From: Actinomycetes bacterium
GTDB taxonomy: Bacteria; Actinomycetota; Acidimicrobiia; Acidimicrobiales; Ilumatobacteraceae
DNA: 64,000 nucleotides
Assembly: GCA_025356335.1 (NCBI GenBank)
Contig: JANXUF010000033.1
Location: 62,001 to 126,000, forward strand
Reading direction: 5' to 3'
The position numbers were made by a program, and so were the translations under genes. The notes below the pieces were generated by a model. The model ran no database searches. It saw only the letters and a list, made by a program, of their open reading frames with translations, and had not been told where the DNA came from. Position 1 is the first letter of the stretch; every line of letters begins with the position of its first letter. Below are positions 1 to 64,000 of the stretch, in pieces.

Positions 1-28
1 TGGGCCTGCCCGACGCGCTGGCGTGGTG

Positions 29-1198
29 CTACTGGCCGGCGACGGGAACCCGTGGACCGGCGTCTGCCGGAGCGTCGGCGTCGAGGGCGAACTTGACGTA
101 CTCCTCTGCGGTGTCCTCCCAGTCCTCGAACTGGATGACGTTCATCTCCTCGAAGCGGTGACGGAGCCACTTGTCGTTGCGATCGAGCAGACCGAGTTTC
201 TTGCAGTTCGGGACGATCTTCGAGAACAGCATCTGCTGGAACATCACCCTGGTCGGGTCGGCGAGCACGAGTGGCAGCACGTCCTTGGGGTTGATGCCCA
301 TCCGGTCCCACACTTCTTGTGAGAGGAAACGGTCGCGCATGCGGACGGCGGCCTCGAAGGCGAACTCCTGGCGGTCCATCATCTCGCGATCGGTCATGCC
401 GTCGTACACCTCTTTGAGCGACAGCACGCCGAAGGCGACGTGGCGGGCTTCGTCACTCATCACGTAACGCAGGAGCTGCTTGAGCAGCGGCTCGCTCGTC
501 AACTGCTGCTGGAAGCCGAAGGCGGCAAGTGCCAGACCCTCGACCATGACCTGCATACCGAGATACGTCATGTCCCAGCGGGAATCGTTGACGATGTCGT
601 CGAGCAGCAACTTCAAGTGGGCGTTGATCGGGTAGTGACCCGACAGCTTGGTGTCGAGGTAGCGGCCGAAGACCTCGACATGACGGGCCTCGTCGACGAC
701 CTGCGTGGAGGCGTACAGCTTGGCGTCATACCACGGCACCGTCTCGACGATCTTGGCGGTACACAGCAGCGCACCCTGCTCACCGTGCAGGAACTGGCTG
801 AGCGTCCAGTTGTTCTGCTCGACGCCGAACTGCAGCCATTCCTTGTCGCCCCACTTCTCCACCGGCGTGCCGATGTATTGCGCCGGCTCCATGCCGGTGC
901 CGATCTGCGCCTGGATCTCGGCGACGACCTTCTCCTGGTCGACCTCGGTATCCCACGGCAGGTCGGTCGAACCGTTCCACTGACCGGTCTTGGCCTTTTC
1001 GTACAACTTGCGCAGATGCGGTCGGGCGAGGGAGTAGTCCCACGTGAAGATGGCGTCTGCGTTGTCCTTGACGACATGCGTGACCTCGTCGACGTCGGTG
1101 TTGACGACGCTGAGGATGGCCTCGATGTCGTTGATCTCGTCGCGGCCGAGCAGTTCTGCGTGCGATGCCCCGATGACGGGATTTTCGGTGATGCTCAT
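29..1198 (-). CDS. Diiron ferritin-like oxygenase/oxidase
   Basis: A 389-residue soluble protein of the ferritin-like (R2/AurF-type) four-helix diiron fold. Two carboxylate-histidine signatures are visible: an early E in 'GEQGALL' followed by 'DEARHVEVFGRY', and 'VEGLALAAFGF' followed by a second 'DEARHVAFGV'. Such E...DExRH pairs ligate two irons in the family. The substrate cannot be read from sequence; an N- or C-oxygenase or desaturase-like oxidase is possible. The start ATG is preceded by 'gaaggagtaaccc', a good ribosome site. It lies 38 bp downstream of a co-directional TetR gene, so the two are probably co-transcribed and the TetR protein probably controls it. Fold assignment is firm; reaction is unknown. 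Confidence 0.8.
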   Translation of the reverse strand: MSITENPVIGASHAELLGRDEINDIEAILSVVNTDVDEVTHVVKDNADAIFTWDYSLARPHLRKLYEKAKTGQWNGSTDLPWDTEVDQEKVVAEIQAQIGTGMEPAQYIGTPVEKWGDKEWLQFGVEQNNWTLSQFLHGEQGALLCTAKIVETVPWYDAKLYASTQVVDEARHVEVFGRYLDTKLSGHYPINAHLKLLLDDIVNDSRWDMTYLGMQVMVEGLALAAFGFQQQLTSEPLLKQLLRYVMSDEARHVAFGVLSLKEVYDGMTDREMMDRQEFAFEAAVRMRDRFLSQEVWDRMGINPKDVLPLVLADPTRVMFQQMLFSKIVPNCKKLGLLDRNDKWLRHRFEEMNVIQFEDWEDTAEEYVKFALDADAPADAGPRVPVAGQ

Positions 1199-1236
1199 GG
1201 GTTACTCCTTCGTTGATTCGTGGTTAGCACGGAGCG

Positions 1237-1869
1237 CTAGCTGTGCAGGGATGATTGGGTCGAGATGAGTGCGCCGGAATAGGCAGGCAGGATGATCTTG
1301 CGGATGAAGGCGCGGGCATCGACTTCCTTGGTGAAGTCCATCCGCTCCGAGGGTGCAAGGAACCCGGAGATCACCAGGCGAACGAGCAGTTCGACGACTT
1401 CGCCACCCTCGCGTTTGCCGAGGAACGGCTGGACGAGCGGGGTCAGGAACGTCGAAGCGACCCGAATGATGCGCGGGACGCCGTGAACCGTCAACTCATC
1501 GACCGTCTCGCCGGGGGCTGTCGACATCATCACCGCAAGGTGGTGGTCGTCGCGCATGTCCTGCATCGAGAACACCACGGCACGCACGAGGAGTTCCTCG
1601 AAGTCGTCGGTCTCACCGATCGCCGCCAGTAGTCGGCTGAAGAAGTCTTCGAGTTCCTGCAGGCGCATCGCCTCGAACAGCACATCTTTGCCGCCGGGGA
1701 ACAGCCGGTAGAGGGTCGCTCGGGAGACCTTGGCGGTGTTGGCGATGTCGTCGATGGTGACGCGCTCGAATCCCCACTGTTCACAGCACACCTTGGCGGC
1801 ATCGAGGATGCGTTGTTCTGCCGCACTCGGCATGCGACGCGTTTCCAAGGCTGAGCCCGCGTGCTCCAT
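1237..1869 (-). CDS. TetR/AcrR family transcriptional regulator
   Basis: A 210-residue TetR-family repressor. The N-terminal DNA-binding helix-turn-helix covers roughly residues 18-62 ('ILDAAKVCCEQWGFERVTI', then 'ANTAKVSRATLYRLFPGGKD'). The C-terminal two-thirds is the helical ligand-binding domain, whose ligand is unknown. It is the first gene of a probable bicistronic unit with the ferritin-like oxygenase gene downstream. A 6-bp-arm inverted repeat overlaps the putative promoter directly upstream, which suggests autorepression. Confidence 0.88.
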   Translation of the reverse strand: MEHAGSALETRRMPSAAEQRILDAAKVCCEQWGFERVTIDDIANTAKVSRATLYRLFPGGKDVLFEAMRLQELEDFFSRLLAAIGETDDFEELLVRAVVFSMQDMRDDHHLAVMMSTAPGETVDELTVHGVPRIIRVASTFLTPLVQPFLGKREGGEVVELLVRLVISGFLAPSERMDFTKEVDARAFIRKIILPAYSGALISTQSSLHS

Positions 1870-1872
1870 GAA

Positions 1873-1918
1873 TGAGACATTAAGACTAAAACCGTCTCAC
1901 TGTCAACCCCCCACTTCG
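1873..1918 (-). promoter_or_regulatory. Promoter and inverted-repeat operator of the TetR gene
   Basis: On the minus strand a perfect -35 TTGACA is followed after about 18 bp by a weak -10 (TAATGT). An inverted repeat TGAGAC...GTCTCA with a 15-bp spacer covers the spacer and the -10. The ATG of the TetR gene follows at once. The region is AT-rich compared with its surroundings. The placement is classic for a TetR-family autorepressor, but binding is inferred. Confidence 0.5.
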
Positions 1919-1988
1919 GCCTGTCATCGTGACCGTCGAAGCGGGCGCGGGACTAGCCTGTGGCCACCGTTCACCACCGGAGGTTTCT

Positions 1989-3095
1989 ATGCGTCGCTCA
2001 GCTCGTTTGGGCACTGTCATGTTCATTGCCGCAGCGACGTTGCTCGCCGCGTGCGGCAGCGATACCAAAGATGCAGCCGTCCCGACGACGACAGATCCGG
2101 CGGCGACGGTCGCCGGATCCGCCGCATCATCTGCCGCCACGACCACTGCCGCCACGACCACTGCCGCCACGACTTCCACGCCGACGACGTCCGCGCCGAC
2201 CGCAGCGGGAGCGACGAAGGCGACAGCCACGACCGCCGCTCCAGCGACTGCCGCCCTCACGAGCGCCGCAGCGACGACAACTGCGACCACTGCCGCCACG
2301 ACCACTGCCGCCAAGATCGCTGTCAACCCGGCGACGTGCGTCGCCGGCAAGACGCTGACCGCCGGCAAGTTCACCGTCGCCACCGGGAATCCGGCGTACT
2401 CCCCGTACGTCATCGACGACAAGCCGGAATCCGGCAAAGGGTTCGAGTCCGCGGTCACCTATGCGGTCGCCGCCAAGATGGGCTTCAAGAACGCTGACGT
2501 CGTCTGGGTGCGCACCGGCTTCGACGAGGCGATTGCACCGGGACCGAAGAGCTTCGACGCCAACATCCAACAGTTCTCCGTCACCGCCGACCGCGCCAAG
2601 GTCGTCGATTTCTCACTGCCGTACTACACGACGAATCAGGCGCTCGTCACGACCAAGACGTCGAAGTTCGCCAAGCCGAAGTCGATGGCGGATCTGAAGA
2701 CCGCCAAGCTCGGTGCAGCAACCGGCACCACCAGCCTGACGTTCATCACCGGGGTGATCAAACCGACGTCCGCTCCGCAGGTGTTCGACGACAACGCCGG
2801 CGCAGCTCAGGCGCTGCAGAACAACCAGATCGACGGCCTCATCGTCGACCTGCCGACGGCATACGGCATCGTCAACGGCGGCGGCATGACCGACGGCAAT
2901 CTTGCCGGCCAGTTCCAACGGCTCTCCACAGAACCAGGTGATCAGCTCGCCTACCTGATCACCAAGGGCAGCCCGCTGACGGAATGCATCAACGGTGCAC
3001 TCAAACAGTTGACCGACGACGGCACGCTCGCCAAGCTGGCAACAACGTGGCTGGCGCAGGGAACCGACGGCGTTCCCATCGTTCCCCGAGGGTGA
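1989..3095 (+). CDS. Polar amino-acid ABC transporter, substrate-binding lipoprotein
   Basis: A family 3 periplasmic-type binding protein anchored as a lipoprotein. The lipobox is 'TLLAAC' near residue 21. A long Ala/Thr linker (residues about 25-115), encoded by 15-bp DNA repeats, leads to a bilobed binding domain with 'FTVATGNPAYSPYV' and 'DANIQQFSVTADRAKVVDFS', typical of SBP_bac_3. I chose the internal ATG because 'ccggaggtttct' lies directly in front of it and it opens the signal peptide; the longer ORF start at 1929 has neither. The stop codon overlaps the GTG of the permease gene, so the importer genes are translationally coupled. The ligand is probably an amino acid, not resolvable further. 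Confidence 0.87.
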   Translation: MRRSARLGTVMFIAAATLLAACGSDTKDAAVPTTTDPAATVAGSAASSAATTTAATTTAATTSTPTTSAPTAAGATKATATTAAPATAALTSAAATTTATTAATTTAAKIAVNPATCVAGKTLTAGKFTVATGNPAYSPYVIDDKPESGKGFESAVTYAVAAKMGFKNADVVWVRTGFDEAIAPGPKSFDANIQQFSVTADRAKVVDFSLPYYTTNQALVTTKTSKFAKPKSMADLKTAKLGAATGTTSLTFITGVIKPTSAPQVFDDNAGAAQALQNNQIDGLIVDLPTAYGIVNGGGMTDGNLAGQFQRLSTEPGDQLAYLITKGSPLTECINGALKQLTDDGTLAKLATTWLAQGTDGVPIVPRG

Positions 3096-3928
3096 CGACA
3101 CCGCTCACCCGTCGGCAACGCTACGAACAACGCACGAAGCGCCGCTCGTTCGCCATCGCCGCCGCCAGCACGATCGTCGTGCTGGCGGCGGTGGTCGTGC
3201 TGTTGCCGATGACGTCCGGATGGCAGAAGGTCCGCCACTCGTTCTTCGACGGTTCGATCTTGCGGTTCTCGCTCGGGCACATGCTCGGGCCGTTCTGGTA
3301 CGACGTCCAGATCTTCCTCTGGTGCGCGCCGTGCATCCTGCTCGGCGGTCTTTCGCTGGCCTTCGCCCGCAATGTCCGCAGCCCGGCGCTGTTCCCGCTG
3401 AGGCTGTTCTCGACGATCTATACGGATGTCTTCCGCGGTGTGCCGATGGTGCTGTGGATCACGCTCATCGGCTTTGGGGTGCCGGGCCTGCTGCAGAGCC
3501 GCAACCTCGGCCGAGCCGTCATCTGGGGTTCGGTTGCGCTGATCGCCGCCTACAGCGCCTACGTCGGCGAGGTTTTCCGTGCCGGCATCGAGAGCGTCCA
3601 CGAATCACAGCGCGCCGCTGCCCGCTCGCTCGGCATGACCAGTACGCAGACGATGCGCCATGTGATCCTCCCCCAGGCCATCCGCCGAGTCGTTCCGCCG
3701 CTGATGAACGATCTCGTTTCATTGCAGAAAGATGTCGCCCTGATCAGCATTCTCGGTCCGGTCGAAGTGCTCCGTCAGGCCGGCATCGACAAGGCGAAGT
3801 TCTTCAACTTCACGCCGTACGTTGCCGCCGCCGTGCTGTTCCTCTGCGTATCGGTGCCCCTCACCCGCACGACCGACCATCTGCTGCAACGCGAGCGGCG
3901 CCGCACCGGCGCGACAGCCGTCCGATGA
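3092..3928 (+). CDS. Polar amino-acid ABC transporter, permease
   Basis: Inner-membrane permease of the HisM/GlnP type, 278 residues. Several hydrophobic segments are visible (first about residues 20-40), and the EAA loop is clear: 'SQRAAARSLGMTSTQTMRHV' followed by 'ILPQAIRRVVPPLMNDLVSL'. The start is a GTG whose last bases form the stop of the preceding binding-protein gene (GTGA overlap); the ORF-track start at 2984 would lie inside that gene. It should form the pore with the ATPase encoded 7 bp downstream. Only one permease gene is present, so the pore is probably a homodimer. Confidence 0.87.
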   Translation: MTTPLTRRQRYEQRTKRRSFAIAAASTIVVLAAVVVLLPMTSGWQKVRHSFFDGSILRFSLGHMLGPFWYDVQIFLWCAPCILLGGLSLAFARNVRSPALFPLRLFSTIYTDVFRGVPMVLWITLIGFGVPGLLQSRNLGRAVIWGSVALIAAYSAYVGEVFRAGIESVHESQRAAARSLGMTSTQTMRHVILPQAIRRVVPPLMNDLVSLQKDVALISILGPVEVLRQAGIDKAKFFNFTPYVAAAVLFLCVSVPLTRTTDHLLQRERRRTGATAVR

Positions 3929-3935
3929 CCGTCCG

Positions 3936-4721
3936 ATGACCGACGCAGCCGCAGCGGGAGAAACCGACGCCGGACGGACGGCGAAGCTCGAACTGGACTC
4001 GGTCGTCAAGCGCTTCGGGCAACGGACCGTGCTCGATCACGTCGACCTGAGCGTCGCCGAGTCAGAGGTCATCTGCCTGATCGGTGCGTCCGGATCCGGT
4101 AAGTCGACACTGCTGCGCTGCTGCAATCTGCTCGAGCCGATCGACGACGGGGCGATCTACCTCGATGGTGTCGACATCTCCGAACCGGGGCTCAGTACCG
4201 ACCCGATCCGGCGCCGCATCGGCATGGTCTTCCAGAACTACAACCTCTTCCCGCACATGAACGTACTGAGGAACGTCACGATCGGACCGATGAAGGTGCT
4301 CGGGCAATCGACTGCAGTCGCCCAGGTAGCGGCGCACGAGCTCCTCGCCGTCTTCGGCCTCGCCGACAAGGCGAGGGCGTATCCGGACCAGCTCTCCGGC
4401 GGCCAGCAACAGCGCGTGGCGATCGTGCGGGCGTTGGCGATGAAGCCGGAACTGATGCTGCTCGACGAGATCACCGCCGCGCTCGACCCGGAACTCGTCG
4501 GCGAGGTGCTCGACGTCATCCGCGGCCTCAAACAGGAGCGCATGACGATGGTGCTGGCGACGCACGAGATGAGTTTCGCCAGGGAGATCAGTGACCGCGT
4601 CGCCTTCCTCGATCAGGGCGTCGTCTGCGAGATCGGCTCACCGCAGCAGATCTTCAACGACCCGGTCGAGCCGAGGACGCGCCAGTTCCTGCAGCGGGTG
4701 ATCGATGCCGGCCGACTCTGA
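3936..4721 (+). CDS. Polar amino-acid ABC transporter, ATP-binding protein
   Basis: The ATPase of the amino-acid importer, 261 residues. Walker A is 'GASGSGKST', the Q-loop 'GMVFQNYNLFPHMNVLRNV', the signature 'LSGGQQQRV', Walker B 'LMLLDEITAAL', and the switch 'ATHEM'. These match the GlnQ/HisP group. Note that the Walker B glutamate is followed by I-T rather than the usual P-T. The start is the second of two nearby ATGs, in frame with the conserved core; the first (overlapping the permease stop) is out of frame. Confidence 0.88.
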   Translation: MTDAAAAGETDAGRTAKLELDSVVKRFGQRTVLDHVDLSVAESEVICLIGASGSGKSTLLRCCNLLEPIDDGAIYLDGVDISEPGLSTDPIRRRIGMVFQNYNLFPHMNVLRNVTIGPMKVLGQSTAVAQVAAHELLAVFGLADKARAYPDQLSGGQQQRVAIVRALAMKPELMLLDEITAALDPELVGEVLDVIRGLKQERMTMVLATHEMSFAREISDRVAFLDQGVVCEIGSPQQIFNDPVEPRTRQFLQRVIDAGRL

Positions 4722-4973
4722 GAACATGCTGCTCGCCGGGCTTCAGGACATCGTCTCGTGCTAGCGCATGGCCGACTGTGTTCCGCGTTCAGCCAGGTCG
4801 ACGGGTGGAACACCAACTGAAACTCCTCGTCGGGAACTTTCACGGACGCATACCACCTCTTCACAGTGCACAGGAACAGCTTCGGGGCGTTGGGCGACAC
4901 GGCCGTAGGCAGGCATCACGCTGGATCCCGGCACGAATCGAGTGATTCGGCCCGGATTGCTGCCTCGCCGGCA

Positions 4974-5345
4974 TCATTCAGGGGCGTGGCAGACGGCTTC
5001 GACGTTGTTGCCGTCCGGGTCGCGGACGAACGCGCCGTAGTAGGTCTCGTGGTATTCGGGGAAGAGTCGCGGTTCGTGGAGCACCTCGGCTCCGGCCGAT
5101 ACCGCTGCGTCGCGGAATGCCCGCACCGCTGCGCGGTCCGGGGCGCTGAAGGCGATATGCGACTCGCGGAACCCGACCCCGGTGCTCTGCGGCCCGAGCC
5201 AGAAGTCGGGCACCGGGGCGATGCCGTAGCCGCGCACGTCACCGAAGTCCATGAGACGCGAGCCGCCGAGTGGGGCGAGCACAACGTCGTAGAACGCCGC
5301 GCTGGCGTCGACATCGGCACATTGGATCGAGAGGTGGTCGAGCAT
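4974..5345 (-). CDS. VOC (glyoxalase/bleomycin-resistance) family protein
   Basis: A 123-residue single vicinal-oxygen-chelate domain with the paired beta-alpha-beta-beta-beta modules. 'LDHLSIQCADVDASAAFYD' opens the first and 'GVGFRESHIAFSAPDRAAV' the second, closed by 'VRDPDGNNVEAVCH'. The His and Glu positions (DH, SHIAF, NNVEA) look able to hold a metal. Such proteins include small lyases, isomerases and resistance proteins, so no substrate is proposed. It stands alone after a 252-bp gap. Confidence 0.75.
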   Translation of the reverse strand: MLDHLSIQCADVDASAAFYDVVLAPLGGSRLMDFGDVRGYGIAPVPDFWLGPQSTGVGFRESHIAFSAPDRAAVRAFRDAAVSAGAEVLHEPRLFPEYHETYYGAFVRDPDGNNVEAVCHAPE

Positions 5346-5370
5346 CGGCTCAGTCTGTCACGGCCGGTCC

Positions 5371-5448
5371 ATCGATTCGGCAGTGCCACCGACCACATCG
5401 ATTCGCCAGTGCCACCGACCACATCGATTCGGCCGCGCCACCGACCAC
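5371..5448. repeat. Tandem repeat, three 26-bp units
   Basis: Three consecutive 26-bp units begin with 'atcgattcg' and end with 'gccaccgaccac'. Units 1 and 2 differ at one base; unit 3 has a few more changes. A short tail repeats 'gaccgaccacga'. The array lies between the VOC gene and the end of the acyl-CoA synthetase gene. No open frame or known element is associated. Confidence 0.85.
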
Positions 5449-5477
5449 GACCGACCACGACCCGCCGGCGCCGGCCG

Positions 5478-7100
5478 CTACGGCAGCACGAGGTCGGCGA
5501 AACGATCGCGCAGCGTCTTCTTGGAGAACTTGCCGACGCTCGTCTTCGGAACCTCGTCGATGAAGATGACGTCGTCCGGCAACTGCCACTTGGCGAGGCT
5601 CGGAGCGATGAAGCTCAGCACTTCCTCCTTGGTCATCGTCTCGCCGTCCTTGACGACGACACAGGCAATCGGACGCTCCGACCATTTCGTCGAGAGCACG
5701 CCGATGACCGCCGCCTCCTTGATCTTCGGGTGACCCATCAGCTCGTTCTCGATCTCGACCGAGCTGATCCACTCGCCACCCGACTTGATGAGGTCCTTGG
5801 TGCGGTCGACGAGTTTGATCCGACCCTCGGAGTCGACGGTGGCGACGTCGCCGGTCCGCAACCAGCCGTCATCGGTGAAGCTCTCGCCGGCGCGTGGGTC
5901 GTCGTAATAGGTGGCGGTGATCCACTGGCCCCTGCACTGCAGTTCGCCGCTCGACTCGCCGTCCCACGGCAGTTTCTCCATCGTGCCGGGGTCGACCACC
6001 CTGGCCTCGATGCAAAAGGCGATCTGGCCGACGTTCGTACGCAGATCCGCCTGCTCCTCGTCGCTGAGCAGCAAATCGGCTTTGCTGAGGCTGCAGACAG
6101 CGGCGATCGGCGAGGTCTCCGTCATCCCCCACGCCTGCAGGATCGGCAAACCCAGTTGCAGTCGATAGGCCTCGCTCAAGGCGCGCGGCACAGCCGAACC
6201 GCCGCAGGGGATCACGCGGAGCGACGACGTGTCCCGGCCTTTCAACGCTGGCAGCACCGCCATCCAGATCGTCGGGACACCGGCAGCAACCGTCACCCGC
6301 TGATTGACGATCAGATCGGCGATCGCCGGGCCCGACAGATCGTTGCCAGGCATCACCAGGTCGGCACCGCTTGCGACTCCGGCATGGGCCAGACCCCAAC
6401 TGTTGGCGTGGAACATCGGCACCACCGGGAGGATGACGTCGCGTTCTCCGACGCCGATCTCATCGGTCGTCATCACGCCCATCGTGTGCAGGAACGTCGA
6501 CCGGTGGCTGTAGATCACGCCCTTCGGGTTTCCGGTCGTGCCGCTCGTGTAGCACATCGATGCTGCCCGGTTCTCGTCGTCGACCGCGAACGCGACCGGC
6601 GAGGCTGCGGCGAGGAGCGTCTCGTAGTCGTGCAATTGGATGTCGCCGAGATCCGCTGGGATCTCGCCCTTTCCATCGTCCATCACGACCAGGTGTTTGA
6701 CCGTCGAGAACGTCTTGAGGAGGGGTGCGAGCAGCCCGAGCAACGATTTGTCGGCGAAGATGACCTCGTCCGCGGCATGGTTGACGATGTACGTCAGCTG
6801 CTCGGGGAACAGACGAATATTGAGCGTATGCAGGACGCGACCGGTGCACGGTGCGGCGAAATACAGCTCGAGGTGGCGGGAGGTGTTCCAGGCAAACGTT
6901 CCGATGCGCCCATCGGCGCTGATCCCGAGCGTGTCGAACACGCCGCCGAGCCGCCTCGTTCGTTCGGCCCAGTCGCCGTAGGTGATCGACTCGACGTGGC
7001 CGGACATCGCCGTCGTGATCGTCTTGGTTCGGTGGTATTGCTCGGCACGCTCGAACAGGTGAACGATCGTCAGCGGAGTCTCTTGCATCGTCGAACGCAT
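5478..7100 (-). CDS. Long-chain acyl-CoA synthetase (AMP-forming)
   Basis: A 540-residue member of the ANL adenylating superfamily. The phosphate-binding motif is '[12 protein letters not shown]', followed by 'GGSAVPRAL', the A5 motif '[10 protein letters not shown]', and the A7/A8 region '[18 protein letters not shown]' and '[16 protein letters not shown]'. The C-terminal lysine is in '[10 protein letters not shown]'. It should activate a medium- or long-chain fatty acid with ATP and load CoA. The start follows 'gagagggaaacc'; a second ATG lies five codons in. The gene is divergent from a DedA-like membrane protein. Substrate length is not predictable. Confidence 0.88.
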
Positions 7101-7192
7101 GGTTTCCCTCTCGTGCTACGCGCCACCCCATTCGGGCGCAGCCCAGAACAGTAACGCGCCGAAGTCTGAGCCGCTCGCCGTACGCTCTGGCG

Positions 7193-7882
7193 ATGGCGAG
7201 CGAGCAGACGGCATTCCCCTTGCAACCGCCGGAGTTGCCGTCCTCGTCGCCGTCGGTGGCACCCGACAGCCGCTTGCGACTGCTGGTCGGTGCCTTCGGT
7301 GTACTCGTCGGCCTGGGCTATGTCGCCCAGATCTTCTTCGCCAGGATCATCGCCTCCAGCCCAGAGGGCCTGATCGCGCTGTCGTCGCGTATCCGCTATC
7401 TGCTGCTGAGCGTCCCTGCCGGCATCAGCCCGATCGCCTATTCCGTCATCGGTTTCGTTCGCCTGGCGATTGCTGCGACGCTCTGCTACGTGCTCGGATA
7501 CTTCTACGGCGACCGAGCGATGGCGTGGTTCTCGCGCCAACTCGACGGCCAGGAGCCGATCACGTTCCGCTGGCTGAAGATCGTCGCTGCCAAGGCCGGG
7601 TGGGTGCTGGCGCTGCTGTTCCCCGGCAGCAACATCGCCTGCGCCCTCGTCGGTTTGCACCGCATGCCTCCGCGCCGCTTTGCGCTGTTCATCTCCCTCG
7701 GCATCGCAGCACGTCTCGCATGGGTGTGGGCAGCGGCTCGCCATTTCGACAAGCAGTTGACTAGGCTGCTGCACTGGATCGAGAAGTACCAGTGGTATGT
7801 CGTCGGTGCATTCTTCGTCATCACCTTCGCCCAGGCGTTCTACAAGGCCGCGAGGATGGAGAAAAGCGGCCAGATCGAATAG
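7193..7882 (+). CDS. DedA/SNARE-associated-like membrane protein
   Basis: A 229-residue integral membrane protein with about five hydrophobic segments (roughly residues 28-50, 70-105, 135-150, 160-180, 200-220). 'LLFPGSNIACALVGLHRMPP' followed by 'RRFALFISLG' resembles the VTT/DedA motif, in which a re-entrant loop carries a G-x-R/N and the next helix a glycine-rich turn. The family includes lipid scramblases such as undecaprenyl-phosphate flippases. The match is by eye and partial; it may simply be an uncharacterised membrane protein. Confidence 0.6.
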   Translation: MASEQTAFPLQPPELPSSSPSVAPDSRLRLLVGAFGVLVGLGYVAQIFFARIIASSPEGLIALSSRIRYLLLSVPAGISPIAYSVIGFVRLAIAATLCYVLGYFYGDRAMAWFSRQLDGQEPITFRWLKIVAAKAGWVLALLFPGSNIACALVGLHRMPPRRFALFISLGIAARLAWVWAAARHFDKQLTRLLHWIEKYQWYVVGAFFVITFAQAFYKAARMEKSGQIE

Positions 7883-7957
7883 CTGTCGGCGCGACTGTCG
7901 TGCAACTTCTGGGGACCGTGGTGCACCGCCGGCAGTGCACCAGTGAACTCAGTCCGG

Positions 7958-10309
7958 TCAGAGCACGGCGCGCAGATCTCCAGCCAGGTCGGTGAGCGCT
8001 TCGAGGTCGTCCATCCGGTTGACATAGAAGATGTCGACGACCTCGTGGCCGAGGGTGACGACCTTGGCGTGGCGGATGTCGAGGCCGTGGCGTTCGAGGA
8101 CGACTGCCATGCGATGCAGCACACCGATTCCATCTGGCGCACGAACCTCGACCACTGTTGCGGTACGCGACCAGCCGTTGTCGACCAGCACCTCCGGCTT
8201 CGGAGGGTGCGCCGACTGCGCTGTGCGGTGGACGTTCGCGTAGGTCTTCACCTTTTCGGCAAGCTGTGCGTTGAGGTCCATCTCGCCGGCCAACACGAGC
8301 CGCAGGTCGGCTTCGACGCGCCGCCAGTTCGTTTCGCCGCCGACGCGTCGCCCGACGACGAAGTCATCGACGGCGACGCCGTCGTCGCTCGTCCAGACGT
8401 CAGCCGAAACGATGTCGACGGAGTGCAACGACAATGCCCCGGCGATCACGCGGAACAGGCCGGGCTTGTCCGGCGCGGCAATCGTGCAACCGTCGACTCT
8501 TCCGACGACGTGAGCGAGGTGATCGCCGTGCACCTGGGACATCATCGCCCGATGTTCCGCCGTCGGGAATCCGGAGACCTGCGCGGGACGATGGCCATCG
8601 AGCGCCCGACGCGTCCTGCTGACGAGATCGTCGACGAGTCCGGCTTTCCAATCACTCCACGCACTCCAGCCGGTCGCCAGACTGTCGGCGATCGTCAGCG
8701 CTCTGAGCAGCTCGAGTTGATCGACGTCGCCAACGGATTCGGCGACGTTCGTGATCGTCCGCGGATCGGCGAGATCGCGGCGGGTCGCGACTTCGGGCAG
8801 CAGCAGGTGCAGTTCCTCCATGCGTACGATGCGATCGACATCGGGCTCGGCGAATCCCATACGCGTCGCAATCGCCCGGACGATCGGACTGCCGACGTCG
8901 GTGTGGTCGCCGGGAAAGCCTTTGCCGATGTCGTGGAGCAGCGCCCCGACCAACAGCAGGTCCGGCCTGGCGACTTCGCGGACGTAGGCGGCTGCGTTGG
9001 CTGCGGTCTGCCAGAGGTGACGGTCGACGGTGAAGCGATGGAAAGCGTTGCGCTGCGGCTTTGCCTGCACGTTGGCCCATTCAGGCAGCACGCGGATGAT
9101 CAAGCCATAGCGGTCGAGCGCTTCGAAAATCGGTACGGATGCCTCCCCTGCGCCGAGCAACGAGACGAGCGCCTTCAACGCCGTCGCCGGCCATGGGTCC
9201 GGCATCGACGTGTCTGCGGCGACAAGCGCCTGCAGCGACTGGCGGTCGAGCTGCGCGCCGTGATGGGCGGCCGCCGCTGCCGCTCGCAACACGAGCGTCG
9301 GGTCGTCGACGTCGACATCGGCGCGCAGCACGAGCATGCTGTCCTGCAGTGAAAAGTCGCCGTTGATCGTGAACGCCCGGCCTGGACCCTCCGCACGCCG
9401 TTTGTCGAGCCGGCGAATGACACGCGCCCAGAAGCGGTCCGATGCCCAGGCGATCGTGCGTCCGGCGAGGGAGACGGCGAGCATCAGATCGTCGGAATCG
9501 CCGTAGCCGAGCGCTGCGGCAACGGCGTCCTGCTCCTGGAGCAGCAGGACGTTCGATGCCTTTGCCGTACTTCGGTGCAACTCGACGCGGGCGTCGATCA
9601 AGATGTTGGCCGCGTCGGTCAGCACGCCGGGCGGTTCTTCCTCGGCCCCTTCGATCGCCGGATGGGCCGTCAGCTGTGCCCAGTACATCGCCTGTGCGTC
9701 GCGCAGGCCACCGCGCCCGTCCTTGAGATCGGGTTCCAGCAGAAAAGCGACCTCGCCGGACTTGGTATTGCGTGCTTCGACCGATGCGTCGAGCTTCTTC
9801 AACCAGTGTCTGGCATTCCCCCGCCACTGCTCCAACGCCCGTGCGGTCAACGTGGCGACGACGTCACCATCTCCGCACTGATACCGCAGTTCGAGCAGGG
9901 TCGTGGCCGTGACCAGGTCACTCCTGGCGAGTTCGAGGATCGATTCGATCGAGTGCACTGCTGGGCTGATCTTCGACCCGGTATCCCAGAGCGGGTACCA
10001 GAGCACATCGGTGATCGCCGCGATCTCCTTTGCCTGCGCTTTTCGCGGGTGGATCAAGAGCACATCGAGGTCGCTGCCGACCGCCATGTCCCGCCGCGCA
10101 GAACCGGCCGTCGTCATCAATGCCCAACCCGGTCCCGGGTCAGCAGGCAGCGCGTCCCAGAGTTCGTGCAACCAGCGCTCGTGGAGCATCGAGAGTGGCT
10201 CTGTCAGGGCGCGACCGATCAGCTCCGGCCGGGAAATCAGTTCAAGTCGAGCTACTCGACGATCCACATTGCTCCTGTGTACCGACTGAATCTTTCCGGA
10301 GTTCGGCAT
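7958..10309 (-). CDS. glnD: [Protein-PII] uridylyltransferase / uridylyl-removing enzyme
   Basis: The nitrogen-status sensor that uridylylates or adenylylates PII, 783 residues. Domains in order: nucleotidyltransferase with 'AGSARRDMAVGSDLDVLLIH' (about residues 68-90); the linker 'DLKDGRGGLRDAQ' characteristic of GlnD; an HD hydrolase domain with 'LLHDIGKGFPGDHTD' near residue 460; two C-terminal ACT domains for glutamine ('DKPGLFRVIAGAL' and 'APDGIGVLHRMAV'). Both catalytic halves look intact. No glnB, glnK or amt gene is beside it, unlike many actinobacteria where glnD follows amt-glnK. It is divergent from tpx. Confidence 0.93.
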   Translation of the reverse strand: MPNSGKIQSVHRSNVDRRVARLELISRPELIGRALTEPLSMLHERWLHELWDALPADPGPGWALMTTAGSARRDMAVGSDLDVLLIHPRKAQAKEIAAITDVLWYPLWDTGSKISPAVHSIESILELARSDLVTATTLLELRYQCGDGDVVATLTARALEQWRGNARHWLKKLDASVEARNTKSGEVAFLLEPDLKDGRGGLRDAQAMYWAQLTAHPAIEGAEEEPPGVLTDAANILIDARVELHRSTAKASNVLLLQEQDAVAAALGYGDSDDLMLAVSLAGRTIAWASDRFWARVIRRLDKRRAEGPGRAFTINGDFSLQDSMLVLRADVDVDDPTLVLRAAAAAAHHGAQLDRQSLQALVAADTSMPDPWPATALKALVSLLGAGEASVPIFEALDRYGLIIRVLPEWANVQAKPQRNAFHRFTVDRHLWQTAANAAAYVREVARPDLLLVGALLHDIGKGFPGDHTDVGSPIVRAIATRMGFAEPDVDRIVRMEELHLLLPEVATRRDLADPRTITNVAESVGDVDQLELLRALTIADSLATGWSAWSDWKAGLVDDLVSRTRRALDGHRPAQVSGFPTAEHRAMMSQVHGDHLAHVVGRVDGCTIAAPDKPGLFRVIAGALSLHSVDIVSADVWTSDDGVAVDDFVVGRRVGGETNWRRVEADLRLVLAGEMDLNAQLAEKVKTYANVHRTAQSAHPPKPEVLVDNGWSRTATVVEVRAPDGIGVLHRMAVVLERHGLDIRHAKVVTLGHEVVDIFYVNRMDDLEALTDLAGDLRAVL

Positions 10310-10440
10310 TCGGTTTCGGCGCAGGAGAGCTTGGCGCAGCCATATTTCCGCAAGATATGTGACGTCTTTCCATCGCGTTTCGTGCCTATCGGATGCGCCC
10401 GTGCGGTGGGATTCGACGTCGTCGGTGATACGAAAGGTCC

Positions 10441-10935
10441 ATGGCAGAAATTACCTTGCGGGGCAACCCCTTTCATACCGTCGGCGAACTTCCGGCGATC
10501 GGCTCGACGCCGACCTTCACCGTGACCGGAGCACTCCTCCAGGACATCACGAATACCGACTTCGCCGGCAGCAAGCTCGTGCTGAACATCTTCCCGAGCG
10601 TCGACACACCAACCTGTGCCGCCAGTGTCCGTCGCTTCAACGAATTGGCCAACTCGATGGACAACGCCAAGGTGCTGAACGTGTCCGCCGACCTGCCATT
10701 CGCCCAGGGTCGCTTCTGCGGTTCGGAAGGCCTCGAGAACGTGCAGAACGGGTCATCGTTCCGCACCGGCTTCGGGAGCGACTTCGGTATCACCTTGGCT
10801 GATGGGCCGATGAGCGGGCTACTCGCCAGAGCGGTGGTCATCCTCGACGAGGACGGCACCGTCGTTCATCGCCAGCTCGTCCCGGAAATCGCCGACGAGC
10901 CGGACTACGAAGCAGCTCTGGCGGCACTCAAGTAG
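10441..10935 (+). CDS. tpx: Thiol peroxidase (atypical 2-Cys peroxiredoxin)
   Basis: A 164-residue Tpx that reduces peroxides. The peroxidatic cysteine is Cys59 in 'SVDTPTCAAS' and the resolving cysteine is Cys93 in 'GRFCG'. 'MAEITLRGNPFHTVGELPAI' is the usual Tpx N-terminus and the length is standard. The last 31 bp overlap, on the opposite strand, the end of the BON-domain gene, so the two converge. Divergent from glnD with a 131-bp shared upstream region. Confidence 0.95.
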   Translation: MAEITLRGNPFHTVGELPAIGSTPTFTVTGALLQDITNTDFAGSKLVLNIFPSVDTPTCAASVRRFNELANSMDNAKVLNVSADLPFAQGRFCGSEGLENVQNGSSFRTGFGSDFGITLADGPMSGLLARAVVILDEDGTVVHRQLVPEIADEPDYEAALAALK

Positions 10936-11318
10936 CTCATCTCCGTCACCGGGTGGCGTGCGTCGGCGGCACCCAGATCGCTTGTCGTATGGACCGACTC
11001 GATGCCGTTGATCTGCTCCAGCCGGGTGACGGCGATGCCACGGTTGGCCCAGCCGACAGGCGACTGCAGGGTCACGACTCCATCCCGTACGCGGAGGTCC
11101 TTGAGCGCTGCATCCCGACGCAATATCGGATCCAAGGAGACCGACAACCGCACTCGCGCCTCACTTTTCAGATCGGCTGCTGACGGCCGAGTTGTGGTGG
11201 TGGCAGCACGCTTGGCAAAACTCGCCCAGCGCATGAGATCGCGCCGGTTCGACCACACGAAGGCGAGTGCCGCCGAGCGGTAGAACGGACGCAGTGGCCT
11301 ACGAATGAGCTTGAACAT
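10905..11318 (-). CDS. BON-domain protein
   Basis: A 137-residue protein with an N-terminal basic/hydrophobic stretch (residues 1-30) and a C-terminal BON-like domain ('LKDLRVRDGVVTLQSPVGWA', then 'TRLEQINGIESVHT'). BON domains bind phospholipid or cell-envelope material and occur in stress-induced proteins. I prefer the start at 11318 because 'aaggagaacgacag' directly precedes it; the ORF-track start 15 codons upstream has no such site. It is downstream of the SigF-like operon on the same strand, so membership of that stress regulon is possible. Confidence 0.65.
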   Translation of the reverse strand: MFKLIRRPLRPFYRSAALAFVWSNRRDLMRWASFAKRAATTTTRPSAADLKSEARVRLSVSLDPILRRDAALKDLRVRDGVVTLQSPVGWANRGIAVTRLEQINGIESVHTTSDLGAADARHPVTEMSYLSAARAAS

Positions 11319-11489
11319 CTGTCGTTCTCCTTGTGCGATGCGCCTGATGGACGGCACGCGCACTGTCGCCGAGACCCTCGAATCGGTGAGCTTGCGCGAC
11401 CGGTGCGCCAGCAGAAGTTACCCGGCTCGACAGCTGATCAAACGGCACTACGTACCGCCGTCTGGGCGATGAACGAGCGACGTGCCGTA

Positions 11490-12263
11490 TCAGACGAGTT
11501 CGCGTAGATCGTCCTCGCTCAATTGGCCACGGAGCTGTTCGAGTCCGGCCTTCAGCAGCCGACCGACGTGGACCTGGCTGGTGCCGACATGCTCTGCGAT
11601 GTCTGCCTGGCTCATCTGCTCGAAGAACCGCAGGTAGAGGATCATCCTGCTGCGGCCCGGCAGCGTCTCCAGCATTTGCCGGATCGTCGCCGAATCGATG
11701 ACGCCTGTGAGTTGACGATCGTCCTGGGCGAGACTGCGGTGTTGTTCCGGCGCATCGTCTCCGGTGCCGGGCGTATCCAGCGACGAGGCACGATAGGCAG
11801 CGGACGCCTCCATCGCCTCCAGCACCGAATCGACGTCGACATGGAGATGTTCGGCGATTTCGGCAACGCTCGGCGAACGTGTCAGCTGCTGCTGCAGCTC
11901 CTCGATCGCTTTGGCAATCCGCGGCTTGAGTTCTTTGGCGCTGCGGGGCACGCGCACACTCCAGGCGTAGTCGCGGAAGTACCGACGAACCTCTCCGACG
12001 ACGGTCGGCATGGCGAAGGAGACGAAGTTCGTCCCCATCTCCGGATCGAATCGATCGACCGCTTTGACGAGCCCGATCGACGCCACTTGCAGCAGGTCGT
12101 CGAAGGCCTCACCGCGTTGGTCGAACCGTCTGGCGACAGCGCGGGGGATCCACGAATGCTCGATGACGATGTCGTCGCGGGTTCGTCGATCGCCGGTGCG
12201 ACGGAGTTCGCGAAAGCGCGTCCGAAGCCGTTCCTCGTCCTCTGGGGTGCGCGGTGAGGTCAC
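11490..12263 (-). CDS. sigF: SigB/SigF-family RNA polymerase sigma factor
   Basis: A 257-residue group 3 sigma factor with region 2 ('FDDLLQVASIGLVKAVDRFD', 'VGEVRRYFRDYAWSVRVPRS'), region 3 ('RSPSVAEIAEHLHVDVDSVL') and region 4 ('FFEQMSQADIAEHVGTSQVH'). The VRVPRS box is typical of stress and sporulation sigma factors of the SigB/SigF group. It is last in a three-gene partner-switching operon, 3 bp after the anti-sigma stop. The symbol refers to the family; the cognate regulon is unknown. Confidence 0.9.
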   Translation of the reverse strand: MTSPRTPEDEERLRTRFRELRRTGDRRTRDDIVIEHSWIPRAVARRFDQRGEAFDDLLQVASIGLVKAVDRFDPEMGTNFVSFAMPTVVGEVRRYFRDYAWSVRVPRSAKELKPRIAKAIEELQQQLTRSPSVAEIAEHLHVDVDSVLEAMEASAAYRASSLDTPGTGDDAPEQHRSLAQDDRQLTGVIDSATIRQMLETLPGRSRMILYLRFFEQMSQADIAEHVGTSQVHVGRLLKAGLEQLRGQLSEDDLRELV

Positions 12264-12266
12264 GGG

Positions 12267-12707
12267 TCAACCGCGCGAGGAAGTCGACTGGTCTGACCGC
12301 TTCTTGACGACCCTGGCAGCGATGCGACCGTCGAGCGAATCGAGCTCGTACACGTCGCAGACCGCGTCGAGCACTGCCCTGGCGAGCAGCGCTTCGGGTC
12401 CCTCGAGATCGGCACCGGACACCGCCATCGTCGCGTCGATCGAAAATGCCAGCTCGCCGGCGTCGAATCGCAAGGTGATCTCGGATGGATCGTCGTGCTG
12501 GATGAACAGCGTCATCAACTCGCTCACGGCGATCTTGATGTCGTCGATGTCATCGACCGTCATGTCGCCGAGGGAGGCAACCGAACTGGCCGTCAACCGT
12601 GCAACCCGCGCCATCGCAGCGACCGCAGGGACGACCAACGTCACGAGTTGACCGGTACCGGAATCGGCGGTATCAGGTGCAGCTTCGGCCGGAGTGGCCG
12701 TGTTCAC
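12267..12707 (-). CDS. Anti-sigma factor, UsfX/RsbW-like
   Basis: A 146-residue GHKL-type anti-sigma protein. The start is a GTG overlapping the stop of the STAS gene (GTGA), so the two are translationally coupled; the ORF-track start far upstream lies inside the STAS gene. The helix holding the N-box reads 'IKIAVSELMTLFIQH', which keeps Glu but lacks the Asn of RsbW kinases, and no DxGxG box is visible. From memory, mycobacterial UsfX shows a similar drift and still binds SigF. It should hold the downstream sigma factor inactive. Confidence 0.82.
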   Translation of the reverse strand: MNTATPAEAAPDTADSGTGQLVTLVVPAVAAMARVARLTASSVASLGDMTVDDIDDIKIAVSELMTLFIQHDDPSEITLRFDAGELAFSIDATMAVSGADLEGPEALLARAVLDAVCDVYELDSLDGRIAARVVKKRSDQSTSSRG

Positions 12708-13048
12708 GATGCTGCCTCTTCGATCACGAACTGCGTGGTGGTGCCGGTGATCGAGAGCAACCGCAGGACGCCGGACGACGGGTTGCGCAGTGTGACGGAG
12801 GTGTCGCGGCCCTGGGCGCGGCGACTCGCCGACAGCAGGCTGCGCAGGCCGGACGAGTCGATGAACTCGACACCCGCAAGATCGATGATGATCGGCTGCG
12901 ATTCCTCCTGTTGGAGTATCGCCTTCTCCAGCAGCGGGCCGCCGGCCAGGTCGATATCGCCGACCGCGATCACGGTTCCCCGCTGATCGATCGATACCGC
13001 CAGTGATTCGTTCCGGCCAACCTCGTGCATGTCGTTCATCTCGTCCAT
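12704..13048 (-). CDS. STAS-domain anti-sigma factor antagonist
   Basis: A 114-residue RsbV/SpoIIAA-type STAS domain. The conserved loop is 'FIDSSGLRSLLSA' with Ser65 and Ser66; one of these is the usual phosphorylation site. Unphosphorylated antagonist binds the anti-sigma protein and frees the sigma factor. First gene of the operon antagonist/anti-sigma/sigma. The N-terminus is Met/Asp-rich with several possible ATG codons (residues 1, 4, 7). Confidence 0.9.
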   Translation of the reverse strand: MDEMNDMHEVGRNESLAVSIDQRGTVIAVGDIDLAGGPLLEKAILQQEESQPIIIDLAGVEFIDSSGLRSLLSASRRAQGRDTSVTLRNPSSGVLRLLSITGTTTQFVIEEAAS

Positions 13049-13112
13049 CGTCTTCTCGTTCTCGTCCGGTGGGGCTCATCCGGTGGGGGCAGTGTTCCGC
13101 CGACCCCACCGT

Positions 13113-13138
13113 ACTGAGATGTGTGGGAGTATCTCAGT
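13113..13138. promoter_or_regulatory. Perfect 8-bp inverted repeat, operator-like
   Basis: ACTGAGAT and ATCTCAGT flank a 10-nt spacer in the 281-bp region between the divergent STAS and LLM genes. On the plus strand it is followed by TTTT, but no plus-strand gene ends nearby, so a protein-binding site is more likely than a terminator. The regulator is unknown. The rest of this 281-bp gap holds nothing else I recognise. Confidence 0.4.
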
Positions 13139-13329
13139 TTTGTGGCCCGCCCCGTCACTTGCTGTCATTCGAGGGTGACAACCGGGGCGATGGCGACCCG
13201 CGGATATACCCACGAATCCGCCGCTCGATACATCGCGCCAGGTCGCGGTCCGAGAAGATGCACGGATGCCGATTGCGGGGAGCGAATGCGCGACAGTTGT
13301 CTCGGTCGGTTGACGGAAGGATTGCGGAC

Positions 13330-14199
13330 ATGGTGAAATTCGGCTGGTTGTCTCCTGTCGCCGGTCACGCTGGGAGCAACTTTCAACCCATCGTGATGTA
13401 CCAGCAGGAGCACATCCTTCCGCAGGCGCTGCCTCATTTCGACTCGGTGTGGATCGCCGATCACTTCTACGGCTTCGACCCCGACAAGCGCGAAGGCTTT
13501 CTCGAAGGCTGGACAACGCTCACCTGGCTGGCAGCAACGTTCCCCGACGTGATGTTGTGCCACCACGTACTCGGTCACGGCTATCGCAACCCGGCGCTCA
13601 CGGCGAAGATGGCGGCGACGCTGCAGGTACTGTCCGGAGGCCGTTTCATGCTCGGCATCGGTGCCGGATGGCGAGACGAAGAATACCGTTCGTACGGATA
13701 TGAGTTCCCCACGGCCGCCGTCAGGCTTCGTCAACTCGAAGAGGTCGTACAGATCTGCCGCCTGATGTGGACGGAAGAGCACCCGACATTCGACGGGACG
13801 TACTTCCAGATCGACGACGCCGCAGCCACCCCCCGCCCCGGTATCGTTCCGCCGATCTGCATCGGTAGTTCCGGTGAGCAGATCGGTCTACCCATCGTCG
13901 GACGGCATGCCGACATCTGGAATGGTGCGTACCGGAGCGACGACGGGTGGAAACGCAAGCGCGACATCGTCGACACGGCCGCAGTCAGCGCCGGCCGGAA
14001 TACCGCCGACATCGAGAGCTGTGTGACCGTCGCCGGCGAGCTTCCGGATTCGGATGCGGCTTCCGAACGGTGGCTGCAACGACTGGCGCACCTCGGCGAA
14101 CTCGGCGTGACGTATTTCGTGATGGACTTCGGCCATCCCCTCGCCGTCGAGCCGGCGCTCCGATTCGCCGAGCAGGTCATCGCACCGTTGAAGGCCTGA
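13330..14199 (+). CDS. LLM class (probably F420-dependent) oxidoreductase
   Basis: A 289-residue luciferase-like TIM-barrel enzyme. 'DSVWIADHFYGFDP' at the N-terminus, 'VLGHGYRNPALTAKMAATLQ', and 'GGRFMLGIGAGWRDEEYRSY' are the hallmarks of the F420- or flavin-using LLM group. In actinobacteria most such proteins use F420, which is the basis of that part of the call. The start is the ATG before 'VKFGWL'; the long ORF-track N-terminus is basic junk reading through the intergenic region. Substrate unknown. Confidence 0.82.
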   Translation: MVKFGWLSPVAGHAGSNFQPIVMYQQEHILPQALPHFDSVWIADHFYGFDPDKREGFLEGWTTLTWLAATFPDVMLCHHVLGHGYRNPALTAKMAATLQVLSGGRFMLGIGAGWRDEEYRSYGYEFPTAAVRLRQLEEVVQICRLMWTEEHPTFDGTYFQIDDAAATPRPGIVPPICIGSSGEQIGLPIVGRHADIWNGAYRSDDGWKRKRDIVDTAAVSAGRNTADIESCVTVAGELPDSDAASERWLQRLAHLGELGVTYFVMDFGHPLAVEPALRFAEQVIAPLKA

Positions 14200-14421
14200 C
14201 GAGCGGGGAGCTCGCAAAACGGGACGATCGAACGTTGCACTGTTTACGTCCGATTCACGTTTAGAGCGGGCGGCGAGCGGGCACCGACGTCTGCGCATGT
14301 ACACGAGCCCGGATCGTTGTCGTCGACCGCACACACACGCTTCACCCTTCGGACGGGCCCAGTCAACTATCGTGGAATCTGCACTTCTCTGGTCGGACCA
14401 ATCCAACACTGGCATATCGCA

Positions 14422-14808
14422 ATGACCCCACGCATCGAACAACTCGACCTCGACCAGGACACTGGTGCGCCGCGTCAGGCCCGTCGTTTTCTCTCGACCG
14501 TCCTGCTGTCATGGGGGCTGCCTGCCGAAACCGTCGAAACCTCACAGCTGTTGGCAAGCGAACTCGTGTCCAACGCCGTGCTCCACGGTCGCGCCCCGAT
14601 CAACATGAGCATCGAACGCAGCGACCCAAGCGTCCAGGTGATCCGCATCGAAGTCAGCAACGAGGGCGCTGGTGTACCGACTCGTCGAGTTGCCGGGGAG
14701 ACCGATCCCTCAGGTCGCGGTCTGCAGCTGATCGCCGATCTCGCCCGCACCTGGGGCGTCTCGACCGATCATGGCCAGACGAGAGTGTGGTTCGAGATCG
14801 GTTCGTAG
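14422..14808 (+). CDS. GHKL ATP-binding anti-sigma regulatory protein
   Basis: A 128-residue HATPase_c_2 domain of the RsbW/SpoIIAB type. The N-box is intact ('LASELVSNAVLHG', with the E and N), the G1 box reads 'VSNEGAGVP' with Asn where Asp is usual, and the G2 box is 'PSGRGLQLIADLARTWGV'. It may be a serine kinase or anti-sigma factor that acts on the nearby STAS antagonist, or serve a distant partner. The internal ATG was chosen because homology begins shortly after it; no strong ribosome site was seen for either start. Confidence 0.78.
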   Translation: MTPRIEQLDLDQDTGAPRQARRFLSTVLLSWGLPAETVETSQLLASELVSNAVLHGRAPINMSIERSDPSVQVIRIEVSNEGAGVPTRRVAGETDPSGRGLQLIADLARTWGVSTDHGQTRVWFEIGS

Positions 14809-14835
14809 CGAACAGCGAACGTGGACGTGCCCGGC

Positions 14836-15603
14836 TCACAGCCCGAGATAGCTGTCGAGGCCGATGGTGAGTCCCGGGTGTTCAGCAATGCGTTTGCAAC
14901 CGAGCACGACCCCTGGCATGAAACTGACCCGGTCGTAGCTGTCATGGCGAATGGTCAGGGTCTGTCCAGCAGCACCGAGCAGTACTTCCTGGTGAGCGAC
15001 CATGCCGCGCATGCGCACCGAATGGACACGTATTCCGCCGGGTCCCTCGCCACCGCGCGCCCCGCGGACGACTTCGTGCCGAGTTGGATCCGGTGCCCAT
15101 GCTGACGACGCTGCGGCCATCCGAGTGGCAGTGGCAAGGGCCGTACCCGACGGTGCATCGATTTTCGCGTCGTGGTGTAACTCGATGATCTCGGCGGTGT
15201 CGAACCATGGCGAGGCCAGTTCGGCGAAGCGCATCATCAGCACGGCACCGATGGCGAAATTGGCGGCGATGAGGCAATTCGAGGAGGTGAACCGGCTGCG
15301 CGCCATCTGCATGTCGTCGTCCGTCAGTCCGGTCGTCCCCACGACAGCGTGGATGCCGTGCTCAGCCAGCCACGGCAGGGTCGAGCGGACTGCCGCTGCC
15401 ACGGTGAAGTCGACCACGACCTGAACATCGCGTTCCTTCAGGGCGTCGAGCGAAGCAGCGATCGTCACCCCGTTGACGAGCTCCCCACTGGCACCGACGT
15501 CGACAGCCGCCACGAGTTGCAAGTCCGGGTCGGCGACGACTGCATCACAGACGGTCGCTCCCATACGGCCACCAGCACCGATCACACCCACTCGAATCGT
15601 CAT
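14836..15603 (-). CDS. dapB: 4-hydroxy-tetrahydrodipicolinate reductase
   Basis: Lysine/diaminopimelate pathway enzyme, 255 residues. The dinucleotide-binding loop is 'VGVIGAGGRMGATVCDAV', then 'VVDFTVAAAV', 'VVGTTGLTDDD', 'AANFAIGAVLMM', and the substrate-binding motif 'ELHHDAKIDAPSGTA'. All key residues look present. It closes the run rpsO-pnp-M16 peptidase-lipoprotein-dapB, an order close to the one known in other actinobacteria. Confidence 0.96.
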   Translation of the reverse strand: MTIRVGVIGAGGRMGATVCDAVVADPDLQLVAAVDVGASGELVNGVTIAASLDALKERDVQVVVDFTVAAAVRSTLPWLAEHGIHAVVGTTGLTDDDMQMARSRFTSSNCLIAANFAIGAVLMMRFAELASPWFDTAEIIELHHDAKIDAPSGTALATATRMAAASSAWAPDPTRHEVVRGARGGEGPGGIRVHSVRMRGMVAHQEVLLGAAGQTLTIRHDSYDRVSFMPGVVLGCKRIAEHPGLTIGLDSYLGL

Positions 15604-15669
15604 GGCACGCCACGGTAACGCTGACAGCGCCGCACCGCAGCACGTGTCGTTCGCTCGGTGATGACGGCG

Positions 15670-16281
15670 CTACTTCGTGCAGGCCGACAACCTCTTCGTG
15701 ATGTCGTCCGGGGGTGAATCCGCCGACGTCAACAGGGCGTCGACGACGTTCGAAGTGGTCGAGCTGATCACCGTTCGTACGCAGACGAGTTCGACGGGGA
15801 GCCCCCGAGCGGCGAATCCGGCAGCGAGCACCCGAACCAGCAGTTCCTCTCCCGCCGGCGTCGCCGCCATCTGTTTGAGCATCGTGTCGCTGTCCCCACC
15901 GCAATCGCTGTTGCCCAGCACGTCGAGCGGATCGGCGATCGTCGAGGCCGCCGCCGTCGTTTCAGCGGCCGTCGCTTCAGCGGCCGTCGCCTCAGCGGCC
16001 GTCGCCTCGGTCGTGTCATCCGTTGCTGCGCTCTGCGAGTCCACCGGGATCTTGAAATCCGCAGGGATCGACGCCAGTTCCCGCTGAATGCATGCCTGAT
16101 CGACACCGGGCACGCCCGCGAGGCCGGCCGTCACGGCGTGCTTGAGAACGTCGGCGTCGCTCGCCGTCGACAGGTCCGCTCCGATCGGCGCAGCCCGCTT
16201 GGCGCTACTCGAACACCCGGCCGCGATGAGTACGAGCGACGCCAGTGCCACGGCGATGCGGCGGCGAACGCTTGGCTTCAT
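15670..16281 (-). CDS. Putative lipoprotein with Ala/Thr/Glu repeat
   Basis: A 203-residue exported protein of unknown function. The signal peptide ends in a lipobox 'LIAAGC' (Cys about residue 23). A linker near residues 92-112 repeats the pentad TAAEA, encoded by 15-bp DNA repeats ('gccgtcgcctcagcg' on the plus strand). The flanking parts contain paired cysteines ('QACIQREL', 'SDCGGDSD', 'LVCVRTV', 'LSACTK'), so disulphides are possible. It sits between the M16 peptidase and dapB genes, where M. tuberculosis has other genes. Confidence 0.7.
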   Translation of the reverse strand: MKPSVRRRIAVALASLVLIAAGCSSSAKRAAPIGADLSTASDADVLKHAVTAGLAGVPGVDQACIQRELASIPADFKIPVDSQSAATDDTTEATAAEATAAEATAAETTAAASTIADPLDVLGNSDCGGDSDTMLKQMAATPAGEELLVRVLAAGFAARGLPVELVCVRTVISSTTSNVVDALLTSADSPPDDITKRLSACTK

Positions 16282-16345
16282 CGCCAGAGCCTGCCAGATG
16301 CCGGCTGCTCGGCGACGTCGTCACGATTCCGAGCTGCGTTGGGCC

Positions 16346-17599
16346 TCAGACCTCGACGACAGCTCGGAGTTCGTCGGTGATCGGTCCGACCGCGGAGACG
16401 ACGACCGGCCGGCTGAGTATCCGTTCGATTACCCGGTCGACGTCGCTGGAGCTCACGGCCTCCCAGCGGGCTGCCTGCTCCTCGGGCGAACGGATCGCAC
16501 CCATCGCCGTCAGCAGGCCGGCATTGCGGGCCATACGCGAGCCGCTGTCCTCGAGACCGAGGGCGAACGAGCCGGACAGATAGCCGCGAGCGATATCGAG
16601 TTCGTCGTTGGTGACACCGTGAGTACGGAGTCGGTCGAGTTCGATGCGGACGAGGCCGGCAACCTCCGCCGCCTGCTCGGGGCGAGCGCCGGCATAGATA
16701 CTCAACAGGCCACCATCGGAGTACAGCGAGGCACCCGAATAGACGCTGTAGACGAGTCCGCGTTTCTCGCGGATCTCCTCGAAAAGTCTGCTCGACATGC
16801 CACCGCCGAGGATGTGGTTCATGACGTCGAGCGCTTCGCGATCAGGATCCATACGGTCGAAGGCGCGGAACCCGAATGTCAGGTGGACCTGCTCGGTGTC
16901 GTCCTCCAACAGCGAGATGGCGCCAGGCGAGGACTCCGGCCGAATCCGTTCCGGCTTGGCGCCATCGACGCCGAGGTCGGCGAACGCCGCCGTGATCTGC
17001 CCGAGTACGACGTCGTGATCGATGTCGCCGGCGACGGCGACGACGGTGTTGTTCGATCGGTACCAGTAGGCGTGGAACTGCTGGATGTCGGCAGCGGTCG
17101 TTGCCATGACGGTCTCGACATCACCGGCGGTCTCGCGGCCGAGCGGATGCTCGGGAAACAGTGACGCCAGCAGCAGCCGGTGAGCGACATCGTCGGGACT
17201 GTCGTCGTCCATCGCCAGTTCTTCGAGAATGACCTTGCGTTCGGAGTCGACATCACTCTCGCGCAGCGCCGGACGAGACAGGACGTCGCCGAGCAACTCG
17301 ATGGCCATCGCCTGCGACCTGCGCGGCAGGCGGCAGTAGTAGGCCGTGTATTCTTTGGTCGTGAAGGCGTTCATGTCGCCGCCGACACGGTCGACCGATT
17401 CCGAGATCTGTTTTGCCGAACGATCAGCTGTGCCCTTGAACAGCAGGTGCTCGAGGAAGTGCGACGCTCCGGACAGTTCCGCCGGTTCGTCGCGGGCACC
17501 GACGCCGACCCAGACGCCAGCGGCCACCGACAACGCCCCAGGGACATTCTCGGTGGCCACCGTCAGGCCCTGCGACAATTGTGTGATCTGCGTTGACAC
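16346..17599 (-). CDS. M16 family zinc metallopeptidase (PepR-like)
   Basis: A 417-residue processing-peptidase-like protein with the inverted zinc motif HxxEH as 'HFLEH' (residues 47-51) and the distal Glu in 'RKVILEELAM'. The second, inactive M16 half holds 'GGGMSSRLFEEIREKRGLVY', the substrate-binding R/Y motif. The start is GTG. The gene follows pnp, as pepR does in other actinobacteria, but a strong terminator lies between them, so it probably has its own promoter or relies on read-through. Confidence 0.9.
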   Translation of the reverse strand: MSTQITQLSQGLTVATENVPGALSVAAGVWVGVGARDEPAELSGASHFLEHLLFKGTADRSAKQISESVDRVGGDMNAFTTKEYTAYYCRLPRRSQAMAIELLGDVLSRPALRESDVDSERKVILEELAMDDDSPDDVAHRLLLASLFPEHPLGRETAGDVETVMATTAADIQQFHAYWYRSNNTVVAVAGDIDHDVVLGQITAAFADLGVDGAKPERIRPESSPGAISLLEDDTEQVHLTFGFRAFDRMDPDREALDVMNHILGGGMSSRLFEEIREKRGLVYSVYSGASLYSDGGLLSIYAGARPEQAAEVAGLVRIELDRLRTHGVTNDELDIARGYLSGSFALGLEDSGSRMARNAGLLTAMGAIRSPEEQAARWEAVSSSDVDRVIERILSRPVVVSAVGPITDELRAVVEV

Positions 17600-17671
17600 A
17601 GGACCCCTCGTACGAAAGACACCTGTCGATCATCGACCGCCAGGCAAGTGAGTAGAACCGCGCATGGCGGC

Positions 17672-17718
17672 GAAAAGCGATCTGGCCAGACCGCTACCGA
17701 AGGTAACAGTCTGGCCAG
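17672..17718 (-). terminator. Rho-independent terminator of pnp
   Basis: On the minus strand a 17-bp stem (two G-U pairs) closes on a cTTCGg-type loop, and is followed by 'ATCGCTTTT'. The arms are 'CTGGCCAGACTGTTACC' and 'GGTAGCGGTCTGGCCAG'. It lies about 20 bp past the pnp stop and before the M16 peptidase gene. It is the clearest intrinsic terminator in the window. Confidence 0.8.
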
Positions 17719-17737
17719 CGCTCAGTGGTGGGATGTC

Positions 17738-20218
17738 TCAGCGGTGACGACGGCGACCGCGGTCGCCTCCGGCGCCGTTGCGGCCACGATCTCCGCCACT
17801 GCCGTCACGACGCGGTGCGTCGTCACGAGGCAGCGAGGATGCCGGGCCGAGATCGCCGAGTTCGCCGGCCAGTTCGGCGTCGAAGGCGTCCTCGAAGCTC
17901 AACGACGTGGGTGCCATCGCTGCGCCGACGGAGGCGTGCTCACCGTCGTCGGACGACGCAGTTGCCGACGGGGTCGACGGTGCCGAAGAATACGAAGCCG
18001 GTGCCGGTGACTCGCCGGACGGCGCAGCAGCGTCGTCTGCAAGGCTGAGGCTGACCTTGCCTTTTTCGTCGATCTCGTCGACGCGGACTTCGATCTCGTC
18101 ACCGAGGTTGACGACATCCTCCACCCGGTTGATCCGCTTGCCGCGGCCCAACTTGGAGATGTGGATGAGGCCGTCACGACCCGGAAGGATGTTGACGAAG
18201 GCACCGAACTTGGTGATGTTGACGACGCGACCCATGTAGGTGGCACCGACATCGGCCGACGGCGGGGCGATGATCAGCATGATCCGGTAGCGGGCGTCTT
18301 CGACCTTGCGGCCGTCGACGGAACCGATGGTGACGGTTCCGACGACACCGTCGTCGTCGATATTGACGTCGGCGCCGGTCTCCTGCTGGATCGTGTTGAT
18401 GACCTTGCCCTTCGGCCCGATCACCTCTCCGATGCGGTCCAACGGGATGTTGAAACTGAGGATCTTCGGTGCCGTGTCACGGACTTCCGAACGCGGCTCG
18501 GAAATCGCTTCGTTCATCACCTCGAGGATCTGCAGGCGGGCTTCTTTGGCCTGCTGCAGAGCGGCGGCGAGCACATCGGCGGGGATGCCGTCGATCTTCG
18601 TGTCGAGCTGCAGAGCGGTGACCACGTCAGCCGTTCCGGCAACCTTGAAGTCCATGTCGCCGAAGGCGTCCTCGGAACCGAGGATGTCGGTCAGCGTCGT
18701 GTACTTGCCATCGGCATAGATGAGGCCCATGGCGATACCGGCGACAGGCGCCTTGATCGGCACACCGGCGTCCATCAACGCCAGCGACGAACCGCAGACC
18801 GAGGCCATCGACGTCGAGCCGTTCGAACTCATCACTTCGCTGACGAGACGCAGCGAGTAGGCAAACGATTCCTGCGACGGGACGACCGGCAACAGGGCCC
18901 GCTCGGCGAGCGCGCCGTGGCCGATCTCGCGACGCTTCGGCGAACCGACACGGCCGGTCTCGCCGTTGGCCCACGGGGCCATGTTGTAGTGGTGCATGTA
19001 GCGCTTGGTCGTGTCAGGCGTCAACGTATCGAGCTGCTGGTTCATGCGCGGCATCGCCAAGGTGGCGACCGTCAGGACCTGCGTCTCGCCGCGCTGGAAC
19101 AGTCCGGAGCCGTGAGCCGTGGCCAACACGCCGATCTCGGCGGAGACCGGACGGAGATCGCGGACACCGCGGCCGTCCATCCGGATTCCCTCGTCGAGCA
19201 CACGCTGGCGCACGAGCTTCTTCGTCAGGCTGCGGAACGCGTCCTTGATCTCCTTGGTGCGCCCGGCGAATTCGCCGGGTGCCTCGGAAGTTCCTGCCAG
19301 TTCGGCGACGGTCTCCTTGGCGGCGGCGTCGGTAGCGGCATTGCGGTCCGTCTTCTGCGTGATCTTGATGATCTCTGCAAGCTTCGGCGAGCCGACACGC
19401 TGGACGGCTTCCCACACGTCGGTGCCGTAGTCGAGGACCGGGTTGTAGGACAGCGGCTTGATCGGGCCATGGGCCTCGATCACGGCGGCGAGCAGCTGGC
19501 GCTGGAGGCCGATGCTCTCTTTGATCCACACCTTCGACGCTTCGAGGCCTCCGGCGATGACTTCTTCTGTCACCTTCGGGGCGCCGGCTTCGTAGTACGT
19601 GAAACTCTTCTCGGTGCCACCGGCTTCGACCATCATGATGGCGACATCGCCGTTGTCGAGCTCACGGCCGGCGACGACGAGTTCGAAGGTGCCTTCGTGG
19701 CCCTCTTCGAAGGTGGGGTGCGGGATCCATGTGCCCTCTTGGCTGAAGGCGACGCGGACGGCGCCGATCGGGCCGTCGAAGGGGATGCCGCTGATCATGA
19801 ACGCGGCGGAAGCGGCGTTGATGCTGATGATGTCGTGCGGGTTTTCCTGGTCAGCGCCGAGGATCGTCAGGACGACCTGTGTCTCGTTACGGTACCCGTC
19901 GGCGAACGCCGGCCGCAGCGGGCGGTCGGTCAGGCGGCAGGTGAGGATTGCGTTCTCGCTCGGGCGGCCTTCACGACGGAAGAATGCGCCGGGGATCTTG
20001 CCGGCAGCGTAAGCACGCTCTTCGACATCGACGGTGAGCGGGAAGAAGTCGATGCCATCTCGGACATCCTTGGCTGCGTTGGCGGTTGCCAACACGGTGG
20101 TCCGTCCGAGACTGACGACAACTGCACCCTGCGACTGCGGGGCGAACTTGCCGGTCTCGAACGAGAGCGTCTTCTCAGTACCGGCGACCGGTGCTGAGAC
20201 ACGAATGGCCTCTGCCAT
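17738..20218 (-). CDS. pnp: Polyribonucleotide nucleotidyltransferase (PNPase)
   Basis: The 3'-5' phosphorolytic exoribonuclease, 826 residues from this start. Order: RNase PH-like domain 1, helical linker, RNase PH-like domain 2 ('DGRGVRDLRPVSAEIGVLAT', 'GSSLALMDAGVPI'), KH domain ('DRIGEVIGPKGKVINTI'), S1 domain ('YMGRVVNITKFGAFVNILPG'). An Arg/Gly/Asp-rich disordered tail follows, more common in actinobacterial PNPases. The start at 20218 is set by 'aagaaaggaatcaca' and by the family N-terminus; the ORF-track start 76 codons upstream is spurious. Two hairpins occupy the 259-bp leader behind rpsO. Confidence 0.97.
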   Translation of the reverse strand: MAEAIRVSAPVAGTEKTLSFETGKFAPQSQGAVVVSLGRTTVLATANAAKDVRDGIDFFPLTVDVEERAYAAGKIPGAFFRREGRPSENAILTCRLTDRPLRPAFADGYRNETQVVLTILGADQENPHDIISINAASAAFMISGIPFDGPIGAVRVAFSQEGTWIPHPTFEEGHEGTFELVVAGRELDNGDVAIMMVEAGGTEKSFTYYEAGAPKVTEEVIAGGLEASKVWIKESIGLQRQLLAAVIEAHGPIKPLSYNPVLDYGTDVWEAVQRVGSPKLAEIIKITQKTDRNAATDAAAKETVAELAGTSEAPGEFAGRTKEIKDAFRSLTKKLVRQRVLDEGIRMDGRGVRDLRPVSAEIGVLATAHGSGLFQRGETQVLTVATLAMPRMNQQLDTLTPDTTKRYMHHYNMAPWANGETGRVGSPKRREIGHGALAERALLPVVPSQESFAYSLRLVSEVMSSNGSTSMASVCGSSLALMDAGVPIKAPVAGIAMGLIYADGKYTTLTDILGSEDAFGDMDFKVAGTADVVTALQLDTKIDGIPADVLAAALQQAKEARLQILEVMNEAISEPRSEVRDTAPKILSFNIPLDRIGEVIGPKGKVINTIQQETGADVNIDDDGVVGTVTIGSVDGRKVEDARYRIMLIIAPPSADVGATYMGRVVNITKFGAFVNILPGRDGLIHISKLGRGKRINRVEDVVNLGDEIEVRVDEIDEKGKVSLSLADDAAAPSGESPAPASYSSAPSTPSATASSDDGEHASVGAAMAPTSLSFEDAFDAELAGELGDLGPASSLPRDDAPRRDGSGGDRGRNGAGGDRGRRRHR

Positions 20219-20292
20219 TGTGATTCCTTTCTTGGATGCGCCACCCTGGCGCAATTCCTGTTGGAAGCAAGGCCCGGTTCCCAGTCGGCAAG

Positions 20293-20329
20293 CTCCCGTG
20301 CTGCACCTGCACATGCGGTGGAGCGGGAG
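20293..20329 (-). promoter_or_regulatory. Hairpin in the pnp 5' leader
   Basis: CTCCCG(tg)CTGCACC and GGTGGAGCGGGAG can pair over 12 of 13 positions with a 9-nt loop, about 75 nt upstream of the pnp start. In E. coli a comparable leader hairpin is cut by RNase III and then used by PNPase for autoregulation; the same role here is inference. Confidence 0.45.
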
Positions 20330-20435
20330 AATCTCGACTGACAACCGACTCCTGTACCTCGGTTTTTGGTTTGCCCCTGTGACGTCGGGACCCCCGTTTG
20401 ATCGGTACTTCAGTGAATGAAGCGCAGATGTGGAA

Positions 20436-20458
20436 CGAGCGGCCATGCTGGCCGCTCG
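20436..20458 (-). terminator. Hairpin after rpsO (attenuator or processing site)
   Basis: A perfect 9-bp stem CGAGCGGCC/GGCCGCTCG with a 5-nt loop begins 20 bp after the rpsO stop. No T-run follows, so complete termination is unlikely; partial termination or RNase processing between rpsO and pnp is more plausible. Confidence 0.5.
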
Positions 20459-20477
20459 CTCACAGACACTTCATTTG

Positions 20478-20732
20478 TCAGCGACGCAGACCGTTCTTCT
20501 GAACGATTGCCCGGTAGCGCTCGACGTCGATGTTCTTGGCATAGTCAAGCATGCGACGGCGGCGGCCGACCATCATCAGCAGCCCGCGACGGCTGTGGTG
20601 GTCCTTTTTGTGGACCTTGAGGTGCTCGGTGAGCTGGTTGATCCGCGCGGTGAGCAATGCAACCTGGACTTCCGGGGAACCGGTGTCCGTGTCGTGTACT
20701 CGGTGCGCGGCGATCGTGTCCTGTGTGGACAT
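20478..20732 (-). CDS. rpsO: 30S ribosomal protein S15
   Basis: An 84-residue S15, a primary 16S rRNA binder of the small-subunit platform. '[20 protein letters not shown]', '[20 protein letters not shown]' and the terminal 'GLRR' are diagnostic. The start at 20732 is supported by 'cagaaggaaggcaacgat' and by length; the ORF-track form adds ten residues. Linked to pnp as in most bacteria, but separated from ribF, its usual upstream neighbour. Confidence 0.97.
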
Positions 20733-20953
20733 ATCGTTGCCTTCCTTCTGACTTGACGTCACGTGATGGAGGTCGCACCCACCAACGGTGGCAGATGCAT
20801 CACGCCAGGGCCTGGGCTCCGACGGACGGCAGCAACGCTATCGGCCGGACTGTCAAATCCCTCGACAGCAACGTCGCAGCTCAGAGCGTATTCATGACGA
20901 TGTCATCACCGTCTGCAGGAACAGCTGGGCATCGCCCAACCCTGTCATGTCCC

Positions 20954-22525
20954 CTACAGGTCGACCATCGGCTTCAGGGTCAAGCTCGGCTCGTCACGCT
21001 GCAGCCGCTCGAGGCGGTACTTGTTCTCGAACAGCGCCAGCAACGCACCGTCGCTGCGGTCGGCGATACGGATACCGCCGATCTCGCGCAACTTCTGCGC
21101 CGTCGCAGCATCGGTACGCCTGACGACCTGGATGTTGTTGCCGCCGAGTTCGACCTCGACGTTGTACTCGGCACGCATGCGATGCTTGAAGACGTCCATT
21201 TGCAGTGCCCCGACGGTGGCGATGATCGGTCGGGAATGATTCCCGTCTTCGATCAGCGCCTGGATCACGCCCTCGGCATCGAGCTGCTCGACACCGGTGC
21301 GGAACTGCTTGGCCTTCGAGACGTCGAGTGGACGGGCCGAGGCGAACACCTCCGGTTCGAACCGCGGCAGGGGTGGGAACTCGACCGGCGGACCGGCGTA
21401 GACGGTCTCGCCGATGCGCAGGTTACGTGCGTTGACGAGTGCGACGATGTCGCCGGGGAACGCCTCTTCGACGGTCTCGCGCTCTTGGCCGAGGACCGAT
21501 GCAGCGTGCTTGGTCGTCACGACCCTGCCGTTCGACGACTGCGTCAACGGCTCGCCGCGCTCGAAGCGGCCGGAGCACGCCCGCACGAAGGCCATCTGGT
21601 CGCGGTGCGACGGATCGACGTTGGCCTGGATCTTGAAGACGATGCCGGCGAACGGAGCGTCCAACGGACGCATTGCCCCGTCGACCTGTTCACGCGGCGT
21701 CGGCGACGGGGCGATCGAGACGAGCGCGTCGAGCAGTTGGCGCACACCCTGATTCGTCAGCGCAGAGCCGGCGAGCACGGCAGACAACTGGCCGGACTCG
21801 AACGCCTCCTGATCCCAACCCCCGTACGACAGGTCGAGCAGTTCGCACTCCTCCCGAGCTTGCCCGAGCGCAGCACCGGCGAGGGCGATGGCGTCGTCGC
21901 CCTTCAACGTTTCTTCGTCGCCGATGAAGGCGCCGCGGGCAGTACGATCCGCCCGGATCAGCACATCCTGTCGGGTGTCGAGCAAACCGAAGAGAGCGCC
22001 ACTCGGACCGACGGGCCACATCAGCGGTGCGAGTGCGAGGTCGAGTGTGTTGGCGATGTCATCCGCCAACTCCAACGGCGTCAGACCTGGGCGGTCCTGC
22101 TTGTTGAGGAAGGTGATGATCGGAGTGTTGCGAGCGCGGCAGACCTCGAACAGCTTGCGGGTCTGTGGTTCGATGCCCTTCGCCGAATCGAGCACCATCA
22201 CCGCAGCATCGACGGCAGTCAGTACGCGGTACGTGTCCTCGGAGAAGTCCTTGTGGCCAGGCGTGTCGAGGAGGTTCATCATGCAGTCGCCGTAGGGAAA
22301 CTGCAGCACGGTCGACGAGACGGAAATGCCTCGTTCGCGCTCCATCTCCATCCAGTCCGACCGTGCAGCCGTGCGACCGCCACGCGCTTTGACGGCACCG
22401 GCGCTCTGGACGACACCGGCGTACAGCAACAGCTTTTCGGTCAGCGTCGTCTTGCCGGCGTCAGGATGCGAGATGATCGCGAAGGTCCGACGACGAGCCG
22501 CTTCGGTGACGACGTCGCTGCTCAT
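20954..22525 (-). CDS. prfC: Peptide chain release factor 3
   Basis: A 523-residue translational GTPase that recycles RF1/RF2. G1 'SHPDAGKTTLTEKLL', G2 'ERGISVSS', G3 'LLDTPGHKDFSEDTYR', G4 'FLNKQDRPG'. The RF3-specific region 'SRPIIATVGALQMDVFKHRM' near the C-terminus separates it from EF-G and TetM. RF3 is patchily distributed among bacteria, and here it sits in a block that splits ribF from rpsO. A 221-bp gap with no recognised feature separates it from rpsO. Confidence 0.94.
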   Translation of the reverse strand: MSSDVVTEAARRRTFAIISHPDAGKTTLTEKLLLYAGVVQSAGAVKARGGRTAARSDWMEMERERGISVSSTVLQFPYGDCMMNLLDTPGHKDFSEDTYRVLTAVDAAVMVLDSAKGIEPQTRKLFEVCRARNTPIITFLNKQDRPGLTPLELADDIANTLDLALAPLMWPVGPSGALFGLLDTRQDVLIRADRTARGAFIGDEETLKGDDAIALAGAALGQAREECELLDLSYGGWDQEAFESGQLSAVLAGSALTNQGVRQLLDALVSIAPSPTPREQVDGAMRPLDAPFAGIVFKIQANVDPSHRDQMAFVRACSGRFERGEPLTQSSNGRVVTTKHAASVLGQERETVEEAFPGDIVALVNARNLRIGETVYAGPPVEFPPLPRFEPEVFASARPLDVSKAKQFRTGVEQLDAEGVIQALIEDGNHSRPIIATVGALQMDVFKHRMRAEYNVEVELGGNNIQVVRRTDAATAQKLREIGGIRIADRSDGALLALFENKYRLERLQRDEPSLTLKPMVDL

Positions 22526-22561
22526 ACGCCGGCCACGCTACCGATGAATCACTGCAGAGAT

Positions 22562-23545
22562 TCAGGACACCATCGGTAGCACGATCTTGGCGGCGAGCTC
22601 GATCGTCTCGAGATCATTGGCCAAACCGGTGTTGAAGATGATGCCGTCGATGCCGGTGTCGAGGATCGCCTGTACCTCTGCAGCGACCTCGTCAGGACCT
22701 CCGTAGATCACCATCGACTTGACCTGCGCCTGCATCTCCTCCGGCAGGTCGGCGACCTTCGCTCCGCCGAGGCGGACGGACAGCTTCGCTTCCGCAGCTT
22801 CCATCGTCGGCGCAGCGATCAATGTCGCCAGCCTGGTGCGGCAGATCTCCTTCGGATCTCGACCGAGGTTGGCGCAGTGCTCGTCGAGTACGCCGATCAA
22901 GCGCGTGAGCTGCGCGGTATCTCCGAAGAGGTTGCAGGCGTCAGCGTATTGGGCGACCATCCGCAGCGTCTTCTTCTCGCCGCTGCCACCGATGAGCACC
23001 GGCGGGCCACCGGCCTGGACCGGCTTCGGGAAGTTCATCGCCTCCTTGGTGTGGAACCACTTGCCGTCGAACGTCGTGTGCTCGTTCACGAACATGCTCT
23101 TGACGATCTGCAACGCTTCTTCGAGCTTCTCGAATCGTTCGGTGAAGCTGCCGAACTCGAAGCCGTATGCGTCGTGTTCCTGCTCGAACCACCCGGCACC
23201 GATCGCCCAGATCGCCCGCCCGGACGACACGATGTCGAGCGTCGAGACGACCTTGGCGAGGAACGCCGGGTTGCGGTACGTGACACCGCCGACCATCGCC
23301 CCGAGGCGGACCTTCTTCGTCCTGGCGGCGATCGCCGAAAGGATCGTGTAGCACTCGAGCATGTTCTCGCTCGGCTGACCGATCATCGCCAACTGATAGA
23401 AGTGGTCCATCACGTAGACGGAGTCGTAGCCCGATTCCTCGGCCAACACCGCCTGGGCGAGGACGGCTTCGAACAGTTCGCTGCTCGGGACATCGGGATA
23501 GGTGAAGCTCGGAATCTGTAGGCCAAGTTTGATCAGATCGCTCAT
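22562..23545 (-). CDS. LLM class (probably F420-dependent) oxidoreductase
   Basis: A 327-residue luciferase-like barrel: 'ESGYDSVYVMDHFYQLAMIG', 'LGAMVGGVTYRNPAFLAKVV', 'SSGRAIWAIGAGWFEQEHDA'. The region 'PVLIGGSGEKKTLRMVAQYA' matches the phosphate/cofactor-binding part of F420-dependent members. The gene is 36 bp upstream of prfC on the same strand and divergent from the chorismate mutase-VOC gene. Substrate unknown. Confidence 0.83.
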   Translation of the reverse strand: MSDLIKLGLQIPSFTYPDVPSSELFEAVLAQAVLAEESGYDSVYVMDHFYQLAMIGQPSENMLECYTILSAIAARTKKVRLGAMVGGVTYRNPAFLAKVVSTLDIVSSGRAIWAIGAGWFEQEHDAYGFEFGSFTERFEKLEEALQIVKSMFVNEHTTFDGKWFHTKEAMNFPKPVQAGGPPVLIGGSGEKKTLRMVAQYADACNLFGDTAQLTRLIGVLDEHCANLGRDPKEICRTRLATLIAAPTMEAAEAKLSVRLGGAKVADLPEEMQAQVKSMVIYGGPDEVAAEVQAILDTGIDGIIFNTGLANDLETIELAAKIVLPMVS

Positions 23546-23646
23546 GATTCGTTTCTACATGGCACGAGCGACATTCACTCACGAATCGGCGATTATTCGG
23601 AGGTTCCTCCGGTTATCCCCGCGGAGCTCCAACTGCGATCTGTCGG

Positions 23647-24459
23647 ATGAAGCGACGAAGCGGGCATCTGGCGTCTACCGTTTCACGGGTGAGCGACCTG
23701 GCAGCACTCCGTGCACGCATCGACGAACTCGATCGGCAACTCGTGCGCGTTGTCGCTGCCCGCCTCGCCGTCTGCGAAGAGGTCGCCCAGTTGAAGGCCG
23801 GCTCCGACACTCCGGTGATCCAACCTCAACGGGTGCGCGACGTCGTGACCTCGCGCCGCCAATGGGCGATCGACGACGGCGTCGACCCTGACTTCGTCGA
23901 GCAGCTGGTACGCGTGCTGCTGAGTGAAACTCACCGCATCGAAGTCGCCGGTGCGAGACCCGACCCGGCGCCCGACAAGCTGGCCGCCAGCCAGCAACGA
24001 TCTGCGATCGACACCGTGGCCACGCGCATCGACCACGTCGTCGTCGCCGTCAAAGACCTCGACCGCGCCGTGGACCTCTTCTCGAACCAGCTCGGATTCC
24101 ACCGCGAGCCGCTCGCCGGCGGGGAGGCACCGGGGTTGGCGGCGATGACGGCAGGTGGCGTGACCGTCGTGCTCGTGTCCGCCGAGGCCAGTGCGTCGAT
24201 CGCCGACTATCTGGCCACCAACGATTCGGGGGTGCAGCACATCGCCATCGAGGTACTCAACGCCCGCTACGCCAGAGCGTCATTGGAAGCCAACAACGCT
24301 GCGCTGCTGACCGACATCGTCGTCGACGAGCACGGCCACGAGCAGTTCTTCACTGTCAAGGACCCGATGAGCGGCGTGCAGATCGGATTCATCTCACGTA
24401 CGGGTCACCGTGTCGGGGTCAGTGCCGCCAACGTGTTGGCACTCTTCGATTCGCTGTGA
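23647..24459 (+). CDS. Chorismate mutase-VOC domain fusion protein
   Basis: A 270-residue two-domain protein. Residues about 17-100 form an AroQ-type chorismate mutase ('LAALRARIDELDRQLVRVVA', 'RLAVCEEVAQLK', 'VIQPQRVRDVV'); the Arg, Arg, Lys and Gln expected at the active site can be aligned by eye. Residues about 127-260 form a VOC domain like the 4-hydroxyphenylpyruvate dioxygenase group ('RIDHVVVAVKDLDRAVDLFS', 'SGVQHIAIEV'), but the third metal ligand position reads 'GVQIGF', with no Glu. The start may be this ATG or GTG at 23689. Its stop overlaps the next gene (GTGA). The reaction of the fusion is unknown. Confidence 0.75.
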   Translation: MKRRSGHLASTVSRVSDLAALRARIDELDRQLVRVVAARLAVCEEVAQLKAGSDTPVIQPQRVRDVVTSRRQWAIDDGVDPDFVEQLVRVLLSETHRIEVAGARPDPAPDKLAASQQRSAIDTVATRIDHVVVAVKDLDRAVDLFSNQLGFHREPLAGGEAPGLAAMTAGGVTVVLVSAEASASIADYLATNDSGVQHIAIEVLNARYARASLEANNAALLTDIVVDEHGHEQFFTVKDPMSGVQIGFISRTGHRVGVSAANVLALFDSL

Positions 24460-25808
24460 GACAGGCCGGCCGGCAGATGGGACTCGGACGGACAATTGCC
24501 GTATTGACGACGGCGATCGTCTCGCTCGGAGCATGTTCCAGCACCTCCTCGACCGCTCCCACGACGACCGCAGCCGGCGCTGTGACCAACACCCCTGGGG
24601 ACACGACAACGGCGGTCTCCACCGTCGCCGGGTCGATCCCGACCGAAACGACTGCTCCCGGAACCGATGGCGGGGGAACCGCACCGGCCACCGCTGACGC
24701 GACCACCGCTGCGAGCGCAGCGACGACACTACCCGTCATCTCGACGAGCCCGGCGAACGCCGCTCCGTCGGGGACCGTCACCGCTGTCAAGGCTGGCTTC
24801 CTCGTTGCCGCCGACCGCTGTGCCGCCAACAAGGCTGCGGGCCCGATCACTTTCGCGACGGGCCTCGACTTCGCCGCGTCGGCAGCCACCGTCGATGTCC
24901 TCGTCGCCAAACAGGCGCGCTACTTCGAACAGATGTGTCTCGATGTGCAGATCAAACCGGGTCGCTCGACCGACAACTATGCCGCTGTCGGCCAGAACCA
25001 GGTGCAGTTCGGTGCCGCCGATTCGTTCAGCGAAGTGATGCAGTACGGAGCGAGCACGCAATCGAACTTCGTCGTGCTCTCCGAGGAGGGGAAGACACCG
25101 CTCGACACGCTGATCGTCAAGGACGGAGCGGCTCCCACGGTCGCCGATCTTCGTGGTCAGACGATCGGTGTCGACGGCACGATCCCGACGCCGATCCAGG
25201 CAATGTTGGCGGCCAACAGCCTCGTCGCCGGGACGGATTACCAGGTCGCCGATATCCAGCAACAGTACGGGCTCGATCCGACGGTACAGATCGCCATCCC
25301 GACGATCGCCGCCTTCCCCGCCTCGAAATCCGTGCAACCAGGCGTGCTCAATCGGGCAATCGTGAAGTACCACACGTTCGATCCGAGCGACGCCGGCATC
25401 CCCGGCAACTTCGGCCTGCTCTACACCAACCAGGCGTTTGCGACCGAGTTCCCGAGTGCGGTCCAGGATTTCGTCCGCGCATCGATGCGCGGCCTGGAGG
25501 ATGCCACCGATGACGTCGGCGCAGCATCGAAGACGGCCTACGACCTGGCGATCGCCGAGGGCAACCCCGCTGCGCTGACCCCCGACGGTGAGAACTACCG
25601 CTGGAGGACCGAGGCGGACCTGATCGCCAAGTCGACGCCGCCTGGACAGCCGTATGGCATTCCCGATGTCGCCGGGCTGCAGGCGGAGGTCGACAGTGAT
25701 GCCAACCTCGGCCGTTTCGGCAGTACCAAGCCGATTATCGACACCCACGTCGACGTCAACACCATCGCCAGTGTCTACAACGCAGACGGCAAGGTCATCT
25801 GGCCCTGA
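24456..25808 (+). CDS. Orphan ABC substrate-binding lipoprotein (NMT1/THI5-like)
   Basis: A 450-residue exported lipoprotein: basic N-terminus, hydrophobic segment, lipobox 'VSLGAC', a Thr/Ala/Pro-rich linker to about residue 110, then a binding domain with 'TVDVLVAKQARYFEQMCLDV' and 'DLRGQTIGVDGTIPTPIQAM'. This resembles proteins that bind pyrimidine precursors, taurine or nitrate-like ligands. No permease or ATPase gene is adjacent. The start may be GTG at 24456 (overlapping the previous stop) or ATG at 24477. The tight coupling to the chorismate mutase fusion suggests a shared, possibly aromatic, substrate; this is only inference. Confidence 0.7.
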   Translation: MRQAGRQMGLGRTIAVLTTAIVSLGACSSTSSTAPTTTAAGAVTNTPGDTTTAVSTVAGSIPTETTAPGTDGGGTAPATADATTAASAATTLPVISTSPANAAPSGTVTAVKAGFLVAADRCAANKAAGPITFATGLDFAASAATVDVLVAKQARYFEQMCLDVQIKPGRSTDNYAAVGQNQVQFGAADSFSEVMQYGASTQSNFVVLSEEGKTPLDTLIVKDGAAPTVADLRGQTIGVDGTIPTPIQAMLAANSLVAGTDYQVADIQQQYGLDPTVQIAIPTIAAFPASKSVQPGVLNRAIVKYHTFDPSDAGIPGNFGLLYTNQAFATEFPSAVQDFVRASMRGLEDATDDVGAASKTAYDLAIAEGNPAALTPDGENYRWRTEADLIAKSTPPGQPYGIPDVAGLQAEVDSDANLGRFGSTKPIIDTHVDVNTIASVYNADGKVIWP

Positions 25809-25876
25809 CGCCTCCCCGTCCTCGCTACCCCCGCCTCCCCAGCCCAGCCTCCCCAGCCCAGCCTCTGACACCCCCG

Positions 25877-25951
25877 ATCGAGTATTTCGCTGACACCGGG
25901 AGCCAAACGAGTATTTCCGGTGCACCGTGGGGCGTCTTGCTACTCGATGGG
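25877..25951. repeat. Left short repeats bracketing the AbiEi-like gene
   Basis: 'gatcgagtatttcgctgac' and, 24 bp on, 'cgagtatttcc', then 'ctactcgatgg'. The first is the near reverse complement of 'gtcagcgaactactcgattg' on the right side of the gene; 12 bases 'atcgagtatttc' match the right-side 'gaaatactcgat' exactly in inverted orientation. Confidence 0.65.
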
Positions 25952-25957
25952 AAGGCT

Positions 25958-26905
25958 TCAGGCCGATTGGCGAACATCGATCGACGCCAGCCTCGCCAGA
26001 TAGACCGACTCGAGTTCGTCGGCAAGCGTCTCGACGTCGAGCATGTCGAGTTCTGTCACGCGATCGACCTGCCATCCGATGACGTGGCACTGTCGATCTC
26101 GGCGTTTGTCCTTCGTCGTTCCCTGGAGCAGCAGGTGATCCGGATGGACGTCGATCTCGATCGCCCATCGAAGCTCCGGTATCGACAGATCGATGCGAAT
26201 CGGCGGATGGTCCGGCAGATCGAGTAGGCGAACCTGACGAACGATCGGTGTGCCCTTGCGTTTCATGGCCATCTCGAGGACGACCTCGGGATGGGATTCG
26301 AGCGCCGGAGCGTTGCCACGTTCGATCAGCAGACGGGCAAATCGCAGGGAACCCGTTCGCCGCGAATGAGCGAGTCGCCTGGCGTAGTACACGAGCGAGA
26401 AGAACGTGCAACGCCGCTTTTGAATCGACTGCTCGATGACCGAAAGGAGGTCGTCTGTGGACAGTGCTGCTGAGAGGTCGAGTAGCAATCGTTGGGGACT
26501 GGCAACAGTGATGCCGTCGCTGCGTTTCGTGACGTCTGCCGGCGTGACCGCAGTCGACTGATGGAAAATGGTGTCGCCGCTATATTCGATATGCAACCCG
26601 TGGGGCACGGTGAAATGGATCTGTTCGCTGGCCGGCATGCGGCGATATCCCTCCAATCTCCCTGCCGTCGGGCCGGACACGAAGCCAGTCGGGTGGGCGA
26701 GACAGAGCGCGACACAGCGCGACTCCAGGGTGATCGGCGCTGATGTGATCCGATATACGCGCTTGAAGAGCAGGTCGAGGATCTGTTCCTCGACCAGCCG
26801 TCGTCGTGCTCGCCGGCCGACACCCGCGTCGGTGAGCATCTGGCCGGTTGCAACTCCGTGATGTTGACGAAAGAGCTTCGTCGCTGCTGGGGTGAGAGAT
26901 GACAC
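25958..26905 (-). CDS. AbiEi-like antitoxin/transcription factor domain protein
   Basis: A 315-residue protein. The N-terminal part ('LFRQHHGVATGQMLTDAGVG', 'RRRLVEEQILDLLFKRVYRI') looks like the winged-helix AbiEi antitoxin_4 region; the middle part carries 'TVASPQRLLLDLSAAL', and the C-terminal part ('IRIDLSIPELRWAIEIDVHP') resembles a DUF559/Vsr-like nuclease fold. Such solitary proteins are frequent in actinobacteria. The GTG start is chosen because 'ggaggttcccac' precedes it; the track start lacks this. No AbiEii toxin gene is adjacent. Short inverted repeats flank the gene on both sides. Confidence 0.65.
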   Translation of the reverse strand: MSSLTPAATKLFRQHHGVATGQMLTDAGVGRRARRRLVEEQILDLLFKRVYRITSAPITLESRCVALCLAHPTGFVSGPTAGRLEGYRRMPASEQIHFTVPHGLHIEYSGDTIFHQSTAVTPADVTKRSDGITVASPQRLLLDLSAALSTDDLLSVIEQSIQKRRCTFFSLVYYARRLAHSRRTGSLRFARLLIERGNAPALESHPEVVLEMAMKRKGTPIVRQVRLLDLPDHPPIRIDLSIPELRWAIEIDVHPDHLLLQGTTKDKRRDRQCHVIGWQVDRVTELDMLDVETLADELESVYLARLASIDVRQSA

Positions 26906-26982
26906 GTGGGAACCTCCGCATCGAAGTGATGGCGAGGGGGAAGTCGAGTCACGTGCGACTCTATTGCCGGGCACCACCGCAT

Positions 26983-27061
26983 TGCTCGATCGAGTAGGAA
27001 CACGCCCTACGGCGCGACGGAAATACTCGATTGATGGTCGACGTCAGCGAACTACTCGATT
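26983..27061. repeat. Right short repeats bracketing the AbiEi-like gene
   Basis: 'ctcgatcgagtagg', 'ggaaatactcgattg' and 'gtcagcgaactactcgattg' lie within 80 bp. The last two are inverted relatives of the copies left of the gene. Together they define a cassette of about 1.2 kb. Confidence 0.65.
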
Positions 27062-27084
27062 GGGGCGCCGCTGAGCGTGTTCGG

Positions 27085-28041
27085 TCAGGAGCTGTTGTCG
27101 AGCGCCATCGAGGCTCTGGCGTGTTCGACGTCGAGCTTCAACTGGCCGATGATGGCGTCGATGCCGTCGAACTTGCGCTCACTGCGCAGGAAATGAGTGA
27201 ACGACACATGGGCGAGCTCTCCGTAGAGGTCGCCGTCGAAGTCGAGCAGATGCGCTTCGAGGAGCGAATGATCCGCATGCTCATAGAACGTCGGGCGGCG
27301 ACCGAGGTTGATTGCGCAGGGGTGGACGATGCCGTCAGGGCGGCGGTACAGCCCGGCGTACACGCCGTCGGCAGGCAGGCACACCGTGTTCGGCACGACC
27401 ACGTTGGCGGTCGGGAATCCGAGCAGGCGCCCACGCTGGTCGCCGGTGACGACGGGGCCGCGAACCTCGAACGGACGGCCGAGCATCGCTGCCGCGGTTT
27501 CGACCTGACCACCGGCGAGTGCACGGCGGATTGCCGTGGAACTCACCGGCTCCTCGACACCGTCGACGCGGGACACGAGGTCCATCGGGTTGACCTCGAA
27601 GTCGTCGATCAGGCCGAGTTCCATCAGCAGTTCGACGTTGCCGTGACGCTGATAGCCGAAATGGAAGTCGGAGCCGACGACGATGTGTTTGGTGCGCAGG
27701 CAGTCGACGAGCACCTGCTTGACGAAGCGGTCGGGCGACAGCCGTGATTCCGCCTCGTCGAAGGTCACCAGCGCCGTTGCGTCGACGCCGGTGTCGGCGA
27801 GCAGTTCGAGTTTCTGGTCGAGATCGGTGAGGAATCGCGGCGCTGACTCCGGACGAACGATCGTTGCCGGATGACGGTCGAAGGTGACGACGACGCTGCG
27901 GCAGCCGAGTTCTGCGGCGGCGCGTTTGACCTCCTCGATCACCGCCCGATGACCGAGATGAACGCCGTCGAAGGCGCCGATGGTGATCACGGCCCGTTCA
28001 GTCGGCCAGGGAGATACCGAAAGATCGGCAATGACCTGCAC
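27085..28041 (-). CDS. ribF: Bifunctional riboflavin kinase/FAD synthetase
   Basis: A 318-residue RibF that converts riboflavin to FMN and FAD. The N-terminal adenylyltransferase domain has 'GAFDGVHLGHRAVIEEV', 'VVTFDRHPATIV' and 'VSSTAIRRALAGG'. The C-terminal flavokinase domain has 'GRLLGFPTANVVVP', 'GVYAGLY', 'INLGRRPTF' and 'LEAHLLDFDGDLYG'. Last gene of a long operon behind truB. In other actinobacteria rpsO follows; here a 6.3-kb block intervenes. Confidence 0.95.
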   Translation of the reverse strand: MQVIADLSVSPWPTERAVITIGAFDGVHLGHRAVIEEVKRAAAELGCRSVVVTFDRHPATIVRPESAPRFLTDLDQKLELLADTGVDATALVTFDEAESRLSPDRFVKQVLVDCLRTKHIVVGSDFHFGYQRHGNVELLMELGLIDDFEVNPMDLVSRVDGVEEPVSSTAIRRALAGGQVETAAAMLGRPFEVRGPVVTGDQRGRLLGFPTANVVVPNTVCLPADGVYAGLYRRPDGIVHPCAINLGRRPTFYEHADHSLLEAHLLDFDGDLYGELAHVSFTHFLRSERKFDGIDAIIGQLKLDVEHARASMALDNSS

Positions 28042-28050
28042 GGTGCGAGG

Positions 28051-28938
28051 CTAACGCTCGAAGGCGTGTGCGAGCACTACCGACGGTTTCGCCTGGGCAA
28101 GTCCGAACGGCTCGTAGACAGCGATGAGCTCGCCGTTCGGAGCCGTGACGGCCCAGGGGCCTGTTCCTTCGAAGGCGGCGATGACCCGTCCGTTGCCGAT
28201 GAGTTCGACGGTCGATTGGTCGACTGCGACGACCGGGACACCGCGCAACGCCTCGATCAACGGCAACAACTCGCAGCTCTCGGGCGGGTGCGCCTCGGCG
28301 ACGACGAACCTGCCGACCGATGTACGGCGCAGATTGCGCAGATGTGCTCCCCCACCGAGCAGCCGGCCGAGATCGTCGGCGAGCGTGCGAATGTAGGTGC
28401 CGGTCGAACATGTCACGTCGATGCAGAAGACGCCGGGATCATCGGTTGCGGCGGCGGTGAACGAGTGGATCTGCACCGGCCGCGCTTCACGCTCGACTTC
28501 GATTCCCTCGCGGGCGAGTTCGTGCAACCGGCGACCGTCGACGCGACGGGCAGACACCATCGGTGGTGTCTGCAGGATCTCGCCGGTCAGGCTGTCGGCA
28601 ATCACTCGCCGCACGTCGTCGAGTGTGATTTCCGACATGTCGTAGGTCGCCGTGACCTGTCCATCGGCGTCGAGGGTGTTCGTCGAGCTGCCGAGCACGA
28701 CCTCGCCGACGTACGACTTGTCGCTGCCGAGCAGTGAACTCAACAGGCGCGTACCGTCGCCGACGCCGATGAGCAGAACGCCCGTGGCACTCGGGTCGAG
28801 CGTGCCGGCATGGCCGATCCGCTTCTCTCCGAGACGTCGTCGGAGCACGCTGACGACGTCGTGACTGGTGACGCCAGACGGCTTGTCGACAATGCAGAAC
28901 CCGTGAACCGTCGGCGGCTTACGGCGCGCCATCCGCAC
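28051..28938 (-). CDS. truB: tRNA pseudouridine(55) synthase
   Basis: A 295-residue TruB that makes pseudouridine 55 in the T-loop. 'GFCIVDKPSGVTSHDVV' and 'RIGHAGTLDPSATGVLLIGV', with catalytic Asp48, are diagnostic; 'CSTGTYIRTLADDLG' follows. The start overlaps the end of rbfA by about 20 bp; an alternative ATG lies two codons in. The C-terminal extension resembles the actinobacterial TruB C-terminal domain. Confidence 0.95.
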   Translation of the reverse strand: MRMARRKPPTVHGFCIVDKPSGVTSHDVVSVLRRRLGEKRIGHAGTLDPSATGVLLIGVGDGTRLLSSLLGSDKSYVGEVVLGSSTNTLDADGQVTATYDMSEITLDDVRRVIADSLTGEILQTPPMVSARRVDGRRLHELAREGIEVEREARPVQIHSFTAAATDDPGVFCIDVTCSTGTYIRTLADDLGRLLGGGAHLRNLRRTSVGRFVVAEAHPPESCELLPLIEALRGVPVVAVDQSTVELIGNGRVIAAFEGTGPWAVTAPNGELIAVYEPFGLAQAKPSVVLAHAFER

Positions 28939-29380
28939 CTACGTCTGTCACCTTCGACGACGCTTCGATCACGTCGACGTTGGGATCGACGGGACGCTCG
29001 GGAATCGGGTTCTCGCGGAGGATCTGCTCGATCCGGGCGGCACCGCGCAAGACCTCGTCAGGCCGAAACTCGAGGATCGGCGTCTTGCGCGCCCGGATCT
29101 GCGAACCGATAGCGCCCTGGAGGCGGATGCGATGGGAGTTGAAGGCGGCGATGACTTCGTCGTCGGCGCTTGCTCCGGCGAGAGCGTCGAAGAAGACGAT
29201 GCCGCGATTCAGTTCGGGATCGACGTCGATGCTGGTGATGGCGACGAGCACGAGACGCTCGTCATCGATCCGCTCCAATTCCTCGGCAATGACCTCCCGC
29301 AGCAGTTCGCCGAGGCGAGCCGTTCGCTGATATCGCTGGGGGGATGACGACGCTGGGCGACGACGCTGTTGCTTACTCAT
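28919..29380 (-). CDS. rbfA: 30S ribosome-binding factor A
   Basis: A 153-residue RbfA, a KH-type assembly factor for 16S rRNA maturation: 'RTARLGELLREVIAEELERI', 'ITSIDVDPELNRGIVFFDAL', 'RIRLQGAIGSQIRARKTPIL'. The start at 29380 forms ATGA with the DUF503 stop, which decides it over the track start three codons upstream. The acidic C-terminal tail is variable in the family. Confidence 0.94.
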   Translation of the reverse strand: MSKQQRRRPASSSPQRYQRTARLGELLREVIAEELERIDDERLVLVAITSIDVDPELNRGIVFFDALAGASADDEVIAAFNSHRIRLQGAIGSQIRARKTPILEFRPDEVLRGAARIEQILRENPIPERPVDPNVDVIEASSKVTDVGADGAP

Positions 29381-29661
29381 TCCAGCCACCTCCGTTCACT
29401 TGACGATACGGCCACATCGGGGTGGGACCATACGAAGCGCTCGACGGCGTCGATCACCTCTTCTGCATGATGCTGCGACGATGCCACGACCGCAAAACCA
29501 ATTTGCGATCGCTGCCACAGATCCTGGTCGCCGACTTCGGCGACCGACACTGCATAGCGATGGCGAGCCGATTCGAGAATCGACTTGATGACCTGGCGTT
29601 TGGCTTTCAGCGAGCGGGACTCGTTGATGTGCAGATCCATTTCGAGCGAGAGTACGAACAT
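29377..29661 (-). CDS. DUF503 family protein
   Basis: A 94-residue YlxP-like protein; with the start at 29661 the length equals the family's usual length. 'LEMDLHINESRSLKAKRQVI' followed by 'KSILESARHRYAVSVAEVG' is the family signature. In many bacteria it lies between infB and rbfA, and is thought to be tied to ribosome maturation; here it follows ygfZ instead, with no infB. Coupled to rbfA by ATGA. Confidence 0.9.
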   Translation of the reverse strand: MFVLSLEMDLHINESRSLKAKRQVIKSILESARHRYAVSVAEVGDQDLWQRSQIGFAVVASSQHHAEEVIDAVERFVWSHPDVAVSSSERRWLE

Positions 29662-29662
29662 C

Positions 29663-30421
29663 TCAAACGCGTTGTGGGACCACCTGCGCAGGGTGTCCGT
29701 CGACAACGGCGTCGGCGGGAACGTCAACACTACGGCGGATGTAGGCCAATGCCTGTAGACCGGCGACGGACGTCAGGATGCCGGCGTCCGCACCGCCGAC
29801 GGTGACCGTCGATCCGACCGCGGCGGGGGCGGTCAGCACGATCCGTTCGAGGTGGTGAGGAGCATGGTTGCCGCGGCTGTCGACGCGGGCGACGAGTTCC
29901 TGGCCGGTGTAGCACCCCTTCTTGAAGTTGGCTGCGAGTTCGACGAGTCCGGTCTCGGCCGGGATGATGCCTTCCGTCAGCTCCCCGATCCCCGGCCACC
30001 CTGCGCCGACGCGGGCCAACTCGGCGTCCGTCTCCGAGCCTTCGTGAGCTGATTCGGCGACGAGGTGCGCGCCCTGCCCCCACCATCCGGCCAGCGACCG
30101 GCCGGTTGCTGCTGCGTCGGGGGCAACGTCGACGAACAGGCTGTCGCGTGTCAGCGTTGCCTTCGTCCTGATGAGGAATCGGCGAAGGCGTGCCTCGACA
30201 GCGTCACCCTGGCCAGGCTCGATATCGAGCCGGAAGGTGTCTGCTTCCAGGTGTTGGACGCGCAGCACGAACCCGAGCTTGCCGCTCGGCTCGAGCAGGA
30301 AGCTCCATGCCGAATCACCGACCGCCAGACCGAGCACATCCTGGGACAGCTGACCCTGGAGATACTTTCCTGCGTCCGGCCCGATCACGTCCACGACATC
30401 TCTGCGTCGAATTGCGCTCAT
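29663..30421 (-). CDS. ygfZ: YgfZ/GcvT-like folate-binding Fe-S maintenance protein
   Basis: A 252-residue homologue of tetrahydrofolate-binding YgfZ, which helps maintain or repair iron-sulphur enzymes. The hallmark 'KKGCYTGQELVARVDSRG' contains the conserved cysteine. N-terminal 'RDVVDVIGPDAGKYLQGQLS' fits the GcvT-like fold. The start forms ATGA with the trpE stop; the ORF-track extension runs through trpE in another frame. One base separates its stop from the DUF503 start. Confidence 0.9.
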   Translation of the reverse strand: MSAIRRRDVVDVIGPDAGKYLQGQLSQDVLGLAVGDSAWSFLLEPSGKLGFVLRVQHLEADTFRLDIEPGQGDAVEARLRRFLIRTKATLTRDSLFVDVAPDAAATGRSLAGWWGQGAHLVAESAHEGSETDAELARVGAGWPGIGELTEGIIPAETGLVELAANFKKGCYTGQELVARVDSRGNHAPHHLERIVLTAPAAVGSTVTVGGADAGILTSVAGLQALAYIRRSVDVPADAVVDGHPAQVVPQRV

Positions 30422-31992
30422 GCAACCGTTCCTCCCGCCGACCGGGTGGCCGTCATCGTCCTCGCCGCAGGGATCGCTGCGAGCAGCGCCGCCGCCTTGT
30501 TGCGGCATTCCAGGTCTTCGTCGTCCGGAATCGAGTCGGCGACGATGCCGGCCCCCGCTTGTAGGTAGGCCTCGCCGGTCGGGCCGACGAACATCGTGCG
30601 AATGGCGATCGCCGTGTCGAGGTTGCCGGCGAAATCGACGTAGCCGACGACACCGGCGTACGGACCCCGCTTGCACGGTTCGAGGGCGTCGATGATCTCC
30701 ATCGCCCTGACCTTCGGCGCGCCGCTGACCGTTCCGGCGGGGAGCGTCGCTCGTAGTACGTCGATCGGCCCGAGCCCGTCGACGAGCGTGCCGGTGACCT
30801 GCGACGTCAAGTGCATCACATGGCTGTACTTCTCCAACGTCATCAGTTCGTCGACCGTGACGGTGCCGAATTCGGCGACCCGACCGACGTCGTTGCGAGC
30901 GAGGTCGACGAGCATGATGTGCTCGGCGACCTCCTTCGGGTTCTCCATCAACTCCCCCGCCATACGCCGATCGTCTTCGTCGTTGCGTCCGCGGCGACGG
31001 GTGCCGGCGATCGGGCGGGAAACGACCTGACCGTCGATCAGCTGCACCATCGGTTCTGGCGACGACCCGACGATGGTGATCTCGGGGTGGCGCACGAAGT
31101 ACATGTATGGACTCGGGTTGATCTGACGGAGGACGCGATAGACGTCGAACGGGTCGGCTTCGAGCGTCAGGTCGTAGCGCTGGGCGAGCACGACCTGGAA
31201 GATGTCGCCGGCACGGATGTGCTCTTTGGCGACCTCGACAGCCTGCTGGTACATGCCGTTGGGCATCGACGATTTGATCGACGGCAGATCCTCGCCGGCG
31301 ACGGGCGGCTGGACGGCACTGTAGGCAAGCGGTCGGCTGAGGTCGAGGACCGCTCGACTGACGCGTGCGACAGCCTCGGCATAGGCATCGTCGAGGGTAC
31401 CGCTGTCGAGGCCGAGTACCGGCGTGCTCTCGATCAGGTACACGCGTTGGCGCCAATGATCGAACGCCGCCAGCGAACCGATGACGCTCATCACGGCGTC
31501 GGGAAAGTGGCGATCGTCGCCCGGCACGTCCGGCAGTTTCTCGACCTCGCGGATCACGTCGTACCCGAGGTACCCCATCACCCCACCCTGTAACGGTGGC
31601 AACTCGGCGAGGTGCGGTGCACGATACTCGCCGGTCAATGCGTCGAGCGCTGCCAGCATCCCTCGATCCAGCGGCACGGACGCAGGGATCTGCCCATCGA
31701 CTTCGATCAACCCGTCGCGGAGCACCAACGTCGCCAGAGGATTGCGGCCGACGAAGGAAAACCGACTCCAGCGTTCGCCGTGTTCCACCGATTCGAGCAG
31801 GAATCCACGCCCGTCACCGACGAGTTTGGCGTAGGCGGCGACAGGCGTTTCGAGGTCGGCGAGCAGCTCAGTCCAGACCGGAACGACGGTGTGATCGTTG
31901 GCCAGGGCGCGAAATTCGGCGAGGCTCGGTTTGATCCTCAACCCGTTCGGCCCGACACCGCCAACGACGGGCTCGGAGACGCTCACAGTCAT
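30418..31992 (-). CDS. trpE: Anthranilate synthase component I
   Basis: A 524-residue chorismate-utilising enzyme, first step of tryptophan synthesis. '[20 protein letters not shown]' is the N-terminal tryptophan-feedback (LLES) region, and '[12 protein letters not shown]', '[11 protein letters not shown]', '[15 protein letters not shown]', '[20 protein letters not shown]' are catalytic-domain motifs. The start forms ATGA with hisI. The hisI-trpE linkage matches the known actinobacterial his-trp arrangement. No trpG is adjacent. Confidence 0.95.
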
Positions 31993-32351
31993 ACGCCTGC
32001 GCCGAAACTGCGGAAGAAGCACGAGTAGTTGCCGGTGTGACAAGCGCCATTGCCCTCCTGCTCGACCTTGAACAGCAGCGTGTCGCCATCGCAGTCGTAG
32101 AACGCCTGGCGAACGAACTGGCGGTCGCCACTGGTCTCACCCTTGCGCCACACTTCCTTGCGGCTGCGGCTCCAGTAGACCATCCGTCCCTCGGCAAGGG
32201 TCAGACGGAGCGTCTCCGCGTTCATCCACGCCATCATCAGGACCTCGCCCGTCGCCAGGTCCTGGGCGATCGCCGGCACGAGCCCGCGGTCGTTGTAGAC
32301 CACCGTGGCGAGCTCGTCGTCGGATACCTGGATCGGAGTAGCTGTCGGCAC
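31989..32351 (-). CDS. hisI: Phosphoribosyl-AMP cyclohydrolase
   Basis: A 120-residue HisI. '[20 protein letters not shown]', '[20 protein letters not shown]' and '[20 protein letters not shown]' hold the conserved Asp triplet and zinc-binding cysteines. No HisE domain is fused. It is followed by trpE with a 4-bp overlap and preceded by hisF after 120 bp. Confidence 0.96.
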
Positions 32352-32386
32352 GGGGTCAATCCTACGCCGACCGATCCGTGCGCTCC

Positions 32387-32440
32387 CGGGAGTTCTTCGG
32401 CGTTGCGCGTGCTGGCGCCTCCGACGGAGTTCTTCGGCCC
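32387..32440. repeat. Direct repeat between hisF and hisI
   Basis: 'cgggagttcttcggc' and 'cggagttcttcggc' lie about 38 bp apart in the 120-bp gap, which is otherwise blank. A tight operon partner would normally be closer, so the gap may hold a promoter or mRNA structure. Function unknown. Confidence 0.5.
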
Positions 32441-32471
32441 GTTTGCCGCCAGATCTGGCGGGCAGGTGGAC

Positions 32472-33245
32472 TCAGTTCTCGTTGGTGCGGACGTTGATGC
32501 CGGCGGCGCTGATCACCGCTTTGGCCTCGGCAATCGTGTGCTCTCCGAAATGGAAGATCGAGGCCGCGAGCACGGCGTCGGCGCCGCCGATGGTGATGCC
32601 GTCTGCGAGGTCCTGTAACGAGCCGACCCCGCCACTGGCGATGACCGGCACGGTGACAGCGTCGGTCACCGCTCTCGTCAGTTCGTTGTCGAAGCCCTGG
32701 CGCGTGCCGTCGCGATCCATCGAGGTCAGCAGGATCTCGCCCGCTCCGAGCGCGACGGCACGTATCGACCACTCGACGGCATCGGTACCTGTCGGCGTTC
32801 GGCCGCCGTGCAAGAAGACTTCCCAACCGGGTTCGCCGTTCGTTCGTCGTCGCCCATCGATGGCGCAGACGACGCACTGGTTGCCGAACTCGGTGGCGAT
32901 CTCGGTGATCAGTTCCGGCCGCTCGAACGCCGCCGTGTTGACACTGACCTTGTCGGCTCCGGCGCGCAGCATGCGCCTGGCGTCGTCGACACTGCGGATG
33001 CCGCCGCCGACGGTGAACGGGATGAACACCTGATCGGCGACGTGGGCGACCATCTCGACCATCGTCTCGCGGCCATCGGAACTGGCGGTGATGTCGAGGA
33101 AGACAAGTTCGTCGGCGCCCTCTGCGTCGTACCGTGCCGCCAACTCGACAGGGTCGCCGGCATCACGCAACCCGACGAAGTTGACACCCTTGACGACGCG
33201 GCCGTTCGTGACGTCGAGGCAGGGAATCACTCTGGCGACACGCAT
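32472..33245 (-). CDS. hisF: Imidazole glycerol phosphate synthase, cyclase subunit
   Basis: A 257-residue (beta-alpha)8 barrel. '[19 protein letters not shown]' holds the first catalytic Asp; '[20 protein letters not shown]' the second. It pairs with HisH. It is on the same strand as hisC-B-H-A, but a groES-like gene on the opposite strand and a palindrome separate it from hisA. Confidence 0.96.
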
Positions 33246-33303
33246 CGGACCATCCTACGGTTGGGCTCGATCGACCTCTCGGGGCCGAACTCCCGAGACC
33301 GTG

Positions 33304-33350
33304 CCGAGTCACGGAATGTCGCACGACGTGCGACATCCGATGACTCGGGA
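33304..33350. repeat. 47-bp palindromic element, copy A
   Basis: Outer arms 'ccgagtca' and 'tgactcgg' and perfect inner arms 'atgtcgcac'/'gtgcgacat' around a 3-nt centre; only the 4-nt joints are unpaired. Copy B at 41660-41706 has the same length and about 35 of 47 identical positions. It lies between the divergent hisF and groES genes. Confidence 0.75.
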
Positions 33351-33438
33351 ACGACAACGACGCTGTGTCTCGTTGCCGCCCAGGTGAAAACCAACTCGAG
33401 TTGGGCGATCTCGATAGCGGGCGAACGCGGATACCGTT

Positions 33439-33768
33439 GTGTCCGTGAGCAGCCAGGCGAAACTCCCGATCAAGATGCTGAACGATCGTCTGCTGGTGAA
33501 GATTTCCAAGGAGGACGGCGAGCGACGTTCCTCCGGCGGCATCGTCATCCCCGCCACCGCACAGGTTGCCAAGCGGCTCGTCTGGGCGGAGGTCGTGGCC
33601 CTCGGGCAGAACGTCCGCGCTGCCGAAGCGGGCGACAACGTGCTGTTCAGCCCCGATGACCGCTTCGAGGTCGAGGTCCAGGGTGAGGACTACATCATGT
33701 TGCGTGAACGCGACCTCCACGCAGTCGCCGCCAGCCGCATCGAGGGTTCGACCGGGCTGTACCTGTAA
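33439..33768 (+). CDS. Solitary GroES-like co-chaperonin
   Basis: A 109-residue single-domain GroES fold: 'IKMLNDRLLVKISKEDGERR' 'SSGGIVIPATAQVAKRLVWA', 'VVALG', 'AGDNVLFSPDD', 'DYIMLRERDLHAVAA'. The mobile-loop glycine pair is retained. The C-terminus continues to 'GSTGLYL', unlike classical GroES, which ends soon after the ILAV-type strand. The start is GTG (33439) or the next GTG (33445). No groEL lies in the window, and the gene is antisense within the his cluster. It may be a GroES paralogue rather than the main co-chaperonin. Confidence 0.85.
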   Translation: MSVSSQAKLPIKMLNDRLLVKISKEDGERRSSGGIVIPATAQVAKRLVWAEVVALGQNVRAAEAGDNVLFSPDDRFEVEVQGEDYIMLRERDLHAVAASRIEGSTGLYL

Positions 33769-33820
33769 CGCGCCTGTTCGAAGCCGAACGAGATCTCGAT
33801 CCTCAGCTGGGAGTCGAGGG

Positions 33821-34603
33821 TTACAGCCCAGTTGCGGATCGTCCGGCAAGCGCCTGCAACGCCTCGGCCACCGTGAAACGCTGTTCGTACAGTGCCTTGC
33901 CGACGATCACCCCGCCGATGCCGCCAAGCGATCCGAGCGTGCGTATGTCATCGAGGGTCGAAACTCCCCCACTGGCGATCACCGGAATCGGTGAATCCAA
34001 TCCGGCCTGACGCAACCCGTCGACGTCGGGACCGACGAGCATGCCGTCCCTGCTGATGTCGGTGATCACGAACGCCGCAGCGGCCGGGAATCGTCGGAGG
34101 GCATCGACCAGCTGCACGCCTGACGATTCCGTCCATCCGCTGACTGCGAGATCCCCCGCTCGATGGTCGAGACCGACGGCAACGGCAACGAGCGCCGCGA
34201 CGTCATCGACGATGGACGGATTCCGAACCGCTGCTGACCCCATGACGACTCGGCCGACGCCGAGGCCGGCCAACTCAGCGGCGTCTTCGACCGTTCGGAC
34301 GCCGCCGCCGGCCTGCACGACAGCCTGGCCCGCCACTGCGGCGGCGATCGTGGCGACGACGGGCCGATTGACCGGATTGCCGTCGCGTGCAGCGTCGAGG
34401 TCGACGACATGGATCCACGTTGCACCGGATGCTGCGAAGCCGCAGGCAATCGCCACCGGGTCGTCGCCGTAGATCTGTTCGCGGCGGTAGTCACCCTGCG
34501 CTAGGCGGACGGCACGGCCACCACGCAGGTCGATCGCCGGGAACAGCTCGACTGCGCCCGACACCGCGCGCCCGCTCCGAGACGCCGGCGTCGAATCAGC
34601 CAT
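33821..34603 (-). CDS. hisA: ProFAR isomerase (HisA)
   Basis: A 260-residue barrel enzyme. 'LFPAIDLRGGRAVRLAQGDY' begins the fold with the catalytic Asp; 'AVVQAGGGVRTVEDA' and 'ITDISRDGMLVGPDVDGLR' with the second Asp follow, and '[14 protein letters not shown]' is the phosphate-binding loop. In actinobacteria this is often the dual HisA/TrpF enzyme PriA; no separate trpF is in the window, so PriA activity is possible. It overlaps hisH by 8 bp. Confidence 0.93.
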   Translation of the reverse strand: MADSTPASRSGRAVSGAVELFPAIDLRGGRAVRLAQGDYRREQIYGDDPVAIACGFAASGATWIHVVDLDAARDGNPVNRPVVATIAAAVAGQAVVQAGGGVRTVEDAAELAGLGVGRVVMGSAAVRNPSIVDDVAALVAVAVGLDHRAGDLAVSGWTESSGVQLVDALRRFPAAAAFVITDISRDGMLVGPDVDGLRQAGLDSPIPVIASGGVSTLDDIRTLGSLGGIGGVIVGKALYEQRFTVAEALQALAGRSATGL

Positions 34604-35267
34604 CTGTGTTCACCAGCCGGGATACGCCGACGAAGTTGGTCAACAACTGCAGTCCGGCAGCTGCCGATTTCTCCGGATGGAACTGCGTCGCGAAGACAGA
34701 ACCACGCCGGAACGCCGCATTCAACGTCGATCCGTATTCGACCGTCGCAGCGATGTCAGCGGGATCCTCCGGCACGCCGTGCAGCGAATGCACGAAGTAC
34801 AGCCACGGCGAACTGCCGAGACCTGCGAACATCGGGTCGCCACGGTGTGCGTCGCCGATCGACAGCTGATTCCACTGCATCTGCGGGCGCTTGACACCTG
34901 CTGGTATCCATCGGATCGCGCCCGGAATGATGCCGAGTCCCGGCTCGGACGGCGCTTCCTCGCTCATCCCGAAGAGCATCTGCATCCCGACGCAGATGCC
35001 GAGGAATGGACGGCCGTCGCCGGCTGCGCCAACGGCGAGATCGGCAAGACCCGCAGCATGGAGCGACCGCATACATGCACCGAAGTTCCCGACGCCGGGC
35101 AGCACGACGGAATCAGCGGCGGCGATCAGACCCGGATCGTTCGTCAATCTGGCGTCAGCGCCACAATGCTCCAACGCCCGCTCCGCCGATCGCAGATTTC
35201 CGATGCCATAGTCGAGGACGGCAACCAGCGGGCGTCGATCCGGCCGTGCCTGGAGGGTCTCGGTCAC
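34596..35267 (-). CDS. hisH: Imidazole glycerol phosphate synthase, glutaminase subunit
   Basis: A 223-residue class I amidotransferase. Nucleophile Cys92 is in 'LGICVGMQMLF'; the His/Glu pair is in 'TQFHPEKS'. 'VLDYGIGNLRSAERALEHCG' is the HisH N-terminus. It supplies ammonia to HisF. Start and hisB stop form ATGA. Confidence 0.96.
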   Translation of the reverse strand: MTETLQARPDRRPLVAVLDYGIGNLRSAERALEHCGADARLTNDPGLIAAADSVVLPGVGNFGACMRSLHAAGLADLAVGAAGDGRPFLGICVGMQMLFGMSEEAPSEPGLGIIPGAIRWIPAGVKRPQMQWNQLSIGDAHRGDPMFAGLGSSPWLYFVHSLHGVPEDPADIAATVEYGSTLNAAFRRGSVFATQFHPEKSAAAGLQLLTNFVGVSRLVNTDG

Positions 35268-35866
35268 AGCACGCCCTTGGTGGAGGGGATGGAATCGTTC
35301 TCGACCCTGACTGCATCACGAAGTGCACGCGCCACGCCCTTGAAGGTCGCTTCGATGATGTGATGGACGTTCGTCCCGCGGACGAGCGAGACATGCAGTG
35401 TGATCGCCGCTGCGGTTGCGAACGATGCAACGGCGTGCTCGGCCAACGACGGATCGAACGCCGGGCTGCCGAGCGGGATCGCCTCCGGCAGCTTCACATC
35501 CCAGACGACATAGGGACGGCCGGAGAGATCGAGGGCAACATCGACGAGCGCTTCGTCGAGCGGATACCGGCCGCTGGCGAACCGACGGACGCCCGCTTTC
35601 GATCCGAGTGCCTCGCGGAACGCTTCGCCGAGGACGATGGCGACGTCTTCGACCGTGTGATGGGTGTCGATCTGCAGATCGCCGACGGCTTTGATCGTCA
35701 AGTCGAACCCGCCGTGACGGCCGAGCTGGTCCAGCATGTGGTCGTAGAAGGGAATGCCGGTCGAGATGTCGGTGACACCCGATCCATCGAGATCGATCGA
35801 CAGTTCGATCGACGTTTCCTTCGTTGCTCGTGAGCGGGTGGCAACCCGCTGCCTGCCTGTATTCAT
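35264..35866 (-). CDS. hisB: Imidazoleglycerol-phosphate dehydratase
   Basis: A 200-residue dehydratase with the paired metal motifs: 'GIPFYDHMLDQLGRHGGFDL', 'DTHHTVEDVAIVLGEA' and 'FATAAAITLHV'. The DTHHTVED block is diagnostic. Monofunctional, without the phosphatase domain of enterobacterial HisB. The start forms ATGA with hisC and removes 25 spurious N-terminal residues. Confidence 0.96.
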   Translation of the reverse strand: MNTGRQRVATRSRATKETSIELSIDLDGSGVTDISTGIPFYDHMLDQLGRHGGFDLTIKAVGDLQIDTHHTVEDVAIVLGEAFREALGSKAGVRRFASGRYPLDEALVDVALDLSGRPYVVWDVKLPEAIPLGSPAFDPSLAEHAVASFATAAAITLHVSLVRGTNVHHIIEATFKGVARALRDAVRVENDSIPSTKGVL

Positions 35867-36924
35867 GACGAGAGTATCGCCTGTAGCGCCGCGAGGAACT
35901 CGTCGTTTTCGTCGTGCGTTCCGACGGTGACTCGCAGGCACCCTTCGAGCCGTGGCCAGCCGGAGCAGTCACGGATCAGGATGCTGCGGTCGACGAGTTG
36001 CCGCCAGACGTCATGGCCTTCGATCGTGAGCGGGCGGAAGAGGATGAAGTTGGCACCGCTCGGCCAGACCTGTACCGGCAGCGCAGTCAGCGCGGCGGCG
36101 ATGCGTTCGCGCTCGCCGACGATCTGCCTGACTCGTTCGTCCATCTCGTCGGTGAACCGCAGCGCCAGGCGACCGGCGTGCTGCTTGGCGGTATCGAGGT
36201 GATACGGCAGCACGACCTTCTCGAGTTCCGACACCAACCACGACGGGCCGACGAGATAGCCGAGGCGCGCCGCCGCCATCGACCATGTCTTGGAAAACGT
36301 TCTGGTGACGACCAACGGCAGTTCCTCGTCCAGCAGCTCGAGCGCCGACCAGTCGGCGAATTGCCCGTACGCCTCATCGACGACGACCAGCCCTGGTGCC
36401 CGATCGAGGAGGTGATGAACGTTCTCCGCCGGCTCGACCATGCCGGTGGGATTGTTGGGCGAGCAGAGGAACGTGATCACCGGCTGAGCGCTGTCGATGA
36501 CCCGGTCGACCTCCGCCAGATCGAGCCTGAAGTCATCGGCACGCTCTCCCTCGACCACGGTCGCTCCGCTGATCCTGGCGAGATGACCGTGGAGCTGATA
36601 GGTCGGCTCGAAGGTCGCGACGGTGCGACCGGCCCCCGCGAATGTCAGGAGCAACGTCTGCAGCACCTCGTTCGAGCCGTTGGCCACGAACACCTGTGAC
36701 TCGTCGACGTGATGTGATTCGCCGATCGCCTGGCGCAGCGCCGTTGCCGCCCTGTCAGGGTATCGATGCCATTCGATGCGGGAGATCTCACCGGCGTAGG
36801 CGTCGCGCCATGCGTCCGGCGGCGCTGCAGGTGACTCGTTGGTGTTCAGCCTGACCCTGACGGACACCTGGGCAGAGTGGTAGCCCTCCATCGCTCGGAG
36901 GTCGTCACGAATCGGGATGCGCAC
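35863..36924 (-). CDS. hisC: Histidinol-phosphate aminotransferase
   Basis: A 353-residue PLP enzyme of the fold I aminotransferase group. 'RLNTNESPAAPP', 'IEWHRYPDRAATALRQAI', 'FLCSPNNPTGMV', 'VVVDEAYGQFADWSALELL', and the PLP lysine in 'TRTFSKTWSMAAARLGYLVG'. The start is a GTG before 'RIPIRDDLRAMEGYHSAQ'; an in-frame ATG lies 11 codons in. It opens the visible his cluster; the usual hisD is not upstream. Confidence 0.93.
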   Translation of the reverse strand: MRIPIRDDLRAMEGYHSAQVSVRVRLNTNESPAAPPDAWRDAYAGEISRIEWHRYPDRAATALRQAIGESHHVDESQVFVANGSNEVLQTLLLTFAGAGRTVATFEPTYQLHGHLARISGATVVEGERADDFRLDLAEVDRVIDSAQPVITFLCSPNNPTGMVEPAENVHHLLDRAPGLVVVDEAYGQFADWSALELLDEELPLVVTRTFSKTWSMAAARLGYLVGPSWLVSELEKVVLPYHLDTAKQHAGRLALRFTDEMDERVRQIVGERERIAAALTALPVQVWPSGANFILFRPLTIEGHDVWRQLVDRSILIRDCSGWPRLEGCLRVTVGTHDENDEFLAALQAILSS

Positions 36925-37053
36925 GGGACCGAGACTATGCGGGCGATCTCGGATTCCGAGCGTGCATCGACCGGCGATATCGGCCCCGCCGTCCGATGCA
37001 CGTGTTTGCCACGGCCCGTGCCGTTCTCCGTGACTGGCCGCCAGACTGAGCCG

Positions 37054-37257
37054 ATGTCGCAGACACTGACCGCCGAACTCGCATCGCTCAGCATCGCCTC
37101 CGACACATTGCGCGACCGGGTCGGTGCCTTGACCGGCAACCTCTCCGGAGCGAATCACGAGCACATCGTGCTGGTGCTCTACGAGGTCGAGCGGGCGCTG
37201 TTGTCGGCCAGCCGCCAACTGGCACGCGCCGAGCGATTGTCACGCACGGTGCGCTAG
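37054..37257 (+). CDS. Small hypothetical protein
   Basis: A 67-residue predicted helical protein ('MSQTLTAELASLSIASDTLR', 'VLVLYEVERALLSASRQLAR') without cysteines, signal or membrane segment. The composition and heptad-like leucines look protein-like, but the ribosome site is weak. Divergent from hisC. Function unknown. Confidence 0.5.
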   Translation: MSQTLTAELASLSIASDTLRDRVGALTGNLSGANHEHIVLVLYEVERALLSASRQLARAERLSRTVR

Positions 37258-37316
37258 TGGGCCCGGTCGAGCCGGATCGACCGCATCATCGGTCCGCCGT
37301 CCCCGGTCGGCCGTGA

Positions 37317-37421
37317 CGGTGGGAGACGGCTCCCCGAGGGAAGCCGTCTCACCGTAGCGAAGCCAGGCGGCGGTCCCGGCATTCGCCCGCAAACCAGGTG
37401 GCGGGAACCTGGTTGGTGAAA
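37317..37421 (-). ncRNA. Structured RNA candidate, HEARO (IscB-associated)-like
   Basis: Between the convergent small gene and nth the minus strand reads, just after a GTGA: hairpin AACCAGGT/ACCTGGTT with loop 'tcccgcc'; then 'gcgggcgaatgccgggacc', whose first GCGGG can pair back with the loop (pseudoknot); then 'ttcgctacggtgagacggc' opening a 16-bp interrupted hairpin closed by 'gccgtctcccaccg'. This compact layout, the GTGA boundary and the remembered consensus suggest an ORF-less HEARO (IscB-type omega) RNA. The upstream minus strand has a possible -10 TATAGT. The family name is unverified; strong structure is directly visible. Confidence 0.4.
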
Positions 37422-37443
37422 TCACTATACACCGCCGGAGAAT

Positions 37444-38355
37444 TCACGCAACTACAACGTGACGAGGTGGCCGACGCCGCTCCGGCCGCGTCGGCAACTG
37501 CGATGAGGGACACAACGGTTCGAGCAGGCATTCGGCGCACAACGGCTTCTTGGCGGCACAGATCCTTCGACCGTGAAGGATCAGCCGCAGACTGAAATCG
37601 CCCCATTCGGCTTTCGGGAGCAGCGTGCCGAGTTCCGTCTCGACCTTGACGGCGTCCTCCTCGACCGTCAGCCCGAGACGGCGCGAGAGCCGCCCGACAT
37701 GGGTGTCGACCGGGAGTCCCGGCAGGCGGAAGGCGACCGAACGAACGACATTGGCGGTCTTGCGTCCGACACCGGGCAGTGTCACGAGATCCTCGAGCGC
37801 CGTCGGCACGTCGCCGTCGAACCGCTCGAGCAGCGCCTGCGCCATGCCGATGACGCTGCGGGTCTTGGCCTGATAGAAGCCCGTCGAGCGAATGATCTCC
37901 TCGACCTCGCCGGGATCGGCACGTGCGAGCGAGATCGGATCGGGAAATCGCCCGAAGAGCCGCGGCGTCACCGTGTTGACGCGGACATCCGTGGTCTGTG
38001 CCGACAGGATCGTCGCTGTGAGCAACTCGAACGGATTGCGATGGTCCAGTTCGCAGAGCGCATCCGGATAGAGCTCCGCCAGGAGCGACGAGATCGCTCT
38101 CGCTCTTCCCTTCTGTGTTCGCGGCGTTCCGATCCGCTCAGGGTAACTGTCGACCGTCGGAACGAATCGGTCGGCGATACCGTCACTGCCGTGTGGCAGA
38201 TCAAGACGACGGATGAGCTCCCCGCTGAATCCGAGGTGCTCGATCGACTGGTCGGCGGCTCTCGGCGGTCGGACAACGGCACCGGCGACGACGGGATCAC
38301 CGGCGGCCCGACGGAGCCGCAACTCAACGACGAATTGATGGTCCAATTCCGTCAT
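37444..38355 (-). CDS. nth: Endonuclease III (DNA glycosylase/AP lyase)
   Basis: Base-excision enzyme. 'NPFELLTATILSAQTTDVRV', the helix-hairpin-helix 'LVTLPGVGRKTANVV' with the catalytic Lys, 'LPVDTHVGRLSRRLG' with the catalytic Asp, and the [4Fe-4S] ligands C-x6-C-x2-C-x5-C in 'CAAKKPLCAECLLEPLC'. The core starts only near residue 80 of this ORF. The start is uncertain: 38355 is the only in-frame ATG, and it overlaps mshD head to head by about 165 bp; a downstream TTG/CTG start is possible. The tail after the cluster is basic. Confidence 0.9.
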   Translation of the reverse strand: MTELDHQFVVELRLRRAAGDPVVAGAVVRPPRAADQSIEHLGFSGELIRRLDLPHGSDGIADRFVPTVDSYPERIGTPRTQKGRARAISSLLAELYPDALCELDHRNPFELLTATILSAQTTDVRVNTVTPRLFGRFPDPISLARADPGEVEEIIRSTGFYQAKTRSVIGMAQALLERFDGDVPTALEDLVTLPGVGRKTANVVRSVAFRLPGLPVDTHVGRLSRRLGLTVEEDAVKVETELGTLLPKAEWGDFSLRLILHGRRICAAKKPLCAECLLEPLCPSSQLPTRPERRRPPRHVVVA

Positions 38356-39177
38356 CGGGGTGGCGACGGATTTGTCGCCACCGTCGCCAAGGACGGCGCT
38401 GGTGCACTCGTCGGGTACGGCCAGGCGTCACGCTCGACGCATGGCTGGACGATCGGCGCGGTGATCGACCGCGGCGTGCAGCCGGCCGACCGCGAATCCA
38501 TCTCCACGGCGTTGTTCGGCAGTCTGTTCTCGGCGGTCGCCGGTTCCGGCGGCGGAGAGGTCACGTGGTGGGCACCGAGAGCCACGTCCGCAGACGAGGA
38601 CTTGGCACGAACATTCGGGATGACACCGGCTCGAACTCTGCTGGAGATGCGGTGTCCACTCCCGCTCGACGCGTCCGTCGTCGCCGGTGCCGAATCGTCC
38701 GCCACGCCGCCGTTCGTCACCCGGCCGTTCGTCCTCGGCCAGGACGACGATGCATGGCTCTCGGTCAACAATCGAGCCTTCGCCGGCCATCACGAGCAGG
38801 GCGGCTGGACGCTCGCCACGTTGCATACCCGGTTGTCCGAGCCGTGGTTCGCCGCCGAGGATCTGTTGCTCCACGAACTCGACGGCCGTCTCGCCGGTTT
38901 CTGCTGGATGAAGCTGCACACGCGTACGGGTTCCGACTCAGCACCGCTCGGCGAGATCTATGTGATCGGGGTCGATCCGGATTGTGCCGGCGTTGGCCTC
39001 GGCCGGTCGCTGGCAGTTGCCGGATACCGGCACATCACCGCTCGTGGGGCAGGAACGGCGATGCTCTACGTCGACGACGACAACGTCAAGGCAATCCACC
39101 TCTACGAATCACTCGGTCTGCGCGTCTCCCGTCGCGACGTGGCCTACGTGACGACGGTGCCAGGTCGATTCTCCTGA
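38191..39177 (+). CDS. mshD: Mycothiol synthase
   Basis: A 328-residue protein of two GNAT acetyltransferase domains that acetylates Cys-GlcN-Ins in the last step of mycothiol synthesis. The C-terminal active domain shows 'VNNRAFAGHHEQGGWTLATL', 'GEIYVIGVDPDCAGVGLGRS' and 'AMLYVDDDNVKAIHLYESLG', close to M. tuberculosis MshD as I recall it. The GTG start is placed so that the N-terminal domain matches family length; the track ORF runs antisense through nth. Mycothiol marks the host as an actinobacterium. Confidence 0.9.
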   Translation: MWQIKTTDELPAESEVLDRLVGGSRRSDNGTGDDGITGGPTEPQLNDELMVQFRHRGGDGFVATVAKDGAGALVGYGQASRSTHGWTIGAVIDRGVQPADRESISTALFGSLFSAVAGSGGGEVTWWAPRATSADEDLARTFGMTPARTLLEMRCPLPLDASVVAGAESSATPPFVTRPFVLGQDDDAWLSVNNRAFAGHHEQGGWTLATLHTRLSEPWFAAEDLLLHELDGRLAGFCWMKLHTRTGSDSAPLGEIYVIGVDPDCAGVGLGRSLAVAGYRHITARGAGTAMLYVDDDNVKAIHLYESLGLRVSRRDVAYVTTVPGRFS

Positions 39178-39225
39178 TTGGTCGACGTCGCCGTCCAACG
39201 CAGAGTTCGCGCAGGGACGCCGGGC

Positions 39226-39720
39226 TCAGATCACGACGTGGCCGTACATCTCGCCGAGCGGATCGCTGATCAGTTCGAGGCGGGCGCCGTCGGGATCGAA
39301 GAAGTAGATCGAAGTCCCGTCGATGTGCGCGTAGTCGATCGAGGCAGCGTCGAGCTTGTCCTTGAGGAGTTGCCACCTCTCCGGTTCGACGGAGATGGCG
39401 AGGTGATGCAACCCTCCGAGCACCTCGGCGTAGGGCCCGAGATCGAGCCCAGGCATATCGAAGAAGGCGAGCGCGTTGCCGTTGCCGATGTCGAAGAAGA
39501 AGTGTGTCGAACCGGGATAGTCGCGGTTCTCGAACATGTCGGTGAGCGGGAACTCGAGGAGGTCCTGGTAAAAGCGGACCGTCGCCTCGACATCGGACGA
39601 CAGCAGCGCGACGTGATGGACGCCGCGCGCTGCAGGGACTGGTCGTTGGTCGTGCGGCAGCAGGTGCGCCGTCCGAATGCGATCTCGTTCAGCTGTGTAG
39701 TGCTCGCGCGAATTGGTCAT
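39226..39720 (-). CDS. VOC (glyoxalase) family protein
   Basis: A 164-residue VOC domain: 'ARGVHHVALLSSDVEATVRF', 'YQDLLEFPLTDMFENRDYPG', 'LGGLHHLAISVEPERWQLLK', 'IYFFDPDGARLELISD'. Metal-ligand His and Glu positions are kept. The start is one of two adjacent ATGs (39723, 39720). A TACAAT -10 box lies only about 12 bp upstream, so the mRNA may be leaderless or nearly so. Divergent from the M3 oligopeptidase gene; substrate unknown. Confidence 0.8.
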   Translation of the reverse strand: MTNSREHYTAERDRIRTAHLLPHDQRPVPAARGVHHVALLSSDVEATVRFYQDLLEFPLTDMFENRDYPGSTHFFFDIGNGNALAFFDMPGLDLGPYAEVLGGLHHLAISVEPERWQLLKDKLDAASIDYAHIDGTSIYFFDPDGARLELISDPLGEMYGHVVI

Positions 39721-39799
39721 CATCGGTGTGGAGATTGTATCCGGATCCGAGTGCGCCTGACCAGGAGTCGATCGGCTCGATTGCTGCCACACTGCAGCG

Positions 39800-41638
39800 A
39801 TGACTGCGCTCCACGAACCGGCCTCCACCGAAGAGGCGCTCCCCCGTTGGTCCTTCGCCGACGTCTACGACTCGCTCGACGGCCGGGCGTTCGTCGGCGA
39901 TTTCGAAGGCCTCGAGGCCGATATCACCCGCACGCTCGGCCTCTTCGACGAACTCGGGATCAAGGCGATCGAACCGCGGCCGGTGACGCCCGCCGACGTC
40001 GAGGCCATCGAACGGGCGCTACCCGAGATGAACCGCACCAACGAGACGCTGATGCGGCTGTTCACCTGCGTCGAAACCACCGTCGCTGCGAACACTCGCG
40101 ACAGCGCAGCGCAAGCGTTGAGCAGCCGCCTGCATGCGCTCGACGCGTCGCTCAGCCCGCTCGAGACGCGACTCGCCAACTGGGTCAACGCGCTCGGCGT
40201 CGACGGACTGGCCGCCGCAAGTCCCCAGGCCGACGACCACCGCGGTCCATTGAACCGTCTCGCTGCCCGCGCCGCACATCAGATGAGCGAGCCTGAGGAA
40301 GCGCTGTACTCGGAGTTGTCGACGACGGGCCGCAGCTCGTGGGTGAGTCTGCATGCGGACATCACCTCGCAGCTGTCGGCGACGGTCATACTCGGAGACG
40401 GCATGAGCGAGACGATGCCGATGGCGTCGGTCCGTGGTCTCAGCAACCATCGCGATCCCGACATGCGCCACGCCGCCTATCGCGCCGAGATGCAGACGTG
40501 GCCGACGGTCGCCGTGCCATGTGCCGCGGCGTTGAACGCCATCAAGGGGGATGCCGTGATCGTCAACCGCCGCCGCAACTGGGAGCATCACCTCGACGCC
40601 TCGCTGTACGCAAACTCGATCAGCCGCCCGACCTTCGAAGCGATGCAGTCTGCCGTCGTTTCCAGCCTTCCCGATCTTCGCCGGTGGATGCGCATCAAAT
40701 CGGCGGCACACGGCCATGCCGGAGCGCTGGCATGGTGGGACCTCGTCGCTCCGCTGCCGATCGAGCAGGGTGCGATCGATTTCGACACCGGTGTCGGCAT
40801 CGTCACCGACGCCTTCACCAGCTACAGCGACCGGCTCGGCAGACTTCCCGGCCGTGCACTGGCGGAGCATTGGATCGATGCCGAGGCTCGCGACGGCAAG
40901 GTCGGTGGAGCCTTCTGCGCGTCCTTCGTCGACGATCGTTCACTGGTACTGCTCAATTGGCGCGATTCGATGGACAGTGTGCAGACACTCGCGCACGAAC
41001 TCGGCCACGCCTATCACAACACGCAATTGGCCGAGCGAACGATGCTGCAGAAGCAGTTGCCGATGGCACTTGCCGAAACCGCAAGCATCTTCTGCGAGAC
41101 ACTCGTCGTCGAAGCAGGGCTGCAACGCGTCAGTGGCGCGGCGCGCCTGGCGTTACTCGACGTCGATCTCATCGGCACGAACCAGATCGTCGTCGACATC
41201 CACAGTCGATTCCTGTTCGAATCCGCCGTCTACGAGCGGCGGGCGAAATCGAAGATCGGCGTCGAAGAGTTCTCGGAGATGATGGTCGAAGCACAACTCG
41301 CGGCGTATGGCGACGGCCTCGACCAGACCACCGCCCATCCGTATATGTGGGCGGTCAAGCCACACTATTACGGCAGCAGTTTCTACAACTGGCCCTATAC
41401 CTTCGGAGCACTGTTCGGTCTCGGCCTCTACCAACAATTCGGGAACGATCCGCAGCAGTTCCGTCTCGGCTACGACGACCTGCTGTCGCGCTGCGGGATG
41501 GCGACGGCCGAGCAACTCGGTTCGCAGTTCGGCATCGACGTCACCGACGTCTCCTTCTGGACGGCGAGCCTCGACGTTGTCCGCCAACGCATCACCGAAT
41601 ACGAGCGCCTCGCCGGAGAACTCGGCCTGATCAGCTGA
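39800..41638 (+). CDS. M3 family oligoendopeptidase (PepF-like)
   Basis: A 612-residue zinc oligopeptidase. The HExxH motif is in 'LAHELGHAYHNTQL' (His399-His403) and the third ligand Glu in the following helix 'LAETASIFCETLVVE'. The N-terminal helical domain ('WSFADVYDSLDGRAFVGDFE') is of the oligoendopeptidase F type. It should cut short cytoplasmic peptides. Divergent from the VOC gene, convergent with nothing; rlmN follows after a palindrome. Confidence 0.92.
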   Translation: MTALHEPASTEEALPRWSFADVYDSLDGRAFVGDFEGLEADITRTLGLFDELGIKAIEPRPVTPADVEAIERALPEMNRTNETLMRLFTCVETTVAANTRDSAAQALSSRLHALDASLSPLETRLANWVNALGVDGLAAASPQADDHRGPLNRLAARAAHQMSEPEEALYSELSTTGRSSWVSLHADITSQLSATVILGDGMSETMPMASVRGLSNHRDPDMRHAAYRAEMQTWPTVAVPCAAALNAIKGDAVIVNRRRNWEHHLDASLYANSISRPTFEAMQSAVVSSLPDLRRWMRIKSAAHGHAGALAWWDLVAPLPIEQGAIDFDTGVGIVTDAFTSYSDRLGRLPGRALAEHWIDAEARDGKVGGAFCASFVDDRSLVLLNWRDSMDSVQTLAHELGHAYHNTQLAERTMLQKQLPMALAETASIFCETLVVEAGLQRVSGAARLALLDVDLIGTNQIVVDIHSRFLFESAVYERRAKSKIGVEEFSEMMVEAQLAAYGDGLDQTTAHPYMWAVKPHYYGSSFYNWPYTFGALFGLGLYQQFGNDPQQFRLGYDDLLSRCGMATAEQLGSQFGIDVTDVSFWTASLDVVRQRITEYERLAGELGLIS

Positions 41639-41654
41639 CCGCCACCTCATCTCA

Positions 41655-41709
41655 CCGTCCCGAGTCACGAGAAATCGCAGCCGTCGCGAGATCCGGTGAC
41701 TCGGGACGG
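41655..41709. repeat. Palindromic element, copy B
   Basis: Perfect 14-bp arms 'ccgtcccgagtcac' and 'gtgactcgggacgg' enclose 27 nt containing 'tcgc...gcga'. The central 47 bp (41660-41706) align without gaps to copy A at 33304-33350. It ends 37 bp before the rlmN start and could also act as the terminator of the oligopeptidase gene. Confidence 0.8.
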
Positions 41710-41746
41710 CCTCGCCCCACTGGCCGTCGCCGTTAGCCTGGGATGT

Positions 41747-42790
41747 ATGGCAGGCAGATACGACTACGACCGGGCAGCGCTCGGTGAGCTGCTCGCCGAT
41801 CAGCCGCGCTACCGGCTCGACCAACTGTGGAGCGGGCTGTACGAACACCTCGCAGAACCAACGGCGATCACCGGTCTGCCGGCAGCGTTGCGCGCCAGGC
41901 TCGACGAAGTACTGCCGACATCGTTGACGGAAGTCGCACGCCAGTCGACGCCAGGTGGTGAGACCGTCAAGTTCCTGTGGCACCTCGAAGGGGGTGCGCA
42001 GATCGAGTCGGTGCTGATGCTCTATCGCGACCGGGCGACCGTCTGCGTCAGCACACAGGCAGGCTGCGCGATGGCGTGCGGATTCTGTGCAACCGGACAG
42101 GCAGGTTTCACCAGGCAGTTGACCGTCGGCGAGATCGTCGAACAGGTGATCCTCGCCTCACGCCAGGCACGGTTGGCGGACCGCCGCGTGTCGAACGTCG
42201 TCTTCATGGGGATGGGCGAGCCGCTCGCCAACGAGGAAGCGGTGTGGGGTGCCGTCGAGCGCCTCCACAGTGCGGTCGGCCTCTCCGCTCGACACCTGAC
42301 GATTTCGACAGTCGGGCTCGTTCCGGGTATCCGTAAGCTCGGCGACCGTCCGCTCCCCGTCAATCTCGCTGTCTCACTGCATGCCGCCAACGACGCACTG
42401 CGCAGCGAACTCGTGCCGATCAACAGGCGCTACCCGCTCGAGGTGCTGATGCAGGCATGCGCAGAATACCTCGCCAAGAAGAACCGCAGGCTGTCGTTCG
42501 AGTGGGCACTGATCGACGGCGTCAACGATCGCCAATCCGACGCCGTAGAACTGTCACGACTCTGCCGCGGCCTGCCTTTGCATGCGCACGTCAACCTCAT
42601 CCCACTGAACCCGACGCCGGGCTGGCCAACCAAGGGTACGCCACTCTCCCGTGTCCACGACTTCTGTCACCAGCTGGAGTCACTCGGCGTCAACGCCACC
42701 GTCCGGCAGAATCGCGGCACCGACATCGAAGCAGCCTGCGGCCAATTGGCCGCAGGCCAACCCGTGACCCTCGGCTCGACCCGCCGCTGA
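41747..42790 (+). CDS. rlmN: 23S rRNA (adenine2503-C2)-methyltransferase
   Basis: A 347-residue radical-SAM methyltransferase. The cluster motif CxxxCxxC is 'CAMACGFC' (Cys107, 111, 114). 'VVFMGMGEPLAN', 'LAVSLHAANDALRSELVPIN' and 'VRQNRGTDIEAACGQLA' with the C-terminal catalytic Cys are typical. The start at 41747 is chosen because the family N-terminus begins there and the longer ORF would start inside the palindrome. Confidence 0.95.
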   Translation: MAGRYDYDRAALGELLADQPRYRLDQLWSGLYEHLAEPTAITGLPAALRARLDEVLPTSLTEVARQSTPGGETVKFLWHLEGGAQIESVLMLYRDRATVCVSTQAGCAMACGFCATGQAGFTRQLTVGEIVEQVILASRQARLADRRVSNVVFMGMGEPLANEEAVWGAVERLHSAVGLSARHLTISTVGLVPGIRKLGDRPLPVNLAVSLHAANDALRSELVPINRRYPLEVLMQACAEYLAKKNRRLSFEWALIDGVNDRQSDAVELSRLCRGLPLHAHVNLIPLNPTPGWPTKGTPLSRVHDFCHQLESLGVNATVRQNRGTDIEAACGQLAAGQPVTLGSTRR

Positions 42791-42878
42791 AAACCGCCGG
42801 CCGGCAACGGGCGACAGCACGACGCAACGGGCGCAGGAGGCGATGGGTGAAGCGGCAGCAAACGGTACGACAAGCCGA

Positions 42879-42985
42879 CCCCGTCGGGGAGTACCAGGGG
42901 GCGATAGCCCCTTCGTCCGGCGGGAGGGCCGGCTTGCTGGCGGCCGTTGCAGAGAAAGCGCGCCGAAGCCGCTCCGACAAGCACT
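42879..42985 (+). other. Multi-hairpin intergenic stretch between rlmN and M23 gene
   Basis: In the 251-bp gap between convergent rlmN and the M23 gene, several hairpins follow each other: 'ggtac'...'gtacc' enclosing CGACCCCGTCGGGG, then GGGGC-gata-GCCCC, then 'ccggcgggagggccgg'. Further on GCTCCG/CGGAGC can pair. It may be a bidirectional terminator or an unrecognised RNA. A 72-codon ORF preceded by 'aggaggcg' starts at 42843 but does not look protein-like. Confidence 0.35.
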
Positions 42986-43041
42986 CGACGGAGCGGAGGA
43001 AGCGGAGCGAGGAACGAGCGACCGAGTGACGGAGAAGCCGA

Positions 43042-44316
43042 CTAGCCGCAGGCGAATTTGACGGAGGGGAACGGGTTGACTGCTGCACCGTTGCCCGGGT
43101 GTATCTCGAAGTGGAGGTGCACGCTGCCCTTGGCGTCACCCGTATCGCCCATATACCCGATCACGTCACCCCGCTTCACGACACCGTTTTTCGCCCAACT
43201 GTCGAGGTGGGCGTAGTAGTACCCGTTGCCGTTGCTGCCGGTGAAGTTGACGGCGTTACCACCGAGGCCGTTGGTTTCGTCTTTGGCGATGCCATCGACG
43301 ACAGCGAGAATCGGGGTGCCGCGTGCGCCGAGCATGTCGACGCCCTGATGCCTGCGGCCTCCTGAACGCGGCGCTCCCCACGTATCGCTGAATGCAGAGG
43401 GCCCACCGACCGGGCAGATGATGCTCGTGTCGACGTAGCCGCAATCGCCGATGCATCCGCCGTTGACGTTCGCGCTGCCGTTTCCGCCGCCGGTCACCGC
43501 CACTGGTGTGGCGGCCGCTGCCGGCCCGGCGGCCGCCGGTGCTCCGGCAGAGACGCTTGCGGCAGCTGCAGCTGCCGCCTTCTGCGCAGCAGCGTCCGCA
43601 GCCGCTTTCTGCGCAGCTGCTTTGATCGCCGCTTTTTCAGCAGCCTGCTGCTGCGCAAGCGCCTTGGCGATGGCCTGGTCCTGCAACGCCTTGTTCTGGA
43701 TCTCCGTCCATGTGTCGATGTCGGCCCGTGCCGCTGACTGCGCCGCTTCCAGCGACGCCTGCTTCAGTTGAATCTGGTGCGTCTTGGCAGTGAGCGCCGC
43801 CTGCTTGACTTCCAGCAGCTGTTTCGACACCTGAAACTGATCGATGGCGCTGAGGTTGGTGTCGGTCAGCAGACCGGTCAGCGCGCTGATTTCAACCTGA
43901 TTGGTGACGCCTTTGAGATCGCTGAGCAGCAGGTTGGTGGAAGTGTCACCGGCGGCGAACTGCTGCAGGGCAAGTTGCTGAACCCCGCGTTGCAGCGTCG
44001 AAACCTGCTGTTTCACGGCATCGACCTGGGAGGTCAGTTCGACTGCGTCCTGGTTGGCCTGATCGAGTTCGGATTGCGCCGTTCCCCATGCTGCCGCCGC
44101 CTGGTTCGCCTGATTGTGCGCAGCAGTCACTTCGGCAACGGCCTTGTCGATGTCGCTCTGGTCCTCGGCGTGAGCGGCACTGCTCGGTGCCATGGCGATG
44201 GCCGCGCCAATCAGCGCAACGGCGATGAGTCGCCGGCCCAGCGAGCGATGAACGCCTGTGAATACATGCACGACGAATCGGAATAATACCGGCCTGCACG
44301 TCCACGGTGGTGTCAT
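43042..44316 (-). CDS. Secreted M23 family endopeptidase with coiled coil
   Basis: Up to 424 residues. An N-terminal signal peptide ('RLIAVALIGAAIAMAPSSAA') precedes a long coiled coil (about residues 50-230), an Ala-rich linker, and an LytM/M23 domain with 'GGRRHQGVDM' and 'GSVHLHFEIHPG', which supply the zinc ligands. It likely cuts peptidoglycan or acts as an amidase activator like EnvC/RipA-type partners. The start is uncertain: GTG at 44271 directly follows a TATTAT -10-like box. Divergent from the ABC ATPase gene. Confidence 0.87.
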   Translation of the reverse strand: MTPPWTCRPVLFRFVVHVFTGVHRSLGRRLIAVALIGAAIAMAPSSAAHAEDQSDIDKAVAEVTAAHNQANQAAAAWGTAQSELDQANQDAVELTSQVDAVKQQVSTLQRGVQQLALQQFAAGDTSTNLLLSDLKGVTNQVEISALTGLLTDTNLSAIDQFQVSKQLLEVKQAALTAKTHQIQLKQASLEAAQSAARADIDTWTEIQNKALQDQAIAKALAQQQAAEKAAIKAAAQKAAADAAAQKAAAAAAASVSAGAPAAAGPAAAATPVAVTGGGNGSANVNGGCIGDCGYVDTSIICPVGGPSAFSDTWGAPRSGGRRHQGVDMLGARGTPILAVVDGIAKDETNGLGGNAVNFTGSNGNGYYYAHLDSWAKNGVVKRGDVIGYMGDTGDAKGSVHLHFEIHPGNGAAVNPFPSVKFACG

Positions 44317-44367
44317 CCGGATTGCGGTCTGGCTACGGCCGTCCGGAGCCGCTACCGTCCAACCTCC

Positions 44368-45216
44368 ATGTCAACGATGCCACCGGTCGTCCCGCCTCCT
44401 GCCGTCGTCCGCGTGCCTGCTGTCATCCAGTTGCGCGCTGTGCGGCTGGTCCGGGACGAGCGAGTGATTCTCGACGACGTCGATTGGAAGGTCAGCTCGG
44501 GCGAGCGGTGGGTCGTGTTGGGGTCCAACGGGTCCGGCAAGACCAGCATGGTCCGTATCGCCGCACTGATGCTGCACCCCAGCGGCGGGACGGTGCGCGT
44601 GTTGGGCGAGCAACTCGGCATGACCGATGTGCGTTCCCTCAGGCGCCGCATCGGCTACGTCTCGGCGGCACTCGCCGGACAGTTGCGAAACGATCTCATC
44701 GCCGCCGACATTGTCATGACGGCCAAGAACGCAGCGCTCGAACCGTGGTGGCATCGGTACGACGACGCCGATCGCCAGCGGGCCGTCCTGTGCCTCGAAC
44801 AGCTGGGCGTCGGTCACTTCGCCGATCGGTCGTTCGGGACGATGTCATCCGGCGAACAGCAGCGTGTGCTGCTGGCCCGTTCGTTGATGAACGCCCCGAA
44901 CGTGGTTCTGCTCGACGAGCCGAGTGCCAGGCTCGATCTCGGAGGGCGAGAACAACTCGTCGGCGCGCTGACGGAGATGGCCGACAACCCCGACGGGCCG
45001 GCCTTGGTACTCGTCACCCACCATGTCGACGAGATCCCTCCCGGCATGACTCACGCAGTGTTGCTCCGCGACGGCCTCGTCCAGGCGTCTGGGCCGATCG
45101 CCAAGGTGTTGACCAGCGAATCGCTGAGCGCCTGCTTCGGCCTGCAGCTCGACCTCGAACGCCGGCCGAACGGCCGCCTCAGCGCCTACGCCAGCAGCGG
45201 GCAGCCACTCCGATAG
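44368..45216 (+). CDS. ABC transporter ATP-binding protein
   Basis: A 282-residue ATPase. Walker A 'LGSNGSGKTSMV', signature 'MSSGEQQRVLLARSLM', Walker B 'VVLLDEPSARLDL', switch 'LVTHHVDEIPPG'. The HHVDEIP sequence recalls the ModF/PhrA-like group of soluble or metal-transport ATPases. No permease gene is adjacent, so its partner is unknown. The start is the ATG before 'STMPPVVPPP'. Confidence 0.82.
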   Translation: MSTMPPVVPPPAVVRVPAVIQLRAVRLVRDERVILDDVDWKVSSGERWVVLGSNGSGKTSMVRIAALMLHPSGGTVRVLGEQLGMTDVRSLRRRIGYVSAALAGQLRNDLIAADIVMTAKNAALEPWWHRYDDADRQRAVLCLEQLGVGHFADRSFGTMSSGEQQRVLLARSLMNAPNVVLLDEPSARLDLGGREQLVGALTEMADNPDGPALVLVTHHVDEIPPGMTHAVLLRDGLVQASGPIAKVLTSESLSACFGLQLDLERRPNGRLSAYASSGQPLR

Positions 45217-45226
45217 CAGCTAGGTG

Positions 45227-45303
45227 CCCGAGTGTGGACGCACCCGAGTGTGGACGCCGCACCGGAGTGCGGTGGCGACCGCTACGGGTGCCTGGACACT
45301 CGG
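45227..45303. repeat. Direct and inverted repeats after the ABC ATPase gene
   Basis: Two 16-bp copies of 'cccgagtgtggacgc' are followed by the hairpin CCGCAC-cgga-GTGCGG and by 'ggacactcgg', the inverted form of the repeat head. It sits between convergent genes and could terminate both. Confidence 0.65.
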
Positions 45304-45335
45304 ATGCCGCGCTGACACAGTGCTGCACGAACAGT

Positions 45336-45815
45336 TCAGGCGGTGCCTGGGGGTTGTTCGACGAGCGCCTTCAGGGAGTCACGCCCCCGGTTGATCTGCT
45401 CGTGCAATACCCGTTCGAGGACCGCGCCTGTCCACAAACCGCCGCCATAGTGCAACGACATCGTCAACGTCGTCGACGTCGTCCTCGCCGGTCCCGTCAA
45501 CGTCGTCGCCGTCGTCAGTTCGGCCTGCAGTACCCACGAGGAGTGACTGTTGCCGTCCAATTCCCGTCGTTCGAAACGCACGAGTTTCCCGTCGACACCG
45601 TCTGTGCGCACCATCCGCAGACGCTTCGAGCGGGCGAACGGACCAACCCGTGCCCGCAGTTCGACCGTCCATGCCGGTGCTGCGTCCGCTGCCATCTGGT
45701 CTGGCGCAGCTCGGTGCACGAGATCGAGCCATACCGGGTAGTCGGTGAGGTCGTGAACCCATCGATACAGCGTCGCCGGCGGGCATTCGGCGACGAGCAC
45801 AGCACTGATGTCCAC
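45336..45815 (-). CDS. SRPBCC (START-like) family protein
   Basis: A 159-residue hydrophobic-pocket protein of the polyketide cyclase/dehydrase group: 'PPATLYRWVHDLTDYPVWLD' is the usual first helix pair, and 'GRDSLKALVEQ' the long C-terminal helix. Ligand unknown. It lies 28 bp downstream of the DUF3499 gene on the same strand. Confidence 0.7.
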   Translation of the reverse strand: MDISAVLVAECPPATLYRWVHDLTDYPVWLDLVHRAAPDQMAADAAPAWTVELRARVGPFARSKRLRMVRTDGVDGKLVRFERRELDGNSHSSWVLQAELTTATTLTGPARTTSTTLTMSLHYGGGLWTGAVLERVLHEQINRGRDSLKALVEQPPGTA

Positions 45816-45843
45816 ACGCTGAGTATGCCAAGCCGAACTGCGA

Positions 45844-46374
45844 TCATTCGCTGGAGGCCTGAGGACGTCCGTCGACGAACGGCTCGGTGCCGAAGGCTTT
45901 TGCCAACAGCGGGGTTCGTGCCGACAGCAATCCGTTCAGGTCGTCGCGGCGGTCGAAAACCGGGATCCACGGGAGCGCAACAGCTGGTCCACCGGCTCGA
46001 TCGCCTGCAGGCTGGTCGAGCCCTGCTGTCGGGAGTGCGTCGGTGGCCATGATCTCGAACGGCAGCTCCTCTGTGGAGTCGACGTGCTGACGCGACGCCG
46101 GCCGCTGGTGCCTCGGGCGTGGCTTCGCGACCGGGTGTTCCGGCGGCGGCTGCTGGCGGAACAGGCGCGGTTGGCTTTCACGGAGGTCGTCGAGCCACCA
46201 GCCCAACGGCGGGGTCAACGAGTTGGCGTGGTGCTCGCACAACGCTCCCCCGCGGATCGCCGTGCCCTCCTGTGAATAGAGGACCGAGAGGAAGACCAGG
46301 TGGCGCCGGGCATCGAAGCCGTAGCCGACAGCAGCGGCGACGGAACATCCGGGACGTTCACAGAGCCGAGCCAC
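45844..46374 (-). CDS. DUF3499 family protein
   Basis: A 176-residue actinobacterial protein. 'CERPGCSVAAAVGYGFDARR' and 'GALCEHHANSLTPPLGWWL' contain the Cys/His set expected to hold a zinc. The remainder is Pro/Arg-rich and probably disordered. GTG start. Only 19 bp separate it from the divergent response regulator gene, so both may have leaderless mRNAs. Function unknown for the family. Confidence 0.72.
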   Translation of the reverse strand: MARLCERPGCSVAAAVGYGFDARRHLVFLSVLYSQEGTAIRGGALCEHHANSLTPPLGWWLDDLRESQPRLFRQQPPPEHPVAKPRPRHQRPASRQHVDSTEELPFEIMATDALPTAGLDQPAGDRAGGPAVALPWIPVFDRRDDLNGLLSARTPLLAKAFGTEPFVDGRPQASSE

Positions 46375-46393
46375 GACGTAATGTTAGTGGTGG

Positions 46394-47080
46394 ATGCGTG
46401 CACTGATAGTCGAGGACGATCCGTCGATGGCTGCCTCGCTCCGCCGCGGGCTGGAGGCGGAGGGATACACCGTCGCAGTGGCCGACAACGGCGAGGATGG
46501 GCTGTTCCAGGCACAGCAGGGCGACTTCGACATCGTGCTCCTCGACATCATGTTGCCGAGGCGAAACGGCTATCTCGTGGTGACCGATCTCCGCACGTCG
46601 GGCAGCACGGTCCCGGTGCTGATGCTGACAGCGAAGGACGGGGAGTGGGATCAGGCGGAGGCGCTGGACTCGGGTGCCGACGACTACCTCGCCAAGCCGT
46701 TCTCCTATCCCGTGCTGCTCGCGAGGATGCGTGCGCTGATTCGTCGGTCCGCCGGCATCGCCGATCCACTGCTGACCGTCGGCGACCTACGCATCGATCC
46801 GTCTGCGAAACGCTGCTGGCGAGCCGGAGTCGAGATCGAGCTGACGGCTCGTGAGTTCGCTGTGCTCGAGTACCTGGCGGTCCAGTCCGGACGCGTCGTC
46901 AGCAAGATCGAACTCGTCGAACATGTCTGGGATCAGGCGAGGGAGCCGGACACCAACGTCGTCGAGGTCTACATCGGCTACCTGCGCCGCAAGATCGACA
47001 CCCCGTTCGAGGTCGCGCTGTTGCAGACGGTTCGCGGTGCCGGGTACCGCCTGAGCGCGCCGGTACCCGCACCGAAGTGA
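46394..47080 (+). CDS. OmpR-family response regulator
   Basis: A 228-residue regulator. Receiver domain with acidic pocket 'VEDD' and phospho-acceptor Asp51 in 'VLLDIMLP', then the Lys in 'YLAKPFSY'; winged-helix output domain with 'ELTAREFAVLEYLAVQSGRV' and 'VVEVYIGYLRRKID'. The likely kinase partner (49205-50560) is on the same strand but two genes away. Confidence 0.9.
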   Translation: MRALIVEDDPSMAASLRRGLEAEGYTVAVADNGEDGLFQAQQGDFDIVLLDIMLPRRNGYLVVTDLRTSGSTVPVLMLTAKDGEWDQAEALDSGADDYLAKPFSYPVLLARMRALIRRSAGIADPLLTVGDLRIDPSAKRCWRAGVEIELTAREFAVLEYLAVQSGRVVSKIELVEHVWDQAREPDTNVVEVYIGYLRRKIDTPFEVALLQTVRGAGYRLSAPVPAPK

Positions 47081-47122
47081 CAGCGCTTCGTCGTCCGGCC
47101 CGAACATTGCAGCGACGATGCG

Positions 47123-47143
47123 TCATGATATTCATCATCATGA
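47123..47143. promoter_or_regulatory. Inverted repeat over a putative P450 promoter
   Basis: TCATGAT and ATCATGA with a 7-nt spacer lie 70 bp upstream of the P450 start in an AT-rich patch. A TTGCAG -35-like box is 10 bp to the left, and a TATTCA -10-like box lies within the repeat, so a repressor site is plausible. Confidence 0.4.
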
Positions 47144-47213
47144 ACCTGGGGTGACGCTCACTGGATGAAGCGGACAGCAGTCGGCTGCTGGTTCGCCGAA
47201 GGAGGATCTACCG

Positions 47214-48401
47214 ATGAACGAGTATCCGTCGGTCGAGGTCAATCTGACCTCGCTCGTGACGCCCGTCGGGGCGCACTGGGAACAGAACGATCGACTGCGT
47301 GAGGAATTCCCTGTCTATTGGAACACCTACGGAAACGGCTACTGGGTGCTCACCCGCGCCGAGGAGATCCGAGAGGCCTCACAGAACCCGGCCGTGTTCT
47401 CCAATCATTCGATCGTCGCCACAGACCCGAATCCGGCGTACCGATTCCTTCCATCGTTCGTCGACCCCCCACAGCACATGAAATACCGCAAGCCGCTCAA
47501 CCGTTGGTTCTCCCCGCCCGCCGTCGCGGCGCTCGTCCCGCAACTGCGTGAATGCGCAGCGACGACGATGCAGGAGTTCGCCGCAGACGGCCATACCGAC
47601 TACGTCAACTCCTTCGGCGACCACTTCCCTGTGCGCGTCTTCCTGACGTCGATGGGCCTGCCGTTGGAACACGCTGCCTTCCTCGTTTCGTGCGTGCGCA
47701 GGATGTCTGGGGCCCGCTCGGGCTCCCCTGACCACGTCGCCAGGATGATGGGGGCGTGGGCAGACATCGCTGCGTTCTGGACCGTGCTGCTTGCCGATCG
47801 CCACGCCAACCCGCTCGACCCTGACATCGATTTCGTCACCCACATGACCGAGGCGACGATCGACGGACACCCCTTTGCCGACGACGAGATCATCGACACG
47901 CTCGTCACGTTGACACTCGGCAGCCTCGACACCCTCAAGGGTCAGTTCGGCTGGTGCATCTATCACTTCGCAACGCACCCCGAGGATCGTCAGCGGATCA
48001 TCGATGACCCGAATCTGATTCCGAACGCCGTCGAAGAGATCATGCGCGCCTACCCGATCGTCGGCATGGCGCGGAAGTTGACGCAGGACATCGAATTCCA
48101 TGGCTGTCCGATGAAGAAGGACGACATGCTCTTCCTGAATCTGCCGTCGGCGACGCGAGATCCTCGCGAATTTCCCGATGCCGACAAGGTGATCATCGAC
48201 CGCAGCCCGAATCGCCATATGGCCTTCGGGGCGAGCGAACACCGCTGCGTCGGTTCGCACCTCGCCCGCGCCGAGATGATCATCGCCTTGGAGGAATGGC
48301 ATCGAGCGATCCCCCACTATCGGCTGGGGGTCGATGAACCGCTGATGGAGCTCGGAAGTCAGATCGCCCTCGTTTCGCTACCGCTCGTGTGGGACGTATA
48401 G
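47214..48401 (+). CDS. Cytochrome P450
   Basis: A 395-residue bacterial class P450. The heme loop is 'FGASEHRCVGSHLA' with Cys345; the ExxR motif is in 'VEEIMRAYP'; the I-helix reads 'LGSLDTLKGQ', keeping the acid-threonine pair. 'ggaggatctaccg' is a strong ribosome site. Substrate unknown; no ferredoxin or reductase gene is adjacent. It separates a response regulator from a kinase. Confidence 0.92.
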   Translation: MNEYPSVEVNLTSLVTPVGAHWEQNDRLREEFPVYWNTYGNGYWVLTRAEEIREASQNPAVFSNHSIVATDPNPAYRFLPSFVDPPQHMKYRKPLNRWFSPPAVAALVPQLRECAATTMQEFAADGHTDYVNSFGDHFPVRVFLTSMGLPLEHAAFLVSCVRRMSGARSGSPDHVARMMGAWADIAAFWTVLLADRHANPLDPDIDFVTHMTEATIDGHPFADDEIIDTLVTLTLGSLDTLKGQFGWCIYHFATHPEDRQRIIDDPNLIPNAVEEIMRAYPIVGMARKLTQDIEFHGCPMKKDDMLFLNLPSATRDPREFPDADKVIIDRSPNRHMAFGASEHRCVGSHLARAEMIIALEEWHRAIPHYRLGVDEPLMELGSQIALVSLPLVWDV

Positions 48402-48555
48402 CGACAGCCGGCGATCGCCGGAAACCGTCGCCGAACGTCGCCTTTGAAACCGCCTCCGGAGACCTTGCTACACCGCTTTGCTACGCTCGCTTGCACCGGC
48501 GTTCGCGCCTGTCATGCCCACGAGTTGCCGCACTGCGCCAGCGGGAAGGAGAGAG

Positions 48556-49161
48556 ATGTCCGCAACTACTACGTTCGCCGACGACATCGTCTATCCAGAC
48601 AGCGACGCCAAGGCGATGGCCGACAGTCAGCAACAGGCTGCGGTCATCCGCCGACTCGTCGCCGGATTCGAGCGGGTCTTCGCCGATCGCCAGGATGTTG
48701 TGGTCGGCGGCGACTTCTTCTGGTACCCGGTCGAGGGAGTCCCGAAAATCGTCGCCGCGCCTGACGTCACGATACTTTTCGGCGTCGACCAGGACGACGA
48801 TCTGTCGAACGGTCGGCCGGGGGTGTACGGAGGCAGCATCGCGCTGACGGCCGAGGTGATGTCGTCGGCGAACACCTGGCGGGAGATGACCGAGAAGCGG
48901 ATGGTCCACGACCGTTGTGGTGTGCCGGAATCCTGGGTTTTCGATCCGGAAACCGCCATCCTCGAAGTGTGGCGGCGGACCGAAGACGGCGGTCTCTTCG
49001 CCGTCGCCGATCCGGCAGACGGCTCTGTCAGCCCACTCGGCAACGTTCGTGTGAGCGTCGAGGACGGGGACCTCGTCATTCGCGATCCAGACGGTCGGGC
49101 CTGGCCGCGACTGACAGGTATCGGTCTGCACGAGCTGCACGACTGGGAACGAGACGCTTGA
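48556..49161 (+). CDS. Uma2 (DUF820) family putative endonuclease
   Basis: A 201-residue PD-(D/E)xK-like protein. 'VAAPDVTILFGVDQDDD', 'ALTAEVMSSANTWREMTEKR' and 'GVPESWVFDPETAILEVWRR' match the Uma2 pattern (PDxxxx, E-V-x-S, K, Y/W-x-xDP). The start at 48556 is chosen for 'gggaaggagagag' in front. Uma2 proteins are abundant in cyanobacteria, Chloroflexi and actinobacteria; their role is unclear. Confidence 0.8.
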   Translation: MSATTTFADDIVYPDSDAKAMADSQQQAAVIRRLVAGFERVFADRQDVVVGGDFFWYPVEGVPKIVAAPDVTILFGVDQDDDLSNGRPGVYGGSIALTAEVMSSANTWREMTEKRMVHDRCGVPESWVFDPETAILEVWRRTEDGGLFAVADPADGSVSPLGNVRVSVEDGDLVIRDPDGRAWPRLTGIGLHELHDWERDA

Positions 49162-49204
49162 CCAGCAGGTCGGTCGCGAACCGGGCGCCGACGGGCGCCT
49201 CACG

Positions 49205-50560
49205 ATGAGGTTGAAGAAGGCGTCGGTGCGGACGCGCATCGCCGTCGCCGCGACGCTCGCCGTCGGTGTCGTACTCATCGCCGCCGGGTTCGTGCTGATT
49301 TCTGTCGTCCGGTCGTCGCTCGAACGACCGATCGCCGGCGAGGCCAAGGTGCGGGCCGCCGATGTGGTGACGCTGTCCAGCAGCAGCGGCGTCCTGCCTT
49401 CGACGATCCCGCCGCTGCCGGCACCATGGCCGACGCTGGTCCAGGTCGTCGACTCGCGCGGCGACGTCATCGCTGCGAGCCGAGAGCTCGAGGGTGAACC
49501 GCCGCTACTCGTGCCGACGTCGTCGAGGCGGGAGCCGACAGGCAGCACCTACATCGTCTTCAAGGAGCATCGCCAGCACTGGCAGTTGAACGCCGTCACG
49601 GCGAACGTCGAGGGCGCCGACGTGACGGTCGTCGTCGCCACCTCGCTCGCCCAGGCCGAGCGCAGCACACGCCTGGTCGAAATCGCCCTGGCGATCGGGA
49701 TTCCCGTTCTCCTGCTGCTCGTGGCGACGCTCGGCTGGATCCTCGTCGGCCGCGCCCTTCGCCCGGTCGAGGATCTGCGCCGCGAGGTCGCCGGCTACGA
49801 CCGCTCGACCGGCGGACGGCGCGTGCCAGAGCCGCCGACGGATGACGAGATCGCCAGGCTCGCCAGGACGTTGAACGCGCTCCTCGATCGCCTCGACGAG
49901 GCCAACGGACGCCAGCGTCGGTTCATCGCCGACGCCTCGCACGAACTGCGCAGCCCTGTCGCCAACATACGCGCTGCAATGGAAATCGCGCTCGCCCATC
50001 CGGACAGCACGCCGTGGCTCGAGGTCGCCGCTGACGTGCTCGATCAGAACGCTCGTATGGGCCGACTGGTCGACGACCTGTTGCTGCTCGGCCGCGCAGA
50101 GGCAGACCCGACGACACGCCGCAACGAACAGGTCGAACTGCACGCGATCATCGACGCAGCCATCGCCAGCCAGGTCGACATGCGAGTCCCCGTCCGTTCG
50201 CATGCAGCTACTGCTGTCTACGTCACCGGTGACGCCGGGCAACTCGAACGGGTCGTGGAGAATCTCGTCGCCAACGCCCAACGCCACGCAGCGACGGCCG
50301 TCGACGTCTCCGTGTCGCGTCACGGCCGTTGGGCGGTCATCGACGTCACCGACGACGGCCCAGGGGTGGCGGCAGCCGATCGCGAGCGGGTGTTCCAACG
50401 ATTCGTCCGCCTCGACTCCGACCGCTCTCCTCGTGGCGGCGGAACGGGCCTCGGCCTGGCGATCGTTGCCGAGGTCGTTGCAGCCCACGGCGGCACGGTG
50501 TCGGTCACCGATGCCCACCCGGGGGCCGTTTTCACCGTTCGGCTGCCCGTCGCCTCCTGA
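49205..50560 (+). CDS. Sensor histidine kinase
   Basis: A 451-residue membrane kinase: TM1 about residues 13-35, a short extracytoplasmic sensor region, TM2 about 155-182, HAMP, phospho-acceptor His246 in 'DASHELRSPV', N-box 'VVENLVANAQRH', G1 'DVTDDGPGV', G2 'GGGTGLGLAIV'. All catalytic boxes are intact. The sensor ligand is unknown. Its likely response regulator is encoded at 46394-47080. Confidence 0.9.
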   Translation: MRLKKASVRTRIAVAATLAVGVVLIAAGFVLISVVRSSLERPIAGEAKVRAADVVTLSSSSGVLPSTIPPLPAPWPTLVQVVDSRGDVIAASRELEGEPPLLVPTSSRREPTGSTYIVFKEHRQHWQLNAVTANVEGADVTVVVATSLAQAERSTRLVEIALAIGIPVLLLLVATLGWILVGRALRPVEDLRREVAGYDRSTGGRRVPEPPTDDEIARLARTLNALLDRLDEANGRQRRFIADASHELRSPVANIRAAMEIALAHPDSTPWLEVAADVLDQNARMGRLVDDLLLLGRAEADPTTRRNEQVELHAIIDAAIASQVDMRVPVRSHAATAVYVTGDAGQLERVVENLVANAQRHAATAVDVSVSRHGRWAVIDVTDDGPGVAAADRERVFQRFVRLDSDRSPRGGGTGLGLAIVAEVVAAHGGTVSVTDAHPGAVFTVRLPVAS

Positions 50561-50743
50561 CTCGCCGAACACTCCCCGAGCAGCGGCAAGCAAGGAGTCC
50601 GCTGAGTACCGTGCGCTCATACGTCAGGTGGTACCAGCGGATTTGGTCTCGATGGCCACCGGTACACGGCGACGACGTCGGCTGGAGCCAGGGTCAGCAC
50701 TCATGCTGCCCCCCATTCCCCCGCGGGCCGTGCTTTGCACCGC

Positions 50744-50910
50744 CGAGTACGCCCGGCCCAAGCGAGTACGTGCGGGTCGCGCGAGTACGTGCGGCCCAAG
50801 CGAGTACGTGCGGGTCGAGCGAGTACGTGCGGGTCGCTGAGCGAACCAGACGTACTCCCGTGGACCGCCGGTACTCGGCGGTGGACCGCCGGTACTCGGC
50901 GGTGGACGTG
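50744..50910. repeat. Tandem repeats: five 19-bp and two 21-bp units
   Basis: From 50744 five 19-bp units start with 'cgagtacgtgcgg'; the ends alternate between 'gcccaag' and 'ggtcg' forms. From 50860 two perfect 21-bp units 'gtggaccgccggtactcggcg' follow, each able to fold (CGCCG/CGGCG). The first set carries 'cgagtac', the second the inverted 'gtactcg'. They fill much of the 414-bp gap between the kinase and LolA-like genes, which otherwise shows no gene. Confidence 0.85.
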
Positions 50911-50974
50911 GCGAGTCAAGCGGGGAGCGGGACTCTCAGGATCCTCTTAGTGCCGGTGCAATACAGTCAGGCGC

Positions 50975-52198
50975 ATGACACGCCGCTCCCGCCGACGCAT
51001 GCGTTGGCTTGTTCCCGTTGCCGCAATCGCCGGAACCACCCTCGTCGCCAGTCTTCCCCATGTCTTGCCGGTCGGTGCAGATCCGGTTCCCGTACTGCCG
51101 ACGCTGACCCCCGGCCAACTGCTCAGCAAGGTCAAGAATGCCAACGTCACCACGCTGACCGGCGACATCAGGTTGAGCACGAATCTCGGTCTCCCCGATC
51201 TCAGCTCACTCGGCGGCGGTGGCGGCAGCGCTACATTCCTCGACCTATTGTCCGGCACGCACGTCGCCCACCTCTGGATCGACGGAACCGAACACGCACG
51301 GCTGGCCCTCGATTCGCCAGGTGCGGAGAACGACTGGATCCGCAACGGCACCGACCTGTGGTCCTGGGACAGCGCAACCCAAGCAGTCCAGCACGCGACG
51401 CTCTCCGAAAAGGCGCCCGCCGGCTCGACGGATTCCAGCGAGGGTGGTGCGGTCGCAGGGCTCGGCTCGATGGATCCCGTCGCCGCTGCGGATGCACTCG
51501 TCGCTGCGATCGATCCAACGACGTCGGTCACCGTCACCACACCCGGCTACGTCGCCGGGCGCCCTGTCTACGAACTCGTCGTCTCACCGAAGTCCGTTGA
51601 TTCGACGATCGCCGACGGAGTCATCTCCATCGACGCTGCGACCGGGATCCCACTCGGCGTGCGCGTCGAGGCCAAGGGTGCAAGCTCACCGGCGATCAGC
51701 ATCGCCTTCACCGACGTGTCCTTCGACAAGCCGGCTGCGTCGACATTCGATTTCACCGTTCCACCAGGTGCCCACCTGACCGAGGTCACGAACGCTTCGC
51801 AGTTGTTGCCGCTCGGCAGCTTGCACACACGTGGTCCCCGTGGCGACCGAGCGCCGCTCGTGCCGGCGACCACTACTGCGACGCCGTCCGATGGTACGAG
51901 TGGCACGTCAGCATCGGTGTCGGTCGACGACAACGGCGTCCCGGCCACCGGAGGCGCAAACCCGCCGAGCGTCAAAACCATCGGCAACGACTGGACGTCG
52001 GTGGCGATCATCTCCAATCTGCGCCTCGGCCGCCAGTTCCAACAACTGTTCTCGAACTCGCCGTCGATCACCGTCGGTTCGACGACAGGACACCTCGTGT
52101 CGACATCGTTGATCAACGTGTTGATCCTCGACGACGGACGAATCGTCGTCGGTGCCGTGACTCCCGCTGTGCTGGAGTCAGCAGCCGCTGCAGCATGA
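50975..52198 (+). CDS. Secreted LolA-like / DUF2092-type protein
   Basis: A 407-residue exported protein: basic N-terminus, hydrophobic signal (about residues 10-30), then a beta-rich domain ('LTPGQLLSKVKNANVTTLTG', 'HVAHLWIDGTEHARLALD', 'GRPVYELVVSPK', 'AATGIPLGVRVEAKG') like the half-barrel of LolA/LppX lipoproteins. A Thr/Ser linker and a second small domain ('SVAIISNLRLGRQFQQLF') follow. Its end overlaps the start of the ABC ATPase by 4 bp, suggesting that it works with that exporter, perhaps as a sensor or carrier. Confidence 0.7.
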   Translation: MTRRSRRRMRWLVPVAAIAGTTLVASLPHVLPVGADPVPVLPTLTPGQLLSKVKNANVTTLTGDIRLSTNLGLPDLSSLGGGGGSATFLDLLSGTHVAHLWIDGTEHARLALDSPGAENDWIRNGTDLWSWDSATQAVQHATLSEKAPAGSTDSSEGGAVAGLGSMDPVAAADALVAAIDPTTSVTVTTPGYVAGRPVYELVVSPKSVDSTIADGVISIDAATGIPLGVRVEAKGASSPAISIAFTDVSFDKPAASTFDFTVPPGAHLTEVTNASQLLPLGSLHTRGPRGDRAPLVPATTTATPSDGTSGTSASVSVDDNGVPATGGANPPSVKTIGNDWTSVAIISNLRLGRQFQQLFSNSPSITVGSTTGHLVSTSLINVLILDDGRIVVGAVTPAVLESAAAAA

Positions 52199-53169
52199 CC
52201 ACGCTGCTGACCAGGCCGTCCGAATCCCCCACCGCTACCGGTGCCGATCAGGCGATCGAAACCTCAGGCCTGACGAAGTTCTTCGGCAAGCAGAAGGTCG
52301 TCGACGAACTGGCACTCAGCGTGCCGACCGGTTCGGTCTTCGGCTTCCTCGGTCCCAACGGCTCCGGCAAGACCACGACGATTCGTATGCTGCTCGGCCT
52401 GCTGACCCCTGATGCCGGTGACGTCCGCCTGCTCGGTCAGCCGATCCCGGCAGCATCCGACGAGGCGTTGCCGCTGATCGGTGCGCTGATCGACGGCCCC
52501 GCCTGCTATCCGTGGTTGAGCGGGCGTCAGAACCTCTGGCGATTCGATGCCAGCGGTCCCGATAGTCAGCGGTCGACTCGTAAGGCGCGCATCGAGGAGG
52601 CCCTCGGGCGGGTCGGTCTGACGGCTGCCGGCGACAAGCGGTTCAAGGCCTATTCGCTCGGGATGCGTCAGCGCCTCGGTCTGGCCAATGCGCTGCTGCG
52701 CCCGCGCCAGTTGCTGATCCTCGACGAACCGACGAACGGGATGGATCCTCAGGGCACTCGCGAGATCCGTCACCTGATCCGTGAACTCGCTGCCGACGGG
52801 ACGACCGTATTCCTGTCAAGCCACCTGCTCGCCGAGATCGAACAGGTCTGCACCCATCTGGCGGTGATGAGCGCTGGTCGTCTCGTCGCCCAGGGTTCGC
52901 TGAACGAGTTGCAGGCTGCGACCTCACCTGTACTGCGCGTCGACACGGACGACGTACAGGCTGCTGAGGCGATCCTCTTCGCCAGCGGTCTGAAGACGAC
53001 GACGGAAGCGAGCCAGATCACCGCTGTCATCGGCGACGTCCGTCCGGAAGACGTGTGCCGACGATTGGTCGAGGGTGGTGTCGGCGTGCGCCGCTTCGTC
53101 GTCGAACGACCGAGTCTCGAGGACACCTTCGTCGCACTGACCGGGGAGGGTTTCGATGTGGCGCAATGA
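52195..53169 (+). CDS. ABC-2 type exporter, ATP-binding protein
   Basis: A 324-residue ATPase: Walker A 'LGPNGSGKTTTIRML', signature 'YSLGMRQRLGLANALL', Walker B 'LLILDEPTNGMD', switch 'FLSSHLLAEIEQVC'. The long C-terminal part is of the DrrA/CcmA group. It overlaps the LolA-like gene by ATGA and the permease gene by 14 bp. Exported substrate unknown: drug, lipid or polymer. Confidence 0.88.
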   Translation: MTTLLTRPSESPTATGADQAIETSGLTKFFGKQKVVDELALSVPTGSVFGFLGPNGSGKTTTIRMLLGLLTPDAGDVRLLGQPIPAASDEALPLIGALIDGPACYPWLSGRQNLWRFDASGPDSQRSTRKARIEEALGRVGLTAAGDKRFKAYSLGMRQRLGLANALLRPRQLLILDEPTNGMDPQGTREIRHLIRELAADGTTVFLSSHLLAEIEQVCTHLAVMSAGRLVAQGSLNELQAATSPVLRVDTDDVQAAEAILFASGLKTTTEASQITAVIGDVRPEDVCRRLVEGGVGVRRFVVERPSLEDTFVALTGEGFDVAQ

Positions 53170-53950
53170 GCTGTCGACGCTGTTCAGGCGTCGCCGCACG
53201 CAGGCGATCCTGCTGACGCTGATGCTCGTCCCGATCGCCATCACGCTGGTCGTCCGTTTCGCGGGCGGTCCAGAAGGCGGAGATGGCCCGAGCTTCCTGT
53301 CGCAGGTCACGAACAACGGCGTCTTCGCAGTACTCGCCGGTCTCACCGTCACCCTGCCGTTCTTCCTGCCGATGGCCGTCGCCGTCGTCGCCGGCGACAC
53401 CATCTCCGGTGAGGCCGGGCTCGGCACGCTCCGCTACCTGCTGACACGACCTGCCGGACGCGGTCGGCTGTTGGCGAGCAAGGGCGCGACGGTCGTCGTG
53501 TTCTGCCTCGCAGCCACCGCCGCCGTCGCCGGCCTCGTCGCCGGCGTGATCCTCTTCCCGGTCGGACGGATCACGACGCTGTCCGGTGACTCGCTACCGC
53601 TCGTCTCCGGGATGCTGAGGATCTCGCTGGCTGCGTTCCTGATCGGCGTTTCGCTGCTCGGACTGGCAGCAATCGGCGTGTTCATCTCGACGATCACCGA
53701 CGTGCCCGTCGGGGCGATGGCCGGAACGCTCGCCGTCTTCATCCTCATCGGTGTGCTCGATGCGCTGCCACAGACGGCCGCCATCCATCCATGGCTGTTG
53801 ACGAACCACTGGCTGAGTTACAGCGACCTGCTGCGTACCCACATCCAATGGGGAGGCGTGGTGCGCAACATCGGTCTGCAGGGGGTCTACGTGCTGGTCT
53901 TCGGTGCCGCCGCCTGGGCGAGATTCACCTCCAAGGACATCCTCGCCTGA
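53156..53950 (+). CDS. ABC-2 type exporter, permease
   Basis: A 264-residue membrane protein with about six hydrophobic segments. 'GDTISGEAGLGTLRYLLTRP' 'AGRGRLLASK' is the typical ABC-2 cytoplasmic elbow (DxIsgErexGtL). It completes the exporter with the upstream ATPase. Its end is 4 bp from the end of the convergent putA gene. Confidence 0.87.
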   Translation: MWRNELSTLFRRRRTQAILLTLMLVPIAITLVVRFAGGPEGGDGPSFLSQVTNNGVFAVLAGLTVTLPFFLPMAVAVVAGDTISGEAGLGTLRYLLTRPAGRGRLLASKGATVVVFCLAATAAVAGLVAGVILFPVGRITTLSGDSLPLVSGMLRISLAAFLIGVSLLGLAAIGVFISTITDVPVGAMAGTLAVFILIGVLDALPQTAAIHPWLLTNHWLSYSDLLRTHIQWGGVVRNIGLQGVYVLVFGAAAWARFTSKDILA

Positions 53951-53954
53951 TCGG

Positions 53955-56900
53955 CTACGGGTGGAGGAGCCGGCCGTGGCGGTGCCGTGTCCAGCTGATC
54001 GACTGCTCGCGAACCCAATGGCGCAGTTCGAGTTCGGCTGTCGGCTGCGCCGGTGACTGGTCGAGGTCGAGGCCGAGGCGGCGCAGGCGGCGGCGGAGAT
54101 CGTCGTGGATGTCACCGAGCACCCTCACCCGATCGAGTCCGATCAGGTCTGCGACTCCATCGATCTCGAACCGGGCAGGCGTGGCGACGATCGCCTCCAC
54201 CACGGGCGTCACGTTGATCTCGACCGTCGATACGTCGATCACCTCGACACCAGCCGTACGCGCAGCACACTGCAAACGCTGGACGTCGACCGGATCAACA
54301 CCGGCACCGATCAGCAGGCCCACCCGGCGGAGGCTGCGATAGCGCAGCAGGTTGCGCTCACACGCCAGTGCCGAAGGATCCGAGTCGGCGGTGAAATATG
54401 CATTCCATGCAGCAGTGAACTCAGCGGACGTGGTGGTCACCGAGGGCTCCGTTGCCGAGAACTCGGAGACAGGTCGCGCCGCTGACGCTGCTGGCTCGGC
54501 CCTCGTCGTGCTCCAGCTGCCGAATGCCTCGACATAGAACGGGCCGCCGGCCTTCGGGCCGCAACCGACGGATGATCGCTTCCAGCCGCCGAACGGTTGG
54601 CGCTGGACGATCGCACCCGTCATGTGGCGGTTTACATAGGCGTTGCCGACGTCCACGCTGGCCAGCCAGTGCTCTGCTTCGCGCTCGTCCAGCGACTGCA
54701 GCCCACCCGTCAGGCCGTAGTCGCCACCGTTCTGGATGGCGATGGCGTCATCGAGATCGAGGGCCCTCATCACACCGAGCACCGGCCCGAAACACTCGTT
54801 CCGATGGAACCAGCTGCCGGGCTGCACACCGAGGCGTACGCCCGGCGACCAGATCGCCTGTCCGGCATCCAGGCAACGCGGCTCGACGAGCCAGTGTTCA
54901 CCGTCATCCAGTGTCGTCAATGCTCGCAGCAGCTTGTCGCCGGGAGCGGCGATGAGCGGTCCGACCATCGTCTCCGGTGCAGCGGCCTCGCCGACGCGAA
55001 GACTCGTGACCGCTTCTGCGAGACGTCGGAGGAACCGCTGATCGTCGTAGACCGGGGCTTCGAGGATCGCCAGACTGGCGGCCGAACACTTCTGGCCCGC
55101 GTGTCCGAATGCAGACCTCACGAGATCCCGGATCGCCGCATCCTCGTCCGCTGCAGCGGTGATCACCATCGCGTTCTTGCCGCTCGTCTCGGCGAGCAGC
55201 CGCATGGACGGCTTCCATTCGAGGAAACGTGCAGCGGTCTCGAAGGCGCCGGTCAACACGACCGTTGCGACATCCTCGTGCGTCATCAGCCGCTGGCCGA
55301 CCTCGTTGTCGGGGCACGAGACGAACTGCAGGACATCGGTCGGAACGCCGGCGGCCCACAACTGATTGACGAGCAGCCAGGCGACACCACGGGCCTCCGG
55401 CGCCGGCTTGAGCACGACGGCGTTGCCGGCAGCGAGGGCGGCACACACACCGCCGGTCGGGATGGCGTATGGGAAATTCCACGGCGAGGCGACGACCACG
55501 ACACCGAGCGGCGTGAACACCGTGCCGTCGTGCGACCGCTCGGCGATCGTCGACGCGCAGTGCGCGTAGTAGCGGGCGAAGTCGATCCCCTCCGACACCT
55601 CGGGATCGCCCTCGGGGATCGTCTTGGCGGTCTCGAAGGCCATCTGCGCGAGCGTTTCACCGCGAGCCGCCTCCATCGTGTCCGCGGCGTTCATCAGGAT
55701 CGAGTTGCGTTCGGCAGTCGTTGTCGACGCCCATCGACGACCGGCCGCGACGGAGACGGCGAGCAACCGATCGATCTCCTCGGCGGTGTAGATACTCGGG
55801 TAGTCGCCTGGTTGGAACGCATCGAGGGCCCGACGAATCCAGTCTCGATTCGGCGATTGGGTGAAGTCGGTATCGGCGGCATTGGAGAAGCGGCCGGCTG
55901 CGGGCACGTCGGTCCCAGCGGCGCGATGCTGCTGTCGTCGGGATGACGTGTCGATCGTCGGCTGATCGGCGACCGCCCGCTCGAAACGTCGGCGTTGATC
56001 GTCCCACTCCGGCGAACCGGGCGTCAGCGTGAACAGTGCCCGCAGGAAGTTGTCAGGCGAGGTGTTCTCGTCGAGCCGCCTCGTCAGGTAGGCGATACTC
56101 GCCGGCAGATCGTCGCTGCGGACGACGGGGGCATAGAGCAGGAGGTCTCCCGCTGCGTCGAGGACCGCACGCGACTGCGCTGGGGCCATTCCCTCGAGCA
56201 TCTCGAGGTCGATGCGATCGCCGGCCCCGAGCGACAACCCCCAGGCGACGTCGAACAAGTTGTGGCTGGCGACTCCGACCCGTACGGCTCCGGCATAGCG
56301 GTCGTCCAGCGCCGCCGTGATCAGCCGTTTGAAACTCGCGTCGACCTCTGCTTTCGAACCGTACGGTGCCTGCACCAGGCCGTGGAGTTCTGCATCGACA
56401 CGTTCCATCGCCAGGTTCGCACCCTTGACGATGCGGATCTTCAGCGTGCCACCACTGCGCTGGTGCCTGGCAAGCGCCCAGTCGCACAGCTCGACGCATG
56501 CTGCGTGCGAATCCGGCAGGTAGGCCTGCAGGACGATGCCGGCAGCGGTGACGGCGAACTCGTCCTCGTCCAGCACCCGTTGCATTGCGGCGATGGTCAG
56601 ATGGAGATCGCGGTACTCCTCCATGTCGAGGTTGAGAAATGTCGTCGGATGCGACGACGCGGCGTCCCGATACAGCATCCGCAGACGATCACAGATGCGG
56701 TCGAGAGAATGATCGAAGGCGAAGACGTCGAGGTTGGCGCAGATCGCCGAGATCTTCAGCGACACATAGTGCACGTCAGATCTGCCGATGCGCTCACGCA
56801 ACATGCCAACACGTACATCCGCTTCGGCATCGGACAGGATCGCCTCACCGAGCACGTTGACATTGAGACGGAAACCCTGCTCGGTCCGGTGTCGCAGATG

Positions 56901-57326
56901 CTCGGCGAACGCCGGATCGTCTGCTGACAGCACGACTCCGTTGGCTTCGCGCAGCAGCCTCGATCGGACCATCGGCATCACGACCCGCGGTAAGCGCGGT
57001 GCGAGGCGCGCGCCGACGGCCAGCGAGAGCCGATCGACAGCACCCATCGACGTCGGAACACCGTGTTCGGCGACCACGGACCTCAGTCGCCGTGCAGCGC
57101 GCCTGTCGTCGGTGAATCGGAGGACCTCGTCGGTCATCGCGAACGTCAGTTCGCGGAGTGAGGCGTCCCCGACGACCGTCGCCAGACGACGCTGCTGGCG
57201 GCGCTCCCGGCGAGTCATCGTCGAGAGCGACGCCTGCAACAGTGAAGCGGCCAACTGCACGGCACCGGCGCCGTCAGCGGACGATGAGACGCCGGTCGGT
57301 CGACCATTTCGCGGAGGAGTGATCAT
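53955..57326 (-). CDS. putA: Bifunctional proline dehydrogenase / P5C dehydrogenase
   Basis: A 1,123-residue fused enzyme that oxidises proline to glutamate. The proline dehydrogenase barrel (about residues 60-440) shows 'LKIRIVKGANLAMERVDAEL' and 'LFDVAWGLSLGAGDRIDLEM'; the aldehyde dehydrogenase part shows 'SPWNFPYAIPTGGVCAALAA', 'AETSGKNAMVI' and the catalytic Cys in 'GHAGQKCSAASLA'. The start at 57326 follows the track M1 by 20 codons. A Ser/Ala-rich linker and an extra C-terminal domain follow. The DNA-binding domain of enterobacterial PutA is absent. A LysR gene lies directly upstream, co-directional. Confidence 0.93.
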   Translation of the reverse strand: MITPPRNGRPTGVSSSADGAGAVQLAASLLQASLSTMTRRERRQQRRLATVVGDASLRELTFAMTDEVLRFTDDRRAARRLRSVVAEHGVPTSMGAVDRLSLAVGARLAPRLPRVVMPMVRSRLLREANGVVLSADDPAFAEHLRHRTEQGFRLNVNVLGEAILSDAEADVRVGMLRERIGRSDVHYVSLKISAICANLDVFAFDHSLDRICDRLRMLYRDAASSHPTTFLNLDMEEYRDLHLTIAAMQRVLDEDEFAVTAAGIVLQAYLPDSHAACVELCDWALARHQRSGGTLKIRIVKGANLAMERVDAELHGLVQAPYGSKAEVDASFKRLITAALDDRYAGAVRVGVASHNLFDVAWGLSLGAGDRIDLEMLEGMAPAQSRAVLDAAGDLLLYAPVVRSDDLPASIAYLTRRLDENTSPDNFLRALFTLTPGSPEWDDQRRRFERAVADQPTIDTSSRRQQHRAAGTDVPAAGRFSNAADTDFTQSPNRDWIRRALDAFQPGDYPSIYTAEEIDRLLAVSVAAGRRWASTTTAERNSILMNAADTMEAARGETLAQMAFETAKTIPEGDPEVSEGIDFARYYAHCASTIAERSHDGTVFTPLGVVVVASPWNFPYAIPTGGVCAALAAGNAVVLKPAPEARGVAWLLVNQLWAAGVPTDVLQFVSCPDNEVGQRLMTHEDVATVVLTGAFETAARFLEWKPSMRLLAETSGKNAMVITAAADEDAAIRDLVRSAFGHAGQKCSAASLAILEAPVYDDQRFLRRLAEAVTSLRVGEAAAPETMVGPLIAAPGDKLLRALTTLDDGEHWLVEPRCLDAGQAIWSPGVRLGVQPGSWFHRNECFGPVLGVMRALDLDDAIAIQNGGDYGLTGGLQSLDEREAEHWLASVDVGNAYVNRHMTGAIVQRQPFGGWKRSSVGCGPKAGGPFYVEAFGSWSTTRAEPAASAARPVSEFSATEPSVTTTSAEFTAAWNAYFTADSDPSALACERNLLRYRSLRRVGLLIGAGVDPVDVQRLQCAARTAGVEVIDVSTVEINVTPVVEAIVATPARFEIDGVADLIGLDRVRVLGDIHDDLRRRLRRLGLDLDQSPAQPTAELELRHWVREQSISWTRHRHGRLLHP

Positions 57327-57392
57327 GTTTCCAGTCAAGTACCGTATCGCTGTCGGGCATCGCCAACGAACGTGGCCGCCGTGCATTTTGAA

Positions 57393-58265
57393 TCACCGAA
57401 GCGTTCTGGCGAGGACGATCATCGCCGCTGCTGCCGGTGACAGGCGGCCAGGTCGATGGAGCAGGCCGAGGCGCCTCGTCAGCGTCGGCCTGACCGAACG
57501 CACCACCGCGCCGCGAGCAGCCGCTTCGTTGGCGAGTGTGGTGGGAAGCAGCGACGATCCAGCGCCGGCCAGCACCAACGGCATGATCGCTTCGCGTTGG
57601 TTGATCTCGACGACGATATTCGGTTGCGCGCCGCTGCGGGCGATCAACTGGTCGAGCAGCCGCCTCGTCGAGGTGCCGACAGGTGTGGCGATCACCGGCA
57701 TCGCCGCGAATGCCGCCGGCGTGACCGGACCGTCCGGCAGGTCAGTTCCCGGTGGGCAGACGGCGAGGACTTCCTGCCGGAACAATGCGACGCGGACCAG
57801 ACCGCCACCGCCGGTCGTCAGATCGGTAAGGCCCAGTTCGGCTTTGCCCGATGCGACCTGTCGGTCGATGTCCGCAGCGTCCTCCGGTTCACGAACCCGG
57901 ATCGTCACGCCCGGATACCTCGTCCGGAACCTGCCGACGAGACCGGCGAGTGGGTCGACCGCCAGTGTCGGCAGGGCGACGATCTCCAATTGCCCGACCT
58001 GCACACCAGACGATGCCGAGGCGGCGGCGCTCACATCCGCCATATCGCGGAGCACCCTTCTGGCGGCATCGATGACCAACTCGCCGGCTGATGTCACCTG
58101 AACCGAACGGCCGAGTCTGGCGAACAATTCGACTCCGAGTTCCGTCTCGAGGGTTCGAATCCCGTACGAAAGCGACGGCTGGGCGACATGCACGGCGGCA
58201 GCGGCACGAGTGAACCCTCCGTGATCCGCAACGGCGACGATGTATTCAAGTTGGCGCAGATCCAT
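57393..58265 (-). CDS. LysR family transcriptional regulator
   Basis: A 290-residue LysR protein: helix-turn-helix 'MDLRQLEYIVAVADHGGFTR' 'AAAAVHVAQPSLSYGIRTLE', then a co-inducer domain with two lobes. It ends 66 bp before putA on the same strand and is divergent from the TauE/SafE gene. It could regulate either; LysR proteins most often act on the divergent neighbour. Confidence 0.9.
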   Translation of the reverse strand: MDLRQLEYIVAVADHGGFTRAAAAVHVAQPSLSYGIRTLETELGVELFARLGRSVQVTSAGELVIDAARRVLRDMADVSAAASASSGVQVGQLEIVALPTLAVDPLAGLVGRFRTRYPGVTIRVREPEDAADIDRQVASGKAELGLTDLTTGGGGLVRVALFRQEVLAVCPPGTDLPDGPVTPAAFAAMPVIATPVGTSTRRLLDQLIARSGAQPNIVVEINQREAIMPLVLAGAGSSLLPTTLANEAAARGAVVRSVRPTLTRRLGLLHRPGRLSPAAAAMIVLARTLR

Positions 58266-58345
58266 AGACCCAGGCTATTGGTCTGATCGCATCATCCTGT
58301 GCTGGAGCCCGCCCGTTGGACCGGCTGCAGGGCCACAGTGGTGAC

Positions 58346-59107
58346 GTGATCTTCTCGCTTGCTCCGCACACATTGTTCGGTGCCGCGCTGATCGGTGTGG
58401 CCATAGGATTCCTCGGCGGGCTGTTCGGCAAGGGTGGATCGGCGATCGCCACCCCACTGCTCCACGCCATCGGCATCCCGGCGATCGTCGCCGTCGCTGC
58501 GCCGCTGCCGGCAACGATCCCGTCGACGTTGACCGCCGGCTCCGTCTACCGGCGGGAGCACTTGACCGACTGGCGGGTCGTCCGTTGGAGTATCGCCTTC
58601 GGGGTCCCGGCAACGATCGCCGGGGCGTTGGCGACGGGATGGATCGATGGCGCTGTCCTGGTCAAGGTGACCGACGGCCTGCTTGTCGCTCTGGGACTGC
58701 GTTCCCTCTTGAGCCATCAGCAGGCCGAGAACGAACCGGCGATGCCTGTCCGCGACAGCGCGTGGCTGCTGACAGCTGTTGCGTTCAGCGTCGGTCTGGC
58801 TTCGGGTCTGCTCGCCAACAGTGGCGGCTTCCTGCTCGCGCCGCTGTATGTTGCGGTCCTGCGGATGCCGATCAAATCGGCGTTTGCCAATTCTTTGATG
58901 GTTTCCGCAATGCTGGCGATCCCGGGAACGATCGTGCATGCCTCGCTCGGCCATATCAACTGGGGACTCGTCGCTGTCTTGGCGTGCACATCTGTCCCAC
59001 TGTCGTTCCTCGGCGCGAAGGTTGCCCTGCGCACCGAACCCGCACGGCTCGAACGTCTCTACGGCGCGGCGATCGGCCTGCTGGGCATCACCTTCCTCGT
59101 TGCCTGA
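58346..59107 (+). CDS. TauE/SafE family membrane transporter
   Basis: About 253 residues with seven to eight hydrophobic segments. 'IGFLGGLFGKGGSAIATPLL' is the first TauE repeat and 'ASGLLANSGGFLLAPLYVAV' the second. Family members export sulphite or organosulphonates, but substrates vary. The start is GTG at 58346 or TTG at 58316. Divergent from the LysR gene. Confidence 0.85.
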   Translation: MIFSLAPHTLFGAALIGVAIGFLGGLFGKGGSAIATPLLHAIGIPAIVAVAAPLPATIPSTLTAGSVYRREHLTDWRVVRWSIAFGVPATIAGALATGWIDGAVLVKVTDGLLVALGLRSLLSHQQAENEPAMPVRDSAWLLTAVAFSVGLASGLLANSGGFLLAPLYVAVLRMPIKSAFANSLMVSAMLAIPGTIVHASLGHINWGLVAVLACTSVPLSFLGAKVALRTEPARLERLYGAAIGLLGITFLVA

Positions 59108-59160
59108 GGATGAGCCCGTTGCAACGGAGGGGCGACCCGCGAGGGCGTCAGAACCGGTGT

Positions 59161-59613
59161 TCAGGCCACCGATTGCAGGGTCCTTCGCCGCATCTGCACG
59201 GTCCTCCACGCCAACGCCGTGGCGACGAGCATGATCACCAGACCGAGTAGTTCGTCCACGAGCGAGAACGTGGCCCAAGGCGCGCCGAGGGTTTCGTCGT
59301 AGCCGAACAGTCCCCACCTGATGCTGACGAGCAGTCCGGCGACCGACGCCGCCATGTAGGCGGCACCGCCGGCGGGCGCCAGCGGATGGGACACGACAGC
59401 GACGACGAGGCCGAGTAGACAGCCGATGATTCCCTGGAGCAGGAACAGGACGCCGATCGTGGGGACCGCCCGATAGCCGTCCGTTCGTCCCCACAGGTAC
59501 AGGTGCACGACTCCCGAGGCGACGATCGTCAACGCACCGAGTACGCCGAGCACCCTGAGCGCTACGTGGGCCGAATCCAGTCGGTCAGCGGTCTCGGTGC
59601 GTCGGTCGGACAC
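59161..59613 (-). CDS. Four-helix membrane protein
   Basis: A 150-residue protein with four hydrophobic stretches (about residues 18-42, 50-75, 82-100, 118-138) and short loops. 'VASGVVHLYLWGRTDGYRAV' recalls small membrane proteins encoded with copper or haem proteins, but I do not recognise the family. It follows the cupredoxin gene after 1 bp, so the two products probably act together. Confidence 0.7.
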   Translation of the reverse strand: MSDRRTETADRLDSAHVALRVLGVLGALTIVASGVVHLYLWGRTDGYRAVPTIGVLFLLQGIIGCLLGLVVAVVSHPLAPAGGAAYMAASVAGLLVSIRWGLFGYDETLGAPWATFSLVDELLGLVIMLVATALAWRTVQMRRRTLQSVA

Positions 59614-59614
59614 G

Positions 59615-60184
59615 TCAGCTCACCGTGATCGTCATGTCCATGCCCTTGCCCTTGTGCGTCGGGATGGCGCAATAGACGTCGTAGGTACCGGGCTTCAGGG
59701 TGACGGTCAGCTTGCCGCTCGCGCCACCGACGAAGGTGTCGGAGATCACGTTGGCGACGTCAGGGCCGTTGATGGCGAGGTTGTGCTTGAACTTCCCGGC
59801 GTTGCTCACGTCGAAGGTGTAGGTCCCTGCCTTCATCGTCGCCGACAGGCCATCGATCTTGTATTCGGTCTCGGTGACCGCTACCGCTGTGCCGGCTGCG
59901 GCTGCGGTTCCAGCTGCCGTACCGGTTGCGGCAGTCGTGCCGTCCGCAACCGTGGTCGCCGCAGCGGGCGAGGTCGTGGCCGCAGCAGGCGTCGTGGCAG
60001 CGGCAGGCGAGGTGGCAGCGGCAGGCGAGGTGGCAGCCGTAGTCGCGACTGCCGCGGCCGTCGCGGCCGTCGTTGTCGCCGCCTTGGTGCTGCTGGAGCC
60101 GCAGGCGGCAAGCGCCACGGCCGAGGCGGCGCAGACGCCGAGGAGGAGTCGTCGATGGATGGAAGGTGATGTTGATCGTGCCAT
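59615..60184 (-). CDS. Cupredoxin-domain lipoprotein
   Basis: A 189-residue lipoprotein (lipobox 'VALAAC', Cys28) with an Ala/Thr/Pro linker to about residue 100 and a plastocyanin-like domain. Type I copper ligands are visible: His in 'GKFKHNLAI' and the cluster C-x4-H-x4-M in 'YCAIPTHKGKGM'. It should carry electrons or copper outside the membrane. Preceded by a kinase gene after 45 bp and followed by a small membrane protein gene. Confidence 0.85.
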   Translation of the reverse strand: MARSTSPSIHRRLLLGVCAASAVALAACGSSSTKAATTTAATAAAVATTAATSPAAATSPAAATTPAAATTSPAAATTVADGTTAATGTAAGTAAAAGTAVAVTETEYKIDGLSATMKAGTYTFDVSNAGKFKHNLAINGPDVANVISDTFVGGASGKLTVTLKPGTYDVYCAIPTHKGKGMDMTITVS

Positions 60185-60229
60185 GGACCGATCATCGATC
60201 CGGCGATTGTGACCCCGCTGTGAGTTCGG

Positions 60230-61753
60230 TTACCGCGTCGATCGATCGACCGGCAGCGGTCGATCTGCCGACAGCGGGAAATCGGCGCCATTCGGCTGAT
60301 CGACGAGGACCTGATCGACGAGGACCTGATCGACGAGAAGCGGGAGCGTGATGCGGAAGACCGCTCCTCCGCCGTGGTGGTCGCTCACCGACGCATTCCC
60401 GCCGTGTGCTGCGGCAATGGCGGCAACGATCGCCAGCCCGAGTCCGGCACCGCCGCTCTCCCTGGCGCGCGATGGATCGGCACGGTAGAAGCGTTCGAAG
60501 ACCCTGGCGCCATCCTGCGCACTGAGACCGGGACCACGATCGCTGACTTCGAGGATCGCAACCGCTGCATCGCTGGACACCGTTACCACGACCGGCGCGG
60601 TCGGCGGCGTGTGCGTCCTGACGTTCGTCAAGAGGTTGTCGATCAGTTGCCGGAGTCGATCCTGGTCACCGACGACTTCGACGGAACCGGTGACTCGCAG
60701 GTCGATCCGTCGCTGTGGATCGAGCACCCTGGCGGCATCGGTGGCATCCGCAGCGAGCGCTCCGATATCGACAGGCTGGTGGTCCAACGGGCGGCCCTCG
60801 TCCAGTCGCGTCAGCAGCAGCAGATCGTCGACGAGTCGTCCGAGTCGTCGCGACTCATGCTCGATTCGCTGCATGACATGTGCCGTGTCGTCTGGCTGAC
60901 GACCAGCACGGCGACGGTGAAGTTCGGCGTACGCTCGGATCGCTGCGATCGGCGTGCGCAGTTCGTGTGACGCGTCGGCGGCGAATCGACGCAGCCGGTC
61001 CTCCGACTGCCGCAGTCGCTCCTCCGAGGCCTTGCGCTCGGCGAATGATGTCTCCAATCGACCGAGCATCGTGTTGAGTACTCGTGCCAATCTGCCGACC
61101 TCGGTGTTCGCCTCAGCGCCCGGCAACCGTTCGGTGAGGTTCTCCTCGGCGATCGTCTCGGCCGCTGCCTCGATACGCACGAGCGGACGCAATCCGAGCT
61201 GGACGAGCCACATGCCTCCCAACGCAGCGATGATCAGGATGATGCCGCCGGCAACGAATTCGACGACGAGGAGCTGATGCAGCGTCTGCTCGGTTTCCTG
61301 CTGAGACGCTGCAAGTACGAAGACGCCGCCCGTCCCCGATGACGCCAACATCACCCGGAACCCTGAGCTCCCGGACTGTGCTGCCGGCACTCCGAAGCGG
61401 GCGATCGGACCGAGATAGCCGGCGCCGGCCAACGGAGGTAACGTCGCCGGCAGAGCTGGCGACGTCGGTGTGGCGAGCCATGCGTACCCCTGGTTCTCGA
61501 CGACCACACCGCCGTCTGCGCTGCGCAGCTGCGACCAGATGCCGGGTGCCGATGCCCCGAGTTCCTTGGCGTCGAATGTCGTCGGTGCTGCCATCAACAC
61601 ACGTTTGGCGTTGGACGCCGCCGCATCGAGCTGCGAATCGGTCCGTTTCATCAGAAACGCGGACAGCGACGAATACGTCACGAACCCGGCAATGGTCAGG
61701 CCGGCAGCGACGAGCACGAGGCTGAGCACGAGGAGGCGGAGCCGAAGGGACAC
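60230..61753 (-). CDS. Sensor histidine kinase
   Basis: A 507-residue membrane kinase: TM1 about residues 8-30, extracytoplasmic region 35-165, TM2 about 168-190, HAMP, His263 in 'DASHELRTPI', N-box 'LIDNLLTNVRTH', 'VSDRGPGLS', 'GGAGLGLAIV'. After the ATPase domain comes an odd tail with the pentad LVDQV repeated, encoded by 15-bp DNA repeats. It is 3 bp downstream of its response regulator. Confidence 0.9.
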   Translation of the reverse strand: MSLRLRLLVLSLVLVAAGLTIAGFVTYSSLSAFLMKRTDSQLDAAASNAKRVLMAAPTTFDAKELGASAPGIWSQLRSADGGVVVENQGYAWLATPTSPALPATLPPLAGAGYLGPIARFGVPAAQSGSSGFRVMLASSGTGGVFVLAASQQETEQTLHQLLVVEFVAGGIILIIAALGGMWLVQLGLRPLVRIEAAAETIAEENLTERLPGAEANTEVGRLARVLNTMLGRLETSFAERKASEERLRQSEDRLRRFAADASHELRTPIAAIRAYAELHRRRAGRQPDDTAHVMQRIEHESRRLGRLVDDLLLLTRLDEGRPLDHQPVDIGALAADATDAARVLDPQRRIDLRVTGSVEVVGDQDRLRQLIDNLLTNVRTHTPPTAPVVVTVSSDAAVAILEVSDRGPGLSAQDGARVFERFYRADPSRARESGGAGLGLAIVAAIAAAHGGNASVSDHHGGGAVFRITLPLLVDQVLVDQVLVDQPNGADFPLSADRPLPVDRSTR

Positions 61754-61756
61754 GGC

Positions 61757-62455
61757 TCAGTCGATCACCGGGCGGAAGATGTAGCCGACGAGCCTGACCG
61801 TGTGGATCAGCGGTTCGCCGAGACGATCGAGCTTCTTGCGCAGGTAGCTGACATAGGTTTCGACGACGTTTTCGTCGACCGCGAAGTCGTCGGCCCACAC
61901 GGATGCGAGGATCTGGGTCTTCGAGAGCACAAATCGCGGATTCGTCATGAAGTAGCGGAGCAGGCCGAACTCGGTGGCCGTGAGATGCACGCTCGACCCG
62001 TTGCGCCAGACCTCGTGGGCCATCGTGTCCATCAGCACATCGCCGACCCGAAGCACTTCGACGTCGCCGTCGCGCCGGCGTGTCCTGCGCAGAATCGCAT
62101 GCGCCCTGGCAACGACCTCGTCGAGGCTGAACGGCTTCGTCATGTAGTCGTCGCCGCCGATTCGCAACCCGACGACCCGATCCTCGACCGTGTCCCGGGC
62201 GGTCAGGAACAGGACGGCGACGTCCCGACCCTCTGCACGAAGCCGTCTGGTCACCTCGATGCCGTCGAGATCAGGCAGCATCACATCGAGCACGATCAGA
62301 TCGGGGTGCCTGGCCATCGCCGTGGCGATCGCCGACCGCCCGGTGATCGCCGTCTCGACCTCGAAACCCTCGTCGCGCAACACTTCCGACACTGTCTCGA
62401 GTATCGACTGCTCGTCGTCCACCACGAGGATGGTCATCGCTCTTGGCTGCATCAT
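61757..62455 (-). CDS. OmpR-family response regulator
   Basis: A 232-residue regulator: 'VVDDEQ', phospho-acceptor Asp57 in 'IVLDVMLP', 'YMTKPFSLDEV', and a winged-helix output domain ('LTATEFGLLRYFMTNPRFVL', 'VVETYVSYLRKKLD'). A strong 'gaggaggg' lies close to the first two ATGs; ATG at 62437 (before 'TILVVDDE') is an alternative. It heads an operon of regulator, kinase, cupredoxin and membrane protein. Confidence 0.9.
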   Translation of the reverse strand: MMQPRAMTILVVDDEQSILETVSEVLRDEGFEVETAITGRSAIATAMARHPDLIVLDVMLPDLDGIEVTRRLRAEGRDVAVLFLTARDTVEDRVVGLRIGGDDYMTKPFSLDEVVARAHAILRRTRRRDGDVEVLRVGDVLMDTMAHEVWRNGSSVHLTATEFGLLRYFMTNPRFVLSKTQILASVWADDFAVDENVVETYVSYLRKKLDRLGEPLIHTVRLVGYIFRPVID

Positions 62456-62568
62456 CCCTCCTCGTCTGGACTGTCGCCGCCATCGTTGTGACCCAGCTGT
62501 GAAGCCGGGTCAAACCATCGCCCCGCCTGTGCACGACCGTACTCCTCCGATCAGGACCGGCGCGTTCG

Positions 62569-63852
62569 TCAGAGTTCGTGTTCTGCCAGCGAGCGGAATT
62601 CGTCCGGGACCGATCCATGCTCGGAGAAGGTGACGGACGCATAGCCGACAGCGGTATGACCGAAGCGTTTGCGGACAGCGTCCATCGATTGATCGATTGC
62701 CCATCTCGCCGTGCCGAGGCGTGAGCCGGAACGGAGCTGGTCATCGGCCAGGACTGGTAGTTCGAGTTGCAGCACCGGCTGATCGACCAACTTGGAGACC
62801 GATATCGCCAGCAGCGAGAGCTGCCGCCGGTGACCGGTCACATCTCCGACCACGTTCCCCGGCGCATCCCCGAAGACGTCGCGTAGCGCGCCGTGGACCA
62901 GTTCCTCGGCGACCTCGGTGAGCGTCAATGTCGCCGAGATCGGATCGGGGAAGGTTCGCGACCTGGTCACGGCATGCATGTCGGCGAAGCGGACCCTCAC
63001 TGTCACCGTTCTCCCGGCGCGCTGCTTCGCTCGCAGTCTGCTGGCTACCCGGTCGGCGAGGTGCCCGAGCACCGTACGGACGAGCTCGGCAGTGACATCG
63101 CGCCGGCCGAACGCCGACTGTGCCCCCACCGACGCCGCCCGTCCATTCGCCTGCACCCGACGGTGATCCTCGTTGTTCGCCAGCGCGCCGACCTTGGCGC
63201 CGAGGGCGCGTCCGAGCATCGATCTCAATGCGTCGTCAGACGAGTTCGCCAACTGCCCGATCGTTGTGATGCCGCGTCCAGCGAGGTGGCGCTGGGTCAC
63301 CTGGCCGATGCCCCACACCAGGCCGACGGGAAGCGGATCGAGGAATGCCTGCTCGCCGTCGGGATCGACGATCACGATGCCGTCCGGCTTGGCGACCTGT
63401 GAGGCGATCTTGGCGAGATGCTTGGTCCTCGCGGCACCGACAGAGATCGGCAGGCCCAGTTCGAGGCGTACTCGTCGACGTATCTGCTCCCCGATCTGGC
63501 CAACCGTTCCGAACAGCTTCAGGGCGCCGCTGACGTCGAGGAAGGCCTCATCGATCGAGACGCGCTGCACGAGCGGGGTGAAGTCGTCGAGTATCGCCAT
63601 CACCTGATCCCCGAGACGCTGGTACATCGAGAAGTGCCCGTTGACGAAAATCAGTCGGGGACAGAGTCGCTTGGCGGCGAAACCCGACATTCCTCCTCTG
63701 ACGCCGAACTCTCTGGCTTCGTACGATGCGGCGAGCACGACGCCTCCGCCGACGGCGATCGGCAGCCCGCGCAGTGATGGCTCGAGCATCTGCTCGACCG
63801 ATGCGTAGAACGCGTCGAGGTCGGCGTGGAGAATCGTCGCACCAGCGGACAC
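62569..63852 (-). CDS. dinB: DNA polymerase IV (Y-family)
   Basis: A 427-residue translesion polymerase: 'ILHADLDAFYASVEQML' with the first metal ligand, 'RVSIDEAFLDVSGA' with the second and third, helix-hairpin-helix 'VWGIGQVTQRHLAGRGITTI', and a little-finger domain. No canonical beta-clamp peptide was identified at the C-terminus. GTG start. A LexA box lies directly upstream. Confidence 0.93.
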   Translation of the reverse strand: MSAGATILHADLDAFYASVEQMLEPSLRGLPIAVGGGVVLAASYEAREFGVRGGMSGFAAKRLCPRLIFVNGHFSMYQRLGDQVMAILDDFTPLVQRVSIDEAFLDVSGALKLFGTVGQIGEQIRRRVRLELGLPISVGAARTKHLAKIASQVAKPDGIVIVDPDGEQAFLDPLPVGLVWGIGQVTQRHLAGRGITTIGQLANSSDDALRSMLGRALGAKVGALANNEDHRRVQANGRAASVGAQSAFGRRDVTAELVRTVLGHLADRVASRLRAKQRAGRTVTVRVRFADMHAVTRSRTFPDPISATLTLTEVAEELVHGALRDVFGDAPGNVVGDVTGHRRQLSLLAISVSKLVDQPVLQLELPVLADDQLRSGSRLGTARWAIDQSMDAVRKRFGHTAVGYASVTFSEHGSVPDEFRSLAEHEL

Positions 63853-63866
63853 GATCGACAGACTAC

Positions 63867-63882
63867 TCGAACGTTTGTTCGC
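63867..63882 (-). promoter_or_regulatory. LexA (SOS) box upstream of dinB
   Basis: The minus strand reads GCGAACAAACGTTCGA, which matches the actinobacterial SOS box TCGAAC-N4-GTTCGA except at the first base. It is 15 bp from the dinB start, so it would cover the promoter. It predicts damage-induced expression. Confidence 0.75.
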
Positions 63883-64000
63883 AGTCTGCCGCGCGCCGCG
63901 AGGCGAAGAGCGGCGGCCGTCCTCGCCCGTCCCGAGGAGCGTTGTGGATCAGCCAACACCGCACCGGCGGGATGCTCGCTGTCAGACCGTGAGCATCGAC

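Follow-up and report, generated by a model that had tools for sequence, protein, structure and literature searches.

A gene in the DNA analysed here, a stretch of 64,000 nucleotides from a member of the Ilumatobacteraceae (the window), encodes a chorismate mutase (CM) domain of AroQ/CM-like type and a VOC domain of the HPPD/4-hydroxymandelate synthase (HMS) kind in one reading frame, and this fusion is the only recognisable chorismate mutase in the genomes that carry it. Our reading of the whole, to which we give roughly even odds (about 0.5), is that the sole mutase is a CM-like replacement of the ordinary enzyme, that the VOC domain takes up a ligand but does not oxygenate it, and that the substrate-binding lipoprotein (SBP) encoded downstream is a positional neighbour.

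The fusion gene

The first-pass annotation had proposed an AroQ-type mutase and an HPPD-like VOC domain in one chain, and both were recovered in frame. Pfam CM_2 (PF01817) matched residues 21-99 (E 3.5e-18, 68.8 bits against a cut-off of 27), Glyoxalase/VOC (PF00903) matched residues 127-247 (E 4.7e-11), and matches to HMS and HPPD profiles are described below. Structure prediction of the two domains with AlphaFold, suggested there as a check, gave a helical N-terminal mutase domain and a VOC domain of two modules (mean pLDDT 79.5, pTM 0.66). The frame is not a chance one, because full-length homologues at 52-69% identity (the window itself left out) span 15 genera of the family. Judged from the possible starts of these relatives and from the coding score, GTG 23689 is probably a likelier start than the ATG listed in Table 1.

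Table 1. Positions in the window of the fusion gene, its domains and the surrounding genes.
Feature	Position	Strand	Basis or remark
CM-VOC fusion gene	23647..24459	+	CM_2 and Glyoxalase domains in a single frame; ATG 23647 as listed
AroQ/CM-like domain	23707..23943	+	PF01817; aligned with PheA of E. coli and the CMs of the family
VOC domain of HPPD/HMS kind with HPPD-like C-terminal tail	24010..24456	+	Profile, alignment and structure comparison
NMT1/THI5-type substrate-binding lipoprotein (SBP)	24477..25808	+	PF09084, 56.9 bits (cut-off 20.5); lipobox SLGAC
prfC	20954-22525	-	Located where relatives have ABC ATPase and permease
F420-type LLM oxidoreductase	22562-23545	-	Located where relatives have ABC ATPase and permease
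ribF, truB, rbfA	27085..29380	-	Conserved flank of the locus
pnp, rpsO	17738..20762	-	Conserved flank, other side of the locus

Distribution

The same architecture was present in 39 of the 61 sampled genomes of the family, 38 of them with a full-length homologue and one with the gene split over two contigs, and it is kept even in streamlined genomes of 1.5-2 Mb. Twenty genomes had one canonical stand-alone CM at another locus and no fusion. None had both, and every genome with either had a single CM_2 domain. The genome counts are not to be read as independent events, because on the ribF tree very few gains or losses are needed to account for the distribution of the fusion. Two genomes (G019 and G038, genus g20) had neither form, with no match to CM_2 or to AroH; both are fragmented MAGs, G019 nonetheless has a PheA-type gene, and either incomplete assembly or another replacement of an unrecognised kind would explain them.

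Outside the family, no full-length fusion was found in 296 genomes of the class and 397 of the phylum. A scan of 84,980 species yielded 80 listed fusion loci, with 67 further relatives beyond these; the titles of those listed are actinobacterial, mostly Acidimicrobiia or Ilumatobacteraceae MAGs, and a few (e.g. Bifidobacterium breve, Ferrithrix) look like wrong MAG titles. The literature searched held no description of a CM-VOC fusion.

Pathway context

AroH-type mutases, which have another fold, were found in none of the 61 family genomes. Single genes for a prephenate dehydratase (PheA) with an ACT domain, a prephenate dehydrogenase (TyrA) and a type II DAHP synthase are present in the window genome. 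Since PheA and TyrA are present and no other mutase is recognisable, the fusion would have to supply prephenate, and its presumed chorismate mutase activity is deduced in this way from the absence of alternatives. HPPD scored above its cut-off in 6 of the 61 family genomes and not in that of the window, and a coupling to homogentisate-type late aromatic metabolism was ruled out on this count. The idea of the first-pass annotation that the fusion joins early and late aromatic metabolism did not hold, because the genome lacks HPPD, the metal site of the VOC domain is incomplete and the gene is the sole recognisable mutase.

The mutase domain

In the N-terminal domain the catalytic Arg and Lys residues, R22, R39, K50 and R62 (E. 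coli R11, R28, K39 and R51), are invariant in all 28 aligned fusions, as is E99 at the position of E. coli Q88. A Glu at the latter position occurs naturally in secreted MtCM (Glu109; PMC10520331). The equivalents of E. coli D48 and E52, though, are Q59 and V63 in 28 of 28 fusions, while the stand-alone CMs of the family retain Asp and Glu there. By alignment, the domain departs from canonical AroQ at these two substrate-contacting residues.

The best NCBIfam model for the CM domain was TIGR01803 (chorismate mutase family protein), which we take to include PchB and PapB-type enzymes. The window protein scored 67.5 bits, under the cut-off of 73.35; the model matched all 28 fusion members, which share with those of TIGR01803 a QP-RV motif and the ending E-T-x-R-x-E. 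The stand-alone CM of the family that was tested scores as a clade-E CM, well above the cut-off of that model. The nearest kin outside the family are small stand-alone CM-like proteins from two other actinobacteria (L215 and L217). Both score above the TIGR01803 cut-off and adjoin glutamine-amidotransferase/chorismate-binding (PabA/PabB-type) genes, neighbours with which they probably make up aminodeoxychorismate synthase-mutase pairs that serve secondary metabolism.

In a tree that has few alignment columns and in which L217 forms a long branch, the fusion CM domains grouped with these two proteins, apart from the stand-alone CMs of the family (support 100/98). Because the stand-alone CMs occupy other, conserved neighbourhoods, the picture suggested by the sequences is that a CM-like mutase at a new locus took over from a canonical one, rather than that the old enzyme was decorated.

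The VOC domain

Foldseek searches with the predicted VOC domain returned methylmalonyl-CoA epimerases at the top, followed by HMS and HPPD. The profile of the fusion family matched HMS (E 2.4e-13), C-terminal end included, and matched HPPDs too; TIGR01263 matched 28 of 28 members, all under its cut-off (29.8 against 277 bits for the window protein). While profile comparison over the first 100 residues did not tell HPPD and epimerase apart, the last 50 or so gave a mean z of 3.9 to HMS, 2.2-2.7 to HPPD and -0.1 to the epimerase-like protein encoded by a separate gene of the window genome (L182), and the fusion tail SRTGHRVG..NVLALF fits the ERxG..GxN..ALF of the HPPD/HMS C-terminus. Methylmalonyl-CoA epimerase, which resembles the domain in being a single VOC domain and in its first 100 or so residues, was ruled out as its identity by the unlike tail and by an incomplete His-Gln-His-Glu ligand set, the Gln and Glu positions being Val and Gly.

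With HPPD and HMS the domain shares the VOC fold, both metal His residues, two residues of LLQIF (Gln and Phe) and two of the C-terminal helix (Asn and Phe). It differs from them in having one VOC domain instead of two, in the attached mutase and in the metal site. The metal ligands H130 (24034-24036) and H198 (24238-24240) are invariant in the 28 aligned members, but the position of the metal Glu, G247 (24385-24387), is Gly in 27 and Ser in one, which bears out the earlier observation that the third ligand lacks Glu. Also invariant are GHEQ and, besides the two metal His, the buried-type polar residues H231, E232, Q233, R251 and R255. Among positions mapped from HPPD, Gln and Phe of LLQIF and the Phe of the tail (GNF..LF) never vary and the tail Asn hardly does, whereas some substrate contacts (Ser and Asn of the first module) are unconserved. 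Identity of 90% was reached at 8 of 9 mapped pocket positions against 43 of 138 elsewhere in the domain (p=0.0009), a supportive rather than an independent test because the positions were picked from remembered HPPD structures and confirmed by alignment. The pattern fits a domain that retained its binding pocket and gave up the full metal site. Since the metal Glu is missing, ligand binding with no oxygenation is the probable role of the domain, as the first-pass annotation had plausibly suggested.

The lipoprotein and the transporter locus

The gene downstream of the fusion is, as originally described, that of an ABC-type binding lipoprotein (Table 1). The overlap of the fusion stop with the lipoprotein start is real for one start option, GTG 24456, but not for ATG 24477, a start no less good given its lipobox LGAC, and relatives inspected (e.g. 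L093, L119) show a short gap. The two genes likely share a transcript.

The lipoprotein had been called an unexpected partner without transporter genes. ATPase and permease are indeed absent at the window locus, but relatives carry both just upstream of the fusion. Sister genera that lack the fusion have an ATPase-permease-SBP set between rpsO and ribF (L160, L162, L163, L166, L169, L170), and in fusion genera the order is ATPase-permease-CM/VOC-SBP at no fewer than 17 loci, 12 of which continue with ribF. The lipoprotein is therefore not an unexpected partner, because sister genera have the same transporter operon in the same place without the mutase. Comparison of gene order identifies it as a remnant of an ATPase-permease-SBP operon that has lost ATPase and permease in the window. 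The pair itself is conserved, with the SBP directly downstream of the fusion on the same strand at 23 of the 80 loci listed from the species scan. In the streamlined 1.5-2 Mb genomes the fusion occurs without the SBP, often between ribE and fbiC; in the window genome fbiC is on another contig. No riboswitch match above the Rfam gathering score was found at 7 transporter or fusion loci, so these give no hint of the ligand of the importer.

Discussion

Chorismate mutase is a textbook case of a branch point that gains regulation by fusion or complex formation, with ACT, DAHP synthase, PheA or TyrA as partners. In a single family of mostly freshwater actinobacteria, some members seem to have swapped the ordinary mutase for a CM-like domain joined to an HPPD-type domain. 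Known AroQ fusions are those with PheA and ACT (P-protein), with TyrA (T-protein) and with DAHP synthase, and an exported fusion of CM with cyclohexadienyl dehydratase has been described as well (PMC10520331, PMC1173090). The CM-VOC protein is like them in that its chain, which would serve the Phe/Tyr branch, holds an AroQ-type domain and one more domain, but its partner is a VOC domain, neither a pathway enzyme nor ACT, and its mutase belongs to the CM-like subfamily, with Gln and Val at the D48 and E52 positions. Its TIGR01803 kin L215 and L217, by contrast, are small and stand-alone and lie beside PabA/PabB-type genes, whereas the window protein is a fusion and the sole mutase.

In the reading that we favour, a CM-like domain related to aminodeoxychorismate mutases would have displaced the canonical stand-alone AroQ of some family members and would turn chorismate into prephenate for PheA and TyrA, its gene having presumably inserted between the permease and SBP genes of an ABC importer operon. 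The VOC domain, of HPPD/HMS kind, would no longer oxygenate after loss of the metal Glu but would have kept its pocket. Its most likely ligand would be one of the pathway's aromatic acids (4-hydroxyphenylpyruvate, phenylpyruvate, prephenate or an aromatic amino acid), and the ligand-bound domain may regulate or stabilise the mutase. Only necessity points to chorismate as the substrate, because D48 and E52 have given way to other residues and the closest relatives outside the family probably act as aminodeoxychorismate mutases; nor is a second sensor strictly needed, because PheA already has its ACT domain. If the VOC domain senses 4-hydroxyphenylpyruvate or a related acid, a dioxygenase would have been turned into a metabolite sensor, a new mode of aromatic-pathway control. 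The natural contrast between genomes with the fusion and genomes with the canonical mutase opens the question to direct test. The literature searched held no VOC regulatory domain of this kind, and HPPD-inhibitor chemistry offers ready probe ligands.

Other readings of the two domains were weighed against this one. The CM domain might have an analogue of chorismate (aminodeoxychorismate or isochorismate) as its main substrate, with prephenate coming from an unrecognised enzyme or a side activity, as the QP-RV motif, found in TIGR01803 members and PchB, and the PabA/PabB-type neighbours of L215 and L217 would suggest. We regard this as distinctly unlikely, given that the fusion is the sole mutase of genomes that have PheA and TyrA and no AroH, streamlined ones included, and that no aminodeoxychorismate synthase gene was seen beside it at the loci inspected. 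A purely structural or dimerisation role of the VOC domain, which would prop up a weak mutase (e.g. as a substitute for the activating type II DAHP synthase) and bind no regulatory ligand, is unlikely. Actinobacterial CMs can need a partner (PMC4281200), that of M. tuberculosis being activated by type II DAHP synthase. The window genome has such a synthase and some HPPD substrate contacts are lost, but the invariant buried-type polar residues and the conservation of the pocket exceed the needs of a scaffold.

VOC folds support several chemistries, and the invariant GHEQ and metal His residues would suit an active isomerase, lyase or oxygenase that works on prephenate or an arylpyruvate and holds its metal through the two His and another residue, such as E232 or H231. 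The usual Glu is Gly, however, the epimerase Gln is absent, the window genome has no HPPD-linked pathway and no reaction is known at this point of the aromatic pathway; we hold such activity to be decidedly improbable. In cupin-fold Fe/alpha-keto-acid halogenases the carboxylate ligand has become Ala or Gly, letting chloride bind. By analogy, a His-His-Gly iron site might make the domain an HPPD-fold halogenase or oxidase of an aromatic keto acid derived from mutase-supplied prephenate, an idea to which we give hardly any weight; no HPPD-type halogenase was found in the literature searched. Very doubtful, too, is a true functional partnership in which the lipoprotein works with the fusion, for example by importing or sensing an aromatic compound. 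The pairing at 23 of the 80 listed loci, and the retention of the SBP in the window despite the loss of ATPase and permease, would be in keeping with it. Genera that lack the fusion, however, have the same SBP at the same place together with its ATPase and permease, the fusion survives without the SBP in small genomes, and a further complete ATPase-permease-SBP set is present in the window genome (L180). We infer that the lipoprotein is a neighbour by position and not a biochemical partner, the pairing reflecting a gene lodged in a transporter operon.

Other features of the loci

At several fusion loci (L083, L085, L117, L144, L147 and others) a gene for bifunctional FO synthase (CofGH/FbiC) adjoins the fusion, often together with one for riboflavin synthase, and ribF lies on the opposite side, which gives these loci a flavin/deazaflavin character. 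Tyrosine is a substrate of FO synthase, a link that may have no bearing on the fusion. Between the SBP gene and ribF, the window has a gene (25958-26977) with a weak AbiEi_4 match under the cut-off and, by eye, an endonuclease-like C-terminus; it lies outside the conserved locus in the relatives inspected. Further along, at 30418-36924, trpE is followed by genes whose translations resemble, by eye, hisI, hisF, hisA, hisH, hisB and hisC, the run being broken by a groES-like gene on the opposite strand.
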